Source: Sphingopyxis sp. YR583
GTDB taxonomy: Bacteria > Pseudomonadota > Alphaproteobacteria > Sphingomonadales > Sphingomonadaceae
Length of the DNA stretch: 64,000 bases
NCBI RefSeq assembly: GCF_900108295.1
Contig: NZ_FNWK01000003.1
Location: 310,001 to 374,000, forward strand
Direction: 5' to 3'
A program made the translations under genes and the position numbers. Positions within the stretch are counted from its first letter, which is position 1, and each line of letters begins with the position of its first letter. The notes beneath the pieces were generated by a model. That model made no database searches, was not told the origin of the DNA, and worked only from the letters and a program-made list of their open reading frames with translations. This document shows, one piece after another, positions 1 through 64,000 of this stretch.

Positions 1-1604
1 ACCGGCAAGCCGATCACCGACGCCAGCGTCGGCATGATATCCACCGTCATCACCGAATTGGGCTGTTCGAAACCCGCCAGCCCCTTGCGCCAGAACAGGA
101 TCGGCACCCGGCGGTCATAATCCCACACCGACCCGTGCGTCGCGACATAGCCCATGCCAGGTTCGTTGATCGGGGTGACCCGCGGCTTCAACGCGATGAT
201 GAAATCGCCCGACCGCTGCGGGTTGTACGAGGCGCGCAGCTTGTCGAGCAGGCTCCACGTATCGGGCGCGCGCTTCGAAATGGGGTGTGCATCGAGCTGG
301 TCGCGCGTCACCACCGCCTCGACCTGCGGATGCGCGCGCAGGCGCGGCAGAATCTCCGCAAGCACAGCCTTGCGCTGCGCTGCGGTCAGCGTCTTGGCGA
401 AATAATAATCGTCACCGTCGCCATAGAAGATGGGCTGCGGCAGGCCGAGTTTCTCCGCGATTTCCTTGCCCATCGCACCGGGATTCAGCGCCTTGTCGAT
501 GCGCTGTGCATCAGGCCAAGCGTTTTGCCGGTTGCGTTCGGGCAGGTCGTGGCCGCCATGATCGGCGGTCAGCGCGACGACATAATCAATCCCTGTCGCA
601 TCAAGCCGCGCAAAGAAATCGCCGAGCTCGCGGTCGAGCCCCGCCATCTGGATGCACATTTCGCTGCCTTCGGTACCGGTGCTGTGCCCGACATAATCGG
701 TGGCCGACAGGCCGACGATCAGCAGGTCGGTGCTGGCACCCTCACCCATCTTGCGCACCTGGCGAAGCGCCGCGGCGGTCGCGAGCACCGCGCCGTCGGC
801 TTCGGGCGACGCCTGAAAACGCCGGAAATCGCTGGCGTCGCGTGCCATCCGGCCGGTGCCCACCGTCGCGCCCTTGTCGCCAATCGGAATCGCGATGTCG
901 TGCGCCGTGCAATCGGCAGGCAGCGCCAGCGCGGCACGCGGCTGGTTGATCGCGGCGGCGATCGCGGCGCTTGCCTGCTGCGCGGCGGGCGACAGCGTCG
1001 TGCCGCGATAGCTGGTGAGGCCCGTCGGCGCGAGCCACATCAACTCGTCGGCTTGTCGGCCGCCCATCATGATCGCCGAACGATCCTTGCCCGATACCGA
1101 GACGACCTGCGCCTTCGGATCGCGTACCTTCATCAGATCACCGAGCGTCGGGACGAGAAGATGATTGACCGACGGCGCATATTGGCCGCTTTTCGATGTC
1201 GTCCCGGCGACCGCCTCATCCTCGGCGCAATAAACGCGCTTGTCTTCGCGCGCGGCCGACAGGTCGAAATAATTATTGGCGACGATCCCGGTGTGCGCCG
1301 GATGGTTGCCGGTCAGGATTGTCGAATGGCCGGGGCAGGTCTCGGTCGCGCCATGCGCCTGATAGCCCGACGGAAAAACGATTCCCGATGCGAGCCGCGC
1401 GAGGCCGCCGGTGAAATGGCCGCGATATTCGGCAAAAAGGTCGGCCGAAAATTGATCGACCGCGATCATCACGACCAGCTTCGGCGCCGGGGTCGCAGCC
1501 GTAACCTTTTGCACGGGCGGGGCCGAATTCTGCGCAAGACCGGTTCCGGCAGCGGCAACACAAAGCACGGCGGCAAGGGCAGTGGACAGATATTTCAGCT
1601 TCAC
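1..1604 (-). CDS. Secreted alkaline phosphatase family protein, Thr-nucleophile type (3' end outside window)
   Basis: Hydrolyses phosphate esters, probably in the periplasm. The translation starts at a GTG at 1604 preceded by a GGAGAAG ribosome site and has a signal peptide ending near residue 25 (AALAQ-like cleavage region). D50 (metal ligand) and the ETCPGHST motif, with Thr89 as the likely nucleophile, match the Sphingomonas SPAP/PafA class of zinc phosphatases. Later ATDYVGHSTG and LTADHGG carry further metal-binding Asp/His. About 534 residues are present; the C-terminus runs off the left edge. It is divergent from dsbD. I found no convincing Pho box in the short spacer. The family is well supported; substrate preference is not deducible. 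Confidence 0.88.
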   Translation of the reverse strand, partial: MKLKYLSTALAAVLCVAAAGTGLAQNSAPPVQKVTAATPAPKLVVMIAVDQFSADLFAEYRGHFTGGLARLASGIVFPSGYQAHGATETCPGHSTILTGNHPAHTGIVANNYFDLSAAREDKRVYCAEDEAVAGTTSKSGQYAPSVNHLLVPTLGDLMKVRDPKAQVVSVSGKDRSAIMMGGRQADELMWLAPTGLTSYRGTTLSPAAQQASAAIAAAINQPRAALALPADCTAHDIAIPIGDKGATVGTGRMARDASDFRRFQASPEADGAVLATAAALRQVRKMGEGASTDLLIVGLSATDYVGHSTGTEGSEMCIQMAGLDRELGDFFARLDATGIDYVVALTADHGGHDLPERNRQNAWPDAQRIDKALNPGAMGKEIAEKLGLPQPIFYGDGDDYYFAKTLTAAQRKAVLAEILPRLRAHPQVEAVVTRDQLDAHPISKRAPDTWSLLDKLRASYNPQRSGDFIIALKPRVTPINEPGMGYVATHGSVWDYDRRVPILFWRKGLAGFEQPNSVMTVDIMPTLASVIGLP

Positions 1605-1704
1605 GGACGGCTTCTCCAACCTAGGGGTGTCAGCGCGGGCTGTCCTCTCGTCGAAACCCGCCTATATGGCAAGCCTTCGAACGATGAACGGGCGCGGGCA
1701 GAGC

Positions 1705-3768
1705 ATGAATTTGGCAAATGAGGCTTTTGTGACACGCGCATGGCAGATGCTGCTGGCCTTGCTGGCCCTGACTCTGGCCACCATCAGTCCCGCTCACGCG
1801 CAATCGACACATATCCAGCCGAAACTCGTCGCCGAGTCGGCGGCGCCCGCTCCCGGAAGCGGCACGACGTTGGCGCTGACGATGGCGCCCGAAAAGACCT
1901 GGCACGGCTATTGGATCAATGGCGGTGACGCGGGTTTCGGCCTGTCGGTCGAATGGAACGCGCCCGAGGGCGTCACGATCGCGCCTTTTCACTATCCGGT
2001 GCCCGACGCGCTGATCCTCTTCGGCATGATGAACCATGTCTATGAACATCCTTATGCGCTGCTTGCCGAGGTGCGGGTCGACAAGAGCGTCGCGCCGGGG
2101 ACCGACCTGACATTGTCGGGCGTCGCGAACTGGCTCGCGTGCACCGACAAGGTGTGCGTGCCTGAAAAAGCAGTGATTTCGGTCGCGCTGAAAGCGGGTG
2201 ACGGCAAGATCGCGCCTGCGGAGCGTACCCGCTTCGACAGCTGGCGCGCTTTGCTGCCCCAGCCGCTCGATCGCCACGGCACCTGGGAGCGCAAAGGCGA
2301 TATGGTGCGCTTTGCCATCCCCCTCCCCGCAAGCACCACGATCGACGCGCCGCACCTGTTCGTCGAGACGCAGGATGTCATCGACTATGCCGCTCCGCAA
2401 AGCTTCAGTCGCAATGGCGACCACATCATCGTCGAAACGCGCTCGAAGGGCGAGAAGGCCGGGCCGGTCGCGGCGCTGCTGAAGCTCGGCGGCGGGCGCG
2501 GATTGTCGCTGACGCTGGAACCCGGCGCAGTCCCCGCCACCGGCGAGGTGATCGCCGGGAAAGCCGACGGCATCGATATGGGCCTGTTCTGGACCGCGCT
2601 CGGCGGCGCCATCCTTGGCGGGCTGGTCCTCAACCTGATGCCCTGCGTCTTTCCGATCTTGAGTCTCAAGGCGCTCAGCCTCGCGCGCTCGGGCGGCGAT
2701 GCACGAAGCGCCAAGGTCGAGGCGCTAGCCTATACCGCCGGCGCCATCGTCACCGCGCTGCTCCTCGGCGGCGCGCTGCTCGCGCTCCGTGCTGCGGGCG
2801 AGCAGGTCGGCTGGGCCTTCCAGCTGCAGCATCCGGTGAGCGTACTCGCGCTATTGATCCTCTCGCTGGCGATCACTTTGAACCTGCTCGGATATTATGA
2901 GCTGCCGTCATTCGGCGGCGGGCAGGCGCTGGCCGCGAAGAGCGGCGCGGCGGGCGGCTTCTGGACCGGTGCGCTCGCGGCTTTCGTCGCGACGCCGTGC
3001 AGCGGACCGCTGCTCGGCGCCGCGCTCGGCGCGACGCTGGTCCTTCCGGCATGGGCGGCGCTGCCGATCTTTGGCGGGCTCGGCCTGGGCCTCGCCCTGC
3101 CCTTCCTGGCAATCGGCTTTGTGCCCGCGCTGCGCAACCGACTGCCGAAGCCGGGGCCGTGGATGGACCGCTTCCGCAAATGGATGGCGTTGCCGATGGG
3201 GCTCACCACGCTCGCACTGGCATGGCTTCTGTGGCGACAGCTCGGCAGTGGTGAGCAGTTGATGTGGCCGACCCTTGCCGTCGCGATGGCGCTGGTACTG
3301 CTCACCCATTATGGCTCAATCCAGCGCGGCGACCGGCGATCATGGCTGCTTGTCGCCTCGGGGTTGCTGTTGCTTGTAAGCCTCGCGGGCACGGTAACCG
3401 AAGTCGCCGAGGCCGAACGTACCGCCGAAGGCGCCGGATCAACCTTCTCGGCCGATGCGCTGGCCAGGGCGCGCGCCACGGGCAAGCCCGTTTTCGTCTA
3501 TTTCACCGCCGACTGGTGCCTGTCTTGCAAGGCGAATGAGGCGGGTGCGATCAACCGCGAAACCGTCCAAAAGGCATTCGACAAGGCGGGGGTCGTCACA
3601 CTCGTCGGCGACTGGACGAACGGCGATCCCGCCATCACGCGCACGCTGGCCGAGCATGGGCGGAACAGCGTGCCGCTCTACCTCTGGTATGCCCCAGGCG
3701 CCGCGAAGCCCGAAATATTGCCACAAATCCTGACGCCCGGCCTGCTCACCGAAAAGGCAAAGCCCTGA
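1705..3768 (+). CDS. dsbD: Protein-disulfide reductase DsbD family protein
   Basis: Carries electrons from cytoplasmic thioredoxin across the inner membrane to periplasmic thiol proteins. About 687 aa: signal peptide ending SPAHA, N-terminal periplasmic domain with the WLACTDKVCVPE cysteine pair, a multi-helix core with the two hallmark membrane cysteines (NLMPCVFP and VATPCSGP), and a C-terminal thioredoxin domain with WCLSC. This is the full three-part DsbD/ScsB arrangement. The start is uncertain: ATG 1705 lacks a good ribosome site, while in-frame GTG 1729 has TGAGG five bases upstream and gives a cleaner signal peptide. Its stop codon overlaps the tlyA start by one base (TGATG), so the two are translationally coupled. 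Confidence 0.9.
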   Translation: MNLANEAFVTRAWQMLLALLALTLATISPAHAQSTHIQPKLVAESAAPAPGSGTTLALTMAPEKTWHGYWINGGDAGFGLSVEWNAPEGVTIAPFHYPVPDALILFGMMNHVYEHPYALLAEVRVDKSVAPGTDLTLSGVANWLACTDKVCVPEKAVISVALKAGDGKIAPAERTRFDSWRALLPQPLDRHGTWERKGDMVRFAIPLPASTTIDAPHLFVETQDVIDYAAPQSFSRNGDHIIVETRSKGEKAGPVAALLKLGGGRGLSLTLEPGAVPATGEVIAGKADGIDMGLFWTALGGAILGGLVLNLMPCVFPILSLKALSLARSGGDARSAKVEALAYTAGAIVTALLLGGALLALRAAGEQVGWAFQLQHPVSVLALLILSLAITLNLLGYYELPSFGGGQALAAKSGAAGGFWTGALAAFVATPCSGPLLGAALGATLVLPAWAALPIFGGLGLGLALPFLAIGFVPALRNRLPKPGPWMDRFRKWMALPMGLTTLALAWLLWRQLGSGEQLMWPTLAVAMALVLLTHYGSIQRGDRRSWLLVASGLLLLVSLAGTVTEVAEAERTAEGAGSTFSADALARARATGKPVFVYFTADWCLSCKANEAGAINRETVQKAFDKAGVVTLVGDWTNGDPAITRTLAEHGRNSVPLYLWYAPGAAKPEILPQILTPGLLTEKAKP

Positions 3769-4508
3769 TGGCGAAGCAGCGCGCCGATCAGTTGCTCGTC
3801 GACCGCGGCCTTGCCGAAAGCCGGACGCGCGCGCAGGCGCTGATCCTTGCGGGGCTCGCCTTTGTCGGCGATCGCAAGATCGACAAGGCGGGGCAGCAAG
3901 TCGCGGCGGATGCCGAGATCAGCGTAAAAGGTCGCGACCATCCGTGGGTGTCACGCGGCGGGGTCAAGCTCGACCATGCACTGACGCACTTGGGCTGGGA
4001 CGTTGCCGGAGCGGTCGCGATCGACGTCGGATCGTCGACGGGCGGGTTCACCGATGTGCTGCTCAGCCGCGGCGCGGCGCGCGTCTATGCGGTGGATTCG
4101 GGCACCAACCAGCTCGCGTGGAAGCTGCGGCAGGACGAGCGTGTGGTCGTCCACGAGCAAACAAGCGCGCGCATTCTGACGCCGGCGCACATCCCCGAGC
4201 CGATCGACCTGATCGTTTGCGACGCAAGCTTTATCGCGCTGTCGAAGGTTCTGCCGGTGCCGATGTCCTTCGCGAAGGACGGCGCGCGCATGGTCGCGTT
4301 GATCAAACCGCAGTTCGAGGCCGAACGCCACGAGGTCGGCAAGAAGGGTGTCGTCCGCGATGCCGCGGTGCATGCGCGCGTTTGCGCCGAAGTGCGCAGC
4401 TGGCTGACCGGCGCAGGCTGGGAGGTCGTCGACCTCGTCGAAAGCCCGATCACGGGCCCCGAAGGAAATGTCGAATTTCTGATCGCTGCGGTGAACCGAA
4501 CCGCTTGA
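3768..4508 (+). CDS. tlyA: TlyA family rRNA (cytidine-2'-O)-methyltransferase
   Basis: Predicted S-adenosylmethionine-dependent 2'-O-methyltransferase of ribosomal RNA, long misannotated as hemolysin A. The 246 aa product has an N-terminal S4 RNA-binding domain (about 1-60, starting KQRADQLLVDRGLAESR) and an FtsJ-like fold with the SAM motif AIDVGSSTGGF at 84-94, the SRGGVKL segment before it (Lys67), and LIKPQFE and GPEGNVEFL in the C-terminal half. Length and motif order are typical of TlyA. It overlaps dsbD by one base. Which rRNA sites it modifies cannot be read from sequence; the short alphaproteobacterial form may act only on 23S rRNA. Confidence 0.92.
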   Translation: MAKQRADQLLVDRGLAESRTRAQALILAGLAFVGDRKIDKAGQQVAADAEISVKGRDHPWVSRGGVKLDHALTHLGWDVAGAVAIDVGSSTGGFTDVLLSRGAARVYAVDSGTNQLAWKLRQDERVVVHEQTSARILTPAHIPEPIDLIVCDASFIALSKVLPVPMSFAKDGARMVALIKPQFEAERHEVGKKGVVRDAAVHARVCAEVRSWLTGAGWEVVDLVESPITGPEGNVEFLIAAVNRTA

Positions 4509-4569
4509 CGCTGCGCCGCACAATCGCGACACAAATGCAACGGATTCGCGTGTGGGGGGTAATGCGGGC

Positions 4570-5121
4570 ATGACCGAAATCGCAACGGCTGGGCAGCTTC
4601 GCATGTCCTATCTGCGCTGGGCGCTCGTGACTGTGCCGGCGATCGTGCTTGCGGGCAGCCTGTCGGGGCTGCTGTCGAACAGCGGTTATGGCAATCGCTG
4701 GTTCGCCTCGCTCGACCTGCCGCCGATCACGCCGCCCGGCTGGGTGTTCGGCACTGTGTGGCCGATCCTCTACATCTGCCTCGGCCTGTCGCTCGCGATG
4801 ATCCTGCATGCGCGCGGCGCCAAGGGGCGCGGTTTTGCGCTGCTGCTCTTCTTCGTCCAGCTTCTCGCTAATTTTGCCTGGTCGCCGCTGTTTTTCGGAC
4901 AGCATCAGGTGACGACTGCACTTTATGTGATCATCTTCATCCTGATGGTGACGATCGCGACCACCTTTGCCTTTGCGCCGATCCGCAAGGCCGCGGCGTG
5001 GCTCCTCGTCCCCTACATGATCTGGTTGAGCTTTGCCGCGATCCTGAATTTCCAGATCGATCAGCGCAATCCCGATGCCGAAACCCTTGTCCCCGCCGCC
5101 GCGAGCACCCAAATAAGGTGA
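4570..5121 (+). CDS. tspO: TspO/MBR family tryptophan-rich sensory protein
   Basis: Five-helix membrane protein that binds porphyrins and related ligands; in alphaproteobacteria it is linked to tetrapyrrole and oxidative-stress regulation. The 183 aa product shows the family signature around DLPPITPPGWVFGTVWPILY and a second conserved segment LLANFAWSPLFFGQ. Start chosen at ATG 4570 (MTEIATAG), with a G-rich run 10-15 bases upstream; GTG 4552 and ATG 4603 are possible alternatives. It follows tlyA with a 61-base gap. No regulator is visible next to it. Confidence 0.92.
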   Translation: MTEIATAGQLRMSYLRWALVTVPAIVLAGSLSGLLSNSGYGNRWFASLDLPPITPPGWVFGTVWPILYICLGLSLAMILHARGAKGRGFALLLFFVQLLANFAWSPLFFGQHQVTTALYVIIFILMVTIATTFAFAPIRKAAAWLLVPYMIWLSFAAILNFQIDQRNPDAETLVPAAASTQIR

Positions 5122-5157
5122 TGGCAAGGGGACAGACCCCACGAAGGAATTTGAGAC

Positions 5158-5490
5158 ATGCAGAGCGAAAACCGCTTTTTCGACGACCTCGCCAAGATGG
5201 TGAACGGCATTGCCGGAACCGTCGCCGGTGCCGGGCGCGAAGCCGAATCCGCGATGCGCGACCGCGCCAAGGAATGGGTTGGCCGCATGGATTTCGTCAG
5301 CCGCGAAGAATTCGAGGCGGTGAAGAAAATGGCCGCCACGGCGCGTGCCGAAGCCGAAGCGCTGAAGGCGCGTCTCGACAAGCTGGAAGGCGTGACGAAA
5401 CCCGCCACGGCTCCCAAGGCTGCGGCGGCGCCGAAAGCCGCGGCAAAGCCTGCCGCTGCCAAGCCGGTGGCGCGCAAGCCCAAGAGCTGA
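5158..5490 (+). CDS. ubiK: UbiK/BMFP family accessory factor
   Basis: Small coiled-coil protein of the BMFP family; in enterobacteria UbiK binds UbiJ and supports the soluble ubiquinone-biosynthesis complex under aerobic conditions. The 110 aa product begins MQSENRFFDDLAKMVNG, has an amphipathic N-terminal segment, then the diagnostic VSREEFEAVKKMAATARAE heptad region (about 46-80), and ends in an Ala/Pro/Lys-rich tail typical of alphaproteobacterial members. GAAGGA lies seven to nine bases before the ATG. The family call is firm; the ubiquinone role is transferred from E. coli. Confidence 0.88.
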   Translation: MQSENRFFDDLAKMVNGIAGTVAGAGREAESAMRDRAKEWVGRMDFVSREEFEAVKKMAATARAEAEALKARLDKLEGVTKPATAPKAAAAPKAAAKPAAAKPVARKPKS

Positions 5491-5589
5491 GGCGCACAGC
5501 GCGCTTTTGGCAGTTTATGCACAGTATATTCCCCGGATGGCACGGGACGCGGACTCGCGTCATCGCACCATCCGGGCTAAGGCGCGCGC

Positions 5590-6096
5590 ATGAGTGACGA
5601 TATTTACGACGACGATGACGGCCAGGACGCAGCACCGATGGAAATGCTGGCGTCCTATTTCGCCGCGCATGACTGGCCGCACGAGATGGTCGGCGAGGAT
5701 GAGATCGTCGCCACCGCGCAGGGCAGCTGGACGACCTATGAACTGCGCGCCGTGTGGCGCGCCGACGACGGCGTGATCCAGTTGCTCGCCTTTCCCGACA
5801 TTCGCGTCGTCGAAGACAAGCGCGTCGTTGCGCACGAGGCGCTCGCGCTGATCAACGAGCAATTGTGGCTCGGGCATTTCGAGCTGTGGTCGAACAGCGG
5901 CACGATCCTGTTCCGTCACGGCATGCTGCTCGGCGCCGACGCGTCGTTGCCGCTCGACATGACCGAAACACTGATCGAAAGCGCGATCGACGAGTGCGAG
6001 CGCTTTTACCCTGTGTTCCAGTTCGTGCTGTGGGGCGGCAAATCGCCCGCCGAGGCGCTCGCCGCATCGCTCATCGAAACGCGCGGCGAGGCCTAG
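5590..6096 (+). CDS. YbjN domain-containing protein
   Basis: 168 aa acidic protein with an Asp-rich start (DDIYDDDDGQD) followed by a single YbjN domain, recognisable from the AHDWPHEMVGEDEIVATA and ALALINEQLWLGHFEL segments. YbjN proteins share the type III secretion chaperone-like fold and influence motility and stress phenotypes in enterobacteria; no biochemical activity is known. AAGG lies ahead of the ATG. Its stop codon is interlocked with the stop of the convergent beta-helix gene in the palindrome CTAG (6093-6096). Confidence 0.85.
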   Translation: MSDDIYDDDDGQDAAPMEMLASYFAAHDWPHEMVGEDEIVATAQGSWTTYELRAVWRADDGVIQLLAFPDIRVVEDKRVVAHEALALINEQLWLGHFELWSNSGTILFRHGMLLGADASLPLDMTETLIESAIDECERFYPVFQFVLWGGKSPAEALAASLIETRGEA

Positions 6097-7052
6097 TTCG
6101 CGATTTTTTCGAAGCGCGTCAGTCCCGGCCCAAGCTCATTCGGTCCGATCGCAAGCGGCTCGCCGCTCCAGTCGGCGACAAAGATCGTCTTTCGGCCCAT
6201 GTCTTGCGGCACGCTGGCGCGGTTGCCGGTGATCACCAGCCCGCGCGACGGATTGTCGCGCGCCTCAGCAGCGACCGCGATCAGCGCCCCGTAATTTTCC
6301 TTGTTGCGCCCCTGAATCATCAGATTGTTGGTAACGCGGCCGACCGACCCCGCAGGCAGATCGATCAGATAATTGGTCGTCTTACCCTGCGTATCGTCGA
6401 AGCTATTATTGCTGATCTCCACTTGCGGCGAACGCGTCTTGAGATAATGGCCGCCGCTGCCCTTTTCGAAACGCGTGTTGGTGACGATCACGCGGCCATA
6501 GGCGCCGGTATAGACGCTGTGCGCACAGCTGAGTCCGCGGTCGCAACGGCCGAGCCGCGAAAAGGTCGAGCGGGTGATGGTCAAGGTCGCCGCCGCATCG
6601 TCGCCCGTGAGAATGCCCTCTTCGCTGTTGCGGAACATGCTGTTGACGATCTCAAGGTCGCTGCGTTCGAGGCGAATGCCGGCGCCATTGCCGTCGGGCA
6701 CGCGCAAATTCTGGAAAACGATTCCGTCGACGCGCGCTCCGTTTCCGCGAAGCACGAGCGTCGCCTTGCCCTCGCACGTCACGCCGTCGAAGATCGCGCG
6801 GCCAGGTTCGGCGGCGACGAAGGCGATGCGGCCCGCCGTCTGCACCGCACAGTCGCGATGATAGCCGGGCGAAACGGTGATCGTCCCCTCACCGTCACCG
6901 ATGGCGTCTACCGCCTCCTGCAAGCGGCCGAACGACCGGCCATCGACGCTGTAGGGCCCCGCGCCGGTCTGCGCGGGCAACGGCACCGACACTAGAAGCA
7001 GCGGAAGGGCGAGCAGCGGCAACAGCGGCCGACGGAGAATTGCCTTGAACAT
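6093..7052 (-). CDS. Secreted right-handed parallel beta-helix repeat protein
   Basis: 319 aa protein with a clear signal peptide (MFKAILRRPLLPLLALPLLL, cleavage near PLPAQ) and a body of short repeats typical of a right-handed beta-helix (pectate lyase-like/NosD fold), e.g. GIVFQNLRV, AGIRLERSDLEIVNSMFRN, NSFDDTQGKTTNYLI. Such folds usually bind or cleave polysaccharides, or are structural. Catalytic residues of a known lyase or hydrolase family are not evident, so no activity is assigned. The reading frame is intact. It lies downstream of metH on the same strand but after a hairpin, and is probably a separate transcription unit. Confidence 0.82.
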   Translation of the reverse strand: MFKAILRRPLLPLLALPLLLVSVPLPAQTGAGPYSVDGRSFGRLQEAVDAIGDGEGTITVSPGYHRDCAVQTAGRIAFVAAEPGRAIFDGVTCEGKATLVLRGNGARVDGIVFQNLRVPDGNGAGIRLERSDLEIVNSMFRNSEEGILTGDDAAATLTITRSTFSRLGRCDRGLSCAHSVYTGAYGRVIVTNTRFEKGSGGHYLKTRSPQVEISNNSFDDTQGKTTNYLIDLPAGSVGRVTNNLMIQGRNKENYGALIAVAAEARDNPSRGLVITGNRASVPQDMGRKTIFVADWSGEPLAIGPNELGPGLTRFEKIAN

Positions 7053-7108
7053 GCGCCGCCCATAGCGACTTTTGTTACGTCCGTCGTTCGCGAAGCTGGT
7101 TAATCACG

Positions 7109-7133
7109 CGCCTGTCCCCTTATCGGACAGGCG
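7109..7133 (-). terminator. Hairpin at the end of the metH operon
   Basis: Perfect 9-bp inverted repeat (CGCCTGTCC / GGACAGGCG) with a 7-base loop, 13 bases after the metH stop on the minus strand. There is no U-run after it, so it may be a weak terminator or an mRNA 3'-end stabiliser. Confidence 0.45.
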
Positions 7134-7145
7134 TGCCGATGCAGG

Positions 7146-9764
<2,619 letters not shown>

Positions 9765-9786
9765 CGGATAATCCTGAACTTCAATA

Positions 9787-10311
9787 TTAGGCGGCAAGCG
9801 GCCGTGCGAGAACGAGATCGTCGTAGAGTTTGCCGCCGACATCGAACTGGCGCGTGCCAAGATCGGCGAACCCCTGTTTGCGATAGAAAGCGAGCGCGCG
9901 CCGGTTACCGGCGTAGACGCCGAGCAACAGGCGCCGATAGCCGTTCGCGGCCTCCAGCGCGCATGTCATCAACGCCGCACCGAGGCCGCTGCCATGGAAG
10001 CGCGAGAGCGAATAGATACGCTTGAGTTCGATATCGCCATCAAGCGCCGCGGCGAGATCGGGCTTGCCGACAAGGGCGAAACCAACCGGCGCACCGCCTG
10101 GATGCACCTCTGCCAGCCACGCCCGCCCACCATCGGCGAGATAGGCACGGTAGGCGGCTTCATTATGCTGCGCGGCGCAGTGGCCGACGATCGCATCGCC
10201 ATCGAGAATGCCGGCGAAGGTTTCCAGAAAGGTCGCGGCACCGATCAACGCGAGCCCCGACGCATCATCGGCTCCGGCTTCCCGGATCGTCCATGTCGGA
10301 TTGTCGGGCAT
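9787..10311 (-). CDS. GNAT family N-acetyltransferase
   Basis: 174 aa GNAT-fold protein. The acetyl-CoA pyrophosphate loop is visible in the segment [19 protein letters not shown], followed by the typical [21 protein letters not shown]. Substrate unknown. It sits exactly between the two halves of methionine synthase, 4 bases after the upstream gene and 22 before metH, so it is co-transcribed with them. ATG 10311 is chosen because the GNAT domain begins there. Whether it has any role in methionine metabolism is not shown by sequence. Confidence 0.85.
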
Positions 10312-10315
10312 CGGT

Positions 10316-11365
10316 TCACGCCGCCATGGTAAAGGGCTCAAGCCCCGCAAGCCGCGTGCGCACCGGCACGTCCGGAATTGGACGCGCGGGAAGTCCTGCG
10401 ACCGCCTTCGCCATCGCGGCGATATGCGCCGGCGTCGAACCGCAACAGCCGCCAAGGATGTTGACCTGCCCATGCTCGGCCCATTCGCGCACGAGTTCTG
10501 CCGTCGTTTCGGGCAGTTCGTCATACTCGCCGAGTTCATTAGGCAGACCGGCATTCGGATAAACCATCACGAGCGCATCGGCGAGTTCGGACAAAACCTT
10601 CACATGCGGACGGAGCTGCGACGCGCCGAAAGAGCAGTTGAGCCCGATCGTCAGCGGTTTGGCGTGACGCACCGCATACCAGAAGGCCTCGACCGTGTGC
10701 CCCGAAAGGTTACGGCCCGACAGGTCGGTGAGCGTCATCGAGATCATCAGCGGCAGTTCGCGTCCAACCTTTGCCTCGGCTTCCAGCGTCGCAGCGATTC
10801 CCGCCTTCGCGTTGAGCGTGTCGAAGATCGTCTCGATAAGGATAAAATCCGCGCCGCCGTCGGCAAGCGCTACGACCTGTTCGAGATAGACATCCTTCAA
10901 CTCGTCGAAGTCGATCTCGCGAAAGCCCGGGTTGTTGACGTCGGGCGACAGCGACAGCGTCTTGTTCGTCGGGCCGACCGCGCCCGCAACGAAACGGCGG
11001 CGGCCGTCGATCGCCTCATATTTCACCGCCGTCTCGCGTCCCAGCCGCGCGCTTTCGATATTGATGTCGGCGACCAGCGCCTCGGCGCCATAATCGGCCT
11101 GACTGATCCGGTTCGCGCTGAAGGTGTTGGTCGACACAATGTCCGATCCGGCCGCCAGATAGGCCTCTCCGATCGCGGTCACGACATCGGGCCGCGTCAG
11201 CGCGAGAATGTCGTTGTTGCCCTTCTGGTCGTGCGACAGTCCGAGATTTCCTGCATAGCAAGCCTCGGTCAGCTTGCGGAGCTGGATCTGGGTTCCCCAG
11301 CCGCCGTCGGTGAGCAGGATGCGTTCCTTCGCAGCTGCGACGAGAGCTTCGCGTGCACTGATCAT
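10316..11365 (-). CDS. Homocysteine S-methyltransferase domain protein (N-terminal MetH module encoded separately)
   Basis: 349 aa corresponding to the first module of MetH: LLTDGGWGTQIQLR near the start, GLNCSFGA and LGGCCGS supplying the three zinc-binding cysteines that activate homocysteine. It should accept the methyl group from methylcobalamin bound by the protein at 7146-9764. ATG 11365 overlaps the metF stop as ATGA. Splitting MetH into two genes is seen in several sphingomonads, but here an acetyltransferase gene lies between the halves. Alone it could in principle use another methyl donor such as S-methylmethionine, but the neighbourhood argues for the MetH role. Confidence 0.93.
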   Translation of the reverse strand: MISAREALVAAAKERILLTDGGWGTQIQLRKLTEACYAGNLGLSHDQKGNNDILALTRPDVVTAIGEAYLAAGSDIVSTNTFSANRISQADYGAEALVADINIESARLGRETAVKYEAIDGRRRFVAGAVGPTNKTLSLSPDVNNPGFREIDFDELKDVYLEQVVALADGGADFILIETIFDTLNAKAGIAATLEAEAKVGRELPLMISMTLTDLSGRNLSGHTVEAFWYAVRHAKPLTIGLNCSFGASQLRPHVKVLSELADALVMVYPNAGLPNELGEYDELPETTAELVREWAEHGQVNILGGCCGSTPAHIAAMAKAVAGLPARPIPDVPVRTRLAGLEPFTMAA

Positions 11366-12300
11366 GCTGCCTGATCCTTTTCGGTCGCAACCGGCCGCAG
11401 GCCCAGCAAATGGCAGATAGCATAGCTGAGTTCGGCGCGATTGAGCGTGTAGAAGTGGAAGTCGCGGACACCGCCCGCATAGAGCCGGCGGCACATCTCG
11501 GCTGCAATCGTCGCTGCAACCAGTTGGCGCGCGGCGGGATGATCGTCGAGTCCGTCGAACAACGAGACCATCCACGACGGGATCGCGGTGCCGCACATGT
11601 CGGCCATGCGCCGCGTCTGCGACACGTTCGATACCGGCAGGATGCCGGGAATGATAGGCGCATCGATCCCCGCCGCCGCCGCCGCGTCGCGGAAGCGCAG
11701 GAATGCCTCGGGAGAGAAGAAAAACTGGGTGATCGCGCGCGTTGCACCCGCGTCGAGTTTGCGCTTCAGATTGTCGAGATCGCCTTCCGCGCACGATGCG
11801 TCGGGATGCACTTCAGGATAGGCAGCGACCGAAATGTCGAACGGTGCGACAGCCTTCAATCCCGCAACCAATTCGACCGCGTTGGCATAGCCGTCCGGGT
11901 GCGCCCGATAGGGCTCACCACCCGGCACGTCGCCGCGCAACGCGACGATGTGGCGCACGCCCGCCGCCCAATAGGCCTGTGCCACTTCGTCGATCTCGGC
12001 GCGTGAAGCCTCGACGCAGGTCAGGTGCGCTGCAGGCGGCACCTTGCTTTCGACAGCGATGCGCGCGACGGTCGCATGGGTGCGTTCGCGGGTCGACCCG
12101 CCAGCGCCATAGGTGACCGACACAAAGCTCGGAGCCAGCGGTTCGAGCGTCCGAAATGCATCCCACAGCTGCGCTTCCATCTTCTCGGTCTTGGGCGGAA
12201 AAAACTCGAAGCTGACGCCGATGTCGCCTTCGAGATTGGCGAACAGCGGCGTAGCCGCAGCGCGGCGCGCTTCCGCCAGCGAGTTCAAATTCGACGTCAT
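11362..12300 (-). CDS. metF: 5,10-methylenetetrahydrofolate reductase
   Basis: 312 aa flavoprotein reducing methylene-THF to methyl-THF, the methyl donor for the methionine synthase genes downstream. The conserved VSFEFFPPKTEKM contains the catalytic Glu; VTYGAGGST, HLTCV, ALRGD and GATRAITQFFF are all typical of MetF. ATG 12300 overlaps the stop of the upstream regulator (ATGA), and its own stop overlaps the next start in the same way, so three genes are translationally coupled. Length is normal for a bacterial MetF. Confidence 0.96.
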   Translation of the reverse strand: MTSNLNSLAEARRAAATPLFANLEGDIGVSFEFFPPKTEKMEAQLWDAFRTLEPLAPSFVSVTYGAGGSTRERTHATVARIAVESKVPPAAHLTCVEASRAEIDEVAQAYWAAGVRHIVALRGDVPGGEPYRAHPDGYANAVELVAGLKAVAPFDISVAAYPEVHPDASCAEGDLDNLKRKLDAGATRAITQFFFSPEAFLRFRDAAAAAGIDAPIIPGILPVSNVSQTRRMADMCGTAIPSWMVSLFDGLDDHPAARQLVAATIAAEMCRRLYAGGVRDFHFYTLNRAELSYAICHLLGLRPVATEKDQAA

Positions 12301-13283
12301 GCCGCAAGCCTTTTGCTTTGCCCGCCTTCGCTGACGGGAGGTTGATCTTCGTCGCTGCGACGGCGGCCGAGCCAAAGCTTCACGGCCAGTTCCCCGCCTT
12401 CGAGCGTTTGGATGGCTTCAAGGAGGAGCCCCGCCGAAGCGAACCAGCCGCGAATTTGCGCATCCGAAAAACCGAGGCGGGCATGCGCAGCGAGGCTACG
12501 CAATTCCTCATCCTCATGCGGCGCAAAGTCGACGACGAGCAGATGACCGCCACCACGCAGCACGCGGCTCGCTTCGGCGATCACGCGGTCTGGCTCGTGC
12601 GCAAAATGCAGGGCCTGATGAATGACGATGCTGTCGATGCTTGCATCGGCGACCGGCAGATTCAGGAAATCGCCTTGCAGCAGATCGACGGGAACAGGCT
12701 GCCCCTCCAGCTTGGCACGCGCGATCCGCAGCATTTCGGGGCTGCGATCCAGCGCGGTAATGCGACGCGCGGTCGGCGCGAAAATTTCCGCCATACGGCC
12801 GGTGCCGGTGCCGATATCGAGCAGATGGCCGAGCCGGCGGTTGTGCATCATCGCCAGCATCGCGGCCTCGACTTCGCTTTCTGCGACGTGGCGCGAGCGG
12901 ATTGCGTCCCATTCGACGGCATGTTCCGCGAAATAGCGTTCGGCCGCTGCGGCGCGTTCATCACGCACGGCCGCCAGCCGCCGCGCGTCATGTACAATTA
13001 CTCTCATCTCACGCGGCGAAAAGGGCCATTTTTCTGCCTGTCCGATAACCCCGGCAACGGGTTCGCTCTCAGCTATGCGGAGAAATACCCAACTGCCTTC
13101 GCGTCGCCGCTCGACGATTCCCGCCTCCACAAGGATGCGCACATGACGCGACACACGGGGCTGGCTTTGGTCCAGCACGACTGCCAATTCGCCGATCGCA
13201 AGCTCCATCTCGCGCAAAAGTGCGACGACTCGCAGACGGGTCGGGTCCGCGAAGGCGCGGAAAATATCGATCAGCTCGCTCAC
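12297..13283 (-). CDS. sahR: ArsR-family regulator fused to SAM-dependent methyltransferase (SahR-like)
   Basis: 328 aa. Residues 1-90 form an ArsR winged helix (FADPTRLRVVALL, then QSQPRVSRHVRILVEAGIV as recognition region) without the Cys metal site of ArsR/SmtB sensors. Residues about 145-260 are a class I methyltransferase fold with LLDIGTGTG at 154-162 and Asp179. This architecture is that of SahR, the S-adenosylhomocysteine-responsive regulator of methionine-cycle genes in Proteobacteria; the C-terminal domain probably senses SAH/SAM rather than catalysing. It heads an operon with metF and split metH and has a perfect palindrome within its own promoter. The GTG start has no Shine-Dalgarno and falls at the predicted transcription start, suggesting a leaderless mRNA. 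The SahR name rests on architecture and context. Confidence 0.87.
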   Translation of the reverse strand: MSELIDIFRAFADPTRLRVVALLREMELAIGELAVVLDQSQPRVSRHVRILVEAGIVERRREGSWVFLRIAESEPVAGVIGQAEKWPFSPREMRVIVHDARRLAAVRDERAAAAERYFAEHAVEWDAIRSRHVAESEVEAAMLAMMHNRRLGHLLDIGTGTGRMAEIFAPTARRITALDRSPEMLRIARAKLEGQPVPVDLLQGDFLNLPVADASIDSIVIHQALHFAHEPDRVIAEASRVLRGGGHLLVVDFAPHEDEELRSLAAHARLGFSDAQIRGWFASAGLLLEAIQTLEGGELAVKLWLGRRRSDEDQPPVSEGGQSKRLAA

Positions 13284-13290
13284 AAATCAA

Positions 13291-13319
13291 CATATAAAGC
13301 TTTCTTTATATCCGGTCAA
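13291..13319 (-). promoter_or_regulatory. Predicted promoter of the met operon
   Basis: Minus-strand -35 TTGACC (13319-13314), 17-base spacer, -10 TATATG (13296-13291). A start site about 7 bases on would lie at or next to the GTG at 13283. Confidence 0.65.
13292..13311. promoter_or_regulatory. Palindromic operator, probable SahR site
   Basis: Perfect inverted repeat ATATAAAG-CTTT-CTTTATAT, 8-bp arms and 4-base spacer, occupying the promoter spacer and -10 element. The ATAAAG...CTTTAT form resembles, from memory, the reported SahR operators. Binding here would block RNA polymerase, implying autorepression of the operon. Confidence 0.75.
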
Positions 13320-13404
13320 CCAGGGCTGTGCCGCAATTTCCGCCGTGCGTCCGTTGATCGGAACCGAATTACGACGAAACAGACGAATTGTCTCAAAAAT
13401 GACG

Positions 13405-13433
13405 TTGCGCGCGATTCCGCGAGGGAGTAATTC
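13405..13433 (+). promoter_or_regulatory. Possible promoter of the first lipoprotein gene
   Basis: TTGCGC, 17 bases, TAATTC, ending 78 bases before the start codon at 13512. The hexamers match consensus only moderately. Confidence 0.35.
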
Positions 13434-13511
13434 TGCGCGCGATTGGCAATATTCGGGATCGATCCGTTCCTGTGCCGATCGGTCAGTTCAAACCGAGAGG
13501 GGTATTCCCAC

Positions 13512-13844
13512 ATGAAGAAATCGATCACTCTGTCGCTCGTCCTCGCCGCCTCGATGAGCCTCGCTGCTTGCGCCGACAAGGCTGCCGACGACACGGCTGC
13601 TGCAACCGAAGACGCAGCGGCAACCGTCGAAGGCGCTGCTGATGGCGCGATGGAAGCAGCTGAAGGCGCCGCCGACGCGACCGCCGCTGCCGCTGGCGAA
13701 GCCGGCGCTGCTGCCGACGCCGCTGGCGACGCTGCTGCCTCGGGCGACGCTGCCAAGGCTGCCGACAAGGCGACCGAAGCTGCCGGCGCCGCCAAGGAAG
13801 CTGCCGACGCCGCCAAGGGCGCGATGGAAGAAGCAAAGAAGTAA
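13512..13844 (+). CDS. Small alanine-rich lipoprotein
   Basis: 110 aa. A lipoprotein signal peptide ends in the lipobox MSLAAC (Cys at about residue 20), followed by a low-complexity domain of Ala, Asp, Glu, Gly and Lys with a helical repeat pattern (DAAA, GAADA). It would be lipid-anchored to the inner or outer membrane and form an extended charged helix. AGAGGGG lies 8-13 bases before ATG 13512. No enzymatic motif. A clear paralogue follows at 14015 and a third small lipoprotein at 14420; each of the first two has its own strong terminator, so they are independently expressed. Confidence 0.82.
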   Translation: MKKSITLSLVLAASMSLAACADKAADDTAAATEDAAATVEGAADGAMEAAEGAADATAAAAGEAGAAADAAGDAAASGDAAKAADKATEAAGAAKEAADAAKGAMEEAKK

Positions 13845-13876
13845 GCTTCTTTCTGGCTTTTGGGCCGAAACAAGGA

Positions 13877-13907
13877 GGGGTCGCCGGTTCGCCGGCGGCC
13901 CCTTTTT
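13877..13907 (+). terminator. Rho-independent terminator
   Basis: 11-bp stem GGGGTCGCCGG / CCGGCGGCCCC (one T-G wobble) with a TTCG tetraloop, followed by five Ts. Ends the 13512 lipoprotein transcript. Confidence 0.92.
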
Positions 13908-14014
13908 CTTCCGGGACAGGTATCAAGCAGCGCGGTTGCAAAGGATCTGATCCCTCGTTAACTCTCAGCTCCAATGGCCCTTCACACGGCCGTTACATTC
14001 GAAAGGAATTACCC

Positions 14015-14344
14015 ATGCGTAAGATCATCATCGCATCGATGGCCGCTGCGGCCTTCAGCCTCGCCGCCTGCTCGGAAAAGACGCAGGACGCCGCTTCGGA
14101 AACCGCCACCTCGGCCGCCGATGACGCCGCCGCCGCTGGCGATGCCGCGGCCGATGCAGCCGCTGGCGCCGCCGACGCGACCGCAGCAGCAGCCGGCGAA
14201 GCCGCCGATGCGACCGCCGATGCCGCCAAGAACGCCGGCAACGCCGTCGAAGGCACCGTGAATGCCGCTGGCGACGCCGCCGCCAAGGCCGGCGACAAGA
14301 TCGCCGAAGAAACCAAGAAGGCCGAAGCCAACGACAAGAAGTAA
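14015..14344 (+). CDS. Small alanine-rich lipoprotein (paralogue of the preceding gene)
   Basis: 109 aa, lipobox FSLAAC after MRKIIIASMAAAA, then an Ala/Asp-rich helical region nearly the same in composition as the neighbour at 13512, including the shared GAADATAAAAGEA segment, and a Lys-rich end. AAAGGAA precedes the ATG by a normal distance. The two genes are evidently tandem duplicates that have diverged. High Ala content with regularly spaced charged residues suggests a rod-like peptidoglycan- or membrane-associated structure, an inference only. Confidence 0.82.
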   Translation: MRKIIIASMAAAAFSLAACSEKTQDAASETATSAADDAAAAGDAAADAAAGAADATAAAAGEAADATADAAKNAGNAVEGTVNAAGDAAAKAGDKIAEETKKAEANDKK

Positions 14345-14373
14345 GTCGTCGGCACGCCTTCGGGCTGTTAGAA

Positions 14374-14405
14374 GGGCTCCATCCAATACGGATGGGGCCC
14401 TTTTT
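14374..14405 (+). terminator. Rho-independent terminator
   Basis: 11-bp stem GGGCTCCATCC / GGATGGGGCCC (one T-G wobble), loop AATAC, then TTTTT. Ends the 14015 lipoprotein transcript; the next ATG is only 15 bases further on. Confidence 0.92.
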
Positions 14406-14419
14406 CGTGGGAGCACATC

Positions 14420-14632
14420 ATGATGGCCAATATCCGGACCAGCGTTGCGCTCGCCGTCCTGCTGCTGAGTGGGGGGTGCAGCCGCACCGACAACGAACCG
14501 GGCCCCGGTGGCGTCACCGTCAGCGAAGCCAAAGCGCTCGACGATGCCGCCGAGATGCTTGAAAGCCGCGACAGGATGCCGAACACCAAGGAGGTGCGCC
14601 CCGCCGCCGACACGGCGAAAGGGGATAAATAG
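14420..14632 (+). CDS. Very small lipoprotein
   Basis: 70 aa: signal MMANIRTSVALAVLLLSGGC with lipobox Cys at 20, then a short polar tail (SRTDNEPGPGG..., EAKALDDAAEMLESRD). GGGAG sits about 7 bases before ATG 14420. Not similar in composition to the two Ala-rich neighbours. No recognised domain. The ribosome site, lipobox and position between terminator and next gene support a real gene. Confidence 0.65.
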   Translation: MMANIRTSVALAVLLLSGGCSRTDNEPGPGGVTVSEAKALDDAAEMLESRDRMPNTKEVRPAADTAKGDK

Positions 14633-14781
14633 CACCTTCCCCGTCGCGCGAGCAGGAGTTAAACCCGGCCTGCCTTGCGACTGGCGCTGAAGATGGAGTC
14701 CCATCGGGGAGCGAGGCCGATCCGGTGGATCCACGCGAGCCGCGCGCCTGGGTGATCCACTGCAAGCGCAAGGACATCCTT

Positions 14782-15459
14782 ATGACCGATCCATCCGCAA
14801 CGACGATCGTTTTCCTGCTCTTCCCCGGCATCACGCAACTCGACTTCACCGCACCGGCGCAAGCGCTGTCCCGAATGCCGGGAGCAGTGCTGGCCGGTGT
14901 CGCGGCAAGCCTCGATCCGATTGTCACTGACAGCGGCTTTTCTATCATGCCGACGCATGATTTTGCGACAGCGCCGCAAGCCGACATTCTCTGCGTGCCG
15001 GGCGGGCACGGCGTTACCGATGCCCTGAGCGATGGGGCGACGATCGATTTCATCGCGCGGCAAGCGGCGGGCGCGCAGTGGGTTACGAGCGTGTGCACCG
15101 GAGCCTTCCTGCTTGGCCGCGCGGGGCTGCTCGCGGACAAGCGCGCAACGACGCACTGGGGCTATACCCATTTGCTCCCGCTCGTGGGCGCGCGCCACGA
15201 AAATGCGCGGGTGGTCGAGGACGGAAATGTCGTGACGGCCGGCGGCGTGACCTCCGGGCTTGATTTCGCACTGACGTTGATCGCGCGGCTGAAGGGCGAC
15301 GCGGTCGCGCAGATGATCCAGCTCGCGATTGAATATGACCCCGCCCCGCCCTTCGCCGGCGGTCATCCCGACCGGACGCCCGAAGCGGTCACCGCGGGGT
15401 TGAAAGCCCGGGTCTATGATGCCGCGGCAGCGCGAATGGAGCAGGCGCTCGCCCGCTAG
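14782..15459 (+). CDS. DJ-1/PfpI family protein (isonitrile hydratase-like)
   Basis: 225 aa class I glutamine amidotransferase-like fold. The nucleophile elbow is VTSVCTGAF with Cys105, and an acidic residue in LDFTAP (Asp21) stands where isonitrile hydratase InhA and related proteins have their catalytic Asp. No DNA-binding domain is attached, so it is the enzyme-type rather than the AraC-fused regulator type. AGGA lies before ATG 14782. Activity on isonitriles or glyoxals is possible but undetermined. The stop is shared with the convergent gene in CTAG (15456-15459). Confidence 0.85.
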   Translation: MTDPSATTIVFLLFPGITQLDFTAPAQALSRMPGAVLAGVAASLDPIVTDSGFSIMPTHDFATAPQADILCVPGGHGVTDALSDGATIDFIARQAAGAQWVTSVCTGAFLLGRAGLLADKRATTHWGYTHLLPLVGARHENARVVEDGNVVTAGGVTSGLDFALTLIARLKGDAVAQMIQLAIEYDPAPPFAGGHPDRTPEAVTAGLKARVYDAAAARMEQALAR

Positions 15460-16226
15460 CGGCAGTCCGCGAGCGCGATTTCGTAGAGTTTGGGCCAGTT
15501 CTTGCCGGTGACGAACAGGCGCTTTTTCTTCGCATCCCAGGCGATACCGTTGAGGACGTCGTCGGTGCCGCTCGCGCCGGCATCGACCTTTAGCGTCGAG
15601 AGGTCGACGAGCGAGACGACATTGCCGGTCGCGGGATCGATGCGGACAATGAAATCGGTCATCCAGACATTCGCCCAGATCTGCCCGTCGATCGTCTCGA
15701 GTTCGTTGAGCATCGCGATCGGCCGGCCGCCGAAGCGCACCGTGACGCGCTTCTGCTCCTTCATCGTCGCGGGGTCGAAGAAACGCAGTTCGGTCGTACC
15801 GTCACTCAGCACCAGACTGTCTTCGACCATCGTCAGGCCCCAGCCTTCACCCTTATATTTGAAGGTGCCGACGGGTTTCAGATCCTTGATCGACCAGCGA
15901 TTGCCAACGCCGCCTTGCCAGGTCACGCCGATGATCTGGTCGCCCCAGCGCGTAATGCCCTCGCCGAACTGATCGGATGGCAGCCTGGTCTGCGCAAGCG
16001 CCTTTCCCGTCTTGAGATCGAGACGGGCGACGCGTGACCGGCCATATTGGCCCGTGGCTTCGTACAAATGCCCCTCATGCCAGAAGAGACCCTGGGTGAA
16101 GCTGGTGGCATCGTGCGGATAGCTCTGGACGATCCGGTAGCCGCAGCGCTCGATCGGCGGCGGGGTCGCAGGCGTGGTGGCGACCACGGGGTCGGCGAAC
16201 AGCGCGAAGGCGAAGGCGAACATCAT
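15456..16226 (-). CDS. Glutaminyl-peptide cyclotransferase (plant type)
   Basis: Converts N-terminal Gln of peptides to pyroglutamate. 256 aa with a signal peptide (MMFAFAFALFADPVVA) and the five-bladed propeller sequence of papaya-type glutaminyl cyclases: SFTQGLFWHEGHLYEATGQYG, GEGITRWGDQIIGVTW, GEGWGLTMVEDSLVLSDGT, LNELETIDGQIWANVW, VLNGIAWD. Exported. Start placed at the first of two consecutive ATGs after AGGGG. Convergent with, and sharing its stop palindrome with, the PfpI gene. Confidence 0.9.
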   Translation of the reverse strand: MMFAFAFALFADPVVATTPATPPPIERCGYRIVQSYPHDATSFTQGLFWHEGHLYEATGQYGRSRVARLDLKTGKALAQTRLPSDQFGEGITRWGDQIIGVTWQGGVGNRWSIKDLKPVGTFKYKGEGWGLTMVEDSLVLSDGTTELRFFDPATMKEQKRVTVRFGGRPIAMLNELETIDGQIWANVWMTDFIVRIDPATGNVVSLVDLSTLKVDAGASGTDDVLNGIAWDAKKKRLFVTGKNWPKLYEIALADCR

Positions 16227-16294
16227 CACCACCCCTAGCTATGCCGCATCGCCTTAACTGGCAATGTCCCGTCCACCCCATTTCGTCGCCAAAG

Positions 16295-16324
16295 AAAAGG
16301 GCCGGAGGATTGCTCCCCCGGCCC
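16295..16324 (-). terminator. Rho-independent terminator of groESL
   Basis: On the minus strand GGGCCGGGGG, loop AGCAAT, CCTCCGGCCC, then TTTT; 10-bp stem with one mismatch, about 35 bases after the groEL stop. Confidence 0.85.
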
Positions 16325-16359
16325 CGTTTCTCGTTGGCTGAGCGCCGAACGGTACGGAC

Positions 16360-18042
<1,683 letters not shown>

Positions 18043-18083
18043 TCACACTGAAATCATATTTCCGCCGGGGCGGAAGAGCAGCC

Positions 18084-18371
18084 TCAAGCGATGACGCCGA
18101 GGATGTCCGATTCCTTCATGATCAGCAGCTCTTCGCCGTCGACCTTGACTTCGGTGCCCGACCATTTGCCGAACAGGATACGATCGCCAGCCTTGACGTC
18201 GAGCGGGGTCACCTTGCCGTCATCGGCGCGGGTGCCGGTGCCGACCGAGACGACTTCGCCTTCCTGCGGCTTTTCCTTGGCGGTGTCGGGGATGATGATG
18301 CCGCCAGCCGTCTTTTCTTCGGCTTCGATACGGCGAACAAGCACGCGGTCGTGCAGCGGGCGAAATTGCAT
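18084..18371 (-). CDS. groES: Co-chaperonin GroES (Hsp10)
   Basis: 95 aa, [21 protein letters not shown], with the mobile loop [16 protein letters not shown] that docks on GroEL. GGAGGGAT ribosome site ahead of ATG 18371. Caps the GroEL chamber as a heptamer. First gene of the heat-shock operon, 32 bases downstream of a perfect CIRCE. Confidence 0.98.
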
Positions 18372-18403
18372 GGAAATCCCTCCAGAGATGGAAATGATGT
18401 CGT

Positions 18404-18430
18404 TTAGCACTCACAGGGCGCGAGTGCTAA
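18404..18430. promoter_or_regulatory. CIRCE element (HrcA operator)
   Basis: Exact consensus inverted repeat TTAGCACTC-N9-GAGTGCTAA, between the predicted groES promoter and its start codon. HrcA binding here represses groESL until heat shock. Confidence 0.97.
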
Positions 18431-18438
18431 CAGTCGGC

Positions 18439-18467
18439 CATATGGGTGGGAGTCAGATAGGCGTCAA
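18439..18467 (-). promoter_or_regulatory. Predicted groESL promoter
   Basis: Minus-strand TTGACG (18467-18462), 17-base spacer, CATATG (18444-18439). The start site would fall just before or at the CIRCE, the usual layout for HrcA control. Confidence 0.65.
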
Positions 18468-18502
18468 GCGCCGCGCTACAAGATTCTTGCGAAGTTTTTG
18501 CG

Positions 18503-19900
18503 TCAGGCCGGAAGAAGGCCGAGACGGGCGCGCATCCGCCAGCGGAGCAGGAGTATTGCCGAGACGACGATCAAGCCAACCGCAAGGCCGATCCACACGC
18601 CGACTCCAGCAAGCGGCGTCCAGAAGCCGAGATATATGGCGGTGCCGTAACCGGCGATCCAGTATCCGCAGATCGCTATGATCATCGGGATGCGGGTGTC
18701 CTGCAGCCCGCGCAACACGCCCGCCGCAACGGCCTGTGCCCCGTCGAAGAGCTGGAACGCGGCCGCGACGACAAGAAACTGAAGCGCAAAGCCGACGAGC
18801 GCCGCATTTTTGGCGTCATCGACATCGACATAGATCGACAGGACGAGATGAGGGAACAACCACATCAGCAGCGCGGTAAAGGCCATGAAGCCGATGCCGA
18901 GGATCAGCGATGCCTGCCCTGCGTAGGTGATGCCACGGTGATCGCGGGCGCCATAGGCGAGACCGACCCGGATCGTCGCCGCCTGCGCGACGCCGAACGG
19001 GATCTGGAAGGCGAGCGCCGCGACCTGCAGCGCGATCGTGTGCCCGGCAAGCTCCGCCTCACCGATCCGGCCCATCAGGAAAGCGGCGCCGGTGAACAGC
19101 CCCGCCTCGGCCAAAATGGTCAGGCTGATCGGCGTGCCGATGCGCAGCATATCGAAAAAGCGCGACCATTCGCTGCGCCACCAATTGCCGAACAGGCGAT
19201 AGCGCCGCAGCCGCCGGTCGGTCTGGATGACGACGACATAAGCGGCGAGCATCAGCACGCTGGTCATCACGCTGGAAATCGCCGAGCCATGCAGGCCGAG
19301 CGCGGGCATGCCGAGATGCCCGAACACCAGCGTCCAGTTGCCGAGCGCGTTGACGAACAGCGCGCCGAAGGTGATCGCGGTCGCGATCGTCGGTCGGCCG
19401 AGCGCCGAAACGAAAATACGCAGCACCGCCGCGGCGATCATCGGGAACAGGCCCCACATCAGGATCAGCAGGAAGCTGGCGGCGCGCGCCGATGTTTCCG
19501 CCGGTTGCCCGGTTGCGAGCATGATCGGTCCGCCTGCAGCGCATATGCCCATGAAGACGACCGAAACCAGCGCGCTGAGCCACAATGCCATCCGCACGGT
19601 CCGCCGCACCTCGCGCACCGCATGTTTGCGGCGACCGAGTTCCGCGGCGATCAGCGGCGCCGATGCGCCGACGAGCCCCGATCCGGTCCACAAGAGAAGG
19701 CCGAAGATCGCGACGCCGAGCGAGGAGGCGGCGAGCGCCGCGTCGCCGAGCCGCGCCACGAAAATCACGTCGATCGCGTGGACGAGCATCTGGAGCAGGT
19801 TCGCGGCTGCAAGCGGCGCCGCAAGCGCGAGCGTCGCACGGAATTCCGTACGCAGACCCTGCGGCGTTTCTGCGGTCAGAGGGGCAGCCTGCTGCAACAT
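18503..19900 (-). CDS. MATE family efflux transporter
   Basis: 465 aa, twelve predicted membrane segments in two homologous halves, starting from TLALAAPLAAANLLQMLVHAIDVIFVARLGDAALAASS, the NorM-type first helix pair of the multidrug and toxin extrusion family. Probably an H+ or Na+ driven exporter of cationic drugs or metabolites in the inner membrane. It precedes groES on the same strand but groESL has its own promoter. No adjacent regulator. Substrate unknown. Confidence 0.92.
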   Translation of the reverse strand: MLQQAAPLTAETPQGLRTEFRATLALAAPLAAANLLQMLVHAIDVIFVARLGDAALAASSLGVAIFGLLLWTGSGLVGASAPLIAAELGRRKHAVREVRRTVRMALWLSALVSVVFMGICAAGGPIMLATGQPAETSARAASFLLILMWGLFPMIAAAVLRIFVSALGRPTIATAITFGALFVNALGNWTLVFGHLGMPALGLHGSAISSVMTSVLMLAAYVVVIQTDRRLRRYRLFGNWWRSEWSRFFDMLRIGTPISLTILAEAGLFTGAAFLMGRIGEAELAGHTIALQVAALAFQIPFGVAQAATIRVGLAYGARDHRGITYAGQASLILGIGFMAFTALLMWLFPHLVLSIYVDVDDAKNAALVGFALQFLVVAAAFQLFDGAQAVAAGVLRGLQDTRIPMIIAICGYWIAGYGTAIYLGFWTPLAGVGVWIGLAVGLIVVSAILLLRWRMRARLGLLPA

Positions 19901-20002
19901 AGCCGGCCCGGATAGGCGCGGGGGTCCGGGGGTTCAATAGCGGGCGGGGCTCAGCGAGGCATTTCTCGGCAGGGGTGGCAGAAAGGCAACAGCGCGGCGG
20001 GT

Positions 20003-20575
20003 CTATTTGCCCCAGAGCATCGCCATCTCAACTCCGAACACGATAAAGGTCAGCGTCAGCCCAACCACGAACAGGCGATACGCATAGGCGAGATAGCGAT
20101 ATTTGCGCCGCGCGAGAACGACCCCGTTCTGATAGGTGTCGCGCAGCATCGTTTCGTAGAGATCCTCTTCGGTGCGCAGCCGGGTTTTGACCGCATCGAT
20201 AAACTCGTCCTCGTCCATCTGTGCGAAGCGGCCGAAGAACAGGATATTGCTGTGGTCCTTGCCGTCCTTGTAAACGACGGGCGGCGCCTTCCCGACGCGC
20301 GGCAACACCGCCGACACCGCGAGCAGCGCCGACAGGAAGGAGAAGGTCGCAAGGATCGCGAGCGGCATCGCAAGCGCGCCGCCCCCGGCGCGCGCCTGCC
20401 CGATCGCGAGCGTGAAGACGACGAAGGTCGCGCCCATCAGGATCGAAGCCTTCTGGTCGGCCATCTGCGACAACTGCATCGTGATCTGCTGATTGGTGCG
20501 CACGAGGTGCACCGCATTCGGCGGGAAGGAAATCGCCGGCCTTTCAGCCGATGCCTTTGAATCTGCGCTGTCCAT
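20003..20575 (-). CDS. Pycsar-effector-like membrane protein (DUF5706)
   Basis: 190 aa. The region LVRTNQQITMQLSQMADQKAS followed by a hydrophobic helix, a second helix around residues 70-95, and a C-terminal membrane segment (about 165-188) match the DUF5706 family, which includes the PycTM effectors of Pycsar antiphage systems that depolarise the membrane on sensing cyclic UMP/CMP. No cyclase gene is next to it, and ordinary housekeeping genes flank it, so a defence role is unproven; it may be a resident signalling protein. It is divergent from the acyl carrier protein gene at 20740. Confidence 0.75.
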   Translation of the reverse strand: MDSADSKASAERPAISFPPNAVHLVRTNQQITMQLSQMADQKASILMGATFVVFTLAIGQARAGGGALAMPLAILATFSFLSALLAVSAVLPRVGKAPPVVYKDGKDHSNILFFGRFAQMDEDEFIDAVKTRLRTEEDLYETMLRDTYQNGVVLARRKYRYLAYAYRLFVVGLTLTFIVFGVEMAMLWGK

Positions 20576-20739
20576 GCCAAGCTGCCCCTGCCCGATACTC
20601 TACGAGCGACCCGTCACGGGGATGCCACGAAGTCCCGCCAGCGGCAAGATGCTGCCCTGTTCCCGCCGCATTCGCTTGCCAATCGGGAGCCTTCGCGGCA
20701 TGCCCGCGCGCAACTTTATTCCTTAATAGGACGCATCCC

Positions 20740-20976
20740 ATGAGCACCGCCCTCACCGACCAGATTTTCGGGCTGATCGCCCCCTTCAACAAGAAGGGCG
20801 TCGAACTGACCGACGCCACGACCTTTGCCGGCGACCTTGAATGGGACAGCCTGACGGTGATGGATTTCGTTGCCGAGGTCGAGGACACGTTCGACATCAT
20901 CATCAGCATGAACATGCAAGCCGAGATCGAGACGGTTGGCCAGCTGATCGCCGCCGTCGAGAAGCTGCAGGGCTGA
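20740..20976 (+). CDS. Acyl carrier protein, serine palmitoyltransferase-associated
   Basis: 78 aa ACP with the phosphopantetheine attachment site EWDSLTVMD (Ser37). It ends 7 bases before the serine palmitoyltransferase gene, the same arrangement as the dedicated sphingolipid ACP of Caulobacter (AcpR), so it probably delivers the palmitoyl group to Spt as a thioester. TAGGA lies upstream of ATG 20740. It is distinct from the fatty-acid synthase ACP, which has the GADSLD motif and a different neighbourhood. Confidence 0.9.
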   Translation: MSTALTDQIFGLIAPFNKKGVELTDATTFAGDLEWDSLTVMDFVAEVEDTFDIIISMNMQAEIETVGQLIAAVEKLQG

Positions 20977-20983
20977 TCCGTCA

Positions 20984-22186
20984 ATGACCGACCTCTTCAG
21001 CAAGTTCGACCCGCTGATCCAGCAGCGCGAGGCGCTGCTCGCGACCGGCGTCACCGACCCGTTCAGCCTGGTTATGGAAAGGGTGGTCTCGCCGACCGTC
21101 GCAATCTGCAACGGGCGCGAGACGATCCTGCTCGGCACCTATAATTATATGGGCATGACCTTCGACGAGGATGTCATCGCCGCGGGCAAGGATGCGCTCG
21201 ACAAGTTCGGCAGCGGCACCACCGGCAGCCGCGTGCTCAACGGCACCTATCAGGGGCACAAGGAGTGCGAGGACGCGCTGAAAGAATTTTACGCCATGGA
21301 CCATGCCATGGTGTTCTCGACCGGATATCAGGCGAACCTCGGCATCATTTCGACGATCGCGGGCAAGGGCGACTATGTCATCCTCGATATCGACAGCCAT
21401 GCGTCGATCTATGACGGGTGCAAGATGGGCGACGCCGAAATCGTCGCTTTTCGCCACAATGACGTCGAAGCGCTCGAAAAAAGGCTGAAGCGCCTGCCCC
21501 CCGAAGCGGGCAAGCTCGTCGTGCTCGAAGGCGTCTATTCGATGCTCGGCGATATCGCGCCGCTGAAAGAGATGATCCGCGTCTCGAAGGAAGCTGGCGC
21601 GATGGTGCTGGTCGACGAAGCGCATTCGATGGGTTTCATCGGCGAGCATGGCCGCGGCGTTGCCGAGGCGCAGGGCGTGATCGACGATGTCGACTTCATC
21701 ATCGGCACGTTCAGCAAGAGCGTCGGCACCGTCGGCGGCTTCTGCGTCTCGAACCACCCGAAGTTCGAAATCATGCGGCTCGTCTGCCGCCCCTATGTGT
21801 TCACCGCCTCGCTGCCGCCGAGCGTCGTCGCCACCGCCGCGACGAGCATCCGCAAGCTGATGCACGGATCGAACAAGCGCGCGCATCTGTGGGAAAATTC
21901 GAAGGTGCTGCACAAGGGGCTTCGCGATCTGGGCTTCACGCTCGGTACCGAGGAGCCGCAGTCGGCGATTATCGCGGTGATCATGCCCGACCTCGAAAAG
22001 GGCGCGATGATGTGGGAGGCGCTTCTGGAGGAAGGGCTGTACGTCAATCTCGCACGCCCACCGGCGACCCCCGCGGGCATGACGTTGCTGCGCTGTTCGC
22101 TCTGCGCCGAGCATTCGAGCGAGCAGGTAACCGAGATCCTCGGCCGTTTCGAACGCGCGGGCAAACGAGTGGGCATTATCGGCTGA
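20984..22186 (+). CDS. spt: Serine palmitoyltransferase
   Basis: Committed step of sphingolipid synthesis: PLP-dependent condensation of serine with a C16 acyl thioester to 3-ketodihydrosphingosine. 400 aa alpha-oxoamine synthase with YNYMG, GSGTTGSRVLNGTY, DEAHSMG (Asp211, His214) and the PLP lysine in GTFSKSVGTVGG (Lys245). Close to the soluble Sphingomonas paucimobilis enzyme in length and motifs. Co-transcribed with the ACP gene just upstream. Its presence is the strongest taxonomic marker in the window. A KBL or HemA identity is less likely given the ACP partner. Confidence 0.95.
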   Translation: MTDLFSKFDPLIQQREALLATGVTDPFSLVMERVVSPTVAICNGRETILLGTYNYMGMTFDEDVIAAGKDALDKFGSGTTGSRVLNGTYQGHKECEDALKEFYAMDHAMVFSTGYQANLGIISTIAGKGDYVILDIDSHASIYDGCKMGDAEIVAFRHNDVEALEKRLKRLPPEAGKLVVLEGVYSMLGDIAPLKEMIRVSKEAGAMVLVDEAHSMGFIGEHGRGVAEAQGVIDDVDFIIGTFSKSVGTVGGFCVSNHPKFEIMRLVCRPYVFTASLPPSVVATAATSIRKLMHGSNKRAHLWENSKVLHKGLRDLGFTLGTEEPQSAIIAVIMPDLEKGAMMWEALLEEGLYVNLARPPATPAGMTLLRCSLCAEHSSEQVTEILGRFERAGKRVGIIG

Positions 22187-22293
22187 ACCGAGCCGCGCCG
22201 CCGACCAGCGGATTCCTTTTCGGGGCGAGTTGAAGCGGCGGCGCAGCGGTGAGGACTTCGGCGCTTTGCGGCGCCGCGCTTGTCCGGTAAGAC

Positions 22294-24270
22294 ATGCCCG
22301 TGTTCGAGCGGGATATCGATAGCGAAAACGACGGCCGGCGGGAGCGTATTCGCTTCTGGCTGACGATCGTGCTGGGCGCGGTCCTGACCGGTATCGTCGG
22401 GGCGCTCGTGCTGCTGCTCGCGCAGGCCAACGACAATTATGATCGCTCGCTCGGCTGGCAGACGCAGAGCATGGAGGTGATCTCGCAGACCCGCTCGGTC
22501 GACGCCGCGATCGCCCGCGCAGAGGCGGCGCTGGGTCGCTTCGCGGTCGGTCTGCAGAAGGAAGACGGGCGCGTCTATGAATATCAATGGGGTCGTGCGC
22601 GCCAGTTCCTGACCCAATTGCGGCGCAATGTCCGCGACAACCCGAAACAAATGGCGCTGGTCGAACAGTTGACGCGCGAGATGGACAGCCGCGGAGCGCT
22701 GCTCGGCGACGCGGCGCTGAGCGCGAATTACAATCAGACCGTCGCCGCAATCTCGAAATATTATGCCGCCGGCAAAGGACAGGGCGTCAGCCAGATCGAC
22801 AAGCTGCTCAGCGAAATCATCGCGAACGAGCGCAGCCTGCTCCGCGACCGCAACCGGCTCGCGGTGGCCGACCGCGCCAGCCTCAATCAGGCGATCCTGC
22901 TCTTTTCGCTGCTCGGCGCTGCCGCTGCGGTCATCGCGATCGGCGCCAGCTTCTCGCTGATCCGCGCCGAAGGTGAACGCCGTCTTGCGCGGCGCGAGCA
23001 GTTTGCCGAGAGCGACCGTGCGATGCAGCTCGAGGCGGCCGTCGAAGAGCGAACCGGCGAACTGGCGCAAGCGAACGAAGCGCTGCGGAGCGAGATGGTC
23101 GAGCGCGAAACCGCCGAATCGCAGCTTCGCCAGGCCCAGAAGATGGAAGCGGTGGGGCAGCTGACCGGCGGCATCGCCCATGATTTCAACAATATGCTGG
23201 CGGTCGTGGTCGGTGGGCTCGAACTCGCGCAGCGCTGGTTGCCGGGCACCCCGGAAAAGGCGCAGCGTCACCTCGCCAACGCGCTCGACGGTGCCAATCG
23301 CGCCGCCGACCTGACGCGGCGCCTCCTGACCTTTGCCCGCTCCGAACCCGCGCGCCCCGAAATGACCGCGATCGACGAATGTATCGCAAGCTTTGCACAG
23401 TTGATCGAACGCACGATCGGCGACCGCATTGCGCTGACGCTCGACCTTCAGGCCGATGGCCTCGCTTGCTGGGTCGACCGGCAGCAGTTCGAAAACGCGC
23501 TGCTCAACCTTGCGGTCAACGCACGCGACGCCATGAACGGCCACGGGTCGTTGACGATCCGGACGCTCGACGACGGCGAAGGCAAGGCGCTGGCCGTGCA
23601 GGTCATCGATACCGGGTGCGGCATGTCGCCCGAGGTGCTCGAACGCGTGTTCGACCCTTTCTATACCACCAAGCCTGCCGGCCAGGGCACCGGCCTCGGC
23701 ATGAGTCAGGTCTTTGCCTTTTGCCGCCAGTCGGGCGGCGAGGTGCAGATTGCGTCGACCGAGGGCGAAGGCACGAGCGTCGCCATGCTGCTTCCGATCG
23801 CAAAAGCCGAGACCGATGTCGCAGCCGACATTCTCCCGAGCGAAATGGCCGGCCCCGAAGCACCCCTCGACGCGCTGAACATCCTTGTCGTCGAGGATGA
23901 CGCCCGCGTCCTCGCCGCGACGGTCGATGCGGTCAGCGAACTCGGCCACACCGCCGTCGCATGCGGCAACCCGCTTCAGGCCGAAGCGCTTGTCGAAGAA
24001 CGGATGGCGGGGGGAGAGAAAGGTTTCGACCTGATACTCTCGGATGTTCTGATGCCCGAACTCACCGGCCCCGAAATGGTCGCTCAGTTGAAACAGCGCT
24101 GGCCCGAACTGTCGGTCCTGTTCGTGACGGGCTATGCGGGCGATGCGAGCGAGGACGCCGCGTTCGGCGACCATGACGTGCTGAGAAAGCCCTTCACGCT
24201 GACGGCGCTCGACCAGGCGATCCGGCGTCGCGGCGAACCGCGACCCGAGGGCCAGCGCCTCGCGAGCTGA
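22294..24270 (+). CDS. Hybrid sensor histidine kinase/response regulator
   Basis: 658 aa. Two membrane helices (about 21-43 and 203-223) bracket a periplasmic, largely helical CHASE3-like sensor. Then a coiled coil (about 240-285), HisKA with GGIAHDFNNML (His296), HATPase_c with NLAVNARDAM and GTGLGMSQV, and a C-terminal receiver with EDD (535-537 region) and phospho-acceptor Asp584 in LSDVLMPEL. No output domain, so the signal must leave through another protein. It lies between spt and a lipid-modification gene trio; an envelope or lipid signal is possible but not shown. Its stop abuts the convergent stop (TGATCA). Confidence 0.92.
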   Translation: MPVFERDIDSENDGRRERIRFWLTIVLGAVLTGIVGALVLLLAQANDNYDRSLGWQTQSMEVISQTRSVDAAIARAEAALGRFAVGLQKEDGRVYEYQWGRARQFLTQLRRNVRDNPKQMALVEQLTREMDSRGALLGDAALSANYNQTVAAISKYYAAGKGQGVSQIDKLLSEIIANERSLLRDRNRLAVADRASLNQAILLFSLLGAAAAVIAIGASFSLIRAEGERRLARREQFAESDRAMQLEAAVEERTGELAQANEALRSEMVERETAESQLRQAQKMEAVGQLTGGIAHDFNNMLAVVVGGLELAQRWLPGTPEKAQRHLANALDGANRAADLTRRLLTFARSEPARPEMTAIDECIASFAQLIERTIGDRIALTLDLQADGLACWVDRQQFENALLNLAVNARDAMNGHGSLTIRTLDDGEGKALAVQVIDTGCGMSPEVLERVFDPFYTTKPAGQGTGLGMSQVFAFCRQSGGEVQIASTEGEGTSVAMLLPIAKAETDVAADILPSEMAGPEAPLDALNILVVEDDARVLAATVDAVSELGHTAVACGNPLQAEALVEERMAGGEKGFDLILSDVLMPELTGPEMVAQLKQRWPELSVLFVTGYAGDASEDAAFGDHDVLRKPFTLTALDQAIRRRGEPRPEGQRLAS

Positions 24271-25131
24271 TCAGCGTATCGCGCCGCCCCGGATCAGGCG
24301 GGGCACCAAAGTCAACGCGGCGACGAGCGGCCAGCGACGCTGCCATGGCTTGATCTCGATCTTCGTTCCCGCGTGACGGTTGATCTTCCACGCGAGATAA
24401 TCGATCCCGCCAGCATAGGTCAGGCTGGCCTTGGCAAGCCGCGCGATGCTGAGCGCCTTTCCCTCGAACCGCCGCAGCGCCCAGCCGCCGTTTTGCGCAT
24501 CGGCGGGGATCGCATCGATCGCAGGGCCGCTGAAACGACCATAGCGTTCTGCATCCGCATCGACCACCGATTGCGCACGGCCCGTCCGTTCGGCGCGCAA
24601 TTCGACCGAATAGGTGAGCGAAAAAGCGCGACGCCACCAATCGAGCGGTGCCTCGCCTTTGACCCGGCCGGCGGCGGCAAGCAACGTCGGCGCCGCGCGC
24701 GAAACCGCAGTTATCGCACGGTCGCTCGCCGTGTCATCGACCGCCCAGACCAGCCGCGACGGCTGTGCGAAGCGTGCCCAAACGGAAACATTTCGCGTTT
24801 CGGCGCCGTTCAGCCGGTCGAAGTCGGCTTCGCTGAGCACCGCATATTTGGCGATCAGCCCGCCGTGCTGGAAGGGAAAGACATTGGGCGGAATCAGCCG
24901 GTTCGCAACCGCCATCCAGCGTTTGGGATAAGCGTCGCCATAGTCGGACACGATCAGGTAGAAATCGAGCATCAACCCGTCGAGTTCGGCTTCGCGCAGG
25001 CAGCTGCCGTAGAAAAGAACCGCGCGCGCGCTTCCCGGATATTCGGCCGCAATTGCCTGCGCCATCGCGGTGACGCGCGGATCGACCGGGATCGCGAGTT
25101 CTTCGCGGACGAGTTCAACTAGCGCAGGCAT
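24271..25131 (-). CDS. Nucleotidyltransferase-fold protein of lipid-kinase operon
   Basis: 286 aa without a firm family. Residues about 37-60 (VLFYGSCLREAELDGLMLDFYLIV) have the GS-x-D-x-D pattern of Pol beta-like nucleotidyltransferases. The C-terminal part is basic and helical (KINRHAGTKIEIKPWQRRW). It is the last of three leftward genes: DUF2141 protein, lipid kinase, this protein, with gaps of only 6-7 bases. A similar trio is associated with ceramide phosphoglycerate synthesis in Caulobacter (cpg genes, from memory), so a role in modifying a sphingolipid headgroup is a reasonable guess. Substrate and chemistry are unknown. Confidence 0.6.
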   Translation of the reverse strand: MPALVELVREELAIPVDPRVTAMAQAIAAEYPGSARAVLFYGSCLREAELDGLMLDFYLIVSDYGDAYPKRWMAVANRLIPPNVFPFQHGGLIAKYAVLSEADFDRLNGAETRNVSVWARFAQPSRLVWAVDDTASDRAITAVSRAAPTLLAAAGRVKGEAPLDWWRRAFSLTYSVELRAERTGRAQSVVDADAERYGRFSGPAIDAIPADAQNGGWALRRFEGKALSIARLAKASLTYAGGIDYLAWKINRHAGTKIEIKPWQRRWPLVAALTLVPRLIRGGAIR

Positions 25132-25138
25132 GAAGGGA

Positions 25139-26113
25139 TCAGGCGGCGAGGCGAAGGAAGGGAACCGGCTGCGTCGAGGTCAGGATAATCGGCGCACCAT
25201 TTTTTGCCTGGAAGATTTCGCCGTCGAGAATGACGTTCGAGCGCTCGCCCTCGATGCGGATTTCGTCGCCCTGCTGGAAATGCACGCCGTCGAGCTGCTT
25301 TTGCCCCAACGTCCCGCGCCAGGTCGCACCGAGCATACGGAACAGCGCGCCGACATTGCTGTCGGTCGCGAGCAATTTCATATTGCCGTTCGTGCCATAG
25401 GCTTCGCTGGTGCGAATGCTGAGCAGCAATTTCTCCAGCGTCGTGACGATCAGCAGCGAGAATTTGCCCTTGAATTCGCCCTGACGGATCAGCGAGACGG
25501 TCATCGGTTGGGGCTTCGGCGGCAGACGCCCGCCGCCGATACCGAAAATGATCGCGAACAGCCCGAGGATCGCCGCAAGGAAATGGGACAATCCATTGGG
25601 CAAGCCAAGCGGATAGATGCGATTGCGGCAATAGAGCATCACATCGGCCAGATAGGCGCCGCCAAGGAACATGCCGAGCACCGGCCGCTCTTCGCCGCCG
25701 CTGTCGAGCGCGATCAACTGACGTTCGATCACATGATCCTCAAGCCGGCCGCTTTCGACCAGTTCGACGACACGCTGCAGCGCCTTGATCGGATCCCCCT
25801 CGGCACCGAGGTCGAGCGCGATCAGATTGGTCTTTCCGTTCGGCAGCACCGCGACCGGCGGCGGCGAACCGCCGAAATGGTCGCCCGAATAGATTTCGGT
25901 CAGCGCGGCCTGCACCGTACCGTCGCCGCCATTGATGACGACGACGCGCGGCCCGACCATTGCCATCGTGCGAATGGCCTTTTCGATCTGGTCGACGTCC
26001 TCGACCTCATAATGAAAAATATCGGGGTGCGCCGCGCAATATTCGCGAACCTGCGGCAACAACGAGCGATTGCCCGTCGAGCGTGGATTCGAAAGGAGCG
26101 CGACGCTAGCCAT
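25139..26113 (-). CDS. Lipid kinase of the diacylglycerol/sphingosine kinase family
   Basis: 324 aa. ATP-binding loop VVINGGDGTVQAALTEI in the N-terminal domain, LPNGKTNLIALDL in place of the usual LGTGNDFA loop, and DGE (VILDGEIF) near the C-terminus. It phosphorylates a lipid hydroxyl. Because it sits 3 kb from spt, between a DUF2141 protein and a nucleotidyltransferase-like protein, the substrate may be ceramide rather than diacylglycerol, as for the Caulobacter ceramide kinase CpgB. Hydrophobic stretch around 180-200 (LAAILGLFAIIFGI) may insert in the membrane. Confidence 0.85.
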   Translation of the reverse strand: MASVALLSNPRSTGNRSLLPQVREYCAAHPDIFHYEVEDVDQIEKAIRTMAMVGPRVVVINGGDGTVQAALTEIYSGDHFGGSPPPVAVLPNGKTNLIALDLGAEGDPIKALQRVVELVESGRLEDHVIERQLIALDSGGEERPVLGMFLGGAYLADVMLYCRNRIYPLGLPNGLSHFLAAILGLFAIIFGIGGGRLPPKPQPMTVSLIRQGEFKGKFSLLIVTTLEKLLLSIRTSEAYGTNGNMKLLATDSNVGALFRMLGATWRGTLGQKQLDGVHFQQGDEIRIEGERSNVILDGEIFQAKNGAPIILTSTQPVPFLRLAA

Positions 26114-26119
26114 TGCCGA

Positions 26120-26593
26120 TCACATATATTTCATCGAAATGGAGATCGTCTTGGGCGAGTCTCCGACCGAAAATGCCGTCTTCCTGTAACTCGGCTTGCC
26201 GAGGTTGAAGACGTTGATGCTGGGATTGTTCGACATCCCGCCGCCGTCCGACCTGAGATCGGTCTTGCCATTCCCATTGACGTCGTGACGCACCGCGATG
26301 CCATAAACACCAGCTTCGGGCAGCGGCACGCAGACAGTCATCGTCCCGGCACGCGCGGGCACTTCGACGCGGGCCAGCCAGCGTCCCTTTGCCAGCCACT
26401 CGTCCGCCGTTCCGCGATAGCTTTGCACGCGGATCTTGCCGGTCGACGCCTTGACACCGCTGATCTGAATCAGCGTCGACGGACCGTTTCTGCACTTCGA
26501 CAGATCGTTCGAGATGACCCGGCCTTCGGCCTGCGCCGTGACGGCAAATGCCAGCACGGAAACAGCAAGCAAAGCGGATACAAATTTCGACAT
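26120..26593 (-). CDS. Secreted DUF2141 domain protein
   Basis: 157 aa, signal peptide MSKFVSALLAVSVLAFAVTAQA, then a DUF2141 beta-sandwich with VPLPEAGVYGIAVRHDVNGNGKTDL. The DxNxNGKxD segment resembles a calcium-binding loop. Periplasmic. First gene of the trio with the lipid kinase and the nucleotidyltransferase-like protein, 6 bases apart. DUF2141 proteins have no established biochemistry; one is reported among the Caulobacter genes needed for ceramide phosphoglycerate (recollection, to be checked). Start ATG 26593 with TGAGGTC upstream. Confidence 0.82.
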   Translation of the reverse strand: MSKFVSALLAVSVLAFAVTAQAEGRVISNDLSKCRNGPSTLIQISGVKASTGKIRVQSYRGTADEWLAKGRWLARVEVPARAGTMTVCVPLPEAGVYGIAVRHDVNGNGKTDLRSDGGGMSNNPSINVFNLGKPSYRKTAFSVGDSPKTISISMKYM

Positions 26594-26726
26594 GACCTCA
26601 AAACCTCCAGAGGCTATAGCCATCTCCGCGAGCGCAAAAACGCGCGCCGACATGGGTCCCTGTCGCCCTTGAATCGGCATATCGGAAACAACTGCGGCCA
26701 AATCATGGTGATGGGGCGACGAAAGA

Positions 26727-27947
26727 TTGAATAAGCTGCCTGCCATCGACCGCTATATCGCGCGGCTCATTTTTTTCCCGATGCTCGGCACGCTCGTCCT
26801 GTCGGCGATGCTGCTCGTGCTCGAAAAAATGCTCCGACTGTTCGATTTCGTCGCCACCGAGGGCGGCCCGGTCAGCGTCGTGTGGCGGATGCTGGCGAAC
26901 CTGATTCCAGAATATCTTTCGCTTGGCATTCCGATCGGGCTGATGCTCGGGATTCTCCTTGCTTTCCGGCGGCTTGCGACATCGAGCGAGCTCGATGTAT
27001 TGAAGGGCGTGGGGATGAGTTTCGGGCGGCTGATGCGCGTTCCCTTCGCCTATGCAATCGCCCTCGCCGCGCTCAATCTTGCGATCGTCGGCTTTATCCA
27101 GCCCGTCGCGCGCTATGCCTATGAAGGGTTGCAGTTCGAACTTCGTTCGGGCGCGCTCGGCGCGTCGATCAAGGTCGGCGAATTCACCAAATTGGGCGAC
27201 CGCATGACGCTACGGATCGAGGAAAGCTACAATGACGGGCGGTCCTTGCGCGGCATTTTCGTGCGCGGCGAGCAGAAAGATGGCCAGCGCGTCTCCGCGA
27301 CCGCGGCGCGCGGGCAGTTCCTGGCCACCGATGATCCGAACACGATCATCCTCCGCCTGTCGCAGGGCGTGCTGATTCACGAATCGCCCAAATTTGCCGT
27401 GCCGCGCGTGCTGACCTTCGACAACCACGACCTGCCGATCCCGCTGCCCAAGATCGAGGCGTTCCGCCTGCGCGGCGGCGCCGACCGCGAAATGACGATC
27501 CCCGAACTGTTCGTCGCGGGCAAGGACAAGAGCCAGTCGGTGCAGACAAGGCTCGAATCGCGTGCCAATTTCCACTTCCGCATCGTCGAAGTGATGTCGA
27601 TGTTCCTGATCCCGCTGATCGCGATCGCGCTCGCCATCCCGCCCAAGAGATCGACCTCGTCGCTCGGCGTCTTCCTGTCGATCGTGCTGTTGGTGACCCA
27701 GCACAAGATCAACCAATATGCCGAAGACATGGGCGCGCGCGGGGTGGTCGACCCGCTGATCGCGCTGTGGGTGCCCTATCTGCTGTTCGCGGCGCTCGCG
27801 ATCTGGATGTATTATGTCGTCGCGCATGTCCCCGGCGGCCAGCCGATCGGCGCGCTCGAACGCGTCGCGGCGAAGGCAGGGCAGAAGATTCGCGCGATGC
27901 TCACAATGTTCCAGCGCAAACAACGGCCGGCGGAGAGTGTGAACTAA
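26727..27947 (+). CDS. lptF: LptF family lipid-export permease
   Basis: 406 aa YjgP/YjgQ permease: N-terminal membrane helices (about 12-35, 60-85, 100-125), a periplasmic beta-jellyroll (about 140-265: LRSGALGASIKVGEFTKLGDRM), then helices at about 285-305, 315-330 and 345-365. In LPS producers LptF with LptG and the ATPase LptB extracts LPS for the Lpt bridge. Start is TTG at 26727; no in-frame ATG is placed better. It is directly followed by lptG with no spacer. The setting, among sphingolipid genes in a lineage known for lacking LPS, makes glycosphingolipid a possible cargo. Confidence 0.9.
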   Translation: MNKLPAIDRYIARLIFFPMLGTLVLSAMLLVLEKMLRLFDFVATEGGPVSVVWRMLANLIPEYLSLGIPIGLMLGILLAFRRLATSSELDVLKGVGMSFGRLMRVPFAYAIALAALNLAIVGFIQPVARYAYEGLQFELRSGALGASIKVGEFTKLGDRMTLRIEESYNDGRSLRGIFVRGEQKDGQRVSATAARGQFLATDDPNTIILRLSQGVLIHESPKFAVPRVLTFDNHDLPIPLPKIEAFRLRGGADREMTIPELFVAGKDKSQSVQTRLESRANFHFRIVEVMSMFLIPLIAIALAIPPKRSTSSLGVFLSIVLLVTQHKINQYAEDMGARGVVDPLIALWVPYLLFAALAIWMYYVVAHVPGGQPIGALERVAAKAGQKIRAMLTMFQRKQRPAESVN

Positions 27948-29048
27948 ATGCATCAGCTCCACTTTTTTCCGTCGCGCACCATGGCGCTCTACGTCGGCCG
28001 CCTCTTTCTCATCCGCTCCTTCTCGATCCTTTTCGCGCTGGTTCTGATCCTGCAGACGCTCGACCTGCTCGGCGAGAGCGGCAAGATACTTGCCGTCGCG
28101 GGCAATAGCGATTCGGACGTGTGGCGCTATGTCGGCATGCGGATGCCGCAGATCATCGAGACTTTTCTGCCCTTTTCGGTCCTGCTCGGCACGATCCTGA
28201 CGATGGTCACGCTCAATCAGAACAGCGAGGTGATCGCGATGAAGGCGTCGGGCATGTCGGCGCATCAGGTTCTCGCGCCCCTGTTTCTTGCCGCTCTGCT
28301 CGTTGCCGGGATCAGCTTTGCCTTCAACGAGCGCATCGTCACGCGGTCGACCGCGGCGCTCAGCGCCTGGCAAAAGGTCGAGTATAAAAAGGTACCGAAG
28401 GACAGCGGCATACGCACGAATATCTGGGTTCGCGACGGCGACGACCTGATCAATGCGACGACCGTCGACACCAGCGGCCCGACGATCGTCCTTGGCTATG
28501 TGACGATCTATGAGCGCACCGGCGGCGTGCTGTCGTCGATGCTGTCTGCCGACAGCGCACGCGCCGTGGCCGGCGGCGGCTGGGAATTGACCAACGCGCG
28601 GCGCTTTATCCGCCGGTCGGGCACGCTCGAACAATTGGGGACGATCGTCGCGGCCAAGAATGTGCGCCCCGACCAGTTCACACTGGCGCAGGTCGATGGC
28701 GACGAATTGCCTTTCATGAAGCTCAAGTCGGCGATTGCCGATCTCGAGGCCGCGGGCCGCCCTGTCGATGCGTTGAAAGGCGTGCTCTGGCACAAGATCT
28801 CTGGACCGTTGTCCGCGATATTGATGCCGCTGCTCGGCGCCGTCGCGGCGTTCGGCCTTGCCCGGTCGGGCAAGTTGTTCATCCGCGCCATCATCGGCAT
28901 GGGACTTGGCTTCGCCTATTTCGTCGCAGACAATTTCGCGCTCGCGATGGGCGATCTGGGCGCCTATTCGCCGTTCCTCGCGGCATGGGGCCCTTTTATC
29001 CTCTTCGCGCTGATCGGCGAGATGATCCTGATCCGCACCGAAGAATAG
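27948..29048 (+). CDS. lptG: LptG family lipid-export permease
   Basis: 366 aa partner of LptF: LFLIRSFSILFALVLILQTLDLL first helix, FLPFSVLLGTILTMVTLNQNSEVIAMKASGMS (the coupling-helix region EVIAMKASG typical of LptG), periplasmic jellyroll about 125-270, and three C-terminal helices (LSAILMPLLGAVAAFGLARSG). ATG follows the lptF TAA directly. Slightly shorter at the N-terminus than average if translation starts at ATG 27981. The LptB ATPase is not in the window. Confidence 0.9.
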   Translation: MHQLHFFPSRTMALYVGRLFLIRSFSILFALVLILQTLDLLGESGKILAVAGNSDSDVWRYVGMRMPQIIETFLPFSVLLGTILTMVTLNQNSEVIAMKASGMSAHQVLAPLFLAALLVAGISFAFNERIVTRSTAALSAWQKVEYKKVPKDSGIRTNIWVRDGDDLINATTVDTSGPTIVLGYVTIYERTGGVLSSMLSADSARAVAGGGWELTNARRFIRRSGTLEQLGTIVAAKNVRPDQFTLAQVDGDELPFMKLKSAIADLEAAGRPVDALKGVLWHKISGPLSAILMPLLGAVAAFGLARSGKLFIRAIIGMGLGFAYFVADNFALAMGDLGAYSPFLAAWGPFILFALIGEMILIRTEE

Positions 29049-29181
29049 GGTCGCGTTTCGAGCGGCAGCAGCCCTCCGCCCCCAAAACGGGTGTTGCCTT
29101 TCACGGAATAAAGTTGCGCACGCGGGCCTTGCCGGGACATTCGCATTGGCGGCACGCGCGCATCGCGCTATCGGCGGCGCC

Positions 29182-30288
29182 ATGAGCCTGTTTCCACCCG
29201 CATCCTGCCCCCGGCTGATCGTGAAAATCGGATCGGCGCTGCTCGTCGATCCCAATGGCGCAGTCAGGCGCGACTGGCTGGTCGGCATCGCCGCCGACAT
29301 CGCCGAACGCGCGCGCGCGGGCCAGCAGGTCGCGGTGGTGTCTTCAGGTGCGATCGCGCTTGGCGCACGGCGGCTGGGGCTTGCCAAGGGCGGGCGCGGA
29401 ACGCTGGAGGATGCGCAGGCAGCCGCCGCGACCGGGCAGATCGCATTGTCACAGGTCTGGGCAGAGGTGCTCGGAGCCGAAGGGCTGACCGCGGCGCAGA
29501 TGCTCGTAACGCTCGACGACCTCGAGCATCGCCGCCGCTATCTTAACGCCGCCGCGACGCTCGACCGGCTGCTCAGCCTTGGCGTCGTGCCGATCATCAA
29601 CGAGAATGACAGCGTCGCGACCGAGGAAATCCGTTTTGGCGACAATGACCGGCTTGCTGCACGCGTTGCGCAGGCCGCCGCAGCGGGCGGTGTGATCCTG
29701 CTGTCCGACATCGACGGCCTGTACGACCGCAATCCGGCGCAGGATGGCGCGGTTCATATCGCACATATCGAGCGCATCGACGCTGCGATCGAGGCGATGG
29801 CCGACACCGGCTCCGCATCGGGCATGGGATCGGGCGGAATGGTTTCGAAGATCGCGGCGGCGCGCATCGCCAATGCCGCAGGCGCGCATCTGGCGATTGC
29901 CTCGGGCCGCATCGAACGGCCGCTATCGACCGAAGCACGTCACAGCCTGTTCGTCGCCGACAAAGGTGCGAGCGCGCGCAAGGCATGGCTCGCAGGCGGC
30001 CTCACCGCCAAGGGGCGGGTCGAGATCGACGCGGGCGCGGCCAAGGCGTTGCAGGGCGGCGCGAGCCTGCTCGCGGCAGGCGTGACCGCCGTCAGCGGCA
30101 GCTTTGCACGCGGCGACATCCTCGACATCGCGGGCCCCGACGGGCGCGTCATCGCGCGCGGACTGTCCGAATATCCGGGTGCCGACGCCGCCAACATCGT
30201 CGGCCTCGGCCGCGATGCGCAGGAAGCCGCGCTCGGCTATGCGCCGCGCAGTGCGATGGTCCACCGCGACCATATGGTTCTTCTGTGA
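29182..30288 (+). CDS. proB: Glutamate 5-kinase
   Basis: First step of proline synthesis, ATP-dependent phosphorylation of glutamate. 368 aa: amino-acid kinase domain with LIVKIGSALLVD, VSSGAIALG, INENDSVATEEIRFGDND and LLSDIDGLYDRNP, and a C-terminal PUA domain (about 275-355) as in E. coli ProB. Feedback-inhibition by proline expected. The stop overlaps the next gene start as GTGA. Its company with lipid genes looks incidental; an Obg-proB-proA arrangement is absent here. Confidence 0.95.
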   Translation: MSLFPPASCPRLIVKIGSALLVDPNGAVRRDWLVGIAADIAERARAGQQVAVVSSGAIALGARRLGLAKGGRGTLEDAQAAAATGQIALSQVWAEVLGAEGLTAAQMLVTLDDLEHRRRYLNAAATLDRLLSLGVVPIINENDSVATEEIRFGDNDRLAARVAQAAAAGGVILLSDIDGLYDRNPAQDGAVHIAHIERIDAAIEAMADTGSASGMGSGGMVSKIAAARIANAAGAHLAIASGRIERPLSTEARHSLFVADKGASARKAWLAGGLTAKGRVEIDAGAAKALQGGASLLAAGVTAVSGSFARGDILDIAGPDGRVIARGLSEYPGADAANIVGLGRDAQEAALGYAPRSAMVHRDHMVLL

Positions 30289-31199
30289 CACGCGTGCTCG
30301 CGATGACCGGCGCGACCGGTTTCGTGGGCGGCGCAACGATGCGCGACGCCGTCGCGGCGGGCTGGCACGTCCGCGCCCTCACCCGCCGGCCGCAGCCCGA
30401 ACGCGAAGGCGTGACGTGGATCGCGGGCGCGCTCGATCAGACCGACAGTCTGGCCGAGATGGCGGCGGGCGCCGACGTCGTCATGCACATCGCGGGGGTG
30501 GTAAACGTCCCCACACGTGCGGCTTTTGAAACAGGCAATGCGACCGCCACCGCCAACGTCGTCGATGCCGCACGCGGCGCCGGTGTCACACGCTTCGTCC
30601 ATGTGTCGTCGCTCGCGGCGCGCGAACCGGGCATCTCCAACTACGGCTGGTCGAAGGAACGCGCCGAAGCCGTCGTCATGGCGAGCGGACTCGACTGGAC
30701 GATCGTCCGCCCGCCCGCGGTCTTCGGCCCCGGCGACACCGAAATGCTCGACCTGTTCCGCATGGCGCGCCGTGGCATCGCGTTGGTGCCAAACGGGCGC
30801 ATGTCAGCGATCTTTGTCGACGAGCTCGCGCGGCTGCTCGTGACGCTCGCCGCCGACCGCGACGCCAGCATCGGACAGATTTACGAGCCCGACGACGGCA
30901 AGCCCACCGGCTGGTCGCACCGCAGCTTCGCCCGCGCGGTCGCCCGCGCCGTCGGGCGCCAGCGGCTGTCGACGGTGGCGACCCCCGCGCTGCTGCTCAG
31001 GGCCGGCGGGCGGCTCGACAAACTCATCCGCCGCAGCCGCGCCAAGCTGACCCCCGACCGCGCGCGCTATATCGCGCATCCCGACTGGGTAGCGACCGAA
31101 GGCGCCGGGCCGCCCGCCGATCTGTGGCGCCCCGAGCGCGATACCGACGAGGCGCTTGCGGAAACCGTGCGCTGGTATCGCCAGCAAGGCTGGCTCTGA
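30285..31199 (+). CDS. NAD-dependent epimerase/dehydratase family protein
   Basis: 304 aa extended/atypical SDR. Rossmann motif TGATGFVG (residues 8-15), HVSSLAAREPG, and the YxxxK pair in SNYGWSKERAE, then TIVRPPAVFGPGD. Substrate-binding C-terminus lacks sugar-nucleotide hallmarks and resembles the NDUFA9-like group that includes the Caulobacter ceramide reductase CerR; position about 8 kb from spt is compatible with reduction of the 3-keto group of sphingolipid, but this is inference. GTG start overlaps the proB stop by four bases. Confidence 0.82.
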   Translation: MTRVLAMTGATGFVGGATMRDAVAAGWHVRALTRRPQPEREGVTWIAGALDQTDSLAEMAAGADVVMHIAGVVNVPTRAAFETGNATATANVVDAARGAGVTRFVHVSSLAAREPGISNYGWSKERAEAVVMASGLDWTIVRPPAVFGPGDTEMLDLFRMARRGIALVPNGRMSAIFVDELARLLVTLAADRDASIGQIYEPDDGKPTGWSHRSFARAVARAVGRQRLSTVATPALLLRAGGRLDKLIRRSRAKLTPDRARYIAHPDWVATEGAGPPADLWRPERDTDEALAETVRWYRQQGWL

Positions 31200-31277
31200 C
31201 GTCACCGGTACGGCGTCGCCGTTCGCCCGTCGAAGCGTGCATTGCCAAGGGCGAGGCGTGTCCCTAGGTTCGCCGAC

Positions 31278-33260
31278 ATGACCGATAGCACCGCGAACAC
31301 GCCCAACGATCCCGCCGGCCCCTGGGCCATCCCCGTCCGCCGGCCGCTGCCCGGCGAAGATGCGCCGAAGTCGAAAACCAGCTTCCCGCGCAAGGTGTGG
31401 AACTTGCTCGTCGGAATCAAGGACGCGCTCGCGCTGATCTTTCTGCTGCTCTTCTTCGTCGCGCTGTTCGGCCTGCTCGCCGGGCGTCCCAATGCCGGTT
31501 TGCCGGTCAGCCAGGGTGCGCTGCTGATCGAGCTCGACGGTATCGTCAGCGAGCAGCCCGCCGACGTCGATCCGTTCGCGGCGCTGTCGGGCGGCGCGCA
31601 GCTTAAGGAAATCCGCGTCCGCGACGTCGTCCACGCGCTGGAAGTCGCCGCCGACGACAAGCGCGTGACCTCGGTCGTCCTCGATCTCGACCGCTTCCTC
31701 GGCGGCGGACAGGTCTCGCTCGCCGAGATCGGCGCCGCGGTCGACAAGGTGCGCGCGAAGAAAAAGCCCGTGCTGGCCTTCGCGACCGCCTATACGACCG
31801 ACAGCTATCAGGTCGCGTCGCACGCGAGCGAAATCTGGGCCGACACAATCGGCGGCGTCGCGATCGCGGGCCCCGGCGGATCGCGCCTCTATTACAAGGG
31901 ACTGATGGACCGGCTGGGCATCACCGCGCATATCTACCGTGTCGGCACCTTCAAAAGTGCGGTCGAGCCTTATCTGCGTAGCGACCAGTCGCCCGAGGCG
32001 AAGGAAGCCGACCTCGCCTATGCCGGCGTCCTCTGGGAAAACTGGCTGAGCGACGTCAAGAAGGCACGCCCGGCGGCCAAGGTCGACGCCTTTATCGCCG
32101 ACACCGCGGGCGCGGTGAAGGCGGCGGGCAACGATCTGTCGAAGGCGTCGGTCGACGCCGGCCTGATCGACAAGACCGGTAGCCGCATGGCGTTCAGCCG
32201 CCGCGTTGCGGAGATCAGCGGCGCGGCGGACGACAGCAAGCCATGGGAATATAATGCGATCCCGCTCGAAAATTGGGTCGCGGCCAATCCCCCTGCAACG
32301 AAGGGCAGCGCGATCGCGGTCGTTCCCGTCGTCGGCGAGATCGTCGATGGCGAAGCGCCGAACGGCGTAGCGGGCGGTACAACCGTCGCGCAGCATATCC
32401 TCGACGCCGCGGCCGACAGCAGCATCAAGGCCATCGTCCTCCGTGTCGATTCGCCCGGTGGATCGGTGCTGGCATCGGAGGAAATCCGTCAGGCGCTGCT
32501 CGCCGCGAAAGCGAAGAAGCTTCCGATCATCGTGTCGATGGCGAATGTCGCTGCGTCCGGCGGCTATTGGGTTTCAACCCCCGCCGACCGCATCTTCGCC
32601 GAGCCCGAGACGATCACCGGATCGATCGGCGTGTTCGGTATTCTGCCGAGCTTCGATCAGGCGCTTGCCAAGATCGGTGTCAACGCCGACGGTATCGCGA
32701 CCACGCCGCTGTCGGGCCAGCCCGACGTGTTCGGCGGGGTGAACGACGAGTTCAACGCGCTGGCGCAGGCAAGCGTCGAGGATATTTATGGCCGCTTCAC
32801 CGGACTGGTCGCCAAGAGCCGCAAGCAGCCGATCGAGAAGGTCCGCACCATCGCCGAAGGGCGCGTGTGGGCGGGCGGCACGGCGCGCCAGATCGGCCTA
32901 GTCGATCAGTTCGGCGGCCTGCCCGACGCGCTGAAGGCCGCGGCGAAGCTCGCCAAGGTCGACGGCGATTTCCACGCCAAATATTTCGAGGACGAGCCGA
33001 GCGAATTTTCAAAGATGCTTGCAAGCTGGTCGGGCGCCGAGGAAGAAACGGCGGCGCTGCCGCGCGGCTGGTTCGGCATCGCGGCGATGAACCGCCAGCT
33101 CACCGAACGGCGGCTGGTACAGGACCTGACGATGCTGACGCAGGCGGGGTCGGTGCAGGCGTCATGCCTCGATTGCCGCGCCTATCTGCCCGCAGTGCCG
33201 CGACCGGGACAAGTCGAAGCGAAAGGGTTCTTCGCGACGATGGCGTTGCTGCTGAAATAA
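31278..33260 (+). CDS. sppA: Signal peptide peptidase SppA, 67K type
   Basis: 660 aa membrane-anchored serine protease that degrades cleaved signal peptides. One N-terminal helix (about 49-68), then two tandem S49 domains. The Ser-Lys dyad is Lys226 (GTFKSAVEPYLR) in the first repeat and Ser427 (ANVAASGGYWVS) in the second, the same 200-residue spacing as E. coli SppA (Lys209/Ser409). GSIGVFGILP and DSPGGS are further signatures. Start ATG 31278. Single gene transcription unit. Confidence 0.95.
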   Translation: MTDSTANTPNDPAGPWAIPVRRPLPGEDAPKSKTSFPRKVWNLLVGIKDALALIFLLLFFVALFGLLAGRPNAGLPVSQGALLIELDGIVSEQPADVDPFAALSGGAQLKEIRVRDVVHALEVAADDKRVTSVVLDLDRFLGGGQVSLAEIGAAVDKVRAKKKPVLAFATAYTTDSYQVASHASEIWADTIGGVAIAGPGGSRLYYKGLMDRLGITAHIYRVGTFKSAVEPYLRSDQSPEAKEADLAYAGVLWENWLSDVKKARPAAKVDAFIADTAGAVKAAGNDLSKASVDAGLIDKTGSRMAFSRRVAEISGAADDSKPWEYNAIPLENWVAANPPATKGSAIAVVPVVGEIVDGEAPNGVAGGTTVAQHILDAAADSSIKAIVLRVDSPGGSVLASEEIRQALLAAKAKKLPIIVSMANVAASGGYWVSTPADRIFAEPETITGSIGVFGILPSFDQALAKIGVNADGIATTPLSGQPDVFGGVNDEFNALAQASVEDIYGRFTGLVAKSRKQPIEKVRTIAEGRVWAGGTARQIGLVDQFGGLPDALKAAAKLAKVDGDFHAKYFEDEPSEFSKMLASWSGAEEETAALPRGWFGIAAMNRQLTERRLVQDLTMLTQAGSVQASCLDCRAYLPAVPRPGQVEAKGFFATMALLLK

Positions 33261-33290
33261 CGATGCCCTTCCCGCAAGCGAGATGAAGAT

Positions 33291-34193
33291 TCAGGCCGTA
33301 ACGGCAACCTGATTGGCGTGCTCCGCAATCGCGTCGGCCATCGTGTCGACGAGCCCGAGCGGCAGGTCGTGGCCCATGCCCGGGATCGTCAGCAACCGCG
33401 CCCCCGCGATGTTCTCCGCCGTGTCGCGACCGCCGGGGAGCGGCACGAGCGGATCGTCCTCGCCATGGATGACGAGCGTCGGTGCCTTGATATCCTTCAG
33501 GATCGGCCGCCGGTCGCCGTCGGCGACGATCGCGGCCATCTGGCGCGCAACGCCCTGCGGATACCAGCCGCGTTCGAAGTCGGTGCGGACGCGGCGCTGG
33601 AGCCGCTCCTCGGTCGACGGATAGCCGGGGCTGCCAATCACGCGCGCCGCGTTGACCGAGTAAGCTATCAGCGCTTCCTTATCCCCGCTCATCGGACGAT
33701 TGGCGAGCACCCGCATCGCTTCTTTCTGCGCACGCGGCAGGCGGCGGTTGCCGGTAGTCGACATGACCGAAGTCAGCGACAGCACACGATCCGGATAGCG
33801 CGCCGCGATATGCTGCGAAATCATCCCGCCCATCGATACGCCGACGACATGCGCGCGGTCGATACCCAGGTGGTCGAGCAGGCCGATGCCGTCGGCGGCC
33901 ATATCGGCGAGCGTATAGGCGGAACGCACTGGCAAGCCGATCACCGATTTGACGATCATCCACTTCACATTGGGAATGCCCGCCGCTTCGAAGCGCGTCG
34001 ACAGGCCGACGTCGCGATTGTCATAACGGATGGTGCGAAAACCGCGTTCGTTCAGCGCATCGACGAACTCGTCGGGCCACAGCGTCAATTGCCCGCCCAG
34101 CCCCATGACCAGCAGGATCACCGGCGCGTCTTTTGGCCCCTTGTCCTCATAGGTGATGCTGATGCCGTTTACGGTCGCCTGTTCGGTCTGCAT
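33291..34193 (-). CDS. Alpha/beta-fold hydrolase
   Basis: 300 aa. LLVMGLGGQLTLWPDEF oxyanion segment, RYDNRDVGLS, nucleophile elbow GVSMGGM, acid in HGEDDPLVPL and catalytic His in IPGMGHDLP: a complete triad of the epoxide hydrolase/esterase-like superfamily. No signal peptide. AAGGGA precedes ATG 34193. Substrate unknown. Just downstream of the DUF2236 oxygenase gene on the same strand, 25 bases apart, so probably co-transcribed. Confidence 0.87.
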   Translation of the reverse strand: MQTEQATVNGISITYEDKGPKDAPVILLVMGLGGQLTLWPDEFVDALNERGFRTIRYDNRDVGLSTRFEAAGIPNVKWMIVKSVIGLPVRSAYTLADMAADGIGLLDHLGIDRAHVVGVSMGGMISQHIAARYPDRVLSLTSVMSTTGNRRLPRAQKEAMRVLANRPMSGDKEALIAYSVNAARVIGSPGYPSTEERLQRRVRTDFERGWYPQGVARQMAAIVADGDRRPILKDIKAPTLVIHGEDDPLVPLPGGRDTAENIAGARLLTIPGMGHDLPLGLVDTMADAIAEHANQVAVTA

Positions 34194-34218
34194 GGAAATC
34201 CCTTGGCTGAAAAGCTGT

Positions 34219-35547
34219 TCAACCCGCGGTGGCGGGTTTGTAATTCGCGGCGTTCGATGTGAATTCGGCGCGGCCGTAACCGTCCAGCTGGCGCTCGATG
34301 CGGCGCACGAGGCGGCGGTCGGCAATGTGGCGGATCAGCGGCAGGCGCGAGGCGACACGATAGGCCGCCATGCGCCCTGCGATGCCGAGCATCGTTGCGC
34401 CGTAGATGAGGTGATCGCGGCGCCGGACGGGCACGCCGACATTTGCCGCGCGTTCCTCATCACCGGCCAGGAAGGCCTTCACAAAGAAGACGCGGCTGAC
34501 CGAATATTCAAGGCGGCGCTTGACCTGCCCCTTCGGCGACATGTCCTTCGACAATTCGGCGTCCATCGTCGCACGGAGCAAGCCGCCGCAGACCACATCG
34601 TCATATTCGTAGCGCAAGGTCGCACTGCGCGTGCGCCAGATGCGGACGATTTCCTGCGGTGTATCGGCGAGCAGATCCTCGGGCAGTCCGAGCAGATAGC
34701 AACGATAACGCGCGAGCTCGACGCGCGCGCGCTCGAGCCGGGTGAAGCTGGTACGGCCCTTCGCCAGCACCTCCTGCGACATGAAATAGACCGGGATGAG
34801 CCCCGCCGGCATCTGGTCGAGCTGCGGGATCGGCATGCCATATGTCTCGGCATCCCACATGCCGGGGCGCGACAGCACATTGACGCGCACCATCGAGTGC
34901 ATCAGCCGCACCATCGCCGCCGCCTTGAAGCCCGGCCCGTAACGGTCGAGTGCGCCCGGCAGGGCAGTCGTGGCGAAGAAGGTCGCGGTTTCCTTGACGC
35001 GCCGCGCTGCGGTTGCCTGACCTAGCGTTCCCGTGAGCGCCATCGGCAACGCCGAATATTTGTTGAGGAAGGTCGCGATGAACGCGCCGCGGATCAGGAA
35101 GGGAGACAGGTTCGCGGTGGCGTTGCGTTCATAAGCTGCGCCCTCCTCGACCAGTTGCATGTCGAGCCATTCGGGCTTCTGCTCCATTTCACGGATGAGC
35201 GCCACGAGCTCGGGCGGCGCGTCTTCGACGGACTCGATACCCTTGTCACACGCGTCCACCAGCATCGCTACGGTGCGCTGAAAGCCGTAGCGCGGCATCA
35301 GTGCGGCATAGGCGTCGCCCGCGCTGTCGCCGAGCATCGTATATTCGCGGATGCGGCCGAGCAGTTCGGGATCGTCCAGATAGTCGGCGCGATCGATGCT
35401 GCGGACGCGACTGAGCTCGCTCACCGCATCGGCCTCGGGCGCCCAGCGCTCGGGCGCCTTGTCGAAATCGAAACGGCCGAACAGCTCGGGCAGGGCATCC
35501 GCCTGACCCCGCACCCGGCGTGCGATAGTGCTGACATCAGTGTTCAT
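34219..35547 (-). CDS. MpaB/Lcp-like oxygenase family protein (DUF2236)
   Basis: 442 aa, largely helical, DUF2236 domain recognisable from NLSPFLIRGAFIATFLNKYSALPMALTGTLG, RRVKETATFF and MVRLMHSMVRVNVL. The family includes the latex-clearing haem oxygenase Lcp and fungal MpaB, which cleave isoprenoid double bonds; most bacterial members are uncharacterised. No signal peptide, so it acts in the cytoplasm or at the membrane. Next to an alpha/beta hydrolase, perhaps a two-gene unit acting on an isoprenoid or lipid substrate. Haem ligands are not assigned. Confidence 0.8.
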   Translation of the reverse strand: MNTDVSTIARRVRGQADALPELFGRFDFDKAPERWAPEADAVSELSRVRSIDRADYLDDPELLGRIREYTMLGDSAGDAYAALMPRYGFQRTVAMLVDACDKGIESVEDAPPELVALIREMEQKPEWLDMQLVEEGAAYERNATANLSPFLIRGAFIATFLNKYSALPMALTGTLGQATAARRVKETATFFATTALPGALDRYGPGFKAAAMVRLMHSMVRVNVLSRPGMWDAETYGMPIPQLDQMPAGLIPVYFMSQEVLAKGRTSFTRLERARVELARYRCYLLGLPEDLLADTPQEIVRIWRTRSATLRYEYDDVVCGGLLRATMDAELSKDMSPKGQVKRRLEYSVSRVFFVKAFLAGDEERAANVGVPVRRRDHLIYGATMLGIAGRMAAYRVASRLPLIRHIADRRLVRRIERQLDGYGRAEFTSNAANYKPATAG

Positions 35548-35595
35548 AGTGCGAAACTGCCACAGTTTCGCAATTTGGCAAGCCTGTCGCTTGTT

Positions 35596-36222
35596 CTAGG
35601 CTTTGGGCCCGCGATAGGCTGGAAGTGCGAGCGACCAGTGGATCGCCGCGCCGCGCAGGATAAAGCCAGCAACCGCGCCAGCAACCGCCGCTATTGGCGT
35701 CCCCGTGCCGAGCCACTGCAGCAGCAGAAACAGTCCTGACGCCAGCGCGGCTGCGGTTACATAAACTTCGGGCCGCATGATGATCGACGGTACGCCGGCC
35801 AGAATATCGCGGATCGTTCCCCCGACGCAGCCGGTGATCACCCCCATCATCAGCGCGGGCACGGGCGGGACACCCCATGCGAGCGCCTTCGCCGTCCCGA
35901 ACACGGCATAAGCCGCGAGGCCCACGGCGTCGGCCCATTCGAGCAATTGTCCCTGCCACCAGCGTTCGGGGGTGAGCCAGACGATCAGCGCGATCGCGAT
36001 GCACACCGCGGCGATCGCGCCGTCCTGCACCCAGAACACCGGCGCGCCGATCAGCAGGTCGCGTACGCTGCCGCCGCCGACGCCCGTCACCAGCGCGAAG
36101 AAAGCCGCGGTGACGAGCGTCTGGCGCAGCCGCACCGCCATCAACGCGCCCGACAGCGCAAAGACGCCGATCCCGACAAGGTCGAGCAGCCGGACGATCA
36201 GCGCATTGTCGATATCGAACAT
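35596..36222 (-). CDS. TRIC-type cation channel family protein (UPF0126/YadS)
   Basis: 208 aa with seven predicted membrane helices in two internal repeats, each bearing the family motif: GVGGGSVRDLL and GCVGGTIRDIL. Homologous to prokaryotic trimeric intracellular cation channels; E. coli YadS and YicG may carry glycine. Start set at ATG 36222 (MFDIDNALIV); a start at 36252 would overlap the upstream amidohydrolase. It immediately follows that gene on the same strand. Confidence 0.88.
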   Translation of the reverse strand: MFDIDNALIVRLLDLVGIGVFALSGALMAVRLRQTLVTAAFFALVTGVGGGSVRDLLIGAPVFWVQDGAIAAVCIAIALIVWLTPERWWQGQLLEWADAVGLAAYAVFGTAKALAWGVPPVPALMMGVITGCVGGTIRDILAGVPSIIMRPEVYVTAAALASGLFLLLQWLGTGTPIAAVAGAVAGFILRGAAIHWSLALPAYRGPKA

Positions 36223-36229
36223 CGGCGGG

Positions 36230-37570
36230 TTATTTCGCTGCTGGGCGCACACCGCCGACGATCGACAGGACGATCGCGGTCACCGCATTGCGGATCGCGG
36301 GCTCGGCTTTCGGAGCGAAGAAGGGTGAATGGTTCGTCGGCGCGGGTTCGCCCTTTGCCTTGAGGTCGGCGAGCACCGCCGGATCATAGCCGCCGATGCC
36401 GAAAAAAAGCGACGGTACCCCCGCGTCGACGAATTCGGAATAATCCTCGCTCCCCGACATCGGCGCCGCACTCGCTGGCGCAAAGACGAGGCTCTTGCCG
36501 AACACCGGCGTCAGCGCTGCCACCGCGGCCTTCGCCATCGGTTCATCGTTGGTCAGGACGCCGGTGCCGCCGAGATAGCGGATCGTCGGCTCAGGCGCCT
36601 TGCCCATCGTCGCCGCCGATTTTGCGACGCGCGCGGTGCCGTCCTGAAGCAACTTGCGCACCTCGGGCGACTGCGACCGCAGATTGACCTTTACCTCGGC
36701 GCTGTCGGGGATGATGTTCGGCGCGCTACCCGCATTGATCGCACCGATCGTCAGCACACCAAAGGCGGCGGGATCCTTTTCGCGGCTGATCACCACCTGC
36801 GTGTCGGTGACGAAGCGCGCGGCGATCGGGATCGGGTCGATCGTCGCGGCGGGCATCGAACCATGTCCGCCTCGGCCATGGAAGGTGATCGAATAGCTGT
36901 CCGACGCCGACGATCCTGCCCCCGCCTTGATCGCGACGACGCCGGCGGGAAGGTTCGACACATGCGCGGCGAAACCGAAATCGGGTTTCGGGAAACGCGT
37001 CAACAACCCGTCGTCGAGCATCGCGCGCGCGCCGAGCAGCGGCTCCTCGGCGGGTTGGCCGATCAGCACGACGGTGCCCGACCAGCTATCGCGCATCGCG
37101 GAGAGCGCCTGCGCGACACCGACCAGATAGGCGACATGCGTGTCGTGTCCGCAGGCGTGCATGACGGGCACATCCTTGCCCTCATAGGTCGCGCGCGCCT
37201 TGCTCGACCAGGCAAGGCCGGTCTTTTCCTCCATCGGCAGCGCGTCCATGTCGGCGCGCACGAGGATCGTCGGACCCTCGCCATTTTTCAGTACGCCGAC
37301 GACGCCGGTGCCGCCGACCTTTTCGGTCACGGTGAAGCCCGCCTTGCGCAAATGCTGCGCAAGGATACCAGCGGTGCGCACTTCCTGCATCCCGAGTTCG
37401 GGGTTCTGATGCAGATCCTTGTAGAGCGCATCGAGCGCCGGGTAATTTTTGTCGAGCAGCGCGGTCAGCCGCGCGTTGGCGGCACCGAGGTCGGGTGCCG
37501 CCTGCGCGGCGGTGGAAAGAGCTACGGCCAGCGAAAACCCCGCCACGCTCAGCCAGTGCTTCATTCCCAT
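36230..37570 (-). CDS. Secreted M20 family amidohydrolase
   Basis: 446 aa. Signal peptide ends near ALSTAAQA. M20 metal site: HACGHDTH, GQPAEEPLLGA, and a C-terminal SGSEDYSEF. Best related to the amidohydrolase/N-acyl-L-amino acid deacylase (IAA-amino acid hydrolase-like) subgroup, here exported to the periplasm. Cleaves an N-acyl amino acid or similar amide; exact substrate unknown. GGAGAAGGGG ribosome site allows ATG 37570 or 37564. The stop lies eight bases upstream of the channel gene start at 36222. Confidence 0.9.
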   Translation of the reverse strand: MGMKHWLSVAGFSLAVALSTAAQAAPDLGAANARLTALLDKNYPALDALYKDLHQNPELGMQEVRTAGILAQHLRKAGFTVTEKVGGTGVVGVLKNGEGPTILVRADMDALPMEEKTGLAWSSKARATYEGKDVPVMHACGHDTHVAYLVGVAQALSAMRDSWSGTVVLIGQPAEEPLLGARAMLDDGLLTRFPKPDFGFAAHVSNLPAGVVAIKAGAGSSASDSYSITFHGRGGHGSMPAATIDPIPIAARFVTDTQVVISREKDPAAFGVLTIGAINAGSAPNIIPDSAEVKVNLRSQSPEVRKLLQDGTARVAKSAATMGKAPEPTIRYLGGTGVLTNDEPMAKAAVAALTPVFGKSLVFAPASAAPMSGSEDYSEFVDAGVPSLFFGIGGYDPAVLADLKAKGEPAPTNHSPFFAPKAEPAIRNAVTAIVLSIVGGVRPAAK

Positions 37571-37629
37571 CCCCTTCTCCCTTATTTCTCGTCAAATATG
37601 GACGACGCCCCATATACGGGCGAGCGCTA

Positions 37630-38457
37630 TCACCCAGCCTTCGACGGCACAATGGACGCACGCAAAACAGCAAGCGCGAGCGCATAGCCGAGGATCGACG
37701 ACGCGCCGTAGCCGCTGAGCGGTACGGGATAGGGGCCGATTATCGAAGCAAGCGTAAAGCCCGCCATGACGCCTGCAAGCGATCGGGCCGCACGGGCGTT
37801 TCGGGGTTGCACGAACAGGGGAGCGACGCAGGCGAAGATGAGCGTGGTACCGATCAGCAGGGCCAGCATCGCACTGGTCGCAAAGGCATCAGGGACCACT
37901 CGCTCGACAAAAGGCACGGGATCGAGCGGATCGGGCCGGAGCGATGTTATCGCGACTGCCGCTATGGAAGCCGCCGCGCCGATCGCCGTGACCCCATGCT
38001 CGCCCCGACCGACACGGGAGAATAAAAAGGCCGCAGCCAACGCAAGCGCGGCGCCGAGGTCGGGCTGGATCGCGAAAATAGCGCCCAGCGCCGTCACGAT
38101 TCCGATTTGCCCCGCACCGGAAAGGCGCGGGAGCAGGACCATGATCGCCGGCAGAAGAAGCATGGCCGCATGCAGGCGTATCGGGCCGATGGGAAGCCAG
38201 CGCCGCACCCCTTCGAGATCGAAACCGCTCAATAGCGTCGTGGCAATTCCTGCGACACCGATCCCAACCAGTCCCGTCACTACGCGTCCGGCAAGGCTGC
38301 GCATCGGGACCGAGACGATGACGAGGCCCAAAAGAAGCGACAGGCCGTTCAGCACGACATAGGTGAGCGGCGCGCCGCCCACCCAAAAATGCAGCATGCC
38401 GCTCGCCGTCGCCGCAACAAGCGCCGCCACAGCAAGCCAAGGCACGCGTCGTTCCAT
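37630..38457 (-). CDS. Short degenerate SEDS (FtsW/RodA-like) membrane protein
   Basis: 275 aa, eight or nine membrane segments. Three SEDS landmarks are in the right order: GVRRWLPIG (83-91; SEDS have GxxRWIxxG), QPDLGAALAL (131-140; QPDxGxA) and PVPLSGYGASS (244-254; PxPxxSYGGSS). The usual QPSE after the first motif is replaced by RLHAA, and the TDFIF-type segment with the catalytic Asp is altered to VPDAFATSA (188-196). FtsW/RodA are about 370-410 aa, so some 100 residues are lost, mainly N-terminal helices. Probably not an ordinary glycosyltransferase. AAGGGGG precedes ATG 38457. It lies downstream of lpd on the same strand. Confidence 0.7.
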   Translation of the reverse strand: MERRVPWLAVAALVAATASGMLHFWVGGAPLTYVVLNGLSLLLGLVIVSVPMRSLAGRVVTGLVGIGVAGIATTLLSGFDLEGVRRWLPIGPIRLHAAMLLLPAIMVLLPRLSGAGQIGIVTALGAIFAIQPDLGAALALAAAFLFSRVGRGEHGVTAIGAAASIAAVAITSLRPDPLDPVPFVERVVPDAFATSAMLALLIGTTLIFACVAPLFVQPRNARAARSLAGVMAGFTLASIIGPYPVPLSGYGASSILGYALALAVLRASIVPSKAG

Positions 38458-38483
38458 CCCCGCCCCCTTGGGAAATGACGTCG

Positions 38484-39881
38484 TCAGATGTGGATCGGCT
38501 TGCCCGTCACCGCCATCGCGGCTTCCTTGATCGCTTCGCTGTGCGTCGGATGTGCGTGGCAGGTGTAAGCGATATCTTCGGACGTCGCGCCGAATTCCAT
38601 CGCCTGCGCTGCCTGCGCAATCATCGTGCCCGCAACGCTGGCGATGCACCAGACGCCGAGGACGCGGTCGCTCTTGGCATCGGCGATCACTTTCACAAAA
38701 CCATCGGGCTCGTGGTTGGTCTTGGCGCGGCTGTTCCCGAGCATCGGGAATTTGCCGACCTTGACCTCGCCCTTTTCCTTCGCCTGCTCTTCGGTCAGGC
38801 CGACGCCGGCGATTTCGGGCCAAGTGTAGACGACCGACGGGATGACGTCGTGGTTCACGATACCGGTGAGACCCGCGATATTCTCTGCGCAGGCGATGCC
38901 TTCGTCCTCGGCCTTGTGCGCGAGCATCGGACCGGGAATGACGTCGCCGATCGCCCAGATGCCGGGAACCTGCGTCGAGAAATCATGGTCGGTTTCGATC
39001 TGGCCGCGCTGGTTGACCGCGAGGCCCGCCTTGTCGAGCCCGAGGCCGTCGGTGTTCGGACGGCGCCCGATCGAGACGAGCACGACATCGGCTTCGAGCG
39101 TTTCGGCCTCGCCGCCGGCGGCGGGCTCGAGCGTCAGCACGGCCTTCTTGCCCTTGACCTCGGCCTTGGTAACCTTGGTCTTGAGCTTGAATTCCATGCC
39201 CTGCTTCTTGAGGATCTTGTTCGCTTCCTTACGAACGTCGCCGTCCATGCCCGGCAGGATCTGATCGAGGAACTCGACGACGGTGACCTTTGCGCCGAGG
39301 CGGCGCCACACGCTGCCGAGTTCGAGCCCGATCACGCCGCCGCCGATGACGACCATATGGCCCGGCACCTTCGCGAGTTCGAGCGCGCCGGTCGAATCGA
39401 CGATGATCTGCTTGTCGTTATCGACCGCGACGCCCGGAAGCGGAGTCACCGACGATCCGGTGGCGATGATGATATTCTTGGCGCGATAGGTCTTTCCGGC
39501 AACCTCGACGCTGTCCTTCGAGGTGAACTGCGCATAGCCCTTGAGCCAGTCGACCTTGTTCTTCTTGAACAGATATTCGATGCCGCCGGTCAGGCCCTTC
39601 ACCGCGTCGATGCGCTGGCCGTGCATCGTCGGCAGATCGAGTTCAGGCTTCACCTTGATGCCCATCTTCGCCATCGAACCATTGGCGGCTGCGTCGAAAT
39701 ATTCCGAAGCGTGGAGCATCGCCTTCGACGGGATACAGCCGACGTTGAGACAGGTGCCGCCGAGCGTCTCGCGCCCTTCGGCGCACGCGGTCTTGAGGCC
39801 GAGCTGCGCCGCGCGGATCGCCGCGACATAGCCGCCGGGGCCCGAACCGATGACAAGGACGTCGTAGTCGTAATCAGCCAT
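38484..39881 (-). CDS. lpdA: Dihydrolipoyl dehydrogenase (E3)
   Basis: Reoxidises dihydrolipoamide of the 2-oxoglutarate dehydrogenase complex, passing electrons through FAD to NAD+. 465 aa, FAD motif VIGSGPGGYVAA, redox disulfide GGTCLNVGC (Cys44/Cys49), second Rossmann motif VVIGGGVIGLE, and the C-terminal dyad in CHAHPTHSEAIKEA. ATG 39881 chosen; a TTG two codons earlier is possible. Last gene of the mdh-sucD-odhA-odhB block, separated from odhB by a small lipoprotein gene. Confidence 0.97.
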   Translation of the reverse strand: MADYDYDVLVIGSGPGGYVAAIRAAQLGLKTACAEGRETLGGTCLNVGCIPSKAMLHASEYFDAAANGSMAKMGIKVKPELDLPTMHGQRIDAVKGLTGGIEYLFKKNKVDWLKGYAQFTSKDSVEVAGKTYRAKNIIIATGSSVTPLPGVAVDNDKQIIVDSTGALELAKVPGHMVVIGGGVIGLELGSVWRRLGAKVTVVEFLDQILPGMDGDVRKEANKILKKQGMEFKLKTKVTKAEVKGKKAVLTLEPAAGGEAETLEADVVLVSIGRRPNTDGLGLDKAGLAVNQRGQIETDHDFSTQVPGIWAIGDVIPGPMLAHKAEDEGIACAENIAGLTGIVNHDVIPSVVYTWPEIAGVGLTEEQAKEKGEVKVGKFPMLGNSRAKTNHEPDGFVKVIADAKSDRVLGVWCIASVAGTMIAQAAQAMEFGATSEDIAYTCHAHPTHSEAIKEAAMAVTGKPIHI

Positions 39882-39929
39882 GTTCAATCTACCTCAATTT
39901 TCTGCCTCGGCGCCGGAGAGCGACTCCGC

Positions 39930-40247
39930 TCAAATCGGCAGCCCGGATTTCGCGGCGCATGATTTCATAACCGGGGTCGCCATTTCGGGCGACAGGCCGA
40001 TCAGTTCCGATGCGCTATATTTCTTGATCAATTCGTCGGCCGTACATTTGCACACCTTGGCGGCAACGTCTGCCGGCGCTCCGCTACCCTCGGCCGCCGT
40101 GCGGCACGATTCGCCGAAGCTTTCGACGAAACTGGTTTTGAGACCGTCCTCGAAACCCTTCTGCATGCGGCTCTCGCCCTCGCTGCAACCCGCAAGGGCG
40201 GCAGCGACGGCGAAGGCCAGAATTGCACGGGGAGAAGAGGCCGTCAT
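39930..40247 (-). CDS. Small lipoprotein within the 2-oxoglutarate dehydrogenase operon
   Basis: 105 aa: lipoprotein signal ending LAGC (Cys near 21), then a small domain with four cysteines (CRTAA, VCKCTAD, SCAAK) and helical charged sequence, which may fold around disulfides in the periplasm. No recognised family. It starts 4 bases after odhB stops and lies 48 bases before lpd, so it must be co-transcribed with the complex genes, though the complex itself is cytoplasmic. Confidence 0.72.
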   Translation of the reverse strand: MTASSPRAILAFAVAAALAGCSEGESRMQKGFEDGLKTSFVESFGESCRTAAEGSGAPADVAAKVCKCTADELIKKYSASELIGLSPEMATPVMKSCAAKSGLPI

Positions 40248-40251
40248 CGGA

Positions 40252-41490
40252 TCAAAGATCGATCAGCAGGCGGGTCGGATCCTCGATCGCTTCCTTGATC
40301 GTCTTGAGGAACGTTACCGCTTCGCGGCCGTCGATCAGGCGATGGTCATAGCTCATCGCGATATACATCATCGGCCGGATCACGATCTCGCCGTTCCGCA
40401 CGACCGGGCGATCCTCGATGCGATGGAGGCCGAGCACCGCCGACTGCGGCGGGTTGATGATCGGGGTCGACATCAGGCCGCCGAACACGCCGCCGTTCGA
40501 GATGGTGAAGGTACCGCCGGTCATGTCGTCCATGGTCAGCGTGCCTTCCTTGGCGCGCTTGCCGAGATCTGCGATCGCCTTTTCGATGTCGGCGAACGAC
40601 ATGCTGTCGGCGTTGCGCACCACGGGCACGACGAGGCCGTTCGGCGCGCTGACCGCAACCGAGACGTCGAGATAATTGTGATAGACGATCTCGTCGCCGT
40701 CGATGCGCGCGTTCACCGCCGGGATGTCATGCGCGGCGAGCGCGACCGCCTTGGTGAAGAAGCTCATGAAGCCGAGGCGCACGCCATGCTTCTTTTCGAA
40801 GCTGTCGCGATATTTGTCGCGCGTCGCCATCACCGCCGACATGTCGACATCGTTGAACGTCGTCAGCATCGCCGCCGTGTCCTGCGCGGCCTTCAGGCGC
40901 TTCGCGATCGTCTGGCGCATACGCGTCATCTTGACGCGCTCTTCCTGACGGCCGGGCGCGCCGCTGGCGGCCGGGGCGGATGCGGCGACCGGAGCGGGCG
41001 CGGCAGCCGGTGCATTGTTGGCGGCGGCGAGCACATCTTCCTTGGTCAGACGGCCGTCCTTGCCGCTGCCCTGGATCTTCGTGGGGTCGACGCCATGCTC
41101 GAGCACGAGGCGGCGGACGGCGGGCGACATGGTGGTAACCGTGTCGACGCTTTCGCCGGCCGGGGCTGCGGTCGCGGCAGGCGCCGGTGCGGCGGCTTCG
41201 GCCTTGGCAGGTGCAGGCGCGGCCGCTGCGGGAGCCGGCGCGGCGGCGGCACCGCCGGCTTCGATCGTTGCAATCGCTGCGCCGACATTGACCGTATCGC
41301 CGACCGCGGCGAGCTGCTGGCCCATCACGCCCGCAACGGGCGACGGGACTTCGACCGCGACCTTGTCGGTTTCGAGGCTCGCGATAGGCTCGTCGAGCGC
41401 GACGGCTTCACCCGGCTTTTTCAGCCATTCGCCGATCGTCGCTTCGGTGACGCTTTCGCCCAGCGTGGGGACTTTGACTTCGGTGCTCAT
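40252..41490 (-). CDS. odhB: 2-oxoglutarate dehydrogenase E2, dihydrolipoyllysine succinyltransferase
   Basis: 412 aa core of the 2-oxoglutarate dehydrogenase complex. Lipoyl domain with Lys43 in LETDKVAVE, Ala/Pro linker (about 80-115), E1/E3-binding domain [15 protein letters not shown]...[11 protein letters not shown] (about 120-155), a second linker, and the catalytic domain ending with [13 protein letters not shown] (His and Asp of the acyltransferase site). One lipoyl domain, as usual for E2o. ATG 41490, 19 bases after odhA. Confidence 0.97.
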
Positions 41491-41509
41491 CGGTGCAGTT
41501 CCTTGGGGC

Positions 41510-44332
41510 TCAGGCTTTGTTCTTGGTACGGCGGATTTCGGCGCGAACCGAAAGGCCGAGCGCATCGGCGACGAGCGCCGATTGTTCGGTCTGGTGGCGG
41601 CTCATCAGGCCCGTTGCGGGCGAGGCCGCAGCGGCGCGGCCGGCGTAGCGCGGACGCATGCCTTTGTGGCCGGCATTGGTGAGCGCTTCCTCGATCAGTT
41701 CGTTGACGAAGAACCACGCGCCGTTGTTGCGCGGCTCTTCCTGCGCCCAGACCACCTCTTCGAGGTTCGGCATGCGTTTCAGGCGGACGCTGAGCGGATC
41801 ACCCGGGAAGGGATAGATCTGCTCGACGCGAACGATCGTGGTGTCGGCGAGGCCCGCAGCATCGCGTGCCTCCATCAGATCGTATCCGACCTTGCCCGAA
41901 CAGAGGACGACGCGCTTGACGTCCTTGTCGGCGGGCGGCGTGCGATCCGACATCAGGCGGCGGAAATGCGCATCACCGATGAAGTCCGAGCGCTGCGACA
42001 CCGCCAGCTTGTGCCGGAGCAGCGACTTCGGGGTCATAATGATCAGCGGCTTGCGGAACGGACGCAGCATCTGGCGGCGCAGGACGTGGAAATAGTTCGA
42101 CGGGGTCGAAATATTGCACACCTGGATATTGTCGCCGGCACAAAGCTGAAGGAAGCGCTCGAGGCGCGCCGAGCTATGTTCGGGCCCCTGCCCTTCATAA
42201 CCGTGCGGCAGCAGCATCACGAGGCCGTTGGCGCGCAGCCACTTGGCCTCGCCCGACGCGATGAACTGGTCGATCATGATCTGCGCGCCGTTGGCGAAGT
42301 CGCCGAACTGCGCTTCCCAGAGCACGAGGCTCTTCGGATCAGCCATCGCATAGCCATATTCGAAGCCGAGCACGCCATATTCGGAGAGCGGGCTGTCGAG
42401 CACTTCGAACCGGCCGTGCGGCACGGTCGTCAGCGGGACATATTTATCCTCGGTCTTCTGGTCGACCCAGACCGCGTGACGCTGGCTGAAGGTACCGCGC
42501 CCCGAATCCTGGCCCGACAGACGCACCTGATAGCCTTCGCTGAGCAAGGTGCCGAACGCGAGGCTCTCGGCGGTCGCCCAGTCGAACACTTCGCCGTCGC
42601 TCTTGTCGGCGAACATCGCGCCGCGCGCGTCGATCACGCGGCGGAGCGTCTTATGGACTTCGACGTTATCGGGGATCGTCGTCAGCGTGCGACCGATCGA
42701 ATCGAACAATTTGTCCGAAACCCCGGTCGAGATGTTGCGACGCGCATTTTCGGGGTCGGCGGGGGCATGAAGCCCCGACCAGCGGCCCGCGAACCAATCG
42801 GCCTTGTTCGGCTTGTAGCTTTTGGCCGCTTCGAAGTCGCTTTCGAGACGTGCAACGAACTCGGCGCGGTGAGCGTCGGCCCAGCCTGCGTCAATCACGC
42901 CTTCGGCTTCGAGCTTCGCGGCGCACAGCTGCGACACCGGCGGGTGCTGGCGAATGACACCATACATCAGCGGCTGCGTGAACGAAGGCTCGTCGCCCTC
43001 GTTGTGGCCGAAGCGGCGATAGCACCACATATCGATCACAACATCGCGCTTGAACTGCTGACGGAAATCGATCGCGAGCTTGCATGCGAAGGTGACGGCT
43101 TCGGGATCGTCGCCGTTGACGTGCAGGATCGGCGCCATCACGCCCTTCGCAACGTCCGACGGATAAGGCGACGAGCGCGCGAACTGCGGGCTGGTCGTGA
43201 AGCCGATCTGGTTGTTGACGATGAAATGGATGCAGCCGCCGGTGTTATAGCCGCGGATGCCCGAGAAGCCGAGGCATTCCCAGACGATCCCCTGCCCCGC
43301 GAACGCCGCGTCGCCGTGGATCAGCACGGGCAGGACTTGCTCATGCTTGCCAAGATCGTCGCGCACAACCTGCTGCGCGCGCACCTTGCCGAGCACGACC
43401 GGGTCGGCCGCCTCAAGGTGCGACGGGTTGGGAACGAGAGACATATGCACCGACGCGCCGCCGAACTCGCGGTCGGTCGAGGTGCCGAGGTGATATTTGA
43501 CGTCGCCCGAACCGCCGACGTCGTCGGGGTTTGCCGAGCCGCCGGCGAATTCGTGGAAGATCACCTTGTACGGCTTCGCCATGACGTTCGCGAGCATATT
43601 GAGACGCCCGCGATGCGCCATGCCATAGACGATTTCACGCACGCCATATTGGCCGCCATATTTGATGATGGCTTCCATCGCGGGGATCATGCTCTCGCCG
43701 CCGTCGAGGCCGAAACGCTTGGTTCCGACATATTTGCGCGCGAGGAATTTTTCCCACTCCTCGGCCTGGATCACCTTGTTCAGGATGGCGCGTTTGCCCT
43801 CGACCGAAAATTCGATGATCTTGTCGGCGCCTTCCATGCGTTCCTGCAGGAACTGGCGCTCCTCAATGTCGGCGATGTGCATATATTCAAGGCCGACATT
43901 GCCGCAGTAGTTCGCGCGCAGGATCGCCACGATCTCGCGAATGGTCGCCTTTTCGAGACCCAGTGTGCCACCGATGAACACGGGACGATCCTGATCGGCG
44001 CCGACGAAGCCGTGAAATTCAGGCGTCAGATCGGCGGGCAGCTCGCGCGTGCTGAGCCCGAGCGGATCGAGGTTGGCCGCGAGGTGGCCGCGCACGCGAT
44101 AGGTGCGGATCAGCATCATCGCGCGGATCGAATCGTCCGCGGCGCGCTCGACTTCGGCGTTCGACAGCGGGGCGCCCGCCTTGGCGGCGGCCGCCTTCAC
44201 CGCAACCTGCATCTGCTGCGGGTCGAGCGCGGCGGTCAGGTCGTCGCTGTCGATCCGGGGCCAGTTCTTCGGCGCCCAGCTCGGGCCGGCCTGCGGCTCG
44301 TCGATGTCGAAGCTTTGTCGTTCGAGGTTCAT
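41510..44332 (-). CDS. odhA: 2-oxoglutarate dehydrogenase E1 component
   Basis: 940 aa thiamine diphosphate enzyme that decarboxylates 2-oxoglutarate and succinylates E2. Recognisable segments: [14 protein letters not shown] (E1 signature), [14 protein letters not shown] with the ThDP/Mg site, [22 protein letters not shown], and [24 protein letters not shown] in the C-terminal half. ATG 44332 begins [19 protein letters not shown]. Between sucD and odhA there is an 82-base gap containing a strong hairpin. The opposite strand has a very long open frame that is a codon-bias artefact. Confidence 0.97.
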
Positions 44333-44379
44333 CTGCTTTTCCACGGGGAGGTAAGAATGGGTTTTATATGGGGAGCGGA

Positions 44380-44408
44380 GGCCCGCCAGCAAAGGGTGCC
44401 GGCGGGCC
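44380..44408 (-). other. Intercistronic hairpin between sucD and odhA
   Basis: Inverted repeat GGCCCGCCAGC / GCCGGCGGGCC, 11-bp stem with one mismatch and a 7-base loop, 6 bases after the sucD stop. No U-run follows, so it more likely stabilises or processes the mRNA than terminates it. Confidence 0.7.
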
Positions 44409-44414
44409 GTCCAA

Positions 44415-45305
44415 TCAGACGCGTTCCTTGAGCACTTCGGCGAGCGTCGAGCCGAGTTCCGACGGGCTTGCCGACACCTTGATGCCAGCAGCTTCCATCG
44501 CCGCGATCTTGCTTTCGGCGTCGCCCTTGCCACCCGACACGATCGCACCGGCATGGCCCATGCGGCGGCCCGGAGGCGCGGTGCGGCCCGCGATGAAGCC
44601 GGCCATCGGCTTCTTGCGGCCGCGCTTCGCTTCGTCGATCAGGAACTGTGCAGCCTGCTCCTCGGCGTCGCCGCCGATTTCGCCGATCATGATGATCGAC
44701 TTGGTCGCTTCGTCGGCGAGGAAGAGTTCGAGCACGTCGATGAAGTTGGTGCCGTTGACCGGGTCGCCGCCGATGCCGACAGCGGTCGTCTGACCGAGGC
44801 CGACGTTCGTGGTCTGGAACACGGCTTCATAGGTGAGCGTGCCCGAGCGCGAAACGACGCCGACGCTGCCCTTCGAGAAAATGCTGCCGGGCATGATCCC
44901 GATCTTGCATTCGCCCGGCGTCAGCACGCCGGGGCAGTTCGGGCCGATCAGGCGCGATTTCGAGCCGCTGAGGGCGCGCTTCACCTTGACCATGTCGAGC
45001 ACCGGAATGCCCTCGGTGATGCAGACGATCAGCTCCATCTCGGCGTCGATCGCCTCGAGGATCGAGTCGGCAGCGAACGGCGGCGGAACGTAGATGCAGC
45101 TCGCGGTCGCGCGGGTCGCGGCCTTGGCTTCTTCAACGGTGTTGAAGTTCGGCAGGCCGATGTGCGTCGTGCCGCCCTTGCCCGGCGTCACGCCGCCGAC
45201 CATTTGCGTGCCATAAGCCAGCGCCTGTTCGGTGTGGAAGGTGCCGGTCGCACCGGTCATCCCTTGCGTGATGACCTTGGTATTCTTGTCGATGAGGATG
45301 GACAT
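44415..45305 (-). CDS. sucD: Succinyl-CoA synthetase alpha subunit
   Basis: 296 aa. CoA-binding Rossmann domain [29 protein letters not shown], and the phosphohistidine in [11 protein letters not shown] (His251). With the beta subunit it makes ATP/GTP from succinyl-CoA. The beta gene sucC, normally directly upstream, is not in the mdh-sucD gap nor elsewhere in this window, so it must lie at another locus. Located between mdh and odhA, on the same strand. Confidence 0.97.
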
Positions 45306-45333
45306 ATATTATTCTCCTGGGGAGAGCCGGCCG

Positions 45334-45352
45334 GCCCGGCGAGACGCCGGGC
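45334..45352 (-). other. Intercistronic hairpin between mdh and sucD
   Basis: Perfect GCCCGGCG / CGCCGGGC stem (8 bp, 3-base loop) in the 61-base mdh-sucD gap; no U-run after it. A second GC hairpin in the same operon, suggesting segmental mRNA stability or processing. Confidence 0.65.
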
Positions 45353-45366
45353 GCAGCCAAAAGGGA

Positions 45367-46737
<1,371 letters not shown>

Positions 46738-47781
46738 GTGACCCGGGCAATTATCAGCTTCGACACCGAATTGTCCGCCGGACTCTATCAGCGCGGCGCC
46801 GACGCGCGCGCCAATTTCGAAAGCTCGATCCTCGGCCGCTGCCGCGACGGCGATTTTGGCATCCACTTCCAGATGGATATGCTCGAAAGCCACGGACTGA
46901 CCGGGGTCTTCTTCATCGACCCCATGCCCGCGCTCGTCTATGGCCCCGAAGTCATCGACGCGATCGTCCGGCCCGTGGTCGAACGCGGGCATGAGGTGCA
47001 GGTCCATATCCACACCGAATGGCTCGCCTTTGCGCGCTTCAATCCGGTCGGACGACTGACCGGCCGCAATATCGGCGATTTCCCGCTCGCGGCGCAGAAG
47101 AAGCTGATCGCGCTCGCCCGCGACATATTGATGGGCGCCGGCGCGCCGAAGCCCACGGCCTTTCGCGCCGGCAATTTCGGCGCGAACGACGATACGCTCC
47201 GCGCCCTCGCCGCCCTGGGCTTCCGCTTCGACAGCAGTTTCAACGGCGCGTATCAGGGACATGGCTGCGACATCTCGCTCGACCCCGGCAACCTCGGCAT
47301 GCGTATCCACCACGGTGTTTGCGAGGTGCCGGTCAGCGGGCTGATGGACCGCACGAACCGCTTTCGCCCGGCGCAGCTATGCGCGATGTCCGAAGAGGAA
47401 ATGCGCGATGCGCTGAGCCATAGCGCGGCGAGCGGCGCCATCCAGTTTTCGGCGTTCAGCCACAGTTTCGAACTGTTGAGCCGCGACCGCGAGGTTCCCA
47501 ACGGGCTTGCGATCGCGCGGATGGAGGCTTTGTGCCGCGCGGTCGCGGACGACGCACGGATCGGCAGCGGCGGCTTTGCGACATTGCCCGGTCCGCCCGA
47601 GCGGCCGGCACGGATCGGGATCGCCGCGCCGAAGCCGCTGCGCACGCTCCGCCGGACGGTCGAGCAAGGCTATGGATATCTCGCGCACGAGGTGCGCTAT
47701 GTCCGCGACCTCGTCGCCGTGACGGTCAACTCGTCGCGCTGGGGCAAGATATTAGGCGGCGTCTTCCTGGCCGTGGCCTAG
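46738..47781 (+). CDS. Polysaccharide deacetylase family protein, atypical
   Basis: 347 aa NodB-like fold. The first motif is SFDTEL rather than the usual TFDD, and the second GHEVQVHIHTEW supplies the metal histidines; FRAGNFGANDDTL is the third landmark. This DTE/HxH variant is typical of cytoplasmic deacetylase-like proteins encoded in polysaccharide and glycolipid loci (WbmS-like). No signal peptide. GTG start at 46738 preceded by GAGG. The 3' end overlaps the convergent zapE gene by 30 bases. Substrate is not inferable. Confidence 0.83.
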   Translation: MTRAIISFDTELSAGLYQRGADARANFESSILGRCRDGDFGIHFQMDMLESHGLTGVFFIDPMPALVYGPEVIDAIVRPVVERGHEVQVHIHTEWLAFARFNPVGRLTGRNIGDFPLAAQKKLIALARDILMGAGAPKPTAFRAGNFGANDDTLRALAALGFRFDSSFNGAYQGHGCDISLDPGNLGMRIHHGVCEVPVSGLMDRTNRFRPAQLCAMSEEEMRDALSHSAASGAIQFSAFSHSFELLSRDREVPNGLAIARMEALCRAVADDARIGSGGFATLPGPPERPARIGIAAPKPLRTLRRTVEQGYGYLAHEVRYVRDLVAVTVNSSRWGKILGGVFLAVA

Positions 47782-48873
47782 CGCCAGATAATCGTCCGAC
47801 TGCATTTCGGCGAGGCGACTTGCCGTGCGTTCGAATTCGAACGCGCCATCCCCCGCAATGTAAAGCTGGTCGGGCATCGCCGCCGCGCTCGCGAGCAGCT
47901 TGACCTTATATTCGTAAAGCGCGTCGATCAGCGTGACAAAGCGCGCCGCCTCGTTGCGGTTCTCGGGCCCCATGCGCGGAATGCCGACGAGGATCACCGC
48001 GTGAAAATGCCGCGCGACTGCCAGATAGTCGGCGGCACCGCGCGCCTGCCCGCACAGTTTCTTGAACGAAAAGACTGCGACGCCTTTCAGCGCCTTGGGC
48101 ACATGCAACGTCCGCCCGCCGCCGACATCGAGTTCCAGCGACGGCACATTGGCGCGGTCCTCGGGCGGATAGTCGGTGAGGCGGAAGAAGGCGGACGACA
48201 GCGCCGCGCTCGCAACATCATCGGCGGGGACAAACCAGCGCGCGCCGTCACCTAGACGGTCGCGGCGATAGTCGGTCGGGCCGTTGAGGCTCATCACGTC
48301 GAGCCGCTCCTCGACAAGCGCGATGAAGGGGAGGAAATGCTCGCGGTTGAGCCCGTCCTTGTAGAGATCCTTCGGCGGGCGGTTCGACGTCGCGACCATT
48401 GTGACCCCGCGGTCGATCAGCGCGGTGAACAGGCGCGAGAGGATCATCGCATCGGCGCTGTTGTTCACGACCATTTCGTCGAAGGCCAGGCAGCGCGTAT
48501 TTTCGGCGAGCGCATCGGCGACGAGCGGAATCGGATCGCCGCTCTCGCTTTTGCGCACGTCGCGCATCCGCGCATGTACGTCGAGCATGAAGGCGTAAAA
48601 ATGGACACGACGCTTCCGCTCGATGGCAAGCTGGTCGTAGAAAAGGTCCATCAGCATCGACTTGCCGCGCCCGACCGCGCCCCACAGATAGACGCCGCGC
48701 AGTGCCTCCGGCTTGCGCCCCGTAATGCGCCAGAGCAGGCTGCCGCGCCTCGGCACGGCTTCGAGTTCGGCCTGCAGCCGGTTCAGCCGCTCGGCACCGG
48801 CGCGCTGCTCGGGGTCGGGTCGCAGCTCGCCCGCCGCGACAAGCGCGTCATAGGCTGCAAGGACGGTGGTCAC
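47752..48873 (-). CDS. zapE: Cell division protein ZapE (AFG1-like ATPase)
   Basis: 373 aa P-loop ATPase. Walker A GAVGRGKS (65-72), Walker B CLAFDEM, sensor TSNRPPKDLYKDGLNRE. In E. coli ZapE binds FtsZ and modulates the Z ring under stress; mitochondrial AFG1/LACE1 relatives help turn over respiratory subunits, which is notable as this gene is in an operon headed by sdhB. GTG start overlaps the thioesterase stop as GTGA. Confidence 0.93.
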   Translation of the reverse strand: MTTVLAAYDALVAAGELRPDPEQRAGAERLNRLQAELEAVPRRGSLLWRITGRKPEALRGVYLWGAVGRGKSMLMDLFYDQLAIERKRRVHFYAFMLDVHARMRDVRKSESGDPIPLVADALAENTRCLAFDEMVVNNSADAMILSRLFTALIDRGVTMVATSNRPPKDLYKDGLNREHFLPFIALVEERLDVMSLNGPTDYRRDRLGDGARWFVPADDVASAALSSAFFRLTDYPPEDRANVPSLELDVGGGRTLHVPKALKGVAVFSFKKLCGQARGAADYLAVARHFHAVILVGIPRMGPENRNEAARFVTLIDALYEYKVKLLASAAAMPDQLYIAGDGAFEFERTASRLAEMQSDDYLALGHGQEDAA

Positions 48874-49361
48874 TTCTGGCTCGCCTTGCGGATCGTCCCG
48901 GCAAAACTCAGCACGATATGGCCATCCCCCTCGCCCTGCACGACAAGCCCGCGCAGGAAGATCAGTCGACCAGTCTCTCGCACCAGCTCAACCACGGCGT
49001 CGAGCGGCTCGCCGACGCGGCCCGCACCGACAAATTGCGTCGAGAGGTCGAGCGTGACCGAATGGCCGGCATTGAGCGAGCCGAACTGGTGCGACGCGGC
49101 GAACAGCGCGATGTCGACGAGCGCGAGGGTCACGGCGCCATGGACATTATCGCCGAGATTGCTGTGCTTGCGTTCGGGAAGCATCCGCACCCGCGCGCAC
49201 GGACGGCCGTCGGCGGTCGACGGCTCCACGCGCACCATGAGCGGTTCGATAAAGCTGTTGAAGCGCGTCGGATCCTTGAGATCCCAGCTGATCCATCCGC
49301 CGTCTAGTTCCTCGGCGCTGAAATATTCGCGGCGCTTCGGCTCCTCGATTCCGTCGTTCAT
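48870..49361 (-). CDS. PaaI-family hotdog-fold thioesterase
   Basis: 163 aa. Hotdog-fold signature NLGDNVHGAVTLALVDIALFAA with the catalytic Asp region, then SVTLDLSTQFVGAGRVGEPL. Hydrolyses an acyl- or aryl-CoA; substrate unknown. Third of four overlapping leftward genes (sdhB, MBL hydrolase, this, zapE): its ATG overlaps the MBL stop as ATGA and its stop overlaps the zapE GTG. Confidence 0.88.
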   Translation of the reverse strand: MNDGIEEPKRREYFSAEELDGGWISWDLKDPTRFNSFIEPLMVRVEPSTADGRPCARVRMLPERKHSNLGDNVHGAVTLALVDIALFAASHQFGSLNAGHSVTLDLSTQFVGAGRVGEPLDAVVELVRETGRLIFLRGLVVQGEGDGHIVLSFAGTIRKASQK

Positions 49362-50326
49362 ACCTTGCAATATCCGTCCAGTTTCTTCGAGCGCACGAGC
49401 TCGCCATAATAGTCGGCCATCGCCTTTGCCCGCTCGGTATCGGCGCCGATCCATCTTGCGGCGCCCGCGAGCCACCCGGCCGAACAGGTCTCAAGCGCGC
49501 CCGTCCCGCTTGCGCAAGCGATAAAATCGCCAAACGCAGCGCGCCAGCGGTCGAAATCGGCGATTGCCATGATCGGCCCATGCCCGGGAACGATCTGTTC
49601 GGCGCCCGAGGCCGCCACGTCGTCGAGCGCCTTCAACCACCCCTCGGGGCAGGCGGTGTCGAGGAAAGGCACCGGCACCGTGACGAGGTCGCCAACGATC
49701 GCGCGCTTCGCAGCCGAGTCGTAAATCCAGAGGTCGCGTTCGGTGACGGCGTGACGCGCGATACGCAGCGATAGCGGCCGACCTGCCAGTCGAACATCGA
49801 GTGGTTCATCGACAACGACGTCGGGCCGCAAATCCTTCCCGCGCGCGATAGTCGCTAGGTCGCGCTTGACGTCTGCGACGGCTGTCTCGGGAATTTCACC
49901 TGCCTCGAGCGCTTTGCGCGAATTTGCCGCGCTATTTGCGAGAAAACCTGTCAGCGCCCCATCGATTGCCGAGGTGCCGTAAACCTTGATCTGCGGCCAA
50001 CTGTGCTTGAGCATCGAATTGCCACTGACATGATCCAGGTGCCAATGCGTGTTGACGATTGCGACGGGCCACCCGGCCCCCAATCCGAAGACCGCTCCAG
50101 AAATCAGGCCGACATGCCCAACGTGACGCCCAGTATCGACCAGAACAAGCCCCTCGGGCCCTTTAAGGATGATGCTGTTGCCGTCAGGCGACTGACCAGC
50201 AGGAAAGCGACCTGGAACCAACCAGCTATCGCCGTCCATCGAAACGACAGCTTTTTCCTGCGCGAAAACGGCGGGCGGATGCCCCGCAAGCCCCAGCGCG
50301 AGCAGCGCCGGCAGCCAGCTCCGCAT
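49358..50326 (-). CDS. Secreted MBL-fold metallo-hydrolase
   Basis: 322 aa, signal peptide [22 protein letters not shown], metallo-beta-lactamase fold with THWHLDH (His94, His96, Asp98, His99), VGDLV and IVPGHGPIM providing the remaining ligands. Close in layout to quinoprotein-relay/SoxH-like periplasmic MBL proteins; real substrate unknown and beta-lactamase activity should not be assumed. The start overlaps the sdhB stop by one base (TGATG), so it is coupled to sdhB. Confidence 0.87.
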   Translation of the reverse strand: MRSWLPALLALGLAGHPPAVFAQEKAVVSMDGDSWLVPGRFPAGQSPDGNSIILKGPEGLVLVDTGRHVGHVGLISGAVFGLGAGWPVAIVNTHWHLDHVSGNSMLKHSWPQIKVYGTSAIDGALTGFLANSAANSRKALEAGEIPETAVADVKRDLATIARGKDLRPDVVVDEPLDVRLAGRPLSLRIARHAVTERDLWIYDSAAKRAIVGDLVTVPVPFLDTACPEGWLKALDDVAASGAEQIVPGHGPIMAIADFDRWRAAFGDFIACASGTGALETCSAGWLAGAARWIGADTERAKAMADYYGELVRSKKLDGYCKV

Positions 50327-51108
50327 CAGACGTGCCGCTCGGCTTCCAGCTTCTTGATCTCGGCAATCGCGCGCGCGGGGCTCAGCCCCTTGGGGCACGC
50401 GTTGGCGCAATTCATGATCGTGTGGCAGCGATAGAGGCGGAATGGGTCTTCAAGCTCGTCGAGCCGTTCGCCGGTCATCTCGTCGCGGCTGTCGGCCAGC
50501 CAGCGATACGCCTGAAGCAGGATCGCCGGACCGAGGAATTTGTCGCTGTTCCACCAATAGCTGGGGCAGCTCGTCGAGCAGCAGGCGCACAGGATGCACT
50601 CATAGAGGCCGTCGAGCTTCTCGCGCTCGGCCGGCGACTGGAGCCGCTCTTTGCCGCTCGGCGTCGTCGTCTTGGTCTTCAGCCAAGGTTCGATCGACGC
50701 ATATTGCGCATAGAAATGGGTGAAGTCGGGAACGAGATCCTTGATCACATCCATCGAGGGCAGCGGGGTGATCGTGATATCGCCCTTCAGATCCTCGATC
50801 GCGGTCGTGCAGGCGAGGCCGTTCTTGCCGTTCATGTTCATCGAACAGCTGCCGCAAATGCCCTCGCGGCACGAACGGCGGAAGGTCAGCGTCGAATCCT
50901 GCTCGCTCTTCATCTTGATGAGCGCGTCGAGCACCATCGGGCCGCATTTTTCGGTGTCGATCTCGAACGTGTCGAAATGCGGGTTTTGTCCCTTGTCGGG
51001 ATCGTAGCGATAGACCTTGAATTTCTTGACGGCGGTCGCGCCTTCGGCCTTGTGGACCTTGCCCGTCTTTTGCGGGCGGCTGTTCTTGGGCAGGACGAAT
51101 TGGGCCAT
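50326..51108 (-). CDS. sdhB: Succinate dehydrogenase iron-sulfur subunit
   Basis: 260 aa electron-transfer subunit of complex II. [2Fe-2S] ligands in [15 protein letters not shown] plus GLAC, [4Fe-4S] in [12 protein letters not shown], [3Fe-4S] in [14 protein letters not shown]. The first gene of its operon: the DNA upstream is a divergent flippase gene, so sdhC, sdhD and sdhA are not adjacent as they are in most proteobacteria. ATG 51108 with CTAGCGAT upstream and no strong ribosome site. Confidence 0.96.
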
Positions 51109-51233
51109 ATCGCTAGGTTCCTATGCAATTGCGCGCTGCCTAGCCCCGAATGGCAGAGTCGACAAGAGGGTGAAGAGCCCAAAGCGCGAAAGCCGCTGGC
51201 GGCGCGGCGGACGAGCCGCTAGGTGCGGCAACG

Positions 51234-52778
51234 ATGAGCGAAGACGTCGCCCAACCCGCCGTTACCAGCCGCAGCGTCGCGCGCGGGCTCGGCACGACCG
51301 TGCTGGCCCGCCTCGGCGCAGTGGTCGAGATCGTCGCGCAGCCGCTCTATGTGCTCATGTTCGGCCTCGCCGGCTACGGCCTCTATGCCGTGCTGTGGGC
51401 CGCGGTGAACCTGCTCGAGAATATCTTCGACCTCGGCATGACGAGTGCAATGCAACGCACAGTGCCGCAATCGGCGAGCAAGGCCGAGGCGGCGGCGGCG
51501 CTGCGTACCGCGATGATCTTCGGCGTCGGACCATGTATAATCGTCGCGGCACTGGTCGCGTTCTTTGCCGCCGACCTCGGGCCGCTGCTCAACGTGGCGG
51601 AGCGGGACCGCGAACTCGTCACCCCCGCGATCCGCATCTTCGTCTGGGCACTTCCGCTATGGGCCTTTGTCGAGATCGCGACCTCGGCGCTGCGCGCGCG
51701 CATGGTGTTCGGCGCCGAAATCCGACTGCGGATCGTCTGGGAACAGATGATGCGGCTGGTGTTTGCAGGGCTATTTTTCGTCGGCGGACTTGGCCTCAAG
51801 GGCCTGTTCATCGCGCATCTTTGTTCGCTCGCGATCACCGCTGGGCTCAGCGTCCGCCTGCTCGCGCGTCACTATAGTTTCGCCGACCTGTGGCGCGGCC
51901 CGTGGGTCACCGAGACGACGCGCAACACCTTCTGGGCCGGACTTTCGATCCTGCCGTCGAACATCATCACACGGCTGTTCGGCGATGCCCCGGCGCTGAT
52001 CCTGAACATGCTGCTTCCCGGCGCGGCGGGCGCAGCGGCTGCAGGCCTGTTCACGATCGCGCGCAAGCTGTCGAGCGTCGTCCAGCTGGTGCGCATTGCC
52101 TTTACTTATGTCATGGCGCCGCTCGCCGCGAGCGCCGAACGCGAAGACCGACGGCAGGTCGCCGACATCTACGCCTATGCGACCCGACTCATTTCGGCGA
52201 TCGCGCTTCCGCTGGCAGCCGTTCTTGCCGCGGGTAGCGCCTCGCTGCTCGGTTTGTTCGGACATGGCGCACAGGCGGCACAGGCGGCGCTGGTCATCCT
52301 GCTATTCGCGCGGGCGGCCGAAGCGGTGCTCGGCATTTCGGCGCCGGTGCTTCAGGTCGTCGCGGCGTTCCGCCAGCAGCTCACCGCCAGCATCTTCGGC
52401 GTCGCAGTCGCGATCGGTTCGGGGTGGCTGATCGTCGGCCATCTCGACCCACTGACCGGCGTGACGCTGGCAACCGCGATCGGGCTCGTCGTCATGGCCG
52501 CCATCCCGACGCTCCAGCTCGCGCTCGTCGAAAAGCTGCACCCTTTCGACGCGCAGTTTCCAGCGGTCGCGCTGCGCGGCGTCGCAATCACGCTTGTCGC
52601 GGGAACGATAGCGGTGCTCGTCGACCTTCTGCCCGACTGGCTTTCCTTGCCGCTGCTCCTCTTGACCGCGGTGACTTCCATCTGGCTGTCGCTCCGCTTT
52701 GCCCTGCCGCTCGCCGATCGCCTGTCGCTGGGCAAAACCGGCCGCAAACTCCGGCTGTTCGAACACGAAAACATATGA
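51234..52778 (+). CDS. Oligosaccharide/lipid-linked flippase (MOP superfamily, Wzx-like)
   Basis: 514 aa with about fourteen predicted membrane helices; N-terminal SVARGLGTTVLARLGAVVEIVAQPLYVLMFG and GYGLYAVLWAAVNLLENIFDLG are typical of polysaccharide-biosynthesis flippases. It likely moves a lipid-linked glycan or glycolipid across the inner membrane. First gene of a five-gene run in which each start overlaps the previous stop, including HAD phosphatase, TagB-like transferase, CDP-alcohol phosphotransferase and HIT protein. Confidence 0.88.
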   Translation: MSEDVAQPAVTSRSVARGLGTTVLARLGAVVEIVAQPLYVLMFGLAGYGLYAVLWAAVNLLENIFDLGMTSAMQRTVPQSASKAEAAAALRTAMIFGVGPCIIVAALVAFFAADLGPLLNVAERDRELVTPAIRIFVWALPLWAFVEIATSALRARMVFGAEIRLRIVWEQMMRLVFAGLFFVGGLGLKGLFIAHLCSLAITAGLSVRLLARHYSFADLWRGPWVTETTRNTFWAGLSILPSNIITRLFGDAPALILNMLLPGAAGAAAAGLFTIARKLSSVVQLVRIAFTYVMAPLAASAEREDRRQVADIYAYATRLISAIALPLAAVLAAGSASLLGLFGHGAQAAQAALVILLFARAAEAVLGISAPVLQVVAAFRQQLTASIFGVAVAIGSGWLIVGHLDPLTGVTLATAIGLVVMAAIPTLQLALVEKLHPFDAQFPAVALRGVAITLVAGTIAVLVDLLPDWLSLPLLLLTAVTSIWLSLRFALPLADRLSLGKTGRKLRLFEHENI

Positions 52779-53482
52779 CCGATCCGCACCCCATCCGTAT
52801 CGCGATCTATGATCTCGACCGCACCGTGCTGCGCACCCCGACCTTCACGCTGTTCCTGCTGTGGGCGGCATGGCGCGAGGCGCCCTGGCGTCTGTTATTG
52901 CTCCCCGCTCTCGCAGCGCTGATGATCGGCTACGCCCTACGACTTTACGGGCGCGACCGCTTCAAACCCACCGCGATTCGCCTGATGCTGGGCGCGCGGA
53001 TCGCGCCCGCACGCGCCGAAAATCTTGCGGCCGCCTTTGCCGCATGGCGTGTGCCGCATGACGTTCCGCCGGGCGCTGCCGCCTGCATCGCGCGCGACCG
53101 GGCGGAAGGATACCGGCTGTTGATGGCGACCGCCGCGCCGGAATTTTATGCGGGGGCAATCGCCGATGCGCTGGGCTTCGATGCCATTGTCGCTTCGCGC
53201 CACCTCCGCGATGGCATGGGCAACTGGATCCCCCTGCTCGACGGGCCGAACTGCTATGGCGCCGAGAAGGCGCGGCGCGTGAGCGAATGGCTCGCTGCCA
53301 ACGCAAAGGACGAGGCCACACATATCCGCGCCTATTCGGACCATATCAGCGACGCGCCGACCTTCGCGCTCGCCAGCGAGGCCTGGCTGGTCGGGCGCGG
53401 CGATAAATATGTCCGGCTGGCGGCAAAACATGGCTGGCGCGCCGCCGATTTCGAGGATGCCGCCGTGGTCGAGGCCGGTTGA
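52775..53482 (+). CDS. HAD family phosphatase (HAD-IB type)
   Basis: 235 aa. Motif I AIYDLDRTVLR (Asp13, Asp15), motif II TAA, motif III/IV AYSDHISDAPTF: the SerB/PGP-phosphatase-like HAD-IB class. A hydrophobic insert (FLLWAAWREAPWRLLLLPALAALMIGYAL, residues about 28-56, described by its ends) suggests membrane association, as in phosphatidylglycerophosphatase C. It probably dephosphorylates a lipid- or polyol-phosphate intermediate of this cluster. ATG overlaps the flippase stop (ATGA). Confidence 0.85.
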   Translation: MTDPHPIRIAIYDLDRTVLRTPTFTLFLLWAAWREAPWRLLLLPALAALMIGYALRLYGRDRFKPTAIRLMLGARIAPARAENLAAAFAAWRVPHDVPPGAAACIARDRAEGYRLLMATAAPEFYAGAIADALGFDAIVASRHLRDGMGNWIPLLDGPNCYGAEKARRVSEWLAANAKDEATHIRAYSDHISDAPTFALASEAWLVGRGDKYVRLAAKHGWRAADFEDAAVVEAG

Positions 53483-54621
53483 TGCGTATCCTGTTCCTGT
53501 TTGTCGGTGAACCGCACCATGTGTTCCACGCGCTACCCATTGCCGCCGAGATGGCGGCAACAGGGCAAAAGGTCGAAGTCGCGGTCGCGAGCGCGGACCA
53601 TCTGCGCGTGGCCGAACAGGTCGTACAAGCCTATCCGGGATTTGCGCCCCGCATCACGCTGCTTGGGCAAAAGGGTTTCGCCCGCTGGCTTCGCGACAAG
53701 GGGCTGTTCCGCAATCCACGCCTGCCGATCCTGATCGACGCGCTGCCCTATCTGCGTCAGTTCGACGCGATCGTCGTGCCCGAACGGACGACCACAGCGA
53801 TCCGCCATTTCCTGCCGCGGCGGACGCGATTGATCTTTACGCCGCACGGCGCGGGCGACCGCGCGATCATGCTCGACCCACGCGACCGGCATTTCGATTT
53901 CGTGCTCGTCGCAGGCGAGAAGAGCGAGCAGCGCCTGCTCGATGCCGGGACGATCCGGCAAGGGCGTTATGCCGTCAACGGCTATGTGAAGCTCGACCTG
54001 ATGCCCCGGCTTCAGGCGGCGCGCGCGTCGCTGTTCGCGAACGGCCGGCCGACAGTCCTTTACGCCCCCCATTTCAAACGCGATCTGTCGTCGTGGGATC
54101 GGTTCGGACGCGATATCATCGACTGGTTCGCCGGGCAGGACCGCTATAATCTGGTCGTCGCGCCGCATGTTCGCCTGTTCGCCGAGGCAAGCGATGCCGA
54201 GCGCGCGGCGGTGGCGGAACTCGCGGTACCCGGCAAGATATTGATCGATCTCGCGTCCGACCGCCTGTTCGACATGAGCTATACGAGCGGTGCCGACATC
54301 TATCTTGGCGATGTGAGCAGTCAGGTTTACGAGTTTCTCGCGACACCACGCCCGTGCCTGTTCCTCAACGCTCATGGCGTCGACTGGCAGGGCGATCCCG
54401 ACTATCTGTTCTGGACGCTGGGCGATGTGGTGAACGATCTCGCAGACCTGCCCGATGCACTGGAGCAGGCTCCGGCCCGACATCCGCTATATGCCGCCGC
54501 CCAGAGCGAAAGACTGGCGGAATCGATCGGCGGTAACCCGGCGGGCGCAGCGCGGCGCGGCGCCGACGCCATCCTCGGCTTCCTTGCAATGGACGCGGGG
54601 CAGGATAAGAGCGAGGCATGA
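53482..54621 (+). CDS. CDP-glycerol glycerophosphotransferase-like protein (TagB/TarB-type)
   Basis: 379 aa GT-B-like protein. RLIFTPHGAGD and LYAPHFKRDLSSW contain the two conserved His of the glycerophosphotransferase family, and YLGDVSSQVYEFLATPRPCLF is the hallmark donor-site segment (SDxSSxxxE). In Gram-positives these enzymes move glycerol-phosphate from CDP-glycerol to teichoic acid acceptors; in Gram-negatives they appear in capsule and glycan loci. ATG 53482 overlaps the HAD stop by one base. Donor and acceptor here are unknown, but nucleotidyl donors could come from the genes at 56128-57683. Confidence 0.85.
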   Translation: MRILFLFVGEPHHVFHALPIAAEMAATGQKVEVAVASADHLRVAEQVVQAYPGFAPRITLLGQKGFARWLRDKGLFRNPRLPILIDALPYLRQFDAIVVPERTTTAIRHFLPRRTRLIFTPHGAGDRAIMLDPRDRHFDFVLVAGEKSEQRLLDAGTIRQGRYAVNGYVKLDLMPRLQAARASLFANGRPTVLYAPHFKRDLSSWDRFGRDIIDWFAGQDRYNLVVAPHVRLFAEASDAERAAVAELAVPGKILIDLASDRLFDMSYTSGADIYLGDVSSQVYEFLATPRPCLFLNAHGVDWQGDPDYLFWTLGDVVNDLADLPDALEQAPARHPLYAAAQSERLAESIGGNPAGAARRGADAILGFLAMDAGQDKSEA

Positions 54622-55715
54622 CCGACGCGAAGTCCCTACCCGCCCTGACGCCGATCGGCGAAAATTCGACATTGCTGTGGGGCATGACCAATGCCGAACG
54701 GCTGCGGCGGCTGGCGCGCGCGGAGGGGTTGCCCGAAGCCTCTTCCACCGCTCAGCTTTACGTCAATCTCGACTATGTGTTCGACCCGGTATGGCTGCGC
54801 CATATCGTGACGCTGCCCGGTACGGTAGTGATGGACGGCGACGCGTTGGTGATGGCACATCTGACCGGGGGCATGACCCCTGCGGATATTGCGCAGCACC
54901 GCGGCGGGCTCACGATCATCGATTATCGCGACAATCCGCAAATTTATAACCGCCAGCTGCGCAAGCTCGACTGCCCGTTCATTCAGCGACTGACCCCGGA
55001 AACGCGGCGCGAGATCGAACGGAAGAGCTATTTCGGCGCCTATAAGGGCGTCACCGATGCGCTGACCAAATATCTGTGGCCCGAACTCGCGCTGTGGCTG
55101 ACGCGCGGTGCCGCGAGCATCGGCATGACACCGAACTTGGTCACCGCGATCGGCGCGACACTCTGTGTCTACGCGACCTACCTCTTTGCCTACGGCCAAT
55201 ATTGGGAGGGGATGCTCGCGGGCTTCATCTTCATGGTGCTCGATACCGTCGACGGAAAGCTCGCGCGCTGCACGATCACCTCGTCGAAATGGGGCAATGT
55301 CGCCGACCATGGCGTCGATTTGGTCCACCCGCCCTTCTGGTGGTATTTCTGGGGCGTCGGGCTGGGTGCCTGGGGTCTCGCGCTGTCGAACCAGACCTTC
55401 CTGCTGGTGATGATCGCGGTCGTGGCGGGCTACGTCCTCCAGCGCGTGATCGAGGGGCTGTTCATCAAGGACTTCGGCATGGACATCCATGTCTGGCAGA
55501 AGTTCGACAGCGATTTCCGCCTCGTTACGGCACGCCGCAACCCGAATTTCGCGATCCTGTTCTTTGCGACGCTCGCGGGGCGCCCCGACATCGGCCTGAT
55601 CGCGGTCGCCTGGTGGACGGTCATATCGCTCGTCGTCCATGCGGTGCGGCTGGTGCAGGCCTATGCCGTGAAGCGCTCGGGCCCTCCGATCGTCAGCTGG
55701 ATGGAAGAAGCATGA
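54618..55715 (+). CDS. CDP-alcohol phosphotransferase with extra N-terminal domain
   Basis: 365 aa. The full catalytic motif D-x2-DG-x2-AR-x8-G-x3-D-x3-D is at 209-234 (Asp209, Asp212, Gly213, Arg217, Gly226, Asp230, Asp234), followed by membrane helices. Residues 1-150 form an extra cytosolic domain (TNAERLRRLARAEGLPEAS..., YVNLDYVFDPVWL) reminiscent of the tail of bifunctional inositol-phosphate cytidylyltransferase/di-myo-inositol-phosphate synthases, without a complete nucleotide site. It should join a CDP-activated alcohol to a hydroxyl acceptor and release CMP. ATGA overlap with the upstream gene. Confidence 0.88.
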   Translation: MTDAKSLPALTPIGENSTLLWGMTNAERLRRLARAEGLPEASSTAQLYVNLDYVFDPVWLRHIVTLPGTVVMDGDALVMAHLTGGMTPADIAQHRGGLTIIDYRDNPQIYNRQLRKLDCPFIQRLTPETRREIERKSYFGAYKGVTDALTKYLWPELALWLTRGAASIGMTPNLVTAIGATLCVYATYLFAYGQYWEGMLAGFIFMVLDTVDGKLARCTITSSKWGNVADHGVDLVHPPFWWYFWGVGLGAWGLALSNQTFLLVMIAVVAGYVLQRVIEGLFIKDFGMDIHVWQKFDSDFRLVTARRNPNFAILFFATLAGRPDIGLIAVAWWTVISLVVHAVRLVQAYAVKRSGPPIVSWMEEA

Positions 55716-56140
55716 ACGAGACCATCGACAAATTCGGCCACCCCGCGACGCTGATCGCCGAATATGATCATTGGGTGGTGCTGCTGCGCCCCGCGCAGCC
55801 AACGCTCGGCGCGCTGGTGCTCGCAGCGAAATCGGACGCGACGGCATTCGGCGACCTGCCGGCCGAAGCGCATGCCGAGCTCAAGATCGCAACAGCCGCA
55901 ATCGAGGCCGGGCTCGGCGAAGCCGTCGGCTGTGCGAAGATCAATTATCTGATGCTGATGATGGTCGACCCGCACGTCCATTTCCACGTCCTGCCGCGCT
56001 ACGATGGCGAACGCTCGGGCGCGGGGCTGACGGTCGCCGACGCCGGCTGGCCGGCGCAGCCCGAACTCGGGCAGGCGGTGAAGCTGGATGAGGCACAGAC
56101 AGCCGCGCTTGTCGGCTGGCTCAAACCCTATTTCGCGTAG
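55712..56140 (+). CDS. HIT family hydrolase/transferase
   Basis: 142 aa histidine-triad protein with DPHVHFHVLPRYDG (HxHxH). HIT enzymes cleave nucleoside phosphoramidates or dinucleotides such as ADP-X and CDP-X. As last gene of the flippase-HAD-TagB-CDP-alcohol run (ATGA overlap) it may recycle a nucleotidylated intermediate. Its 3' end overlaps the convergent nucleotidyltransferase by 13 bases. Confidence 0.88.
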   Translation: MNETIDKFGHPATLIAEYDHWVVLLRPAQPTLGALVLAAKSDATAFGDLPAEAHAELKIATAAIEAGLGEAVGCAKINYLMLMMVDPHVHFHVLPRYDGERSGAGLTVADAGWPAQPELGQAVKLDEAQTAALVGWLKPYFA

Positions 56141-56892
56141 CGGCCTTCTGCGGCCCATTTGGCGGTAAGCGCATCGGCTGCTTCGACGTCCTGCGGGAAG
56201 TCGACTTCCTGCCATTCGAGCCCCTCGATCGACACTGTGCCGACGCGGTTGCCCTTCGCAATGATGTCGATCGCGCGCAGATACCAGCGCTCGACGCCGT
56301 CGGGGGTGCGCATCATCTGGTCGACCTGGTTGCGGAAGATCGACGGGCCGTCGCCGACGAACGCCAGCATCCCGATCGACTCGGCATTGGTGTCGGGGGG
56401 TAGCAGCCGCTTGCCGATATGGTGCAGGCGACCCTCGGCGTCGCGGTTCACCTTCATGTCGTCGTCGTCATAGTCGGTCTTGACGTCGACCGTGACGTTG
56501 ATTGGCTCGTTCGCGCCTGCGATCAGCTTTGCGACGATCTCGTCCGAAATGATGGTGTCGCCGTTGAGGATGATGAAATCGCGGTCCATCTCCTCGCGCG
56601 CGATCCAGCAGGTGCCGAGATTGTCGGCGACCTGAAAGAAGGGGTTGAACAGGGTACGGATGCGCGCGCCGGTGTCGCGGTAGAGCTGCAGCGCATGATC
56701 CTCGACGCGTTCGGTGCGAAAACCGGTGACGACGACGATGTCCTTGATGCCGTTCGCAACGAGCGCCGCGACCTGCCAGCTGATGAGGCTGCGGCCGTTG
56801 AATTCGATCAGGCATTTGGGGATGTCGCGGGTCAGCGGCAGCAGGCGCGAGCCCTGCCCGGCCGACAGGATGATGGCTTTGTCGATGCTCAT
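56128..56892 (-). CDS. LicC-like sugar/alcohol-phosphate nucleotidyltransferase
   Basis: 254 aa. ILSAGQGSRLLPLT followed by PKCLIEFNGRSL is the NTP-binding signature, ILNGDTIIS the metal site, and DVKTDYDDDDMKV is acidic. Closest in type to phosphocholine or inositol-phosphate cytidylyltransferases. It would make the CDP-activated alcohol used by the facing CDP-alcohol phosphotransferase. ATG overlaps the stop of the upstream MobA-like gene (TCAT at 56889-56892). Confidence 0.87.
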   Translation of the reverse strand: MSIDKAIILSAGQGSRLLPLTRDIPKCLIEFNGRSLISWQVAALVANGIKDIVVVTGFRTERVEDHALQLYRDTGARIRTLFNPFFQVADNLGTCWIAREEMDRDFIILNGDTIISDEIVAKLIAGANEPINVTVDVKTDYDDDDMKVNRDAEGRLHHIGKRLLPPDTNAESIGMLAFVGDGPSIFRNQVDQMMRTPDGVERWYLRAIDIIAKGNRVGTVSIEGLEWQEVDFPQDVEAADALTAKWAAEGRYAK

Positions 56893-57683
56893 AGGGGCTG
56901 CCCTATAGCGCCTTGCCGCCGCGCAGCAAATATCGCTTCGATGAGGTCGATGTCGGCGGGCTTGTCGGCGTCGATGCAGGCCTCGGGCTCGGACATCGGA
57001 ACGACCTTCGCTTTGAGCCCGAAACGCAGGCCCGCGCGTGCGACGCCCTGCTGGATCGTGAAGAGACGGAACAGCGCCCCGATCAGCAGCCACGGTCCGA
57101 AGGCGGCGACAATCTTCAGCCCTTTCTTGCGATCGCGTTCGATGCGGCCCCAGAAATCGAGCAAGGGCAATACGCGGCGCCCGCGCAAGCGGAACATGTT
57201 CGCCCCCGACCACCAACCACCGCGGAATTTCAGCCAGGTCCGCTTCGACTGCGGATAACGCGCGAACAGCACCTCTCGCTCGACCATCGCGACCGCGACG
57301 TCGCTGTCCTCGGCCCCACCCACAAATTCGGCAATCATCGTCGGGGTGAGCAGCACATTGTCGGCGGTGGTAACGAGCAAAGGATCGTCACCCGGCGGTA
57401 ACGCGGCGGCAAGCGAAGTGCTGATCCCCTGCCCGGAATCCACGAAATGCAGGTCGGTGAGGCCAGCCAGCCCCGGTTCCGCCGCAAGGTCGGCACTGTT
57501 CTGCGCGAGAATCGTGATCGCACCGACCTGGGGCGAAGCGCGGAGCGCCCGCACGACATGGAGGAGCATCGCCTGCCCCGCGATCGGCAGCAGCGCCTTG
57601 GTCGACACCCCGCTACCGGTCAGCAATGGATCGGGACCGGGCCGGCTGCCGGCCAGCACGATCGCCGGAATCGGCCCGCTCAT
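56889..57683 (-). CDS. MobA-like NTP transferase domain protein
   Basis: 264 aa with AIVLAGSRPGPDPL, VSTKALLPIAGQAML, TTADNVLLTP: a nucleotidyltransferase-fold enzyme of the MobA/IspD branch, with an unusual basic C-terminal half (RTWLKFRGGWWSGANMF, RIERDRKKGLKIVAAFGPW) that may sit on membrane. A second nucleotidyltransferase beside the LicC-like one, in the same overlapping run (ATGA at both ends). Its activated alcohol is unknown; a molybdenum-cofactor role is unlikely given the neighbours and C-terminus. Confidence 0.82.
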   Translation of the reverse strand: MSGPIPAIVLAGSRPGPDPLLTGSGVSTKALLPIAGQAMLLHVVRALRASPQVGAITILAQNSADLAAEPGLAGLTDLHFVDSGQGISTSLAAALPPGDDPLLVTTADNVLLTPTMIAEFVGGAEDSDVAVAMVEREVLFARYPQSKRTWLKFRGGWWSGANMFRLRGRRVLPLLDFWGRIERDRKKGLKIVAAFGPWLLIGALFRLFTIQQGVARAGLRFGLKAKVVPMSEPEACIDADKPADIDLIEAIFAARRQGAIGQPL

Positions 57684-58636
57684 TGTGTGGCCTCGGCGGC
57701 CGGCGCGATGCGCCGCGCCGTAACGCCGCGCAGGAAATCGGTCGCTTCTTCGAGCACCGGCCCCTTGTTCTGGAATGGCGCGGCGAGCGCCATCACGATG
57801 CCGGTATGCCCCATGCCCGGATAGATGCGGAGCGTCACCGCACCGCCCACCTTCTCGATCGCCGCGGCGAGATTCTGGCTGTTGCGTGGACGCACCGTGT
57901 CATCCTCGTCGCCGGTTGCGAGCCAGAGCGGCGGCGCATCGCCGCGCGCGAAATTGATCGGCTGCGTCTTTTCGATCGGCCTGACCTTGCCCATCGCCCT
58001 GTCCCCTCGCCCGCCCTTTTCGAGCGGCAAGAAGTCATAGGGCCCGGCGAGCCCCGCGACGCCGCGGACGATCGACGGATCGCTCTTCGCCGCGCGCAGC
58101 CACTGCGGGTCGAGCGCGATCATCGCAGCATTATACGCGCCCGCCGAATGGCCCATCAGCGCGATCCGGTCAGGATCGCCGCCCAGCTTGCCGATATGTT
58201 CATGCGTCCACGCGACCGCTGCGGCGCTGTCCTCGATGAAATCGGGCCAATGCGCCTTGGGCACCAGGCGATAGTCGGGGATCACCACGACAAAGCCCTG
58301 CCGCGCGAGCGCACGTCCGGCAAAGCCATAACTATCGCGCTCGCCGCTGTCCCAGCCGCCGCCATAGAAAAAGACGACAACGGGCAGTTGGTCGTCCGCC
58401 TTGGCATTTTCGGGGACCCAGATGTCGAGCGACTGGCGCGGTCCGCGGCCATAGGGTTGATCGGCGAGCAGAAGCCGCGCGCCATCGCCCTGCCCGAGCA
58501 GCCGATCGGCCATGTTGAGCGATTTCGCGCCGCCCGCGACGATCATCTTGGCGCCGCCGCCGAACAGCAGCACGAGCAGAAGCACCACGAAAAGGAATTT
58601 GATCAACCGTCGTCCTTTGGAAACCGGGCCCGCCAT
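57680..58636 (-). CDS. Membrane-anchored alpha/beta hydrolase
   Basis: 318 aa. N-terminal membrane anchor (about 12-30), then an esterase/lipase fold of the HSL/BD-FAE type: VVFFYGGGWDSG oxyanion loop, MGHSAGAYN nucleophile elbow, GDEDDTVRP acid, and GMGHTG His. First gene of the leftward run with the two nucleotidyltransferases. It could deacylate a lipid intermediate in the periplasm; this is inference. Confidence 0.85.
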   Translation of the reverse strand: MAGPVSKGRRLIKFLFVVLLLVLLFGGGAKMIVAGGAKSLNMADRLLGQGDGARLLLADQPYGRGPRQSLDIWVPENAKADDQLPVVVFFYGGGWDSGERDSYGFAGRALARQGFVVVIPDYRLVPKAHWPDFIEDSAAAVAWTHEHIGKLGGDPDRIALMGHSAGAYNAAMIALDPQWLRAAKSDPSIVRGVAGLAGPYDFLPLEKGGRGDRAMGKVRPIEKTQPINFARGDAPPLWLATGDEDDTVRPRNSQNLAAAIEKVGGAVTLRIYPGMGHTGIVMALAAPFQNKGPVLEEATDFLRGVTARRIAPAAEATQ

Positions 58637-58723
58637 CTCTGCGCCCTACAGGGCGGCGGTGCGGCGAACAAGACGGCTACACACAAGTATCGCGACCTTT
58701 TTGGCGTTCGCGCGTAGGACAGG

Positions 58724-59557
58724 ATGATGACCAGCCCCTTCTCCCGCCCCGCCCTGATCTGCAACAGCCAGAGCGGCAGTCACGACGACGCCGTCCTCGC
58801 CGAGATTGCCGAAACATGCCGCTCCGCGAGCACACCGCTCGTTGCCGTATTTTCGCTGCCCGACGACGACATTCCGGGCGCCGCAGACCTCGCCGCGCGG
58901 GATATCGACCTGCTGCTCGTCTGGACCGGCGACGGGACGATCAATGCCGCCGCAACCCAGGCGGCTGGCTGGGATGGCGCAATCCTTCCGCTGCCCGGCG
59001 GCACGCTCAACCTGCTATCGAAGGCGTTGCACGGCGACCGGCCGGCGCCCGAAATCCTGACCGATGTATTGGAAGGCAAGGGTCAGCGCCGGCCCATCCC
59101 GACGATCCAGTCCGATGGCGGCAATGCCTTCATCACCATCGTCGCCGGCCCGGCGACCCGCTGGGCCGAGGTCCGCGAAACGATGCGGCAGGACGGTTTG
59201 ATCGAGGCAAGCCGGGCAGCGCCCGATGCGCTCGACACGATGATGAACGCGCCGGGCGTTGCGGTTGCCGGACATGACGGCGCCTATCCCGCGGTCATAT
59301 TGACCCCGACGTCCGGAGGCATCCGTGCCGACGGCATCCTGACCGAAGGGACGGCCGACGTACTCCGTCACGGCCTTGCTTGGCTCGGCGGCGATTTTCG
59401 CGACGGGCCTAGCGAAGAGATAGCGAATGGGGGGACGATCATTCTCGAAAGCGAGGCCCCAATCAGCCTCGAATATGACGGCGAGCTGGGCGAAACGGCC
59501 TCGCCCGCGCGCTTCGGTCTCGGTACCAGCGCGGTGGATTTCGTCGCGACGGCATGA
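58724..59557 (+). CDS. Diacylglycerol-kinase-family protein
   Basis: 277 aa. CNSQSG near the N-terminus, LLVWTGDGTINAAATQA with TGDGT instead of GGDGT, LPLPGGTLNLLSKAL instead of LGTGNDFA, and EYDGELGE at the C-terminus. All loops of the lipid kinase fold are there but two are non-standard, so substrate specificity may differ. It starts after AGGACAGG at ATG 58724 (or 58727) and overlaps the metallophosphoesterase start (ATGA), which suggests opposed kinase/phosphatase or nucleotide-release functions. Confidence 0.82.
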   Translation: MMTSPFSRPALICNSQSGSHDDAVLAEIAETCRSASTPLVAVFSLPDDDIPGAADLAARDIDLLLVWTGDGTINAAATQAAGWDGAILPLPGGTLNLLSKALHGDRPAPEILTDVLEGKGQRRPIPTIQSDGGNAFITIVAGPATRWAEVRETMRQDGLIEASRAAPDALDTMMNAPGVAVAGHDGAYPAVILTPTSGGIRADGILTEGTADVLRHGLAWLGGDFRDGPSEEIANGGTIILESEAPISLEYDGELGETASPARFGLGTSAVDFVATA

Positions 59558-60402
59558 CGCGCCTCTTCCACATCAGCGACCTGCATTTTGGGCTCGAGAA
59601 CCGCGCTGCACTCGGCTGGTTCGAAGATTGCGTGCGCCGCGAACGCCCCGATGCGGTCCTGATAACCGGTGACCTCACCATGCGCGCGCGCAGCCGCGAA
59701 TTTGCCGCAGCGTGCGACTGGATCGGTGCGCTGGACGTCAAGGTGACGGTCGAGGTCGGCAACCATGATCTGCCCTATTTCAATCCCGTCGAGCGTTTTT
59801 TCTTTCCCTATCGCCGCATCCGCGGGATCGAGCGGCTGGTCGAGCGTGAACTCGATCTGGCGGGAGTCGCGATCGTCCCGCTCAAGACCACCGCGCGCGC
59901 GCAATGGCGGCTCGACTGGTCGAAGGGCTGGGTAACCAGGCGGGCTCTGGAAAAGACGCTTACGGCGATCGACGCGCTGCCGCGCGGCACGACGGTGCTG
60001 GTCACCGCGCATCACCCGCTGGTCGAAGCGGGCACGAAAGGCCGCGCACTGACCCGCGGTGGCGAACGCGCGCTGGCCGCGCTGGCAGAGCGCGGCGTCG
60101 CTGCTGTGCTCTCCGGCCATGTCCACGATGCTTTCGACCTGACACAGGAAACAGCGGCCGGTCCCATCCGCATGATCGGCGCAGGCACGCTGTCGCAGCG
60201 CATCCGTTCGACCCCGCCCAGCTTCAACGACCTGATGGTACAAGGCACGGCGATCGACGTTCGCGTGCGTAACCTCGAGAAAATCTCGACACCCGACATG
60301 CAGATCGACGATGTCCCGCCCAATGCGTTGCCGCCGCGCGAACCCGGCGAACCGGTCGCCCCCGTCGCCGCGGTGCCGCCCGTCGATCCACCGGTGCATT
60401 GA
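59554..60402 (+). CDS. Calcineurin-like metallophosphoesterase
   Basis: 282 aa. ISDLHFG, ITGDLT, VGNHDLPY, TAHHPLVEAG and LSGHVHDAFD are the five metal-binding blocks in order. Cytoplasmic; possible cyclic nucleotide, nucleotide-lipid (LpxH-like) or lipid-phosphate substrate. The C-terminus is Pro-rich. Coupled by ATGA overlap to the lipid kinase-like gene. Confidence 0.9.
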   Translation: MTRLFHISDLHFGLENRAALGWFEDCVRRERPDAVLITGDLTMRARSREFAAACDWIGALDVKVTVEVGNHDLPYFNPVERFFFPYRRIRGIERLVERELDLAGVAIVPLKTTARAQWRLDWSKGWVTRRALEKTLTAIDALPRGTTVLVTAHHPLVEAGTKGRALTRGGERALAALAERGVAAVLSGHVHDAFDLTQETAAGPIRMIGAGTLSQRIRSTPPSFNDLMVQGTAIDVRVRNLEKISTPDMQIDDVPPNALPPREPGEPVAPVAAVPPVDPPVH

Positions 60403-60467
60403 CGCTGCGCCCCATTGACGCATTCCGAAGGCCCGTTACGTTGCAAGAAAAAACGGGATGAGGACAT

Positions 60468-61574
60468 ATGCTGACACGAGGCGACGATTTTCCGTTGCAC
60501 CAGACTAGCGAACCGATCGCGTTCGCCGGGACGGACCGCAATTTTTACGACCGCTATTTTTTCAACGGCTATTCGCCCGACGGCTCGGTCTTTTTCGCCG
60601 CGGCGATGGGCTTTTACCCCCAGCTCGGCATCGTCGACGCCAGCTTCTGCGTCATACTGAACGGCGTCCAGCATAATCTCCGCGCCAGCCGCCGGTCGGG
60701 AGGCGAAAGACTGAACCTGTCGGTCGGGCCGATCATCCTCGACATCGACATACCGCTACAGGTGCTGACGCTCCACATCTCGCCGAACGACGGCCCGCTC
60801 GAGGGCGAACTGCGCTTCACGAACCGCCATTTCCCGATCGAGGAACCGCGATTCATCCGCCGCAACGGCACGCGGCTGTTCATGGATTATACGCGCATAA
60901 CGCAGAACGGCCGCTGGTCGGGCTGGCTCTCGGTCGATGGCGAGCGTGTCGAGCTTGGCGACGGATGGAGCGGTACGCGCGACCGGAGCTGGGGGGTACG
61001 CCCGGTCGGCGCGAGCGAACCGCAGCCGCCACCCGAGGGCAATTTCAACCAGTTCTTCTGGCTGTGGACGCCCTGCAATTTCGAGGATCGCTCGCTTTTC
61101 TTCCATAGCAACGACGATGGCGCCGGAGCCCCGTGGAACCGCCGCGCCGTAATCGTCGACGACAGCTGGAACACCGAGGACGGAACCGAACGGCATTTCG
61201 CCGATGCGGCCTTCGACATCCAGTGGACGCCGGGATCGCGGCGCATCGCGCGAATGGCGGCCGATCTTGGTCACGGCCACCGGCTGACGCTCTCGCCAAC
61301 CGGGCCGGTCTTTGCAATGAGCGGCCTCGGTTACACACATCCGGTCTGGGGACATGGCCTCGACCATGGCGCCGAACTCGCGGTCGCGCACGACCAGCTT
61401 AGCGAAGCCGAGCGCGCCTGGGGGAATCCGCTCGCGATGCACATTCAGGCGCTCGTCACAGCCGAACTGACCGACGGCAGCACAACGCATCGCGGCGTAG
61501 GCGTCCTCGAACAATTGTTCGTCGGTCCGCACGCTCCGACCGGCCTTGCCGGCCTGATGGATCCGGCGCCTTGA
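60468..61574 (+). CDS. CrtC/AttH-like lipocalin-fold protein, function unknown
   Basis: 368 aa. Two-lobed beta-rich sequence with GTRDRSWGVRPVG, a segment typical of the hydroxyneurosporene synthase/AttH (DUF7064/7065-like) group that includes carotenoid 1,2-hydratase. No signal peptide. Starts FPLHQTSEPIAFAG. It overlaps a phosphotransferase gene by 4 bases (TTGA), a pairing that suggests action on a hydrophobic alcohol or xenobiotic. The fold call is moderate; activity is open. Confidence 0.68.
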   Translation: MLTRGDDFPLHQTSEPIAFAGTDRNFYDRYFFNGYSPDGSVFFAAAMGFYPQLGIVDASFCVILNGVQHNLRASRRSGGERLNLSVGPIILDIDIPLQVLTLHISPNDGPLEGELRFTNRHFPIEEPRFIRRNGTRLFMDYTRITQNGRWSGWLSVDGERVELGDGWSGTRDRSWGVRPVGASEPQPPPEGNFNQFFWLWTPCNFEDRSLFFHSNDDGAGAPWNRRAVIVDDSWNTEDGTERHFADAAFDIQWTPGSRRIARMAADLGHGHRLTLSPTGPVFAMSGLGYTHPVWGHGLDHGAELAVAHDQLSEAERAWGNPLAMHIQALVTAELTDGSTTHRGVGVLEQLFVGPHAPTGLAGLMDPAP

Positions 61575-62614
61575 GCTTTCCGACGTCGCCCGAGGCGATG
61601 TCGCCGGCGTGGCTCGCGGGCAAGCTGGGGCAGGAGGCGGACGCACTGCGCGGTTTCACCGCGAGCAAGGTCGGCACCGGGCAGATGTGCGACAGTTTTC
61701 GCCTGACGCTCGACTGGACCGATGATGTGGACGCACCCGCAACAGTCGTCGCCAAATGCCCAAGCCACGACGACGCGAGCCGCCATATCGCCAAGCTCAC
61801 CGGCACATATGTCAAGGAAGTCAGTTGGTATCGTGAGCTTGCGGCCGGGAGCGATGTCGCTGCGCCACTTTGCCATCATGCCGAAATTGCTGACGACGAC
61901 GTCGATTTCATCCTGATTCTCTCGGACCTCGCGCCCGCGCGGCAGGGCGATCAACTCGCGGGGCTGGGACTGGCGGGGCTCGTTCCCTGCATCGACGCCG
62001 CAGCCGGACTCCACGCCTTGCTATGGAACGACCCGCGGCTCGACTCGCTGCCCTGGCTCGCCCGCGACAATGGCGATGTGATCCGCGCCCTGTTCCCGCA
62101 ACTTTATGCCGGCTTTCGCGAACGCTATGCCGCGCGGCTCGCTCCCGAGGTGCTCGACATCGGCGCGGCCATCATCGAAAAGCTCGACGCCTATCTTTCA
62201 CGGCAGACGGCCGGGCGGACCATCGTTCATGGCGATCTACGCATCGATAACATCCTCTTCTCGCCGGACGGAGAAAGCTGCTGGCTCGTCGACTGGCAGA
62301 CGCTTGGGCGCGGCAGCGGTGCAACCGACCTCGCCTATCTGGTCGGAACGAGCATCGCCGACCCGTTCGAGCGCGCAGCGGCGGACCGGCCGGCGTTCGA
62401 CCACTGGATCGCGGCGCTTGAACGGCGCGGCATCGCGCCGGATGCGGCCGGGCTGTGGGCCGACTATCGTGTCGGCGCGCTCAGCGGCTATTTCATGGCC
62501 GTCTTTGCGTCGATGAGCGTGGAACGCACCGAGCGAGGCGACGAAATGTTTGCAGTGATGGCCGAACGGCCAGCGCGACAAGCGCTCGCGCTCGGGAGCC
62601 TCGACCTGTTTTAA
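61571..62614 (+). CDS. Phosphotransferase family protein (aminoglycoside/ecdysteroid kinase-like)
   Basis: 347 aa kinase fold: AKCPSHDD, LILSDLAPARQGDQL, IVHGDLRIDNILF (catalytic loop Asp) and LVDWQTLGRGSG (metal Asp). This resembles the EcKL/APH group that phosphorylates small molecules and acyl-CoA dehydrogenase-associated substrates. TTG start in the TTGA overlap; ATG 61598 is an alternative. Its TAA interlocks with the convergent stop in TTAA. Confidence 0.83.
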   Translation: MSFPTSPEAMSPAWLAGKLGQEADALRGFTASKVGTGQMCDSFRLTLDWTDDVDAPATVVAKCPSHDDASRHIAKLTGTYVKEVSWYRELAAGSDVAAPLCHHAEIADDDVDFILILSDLAPARQGDQLAGLGLAGLVPCIDAAAGLHALLWNDPRLDSLPWLARDNGDVIRALFPQLYAGFRERYAARLAPEVLDIGAAIIEKLDAYLSRQTAGRTIVHGDLRIDNILFSPDGESCWLVDWQTLGRGSGATDLAYLVGTSIADPFERAAADRPAFDHWIAALERRGIAPDAAGLWADYRVGALSGYFMAVFASMSVERTERGDEMFAVMAERPARQALALGSLDLF

Positions 62615-62916
62615 CCGAGCCGGTGCGGCGTCGGATCACCGATTTCGCCGACAAGCTGGGCATAAGCGTCGGCGCGGCATCTGGCGTAATGATGGCCAAG
62701 GTCTTCGCGCGAGATCGATAAACCATCAGCAAGCGCATCGAGGATGGCCGGATCGTCGTGCAGCGCGATTTCGCGGACCAGCGCGCCGGAGTCGATATCG
62801 AGGATGGCCGCGAGCAGACGAAAGCTGCGCGCCCGCTGGCGGAACTCGAAATCCATCAGCCGCGCTGAATCCTTTTCCTCCTTGGCGAGAAGGGCCCTGC
62901 GAAGGTCGAAAACCAT
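62611..62916 (-). CDS. Small conserved hypothetical protein
   Basis: 101 aa, all-helical prediction, acidic/basic mix, no membrane segment, no family recognised. Contains LLAKEEKDSARLMDFEFRQR and ends with DPTPHRLG. ATG 62916 is preceded by no strong ribosome site. Frame, codon use and the convergent TTAA stop arrangement support it as a gene. It ends the ribosomal-protein-side region. Confidence 0.55.
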   Translation of the reverse strand: MVFDLRRALLAKEEKDSARLMDFEFRQRARSFRLLAAILDIDSGALVREIALHDDPAILDALADGLSISREDLGHHYARCRADAYAQLVGEIGDPTPHRLG

Positions 62917-62960
62917 GGCGTCAATCTATGATGCCCGGCGCATTTCTTCAACGCGCAACG

Positions 62961-62989
62961 GAAAAGGGCGGCCCGTTGCCGGACCGCCC
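62961..62989 (-). terminator. Rho-independent terminator of rplM-rpsI
   Basis: On the minus strand GGGCGGTCCG, 4-base loop, CGGGCCGCCC, then TTTTC; 10-bp stem with one mismatch, about 31 bases after the rpsI stop. Confidence 0.85.
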
Positions 62990-63019
62990 TTCCCTTGTCC
63001 GTCCGTCGACGGAAACTGA

Positions 63020-63517
63020 TTAGCGCTTCGAGAACTGGAAGCTGCGGCGGGCCTTGGCCTTGCCGTACTTCTTACGCTCGACCGCGCGGCTGTCGCGGGT
63101 CAGGAAGCCGGCCGACTTCACAACGCCGCGCAGTGCGGGTTCGAAGCGGGTCAGCGCCTGTGCGATGCCGTGCAGAACGGCGCCCGCCTGGCCCGAAAGG
63201 CCGCCACCCTTGACGGTCGCGATCACGTCATACTGGCCAACGCGCTCGGTCAGACCGAAGGGCTGGTTGATGACGAGACGCAGCGTCGGACGTGCGAAAT
63301 AGACTTCCTGGTCGCGGCCGTTGACGGTGATCTTGCCCGTGCCGGGCTTGACCCACACGCGGGCGACGGCGTCCTTGCGGCGGCCGGTCGCATAGGCGCG
63401 GCCCTGCTTGTCGACCTGCTTTTCGCGCAGCGGCGCGTTGCTGGTCGGAGCGGCGACGGTGCCTTCGACGGCGCCGGCGAGATCCTTGAGATCGGTCATG
63501 GTCTGTTCGTCAGCCAT
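63020..63517 (-). CDS. rpsI: 30S ribosomal protein S9
   Basis: 165 aa with a short N-terminal extension (about 35 residues, common in alphaproteobacteria), then [39 protein letters not shown] and the conserved C-terminal SFQFSKR that reaches the P-site tRNA. Overlaps the rplM stop by one base (TAATG). Confidence 0.98.
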
Positions 63518-63996
63518 TATGCACCCACCTTGTTCTTGCGGTTCATCGACGCGACGTCGATCACTTCGGGGTTCTGCCCTTCGTGCGGATGTTCGGTGCC
63601 GGCGAAGATGCGCAGGTTGCGCATCTGCTGGCGGCCGAGCGGGCCGCGCGGGATCATGCGTTCGACGGCCTTTTCGAGCACGCGCTCGGGGAAACGGCCT
63701 TCGAGGATCTTCGCGGGGCTCGTTTCCTTGATGCCGCCGGCGTAACCGGTGTGCTTGTAGTAACGCTTGTCCTGCAGCTTCTTGCCGGTGAACGCCACCT
63801 TCTCCGCATTGATGACGATGACATTGTCACCGCAATCGACGTGGGGGGTGAACGACGGCTTGTGCTTGCCGCGCAGGATGTTGGCGATGATCGAGGCAAC
63901 GCGGCCCACGACGAGACCCTCGGCGTCGATCAGCACCCATTTCTTTTCGACCGTTGCGGCATTCGCCGAGGCGGTCGTCTTGGTCAGCGCCTTCAT
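63517..63996 (-). CDS. rplM: 50S ribosomal protein L13
   Basis: 159 aa: [52 protein letters not shown], and [18 protein letters not shown]. Assembles early on 23S rRNA. Complete at the right edge (ATG 63996), but its promoter is outside the window. Co-transcribed with rpsI, the standard pair. Confidence 0.98.
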
Positions 63997-64000
63997 GGCA

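Follow-up and report, generated by a model that had tools for sequence, protein, structure and literature searches.

Probable headgroup genes of a ceramide (di)phosphoglycerate pathway in a Sphingopyxis-like bacterium

The closest described system is the pathway for ceramide diphosphoglycerate (CPG2) in Caulobacter crescentus, with CpgA-CpgD and the region CC_1152-CC_1168 (PMC11324152, PMC12275187). CPG2 helps Caulobacter to survive when LPS is absent (PMC12275187). The formation of CDP-glycerate from CTP and 2-phosphoglycerate has been shown for Caulobacter CpgD (PMC13228409); CpgA is needed for CPG2, and its transfer of phosphoglycerate from CDP-glycerate is a published proposal (PMC11324152, PMC12275187). 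The MobA-like CC_1153 is needed for CPG2 as well, and a phosphoesterase of the CC_1158 type is only partly required. No high cofitness was seen for CC_1157 by the Caulobacter authors, who considered CC_1167 and CC_1157 to be probably unrelated; they also report that CC_1167 and CC_1166 are absent from three beta/gamma-proteobacteria expected to form this lipid. Orthologues in Sphingomonas wittichii were already reported in a 2024 paper (PMC12275187, PMC11324152).

The window, by which we mean the whole stretch of 64,000 nucleotides analysed here, carries eight adjacent genes flanked by sdhB and zapE (Table 1). The first-pass annotation had listed these genes and their families, and the coordinates and the Pfam and NCBIfam profiles agree with it, although the TagF-like protein of the window, taken by itself, stays below its Pfam cut-off. 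The operons were said to be fully overlapping. Under our choice of start codons, six gene junctions are indeed 4-bp overlaps, four on the plus and two on the minus strand, and the TagF-like and HIT genes are each joined to the CpgA gene in this way; the two convergent operons as wholes overlap by only ~13 bp (56128-56140), so the description is true of the gene junctions only. The view that this is not a capsule locus was borne out, since no glycosyltransferase family was matched among the 10 proteins scanned between 51234 and 60402 (Pfam). A TagD-type cytidylyltransferase was not found among these 10 proteins either, and a Gram-positive-type capsule or teichoic acid locus, for which both kinds of enzyme were sought, is rejected. 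The alpha/beta hydrolase has a relative, at 71%, only in the same-genus locus L102 among the 20 family stretches read.

Table 1. Genes of the probable headgroup cluster and related genes in the window. Percentages are identities to Caulobacter proteins; CC_1157 and CC_1167 are numbered by gene order.
Feature	Position	Strand	Match
Serine palmitoyltransferase (spt)	20984..22186	+	52% to Caulobacter spt; Aminotran_1_2
CpgC orthologue	24271..25131	-	39% over 292 aa to CpgC; no family match in Pfam scan
CpgB-like lipid kinase (candidate ceramide kinase)	25139..26113	-	27% over 313 aa to CpgB, E 2.4e-18; DAGK_cat
LptF/LptG pair, candidates for LptF2/LptG2	26727..29048	+	Pfam LptF_LptG E 1.1e-64 and 1.2e-77; first gene 28% over 325 aa to LptF2-like gene
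Flippase of the polysaccharide-export superfamily	51234..52778	+	Polysacc_synt family; Polysacc_synt_3, Pfam E 6.9e-12
HAD-IB family phosphatase	52775..53482	+	Pfam HAD E 1.1e-29; NCBIfam TIGR01488
TagF-like (Glyphos_transf-related) transferase	53479..54621	+	orthologue of CC_1167, 42% (blastp)
CpgA orthologue, CDP-alcohol phosphotransferase with AF2299-type N-terminal domain	54618..55715	+	CDP-OH_P_transf
HIT-family protein	55712..56140	+	orthologue of CC_1157, 56% over 124 aa (blastp)
CpgD orthologue, putative CTP:phosphoglycerate cytidylyltransferase (LicC-like)	56128..56892	-	NTP_transferase
MobA/CofC-like nucleotidyltransferase	56889..57683	-	orthologue of CC_1153, 37% over 250 aa; NTP_transf_3
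Alpha/beta hydrolase	57680..58636	-	BD-FAE E 2.4e-31
Metallophosphoesterase	59554..60402		weak match to CC_1158-type phosphoesterase, 27% over 243 aa, E 1.3e-8

Judging from sequence, we consider it highly probable that these genes make up the headgroup half of a ceramide (di)phosphoglycerate pathway. The pathway had been put forward as possibly undescribed, which is at variance with its match to CPG2 synthesis in Caulobacter (PMC12275187, PMC11324152). The LicC-like protein is 50% identical to Caulobacter CpgD (blastp; Caulobacter vibrioides DSM 9893) and keeps R16, K26, N90, T93, N110, D112, M147, K161, S170 and W201. These are active-site and glycerate-contact residues of CpgD as given in PMC13228409, for the contact side chains that were checked; T88 of the same source, which acts via its backbone, is A here. 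A PDB sequence search with the LicC-like protein at E 0.001 gave 43 sequences, a CpgD-named entry not among them. The gene is a predicted CpgD orthologue, in keeping with the earlier claim that an alcohol phosphate is activated with CTP.

The CDP-alcohol phosphotransferase is 41% identical to Caulobacter CpgA (blastp) and has the full CDP-alcohol motif at residue 209. Its structure model (pLDDT 91.8) matches AF2299 best, with a TM of 0.66-0.70 by query over nearly the whole length, so that the fold shared with the AF2299-type enzymes (4o6m) includes the extra N-terminal domain; the identity is about 15%. The gene is accordingly named as the CpgA orthologue from its sequence, and the proposed transfer to a probably anionic envelope lipid fits this assignment. 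NCBIfam gave no above-cut-off name for the CDP-alcohol, cytidylyltransferase, MobA-like or TagF-like proteins. PIP synthase models give the CDP-alcohol domain a score (below cut-off), and the fold resembles AF2299 and PIP synthases, as it would if the enzyme served ordinary phosphatidylinositol or phosphatidylglycerol synthesis. This is extremely improbable, however: elsewhere the genome carries three further genes for CDP-alcohol phosphotransferases, two of which score far better against Pfam, the CpgD contacts are present in the LicC-like protein, and relatives of CpgA sit with spt and ceramide-decorating genes.

The survey of the family comprised 119 genomes, 36 with and 83 without CpgA. 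The CpgA count leaves out nine weak rows (57-72 bits) as paralogues, and six genomes carrying only such rows (G294, G320, G328, G385, G389 and G401) are counted as lacking CpgA; with weak rows included the tally at 1e-10 is 42/119. G361 was retained as positive with a match (153 bits, 35% identity) far weaker than those of the other positive genomes. The cut for LicC was E 1e-20 and for the other surveys 1e-10, and the counts exclude a weak additional HAD row and the second fragment of a split LicC. It should be noted that Fisher tests on these co-occurrence counts ignore relatedness. The CpgA and CpgD genome sets are identical (36/36 vs 0/83), and the two genes lie at most 3 kb apart in 26 of the 36 genomes. 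The HIT gene is found in 32/36 vs 0/83 genomes, thus never without CpgA and CpgD in the survey, and within 3 kb of the LicC gene in 29 of 32. Both CpgD and HIT track CpgA every time in the three sampled genera with two members that differ in it (G296/G387, G321/G402, G325/G406). Co-occurrence with spt had been proposed as a test; spt is present in 117 of the 119 genomes, and in 35 of the 36 with CpgA, so its presence has no discriminating power.

The MobA-like gene occurs in 34/36 genomes with and 28/83 without CpgA at a cut of at least 117 bits, which replaces a first count of 35/36 with an uneven cut, in which a row of 104.9 bits and a partial one of 83 bits were kept and other rows with similar or lower scores left out; at a looser cut some match is found in 91/119. 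In two genomes without CpgA, G336 and G300, MobA-like, flippase, TagF-like and HAD genes are grouped next to sdhB and zapE. This arrangement could mean that a second, separate headgroup pathway made up of these four genes has merged with a CpgA-CpgD-HIT unit and that the two have different products. We regard such a merger as rather unlikely, because CPG2 formation in Caulobacter itself requires CC_1153, MobA accompanies CpgA nearly throughout, and in G336 and G300 the flippase is similar to that of Caulobacter (26-31%) and not to that of the window. Among the stretches read, those of G325, G395, G339 and G331 contain relatives of the window flippase, at 47-85%. No blastp match was found between it and the flippase-like gene of Caulobacter, whose protein gave no Pfam match at E 0.01.

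The TagF-like and HAD genes are linked to CpgA loosely. The TagF-like gene, only partly linked to CpgA/CpgD, occurs in 23/36 genomes with and 27/83 without CpgA and, of the 23 having both, 6 have the two genes no more than 3 kb apart; for HAD relatives the figures are 28/36, 43/83 and 8 of 28. The HAD protein is above the cut-off for TIGR01488 (HAD-IB) and below it for TIGR01490 (NCBIfam). The TagF-like protein scores 13.8 bits against PF04464 (CDP-glycerol glycerophosphotransferase; cut-off 22.1; E 0.028), and 10 of 16 TagF-like family members match Glyphos_transf at E 0.1 or better, the best at 6.8e-8. Its fold is of the GT-B type, as in the wall teichoic acid polymerases TagF/TarL (3l7k, 8va1), with 12-16% identity in structural alignments; UDP-GlcNAc 2-epimerases fit equally well (Foldseek and VIA). 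GY and D-x-S-S stretches align with the TagF-like Cps3D, and a conserved HG stretch presumably also resembles TagF. The gene adjoins the cytidylyltransferase gene in 4/4 genomes with a divergent form.

A teichoic-acid-like polymer, proposed earlier on account of the TagF-like gene, is possible. The enzyme would polymerise CDP-glycerate onto ceramide phosphoglycerate beyond two units, with CPG2 only a primer. We find this unlikely: the TagF-like gene is missing in 13 of the 36 genomes with CpgA, is present in many without it and seldom lies close to it, and the epimerases match its fold as well. In the 27 genomes that have the gene but lack CpgA, a MobA-like gene is near in 16 and an HAD gene in 12, so the donor may not be CDP-glycerate. 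The stricter version, with the TagF-like protein as a CDP-glycerate-dependent transferase lengthening the headgroup to a poly(phosphoglycerate) chain and HIT as a dedicated CDP-glycerate hydrolase, is quite doubtful; if true, it would give a teichoic-acid analogue on a sphingolipid in Gram-negative bacteria.

The suggested connection to sphingolipid synthesis is supported by spt and other orthologues of the Caulobacter ceramide pathway. The genes for spt, the CpgC orthologue and the CpgB-like kinase lie 25-30 kb from the cluster, the last two paired as in Caulobacter; an AasR-like gene (47%) is on another contig (G000:C1:2315688). At class level 19 genomes have a strong CpgA match, the window's own not counted, and we read stretches from 16 of them (all but G080, G195 and G076). 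In 13/16 stretches CpgB- and/or CpgC-like genes accompany the CpgA relative, at a distance of about 1 kb or less in 12 of the 13, and 10/16 stretches include spt; in the sphingomonad G381 (L099) CpgA-CpgB-CpgC-MobA are contiguous. Against the assignment to CPG2 speak two of these 16 stretches, L051 and L053, which are without spt, CpgB, CpgC and LptFG genes (L053 also without any other gene of the cluster), the low identity of the kinase to CpgB, the unmatched flippase, the loose TagF-like and HAD linkage, and the published cofitness of CC_1157 and distribution of CC_1167/CC_1166 (PMC12275187, PMC11324152).

If the cluster does make the CPG2 headgroup, spt and the other ceramide genes would supply the lipid base and the CpgB/CpgC relatives would add the first phosphoglycerate unit. 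The conserved contacts suggest that the CpgD orthologue makes CDP-glycerate from CTP and 2-phosphoglycerate; CpgA would transfer phosphoglycerate from it to ceramide phosphoglycerate at the membrane with release of CMP. Hydrolysis or recycling of a compound containing CDP or CMP is the most likely role of the HIT protein, and the TagF-like donor is probably CDP-glycerate or a product of the MobA-like enzyme. The HAD phosphatase may trim a terminal phosphate, and the flippase may move the completed lipid to the outside, where the second LptF/LptG set would take it over.

The layout names two conserved candidates earlier set aside, the TagF-like CC_1167 and the HIT protein CC_1157, and in the phylogenetic profile the HIT gene is confined to genomes with CpgA/CpgD. 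The CDP-glycerate branch is found in only 36 of the 119 family genomes, although nearly all have spt. Compared with the Caulobacter CPG2 system, the window has orthologues of spt, CpgA, CpgC, CpgD, CC_1153, CC_1157 and CC_1167, together with the CpgB-like kinase and the LptF/LptG pair. Unlike in Caulobacter, the window genes are split over two places 22-30 kb apart, with the AasR-like gene elsewhere, the flippase is not a detectable homologue by blastp, and a single operon contains the TagF-like, CpgA and HIT genes plus an additional HAD gene. The kind of pathway, CPG2, is thus already known, and what is new is the operon linkage of the TagF-like and HIT genes to CpgA.

The eight genes at 51234-58636 form two convergent operons, which the first-pass annotation took for a possibly undescribed pathway to a CDP-activated phospho-alcohol lipid or polymer. 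The pathway is already in print, in the 2024 paper on the Caulobacter genes for ceramide diphosphoglycerate, CPG2 (PMC11324152). Of the protein matches labelled with a genus, the top-scoring ones are from Sphingopyxis, at 86-89% identity. Given the start codons used in this analysis, successive genes of an operon share 4 bp, and where the two operons meet they overlap by ~13 bp. The serine palmitoyltransferase gene (spt) lies in the same window; beyond one further gene come an orthologue of CpgC, a lipid kinase resembling CpgB (a candidate ceramide kinase) and an LptF/LptG pair.

Genes of the cluster (51234-58636; + operon in gene order) and others in the window, with identity to the Caulobacter counterpart
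Gene	Position	Strand	Identity
Pycsar effector domain protein (PycTM, 99.7 bits), immediately upstream of spt	20003-20575	-	
spt	20984		52%
CpgC			39%
CpgB-like			27% (CpgB)
Flippase	in cluster	+	
HAD-IB phosphatase	in cluster	+	
TagF-like transferase	53479-54621	+	42%
CDP-alcohol phosphotransferase	54618-55715	+	41% (CpgA)
HIT	in cluster	+	56%
LicC-like cytidylyltransferase	56128-56892	-	50% (CpgD)
MobA-like nucleotidyltransferase	in cluster	-	37%
Alpha/beta hydrolase	in cluster	-	
Second lipid kinase (DAGK_cat) plus metallophosphoesterase	58724-60402	+	27% over 243 aa (phosphoesterase, CC_1158 by gene order)
Unassigned 368-aa protein	60468-61574		
EcKL/APH-type kinase, downstream of cluster, adjoining the 368-aa protein	61571-62614	+	

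A published primer served to find cpgD in C. vibrioides DSM 9893, and the 33-kb neighbourhood of the gene was examined. The order there is LptC2, TagF-like, flippase-like, AasR, CerR, spt, CpgC, CpgB, CpgA, metallophosphoesterase, HIT, LptF2 and, further on, MobA-like and CpgD (AcpR, LptG2 and CerS were not singled out), which agrees with the Caulobacter paper. For the Caulobacter orthologues CDP-glycerate synthesis is published, and CpgA and CC_1153 (MobA-like) are required for CPG2 formation. From the sequences we establish orthology, residues, co-occurrence and gene order; the Sphingopyxis strain would be expected to make CPG2, and the roles of the HIT, TagF-like, HAD, flippase and hydrolase genes are putative. 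The Caulobacter phosphoesterase aids CPG2 formation, and its orthologue is absent from Sphingomonas wittichii, which carries the pathway in scattered pieces (PMC11324152). A relative of the second lipid kinase adjoins a MobA-like gene in another genome (G364).

Residues contacting CTP and glycerate are named in the CpgD structure paper (PMC13228409); K26 and D112 are from PMC12275187. Of these G12, R16, K26, N90, T93, N110, G111, D112, M147, K161, S170 and W201 are identical in the window protein, and T88, which acts via its backbone, is A. Because the contact residues are kept, 2-phosphoglycerate is our best guess for the alcohol phosphate. An alignment of 14 further relatives keeps N110, D112, M147, K161 and S170 throughout; 13 of them have S in place of T93, while three have Y and four have F in place of W201.

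The predicted model of the CDP-alcohol phosphotransferase has good confidence (pLDDT 91.8), and its best solved-structure match, AF2299, covers almost the full length, so that the extra domain is, judged from the model, of a known type. G037 and G263 each carry three CDP-alcohol phosphotransferase paralogues, at most ~22 kb apart around the spt cluster, and in two of the three DSVDGK replaces the DTVDGK motif.

A survey of 289 genomes in the class gave strong CpgA matches (E < 1e-60) in 19, not counting the genome of the window, and the neighbourhood was read for 16 of them. CpgB- and/or CpgC-like genes share the stretch in 13 (12 within ~1 kb of CpgA, one ~7 kb off), LptF/LptG adjoins CpgA in a fourteenth, and spt lies inside ten. 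Within the stretch read, L051 has LicC, HAD, HIT and TagF-like genes and no CpgB, CpgC, LptF/LptG or spt; L053 has none of either set. In a sphingomonad (G381; L099, 7782-11758) CpgA, CpgB, CpgC and MobA-like genes are contiguous.

The family survey compared 36 genomes with CpgA and 83 without, using statistical tests that ignore kinship. CpgD is found in 36/36 versus 0/83, HIT in 32/36 versus 0/83, MobA-like (at least 117 bits) in 34/36 versus 28/83, TagF-like in 23/36 versus 27/83 and HAD in 28/36 versus 43/83; spt is present in 117 of the 119. CpgD and HIT lie within 3 kb of each other in 29 of 32 genomes, and both track CpgA in each of the three sampled genera with one member of either kind.

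The 27 genomes with a TagF-like gene and no CpgA have MobA-like alongside in 16 and HAD in 12. In two of them (G336, G300) the group also includes a flippase, closer to the Caulobacter flippase than to the window's, and stands beside sdhB and zapE, which also flank the window cluster. On this evidence the window may combine two sub-sets, whether for one product or more. The gene adjoining TagF-like in one CpgA-less genome is a group-1 glycosyltransferase by Pfam (L091, 9838-10923); its counterpart in another (L101, 7488-8582) resembles it at the start alone, by appearance only.

Four CpgA genomes are without HIT (G318, G332, G356, G400). Their LicC is divergent (33-37% identity to the window's; N90 to S, W201 to F) and adjoins the TagF-like gene in all four, with gaps of 9-335 bp, which ties the TagF-like enzyme, at least in this variant, to a putative CDP-activated donor. 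Among the 32 canonical genomes an equally close pair occurs in two, and a TagF-like gene anywhere in 19.

PMC11324152 judges CC_1167 (TagF-like) and CC_1157 (HIT), both numbered by gene order, probably unrelated, and the CPG2 literature examined, in its available parts, gives neither a role. In the same source CC_1167 shows cofitness values of 0.57 with spt and 0.54 with cpgA; for CC_1157 none of the values is high. Operon and profile would place the TagF-like gene in headgroup synthesis, more weakly than they place HIT; against this counts that CC_1167 is missing from three beta/gamma-proteobacteria expected to form CPG2 (same source). For HIT, operon and phylogenetic profile speak for membership in one group with CpgA and CpgD, and Zymomonas mobilis, which according to that paper is without both CC_1159 and CC_1157, agrees with the co-occurrence profile of HIT found here.
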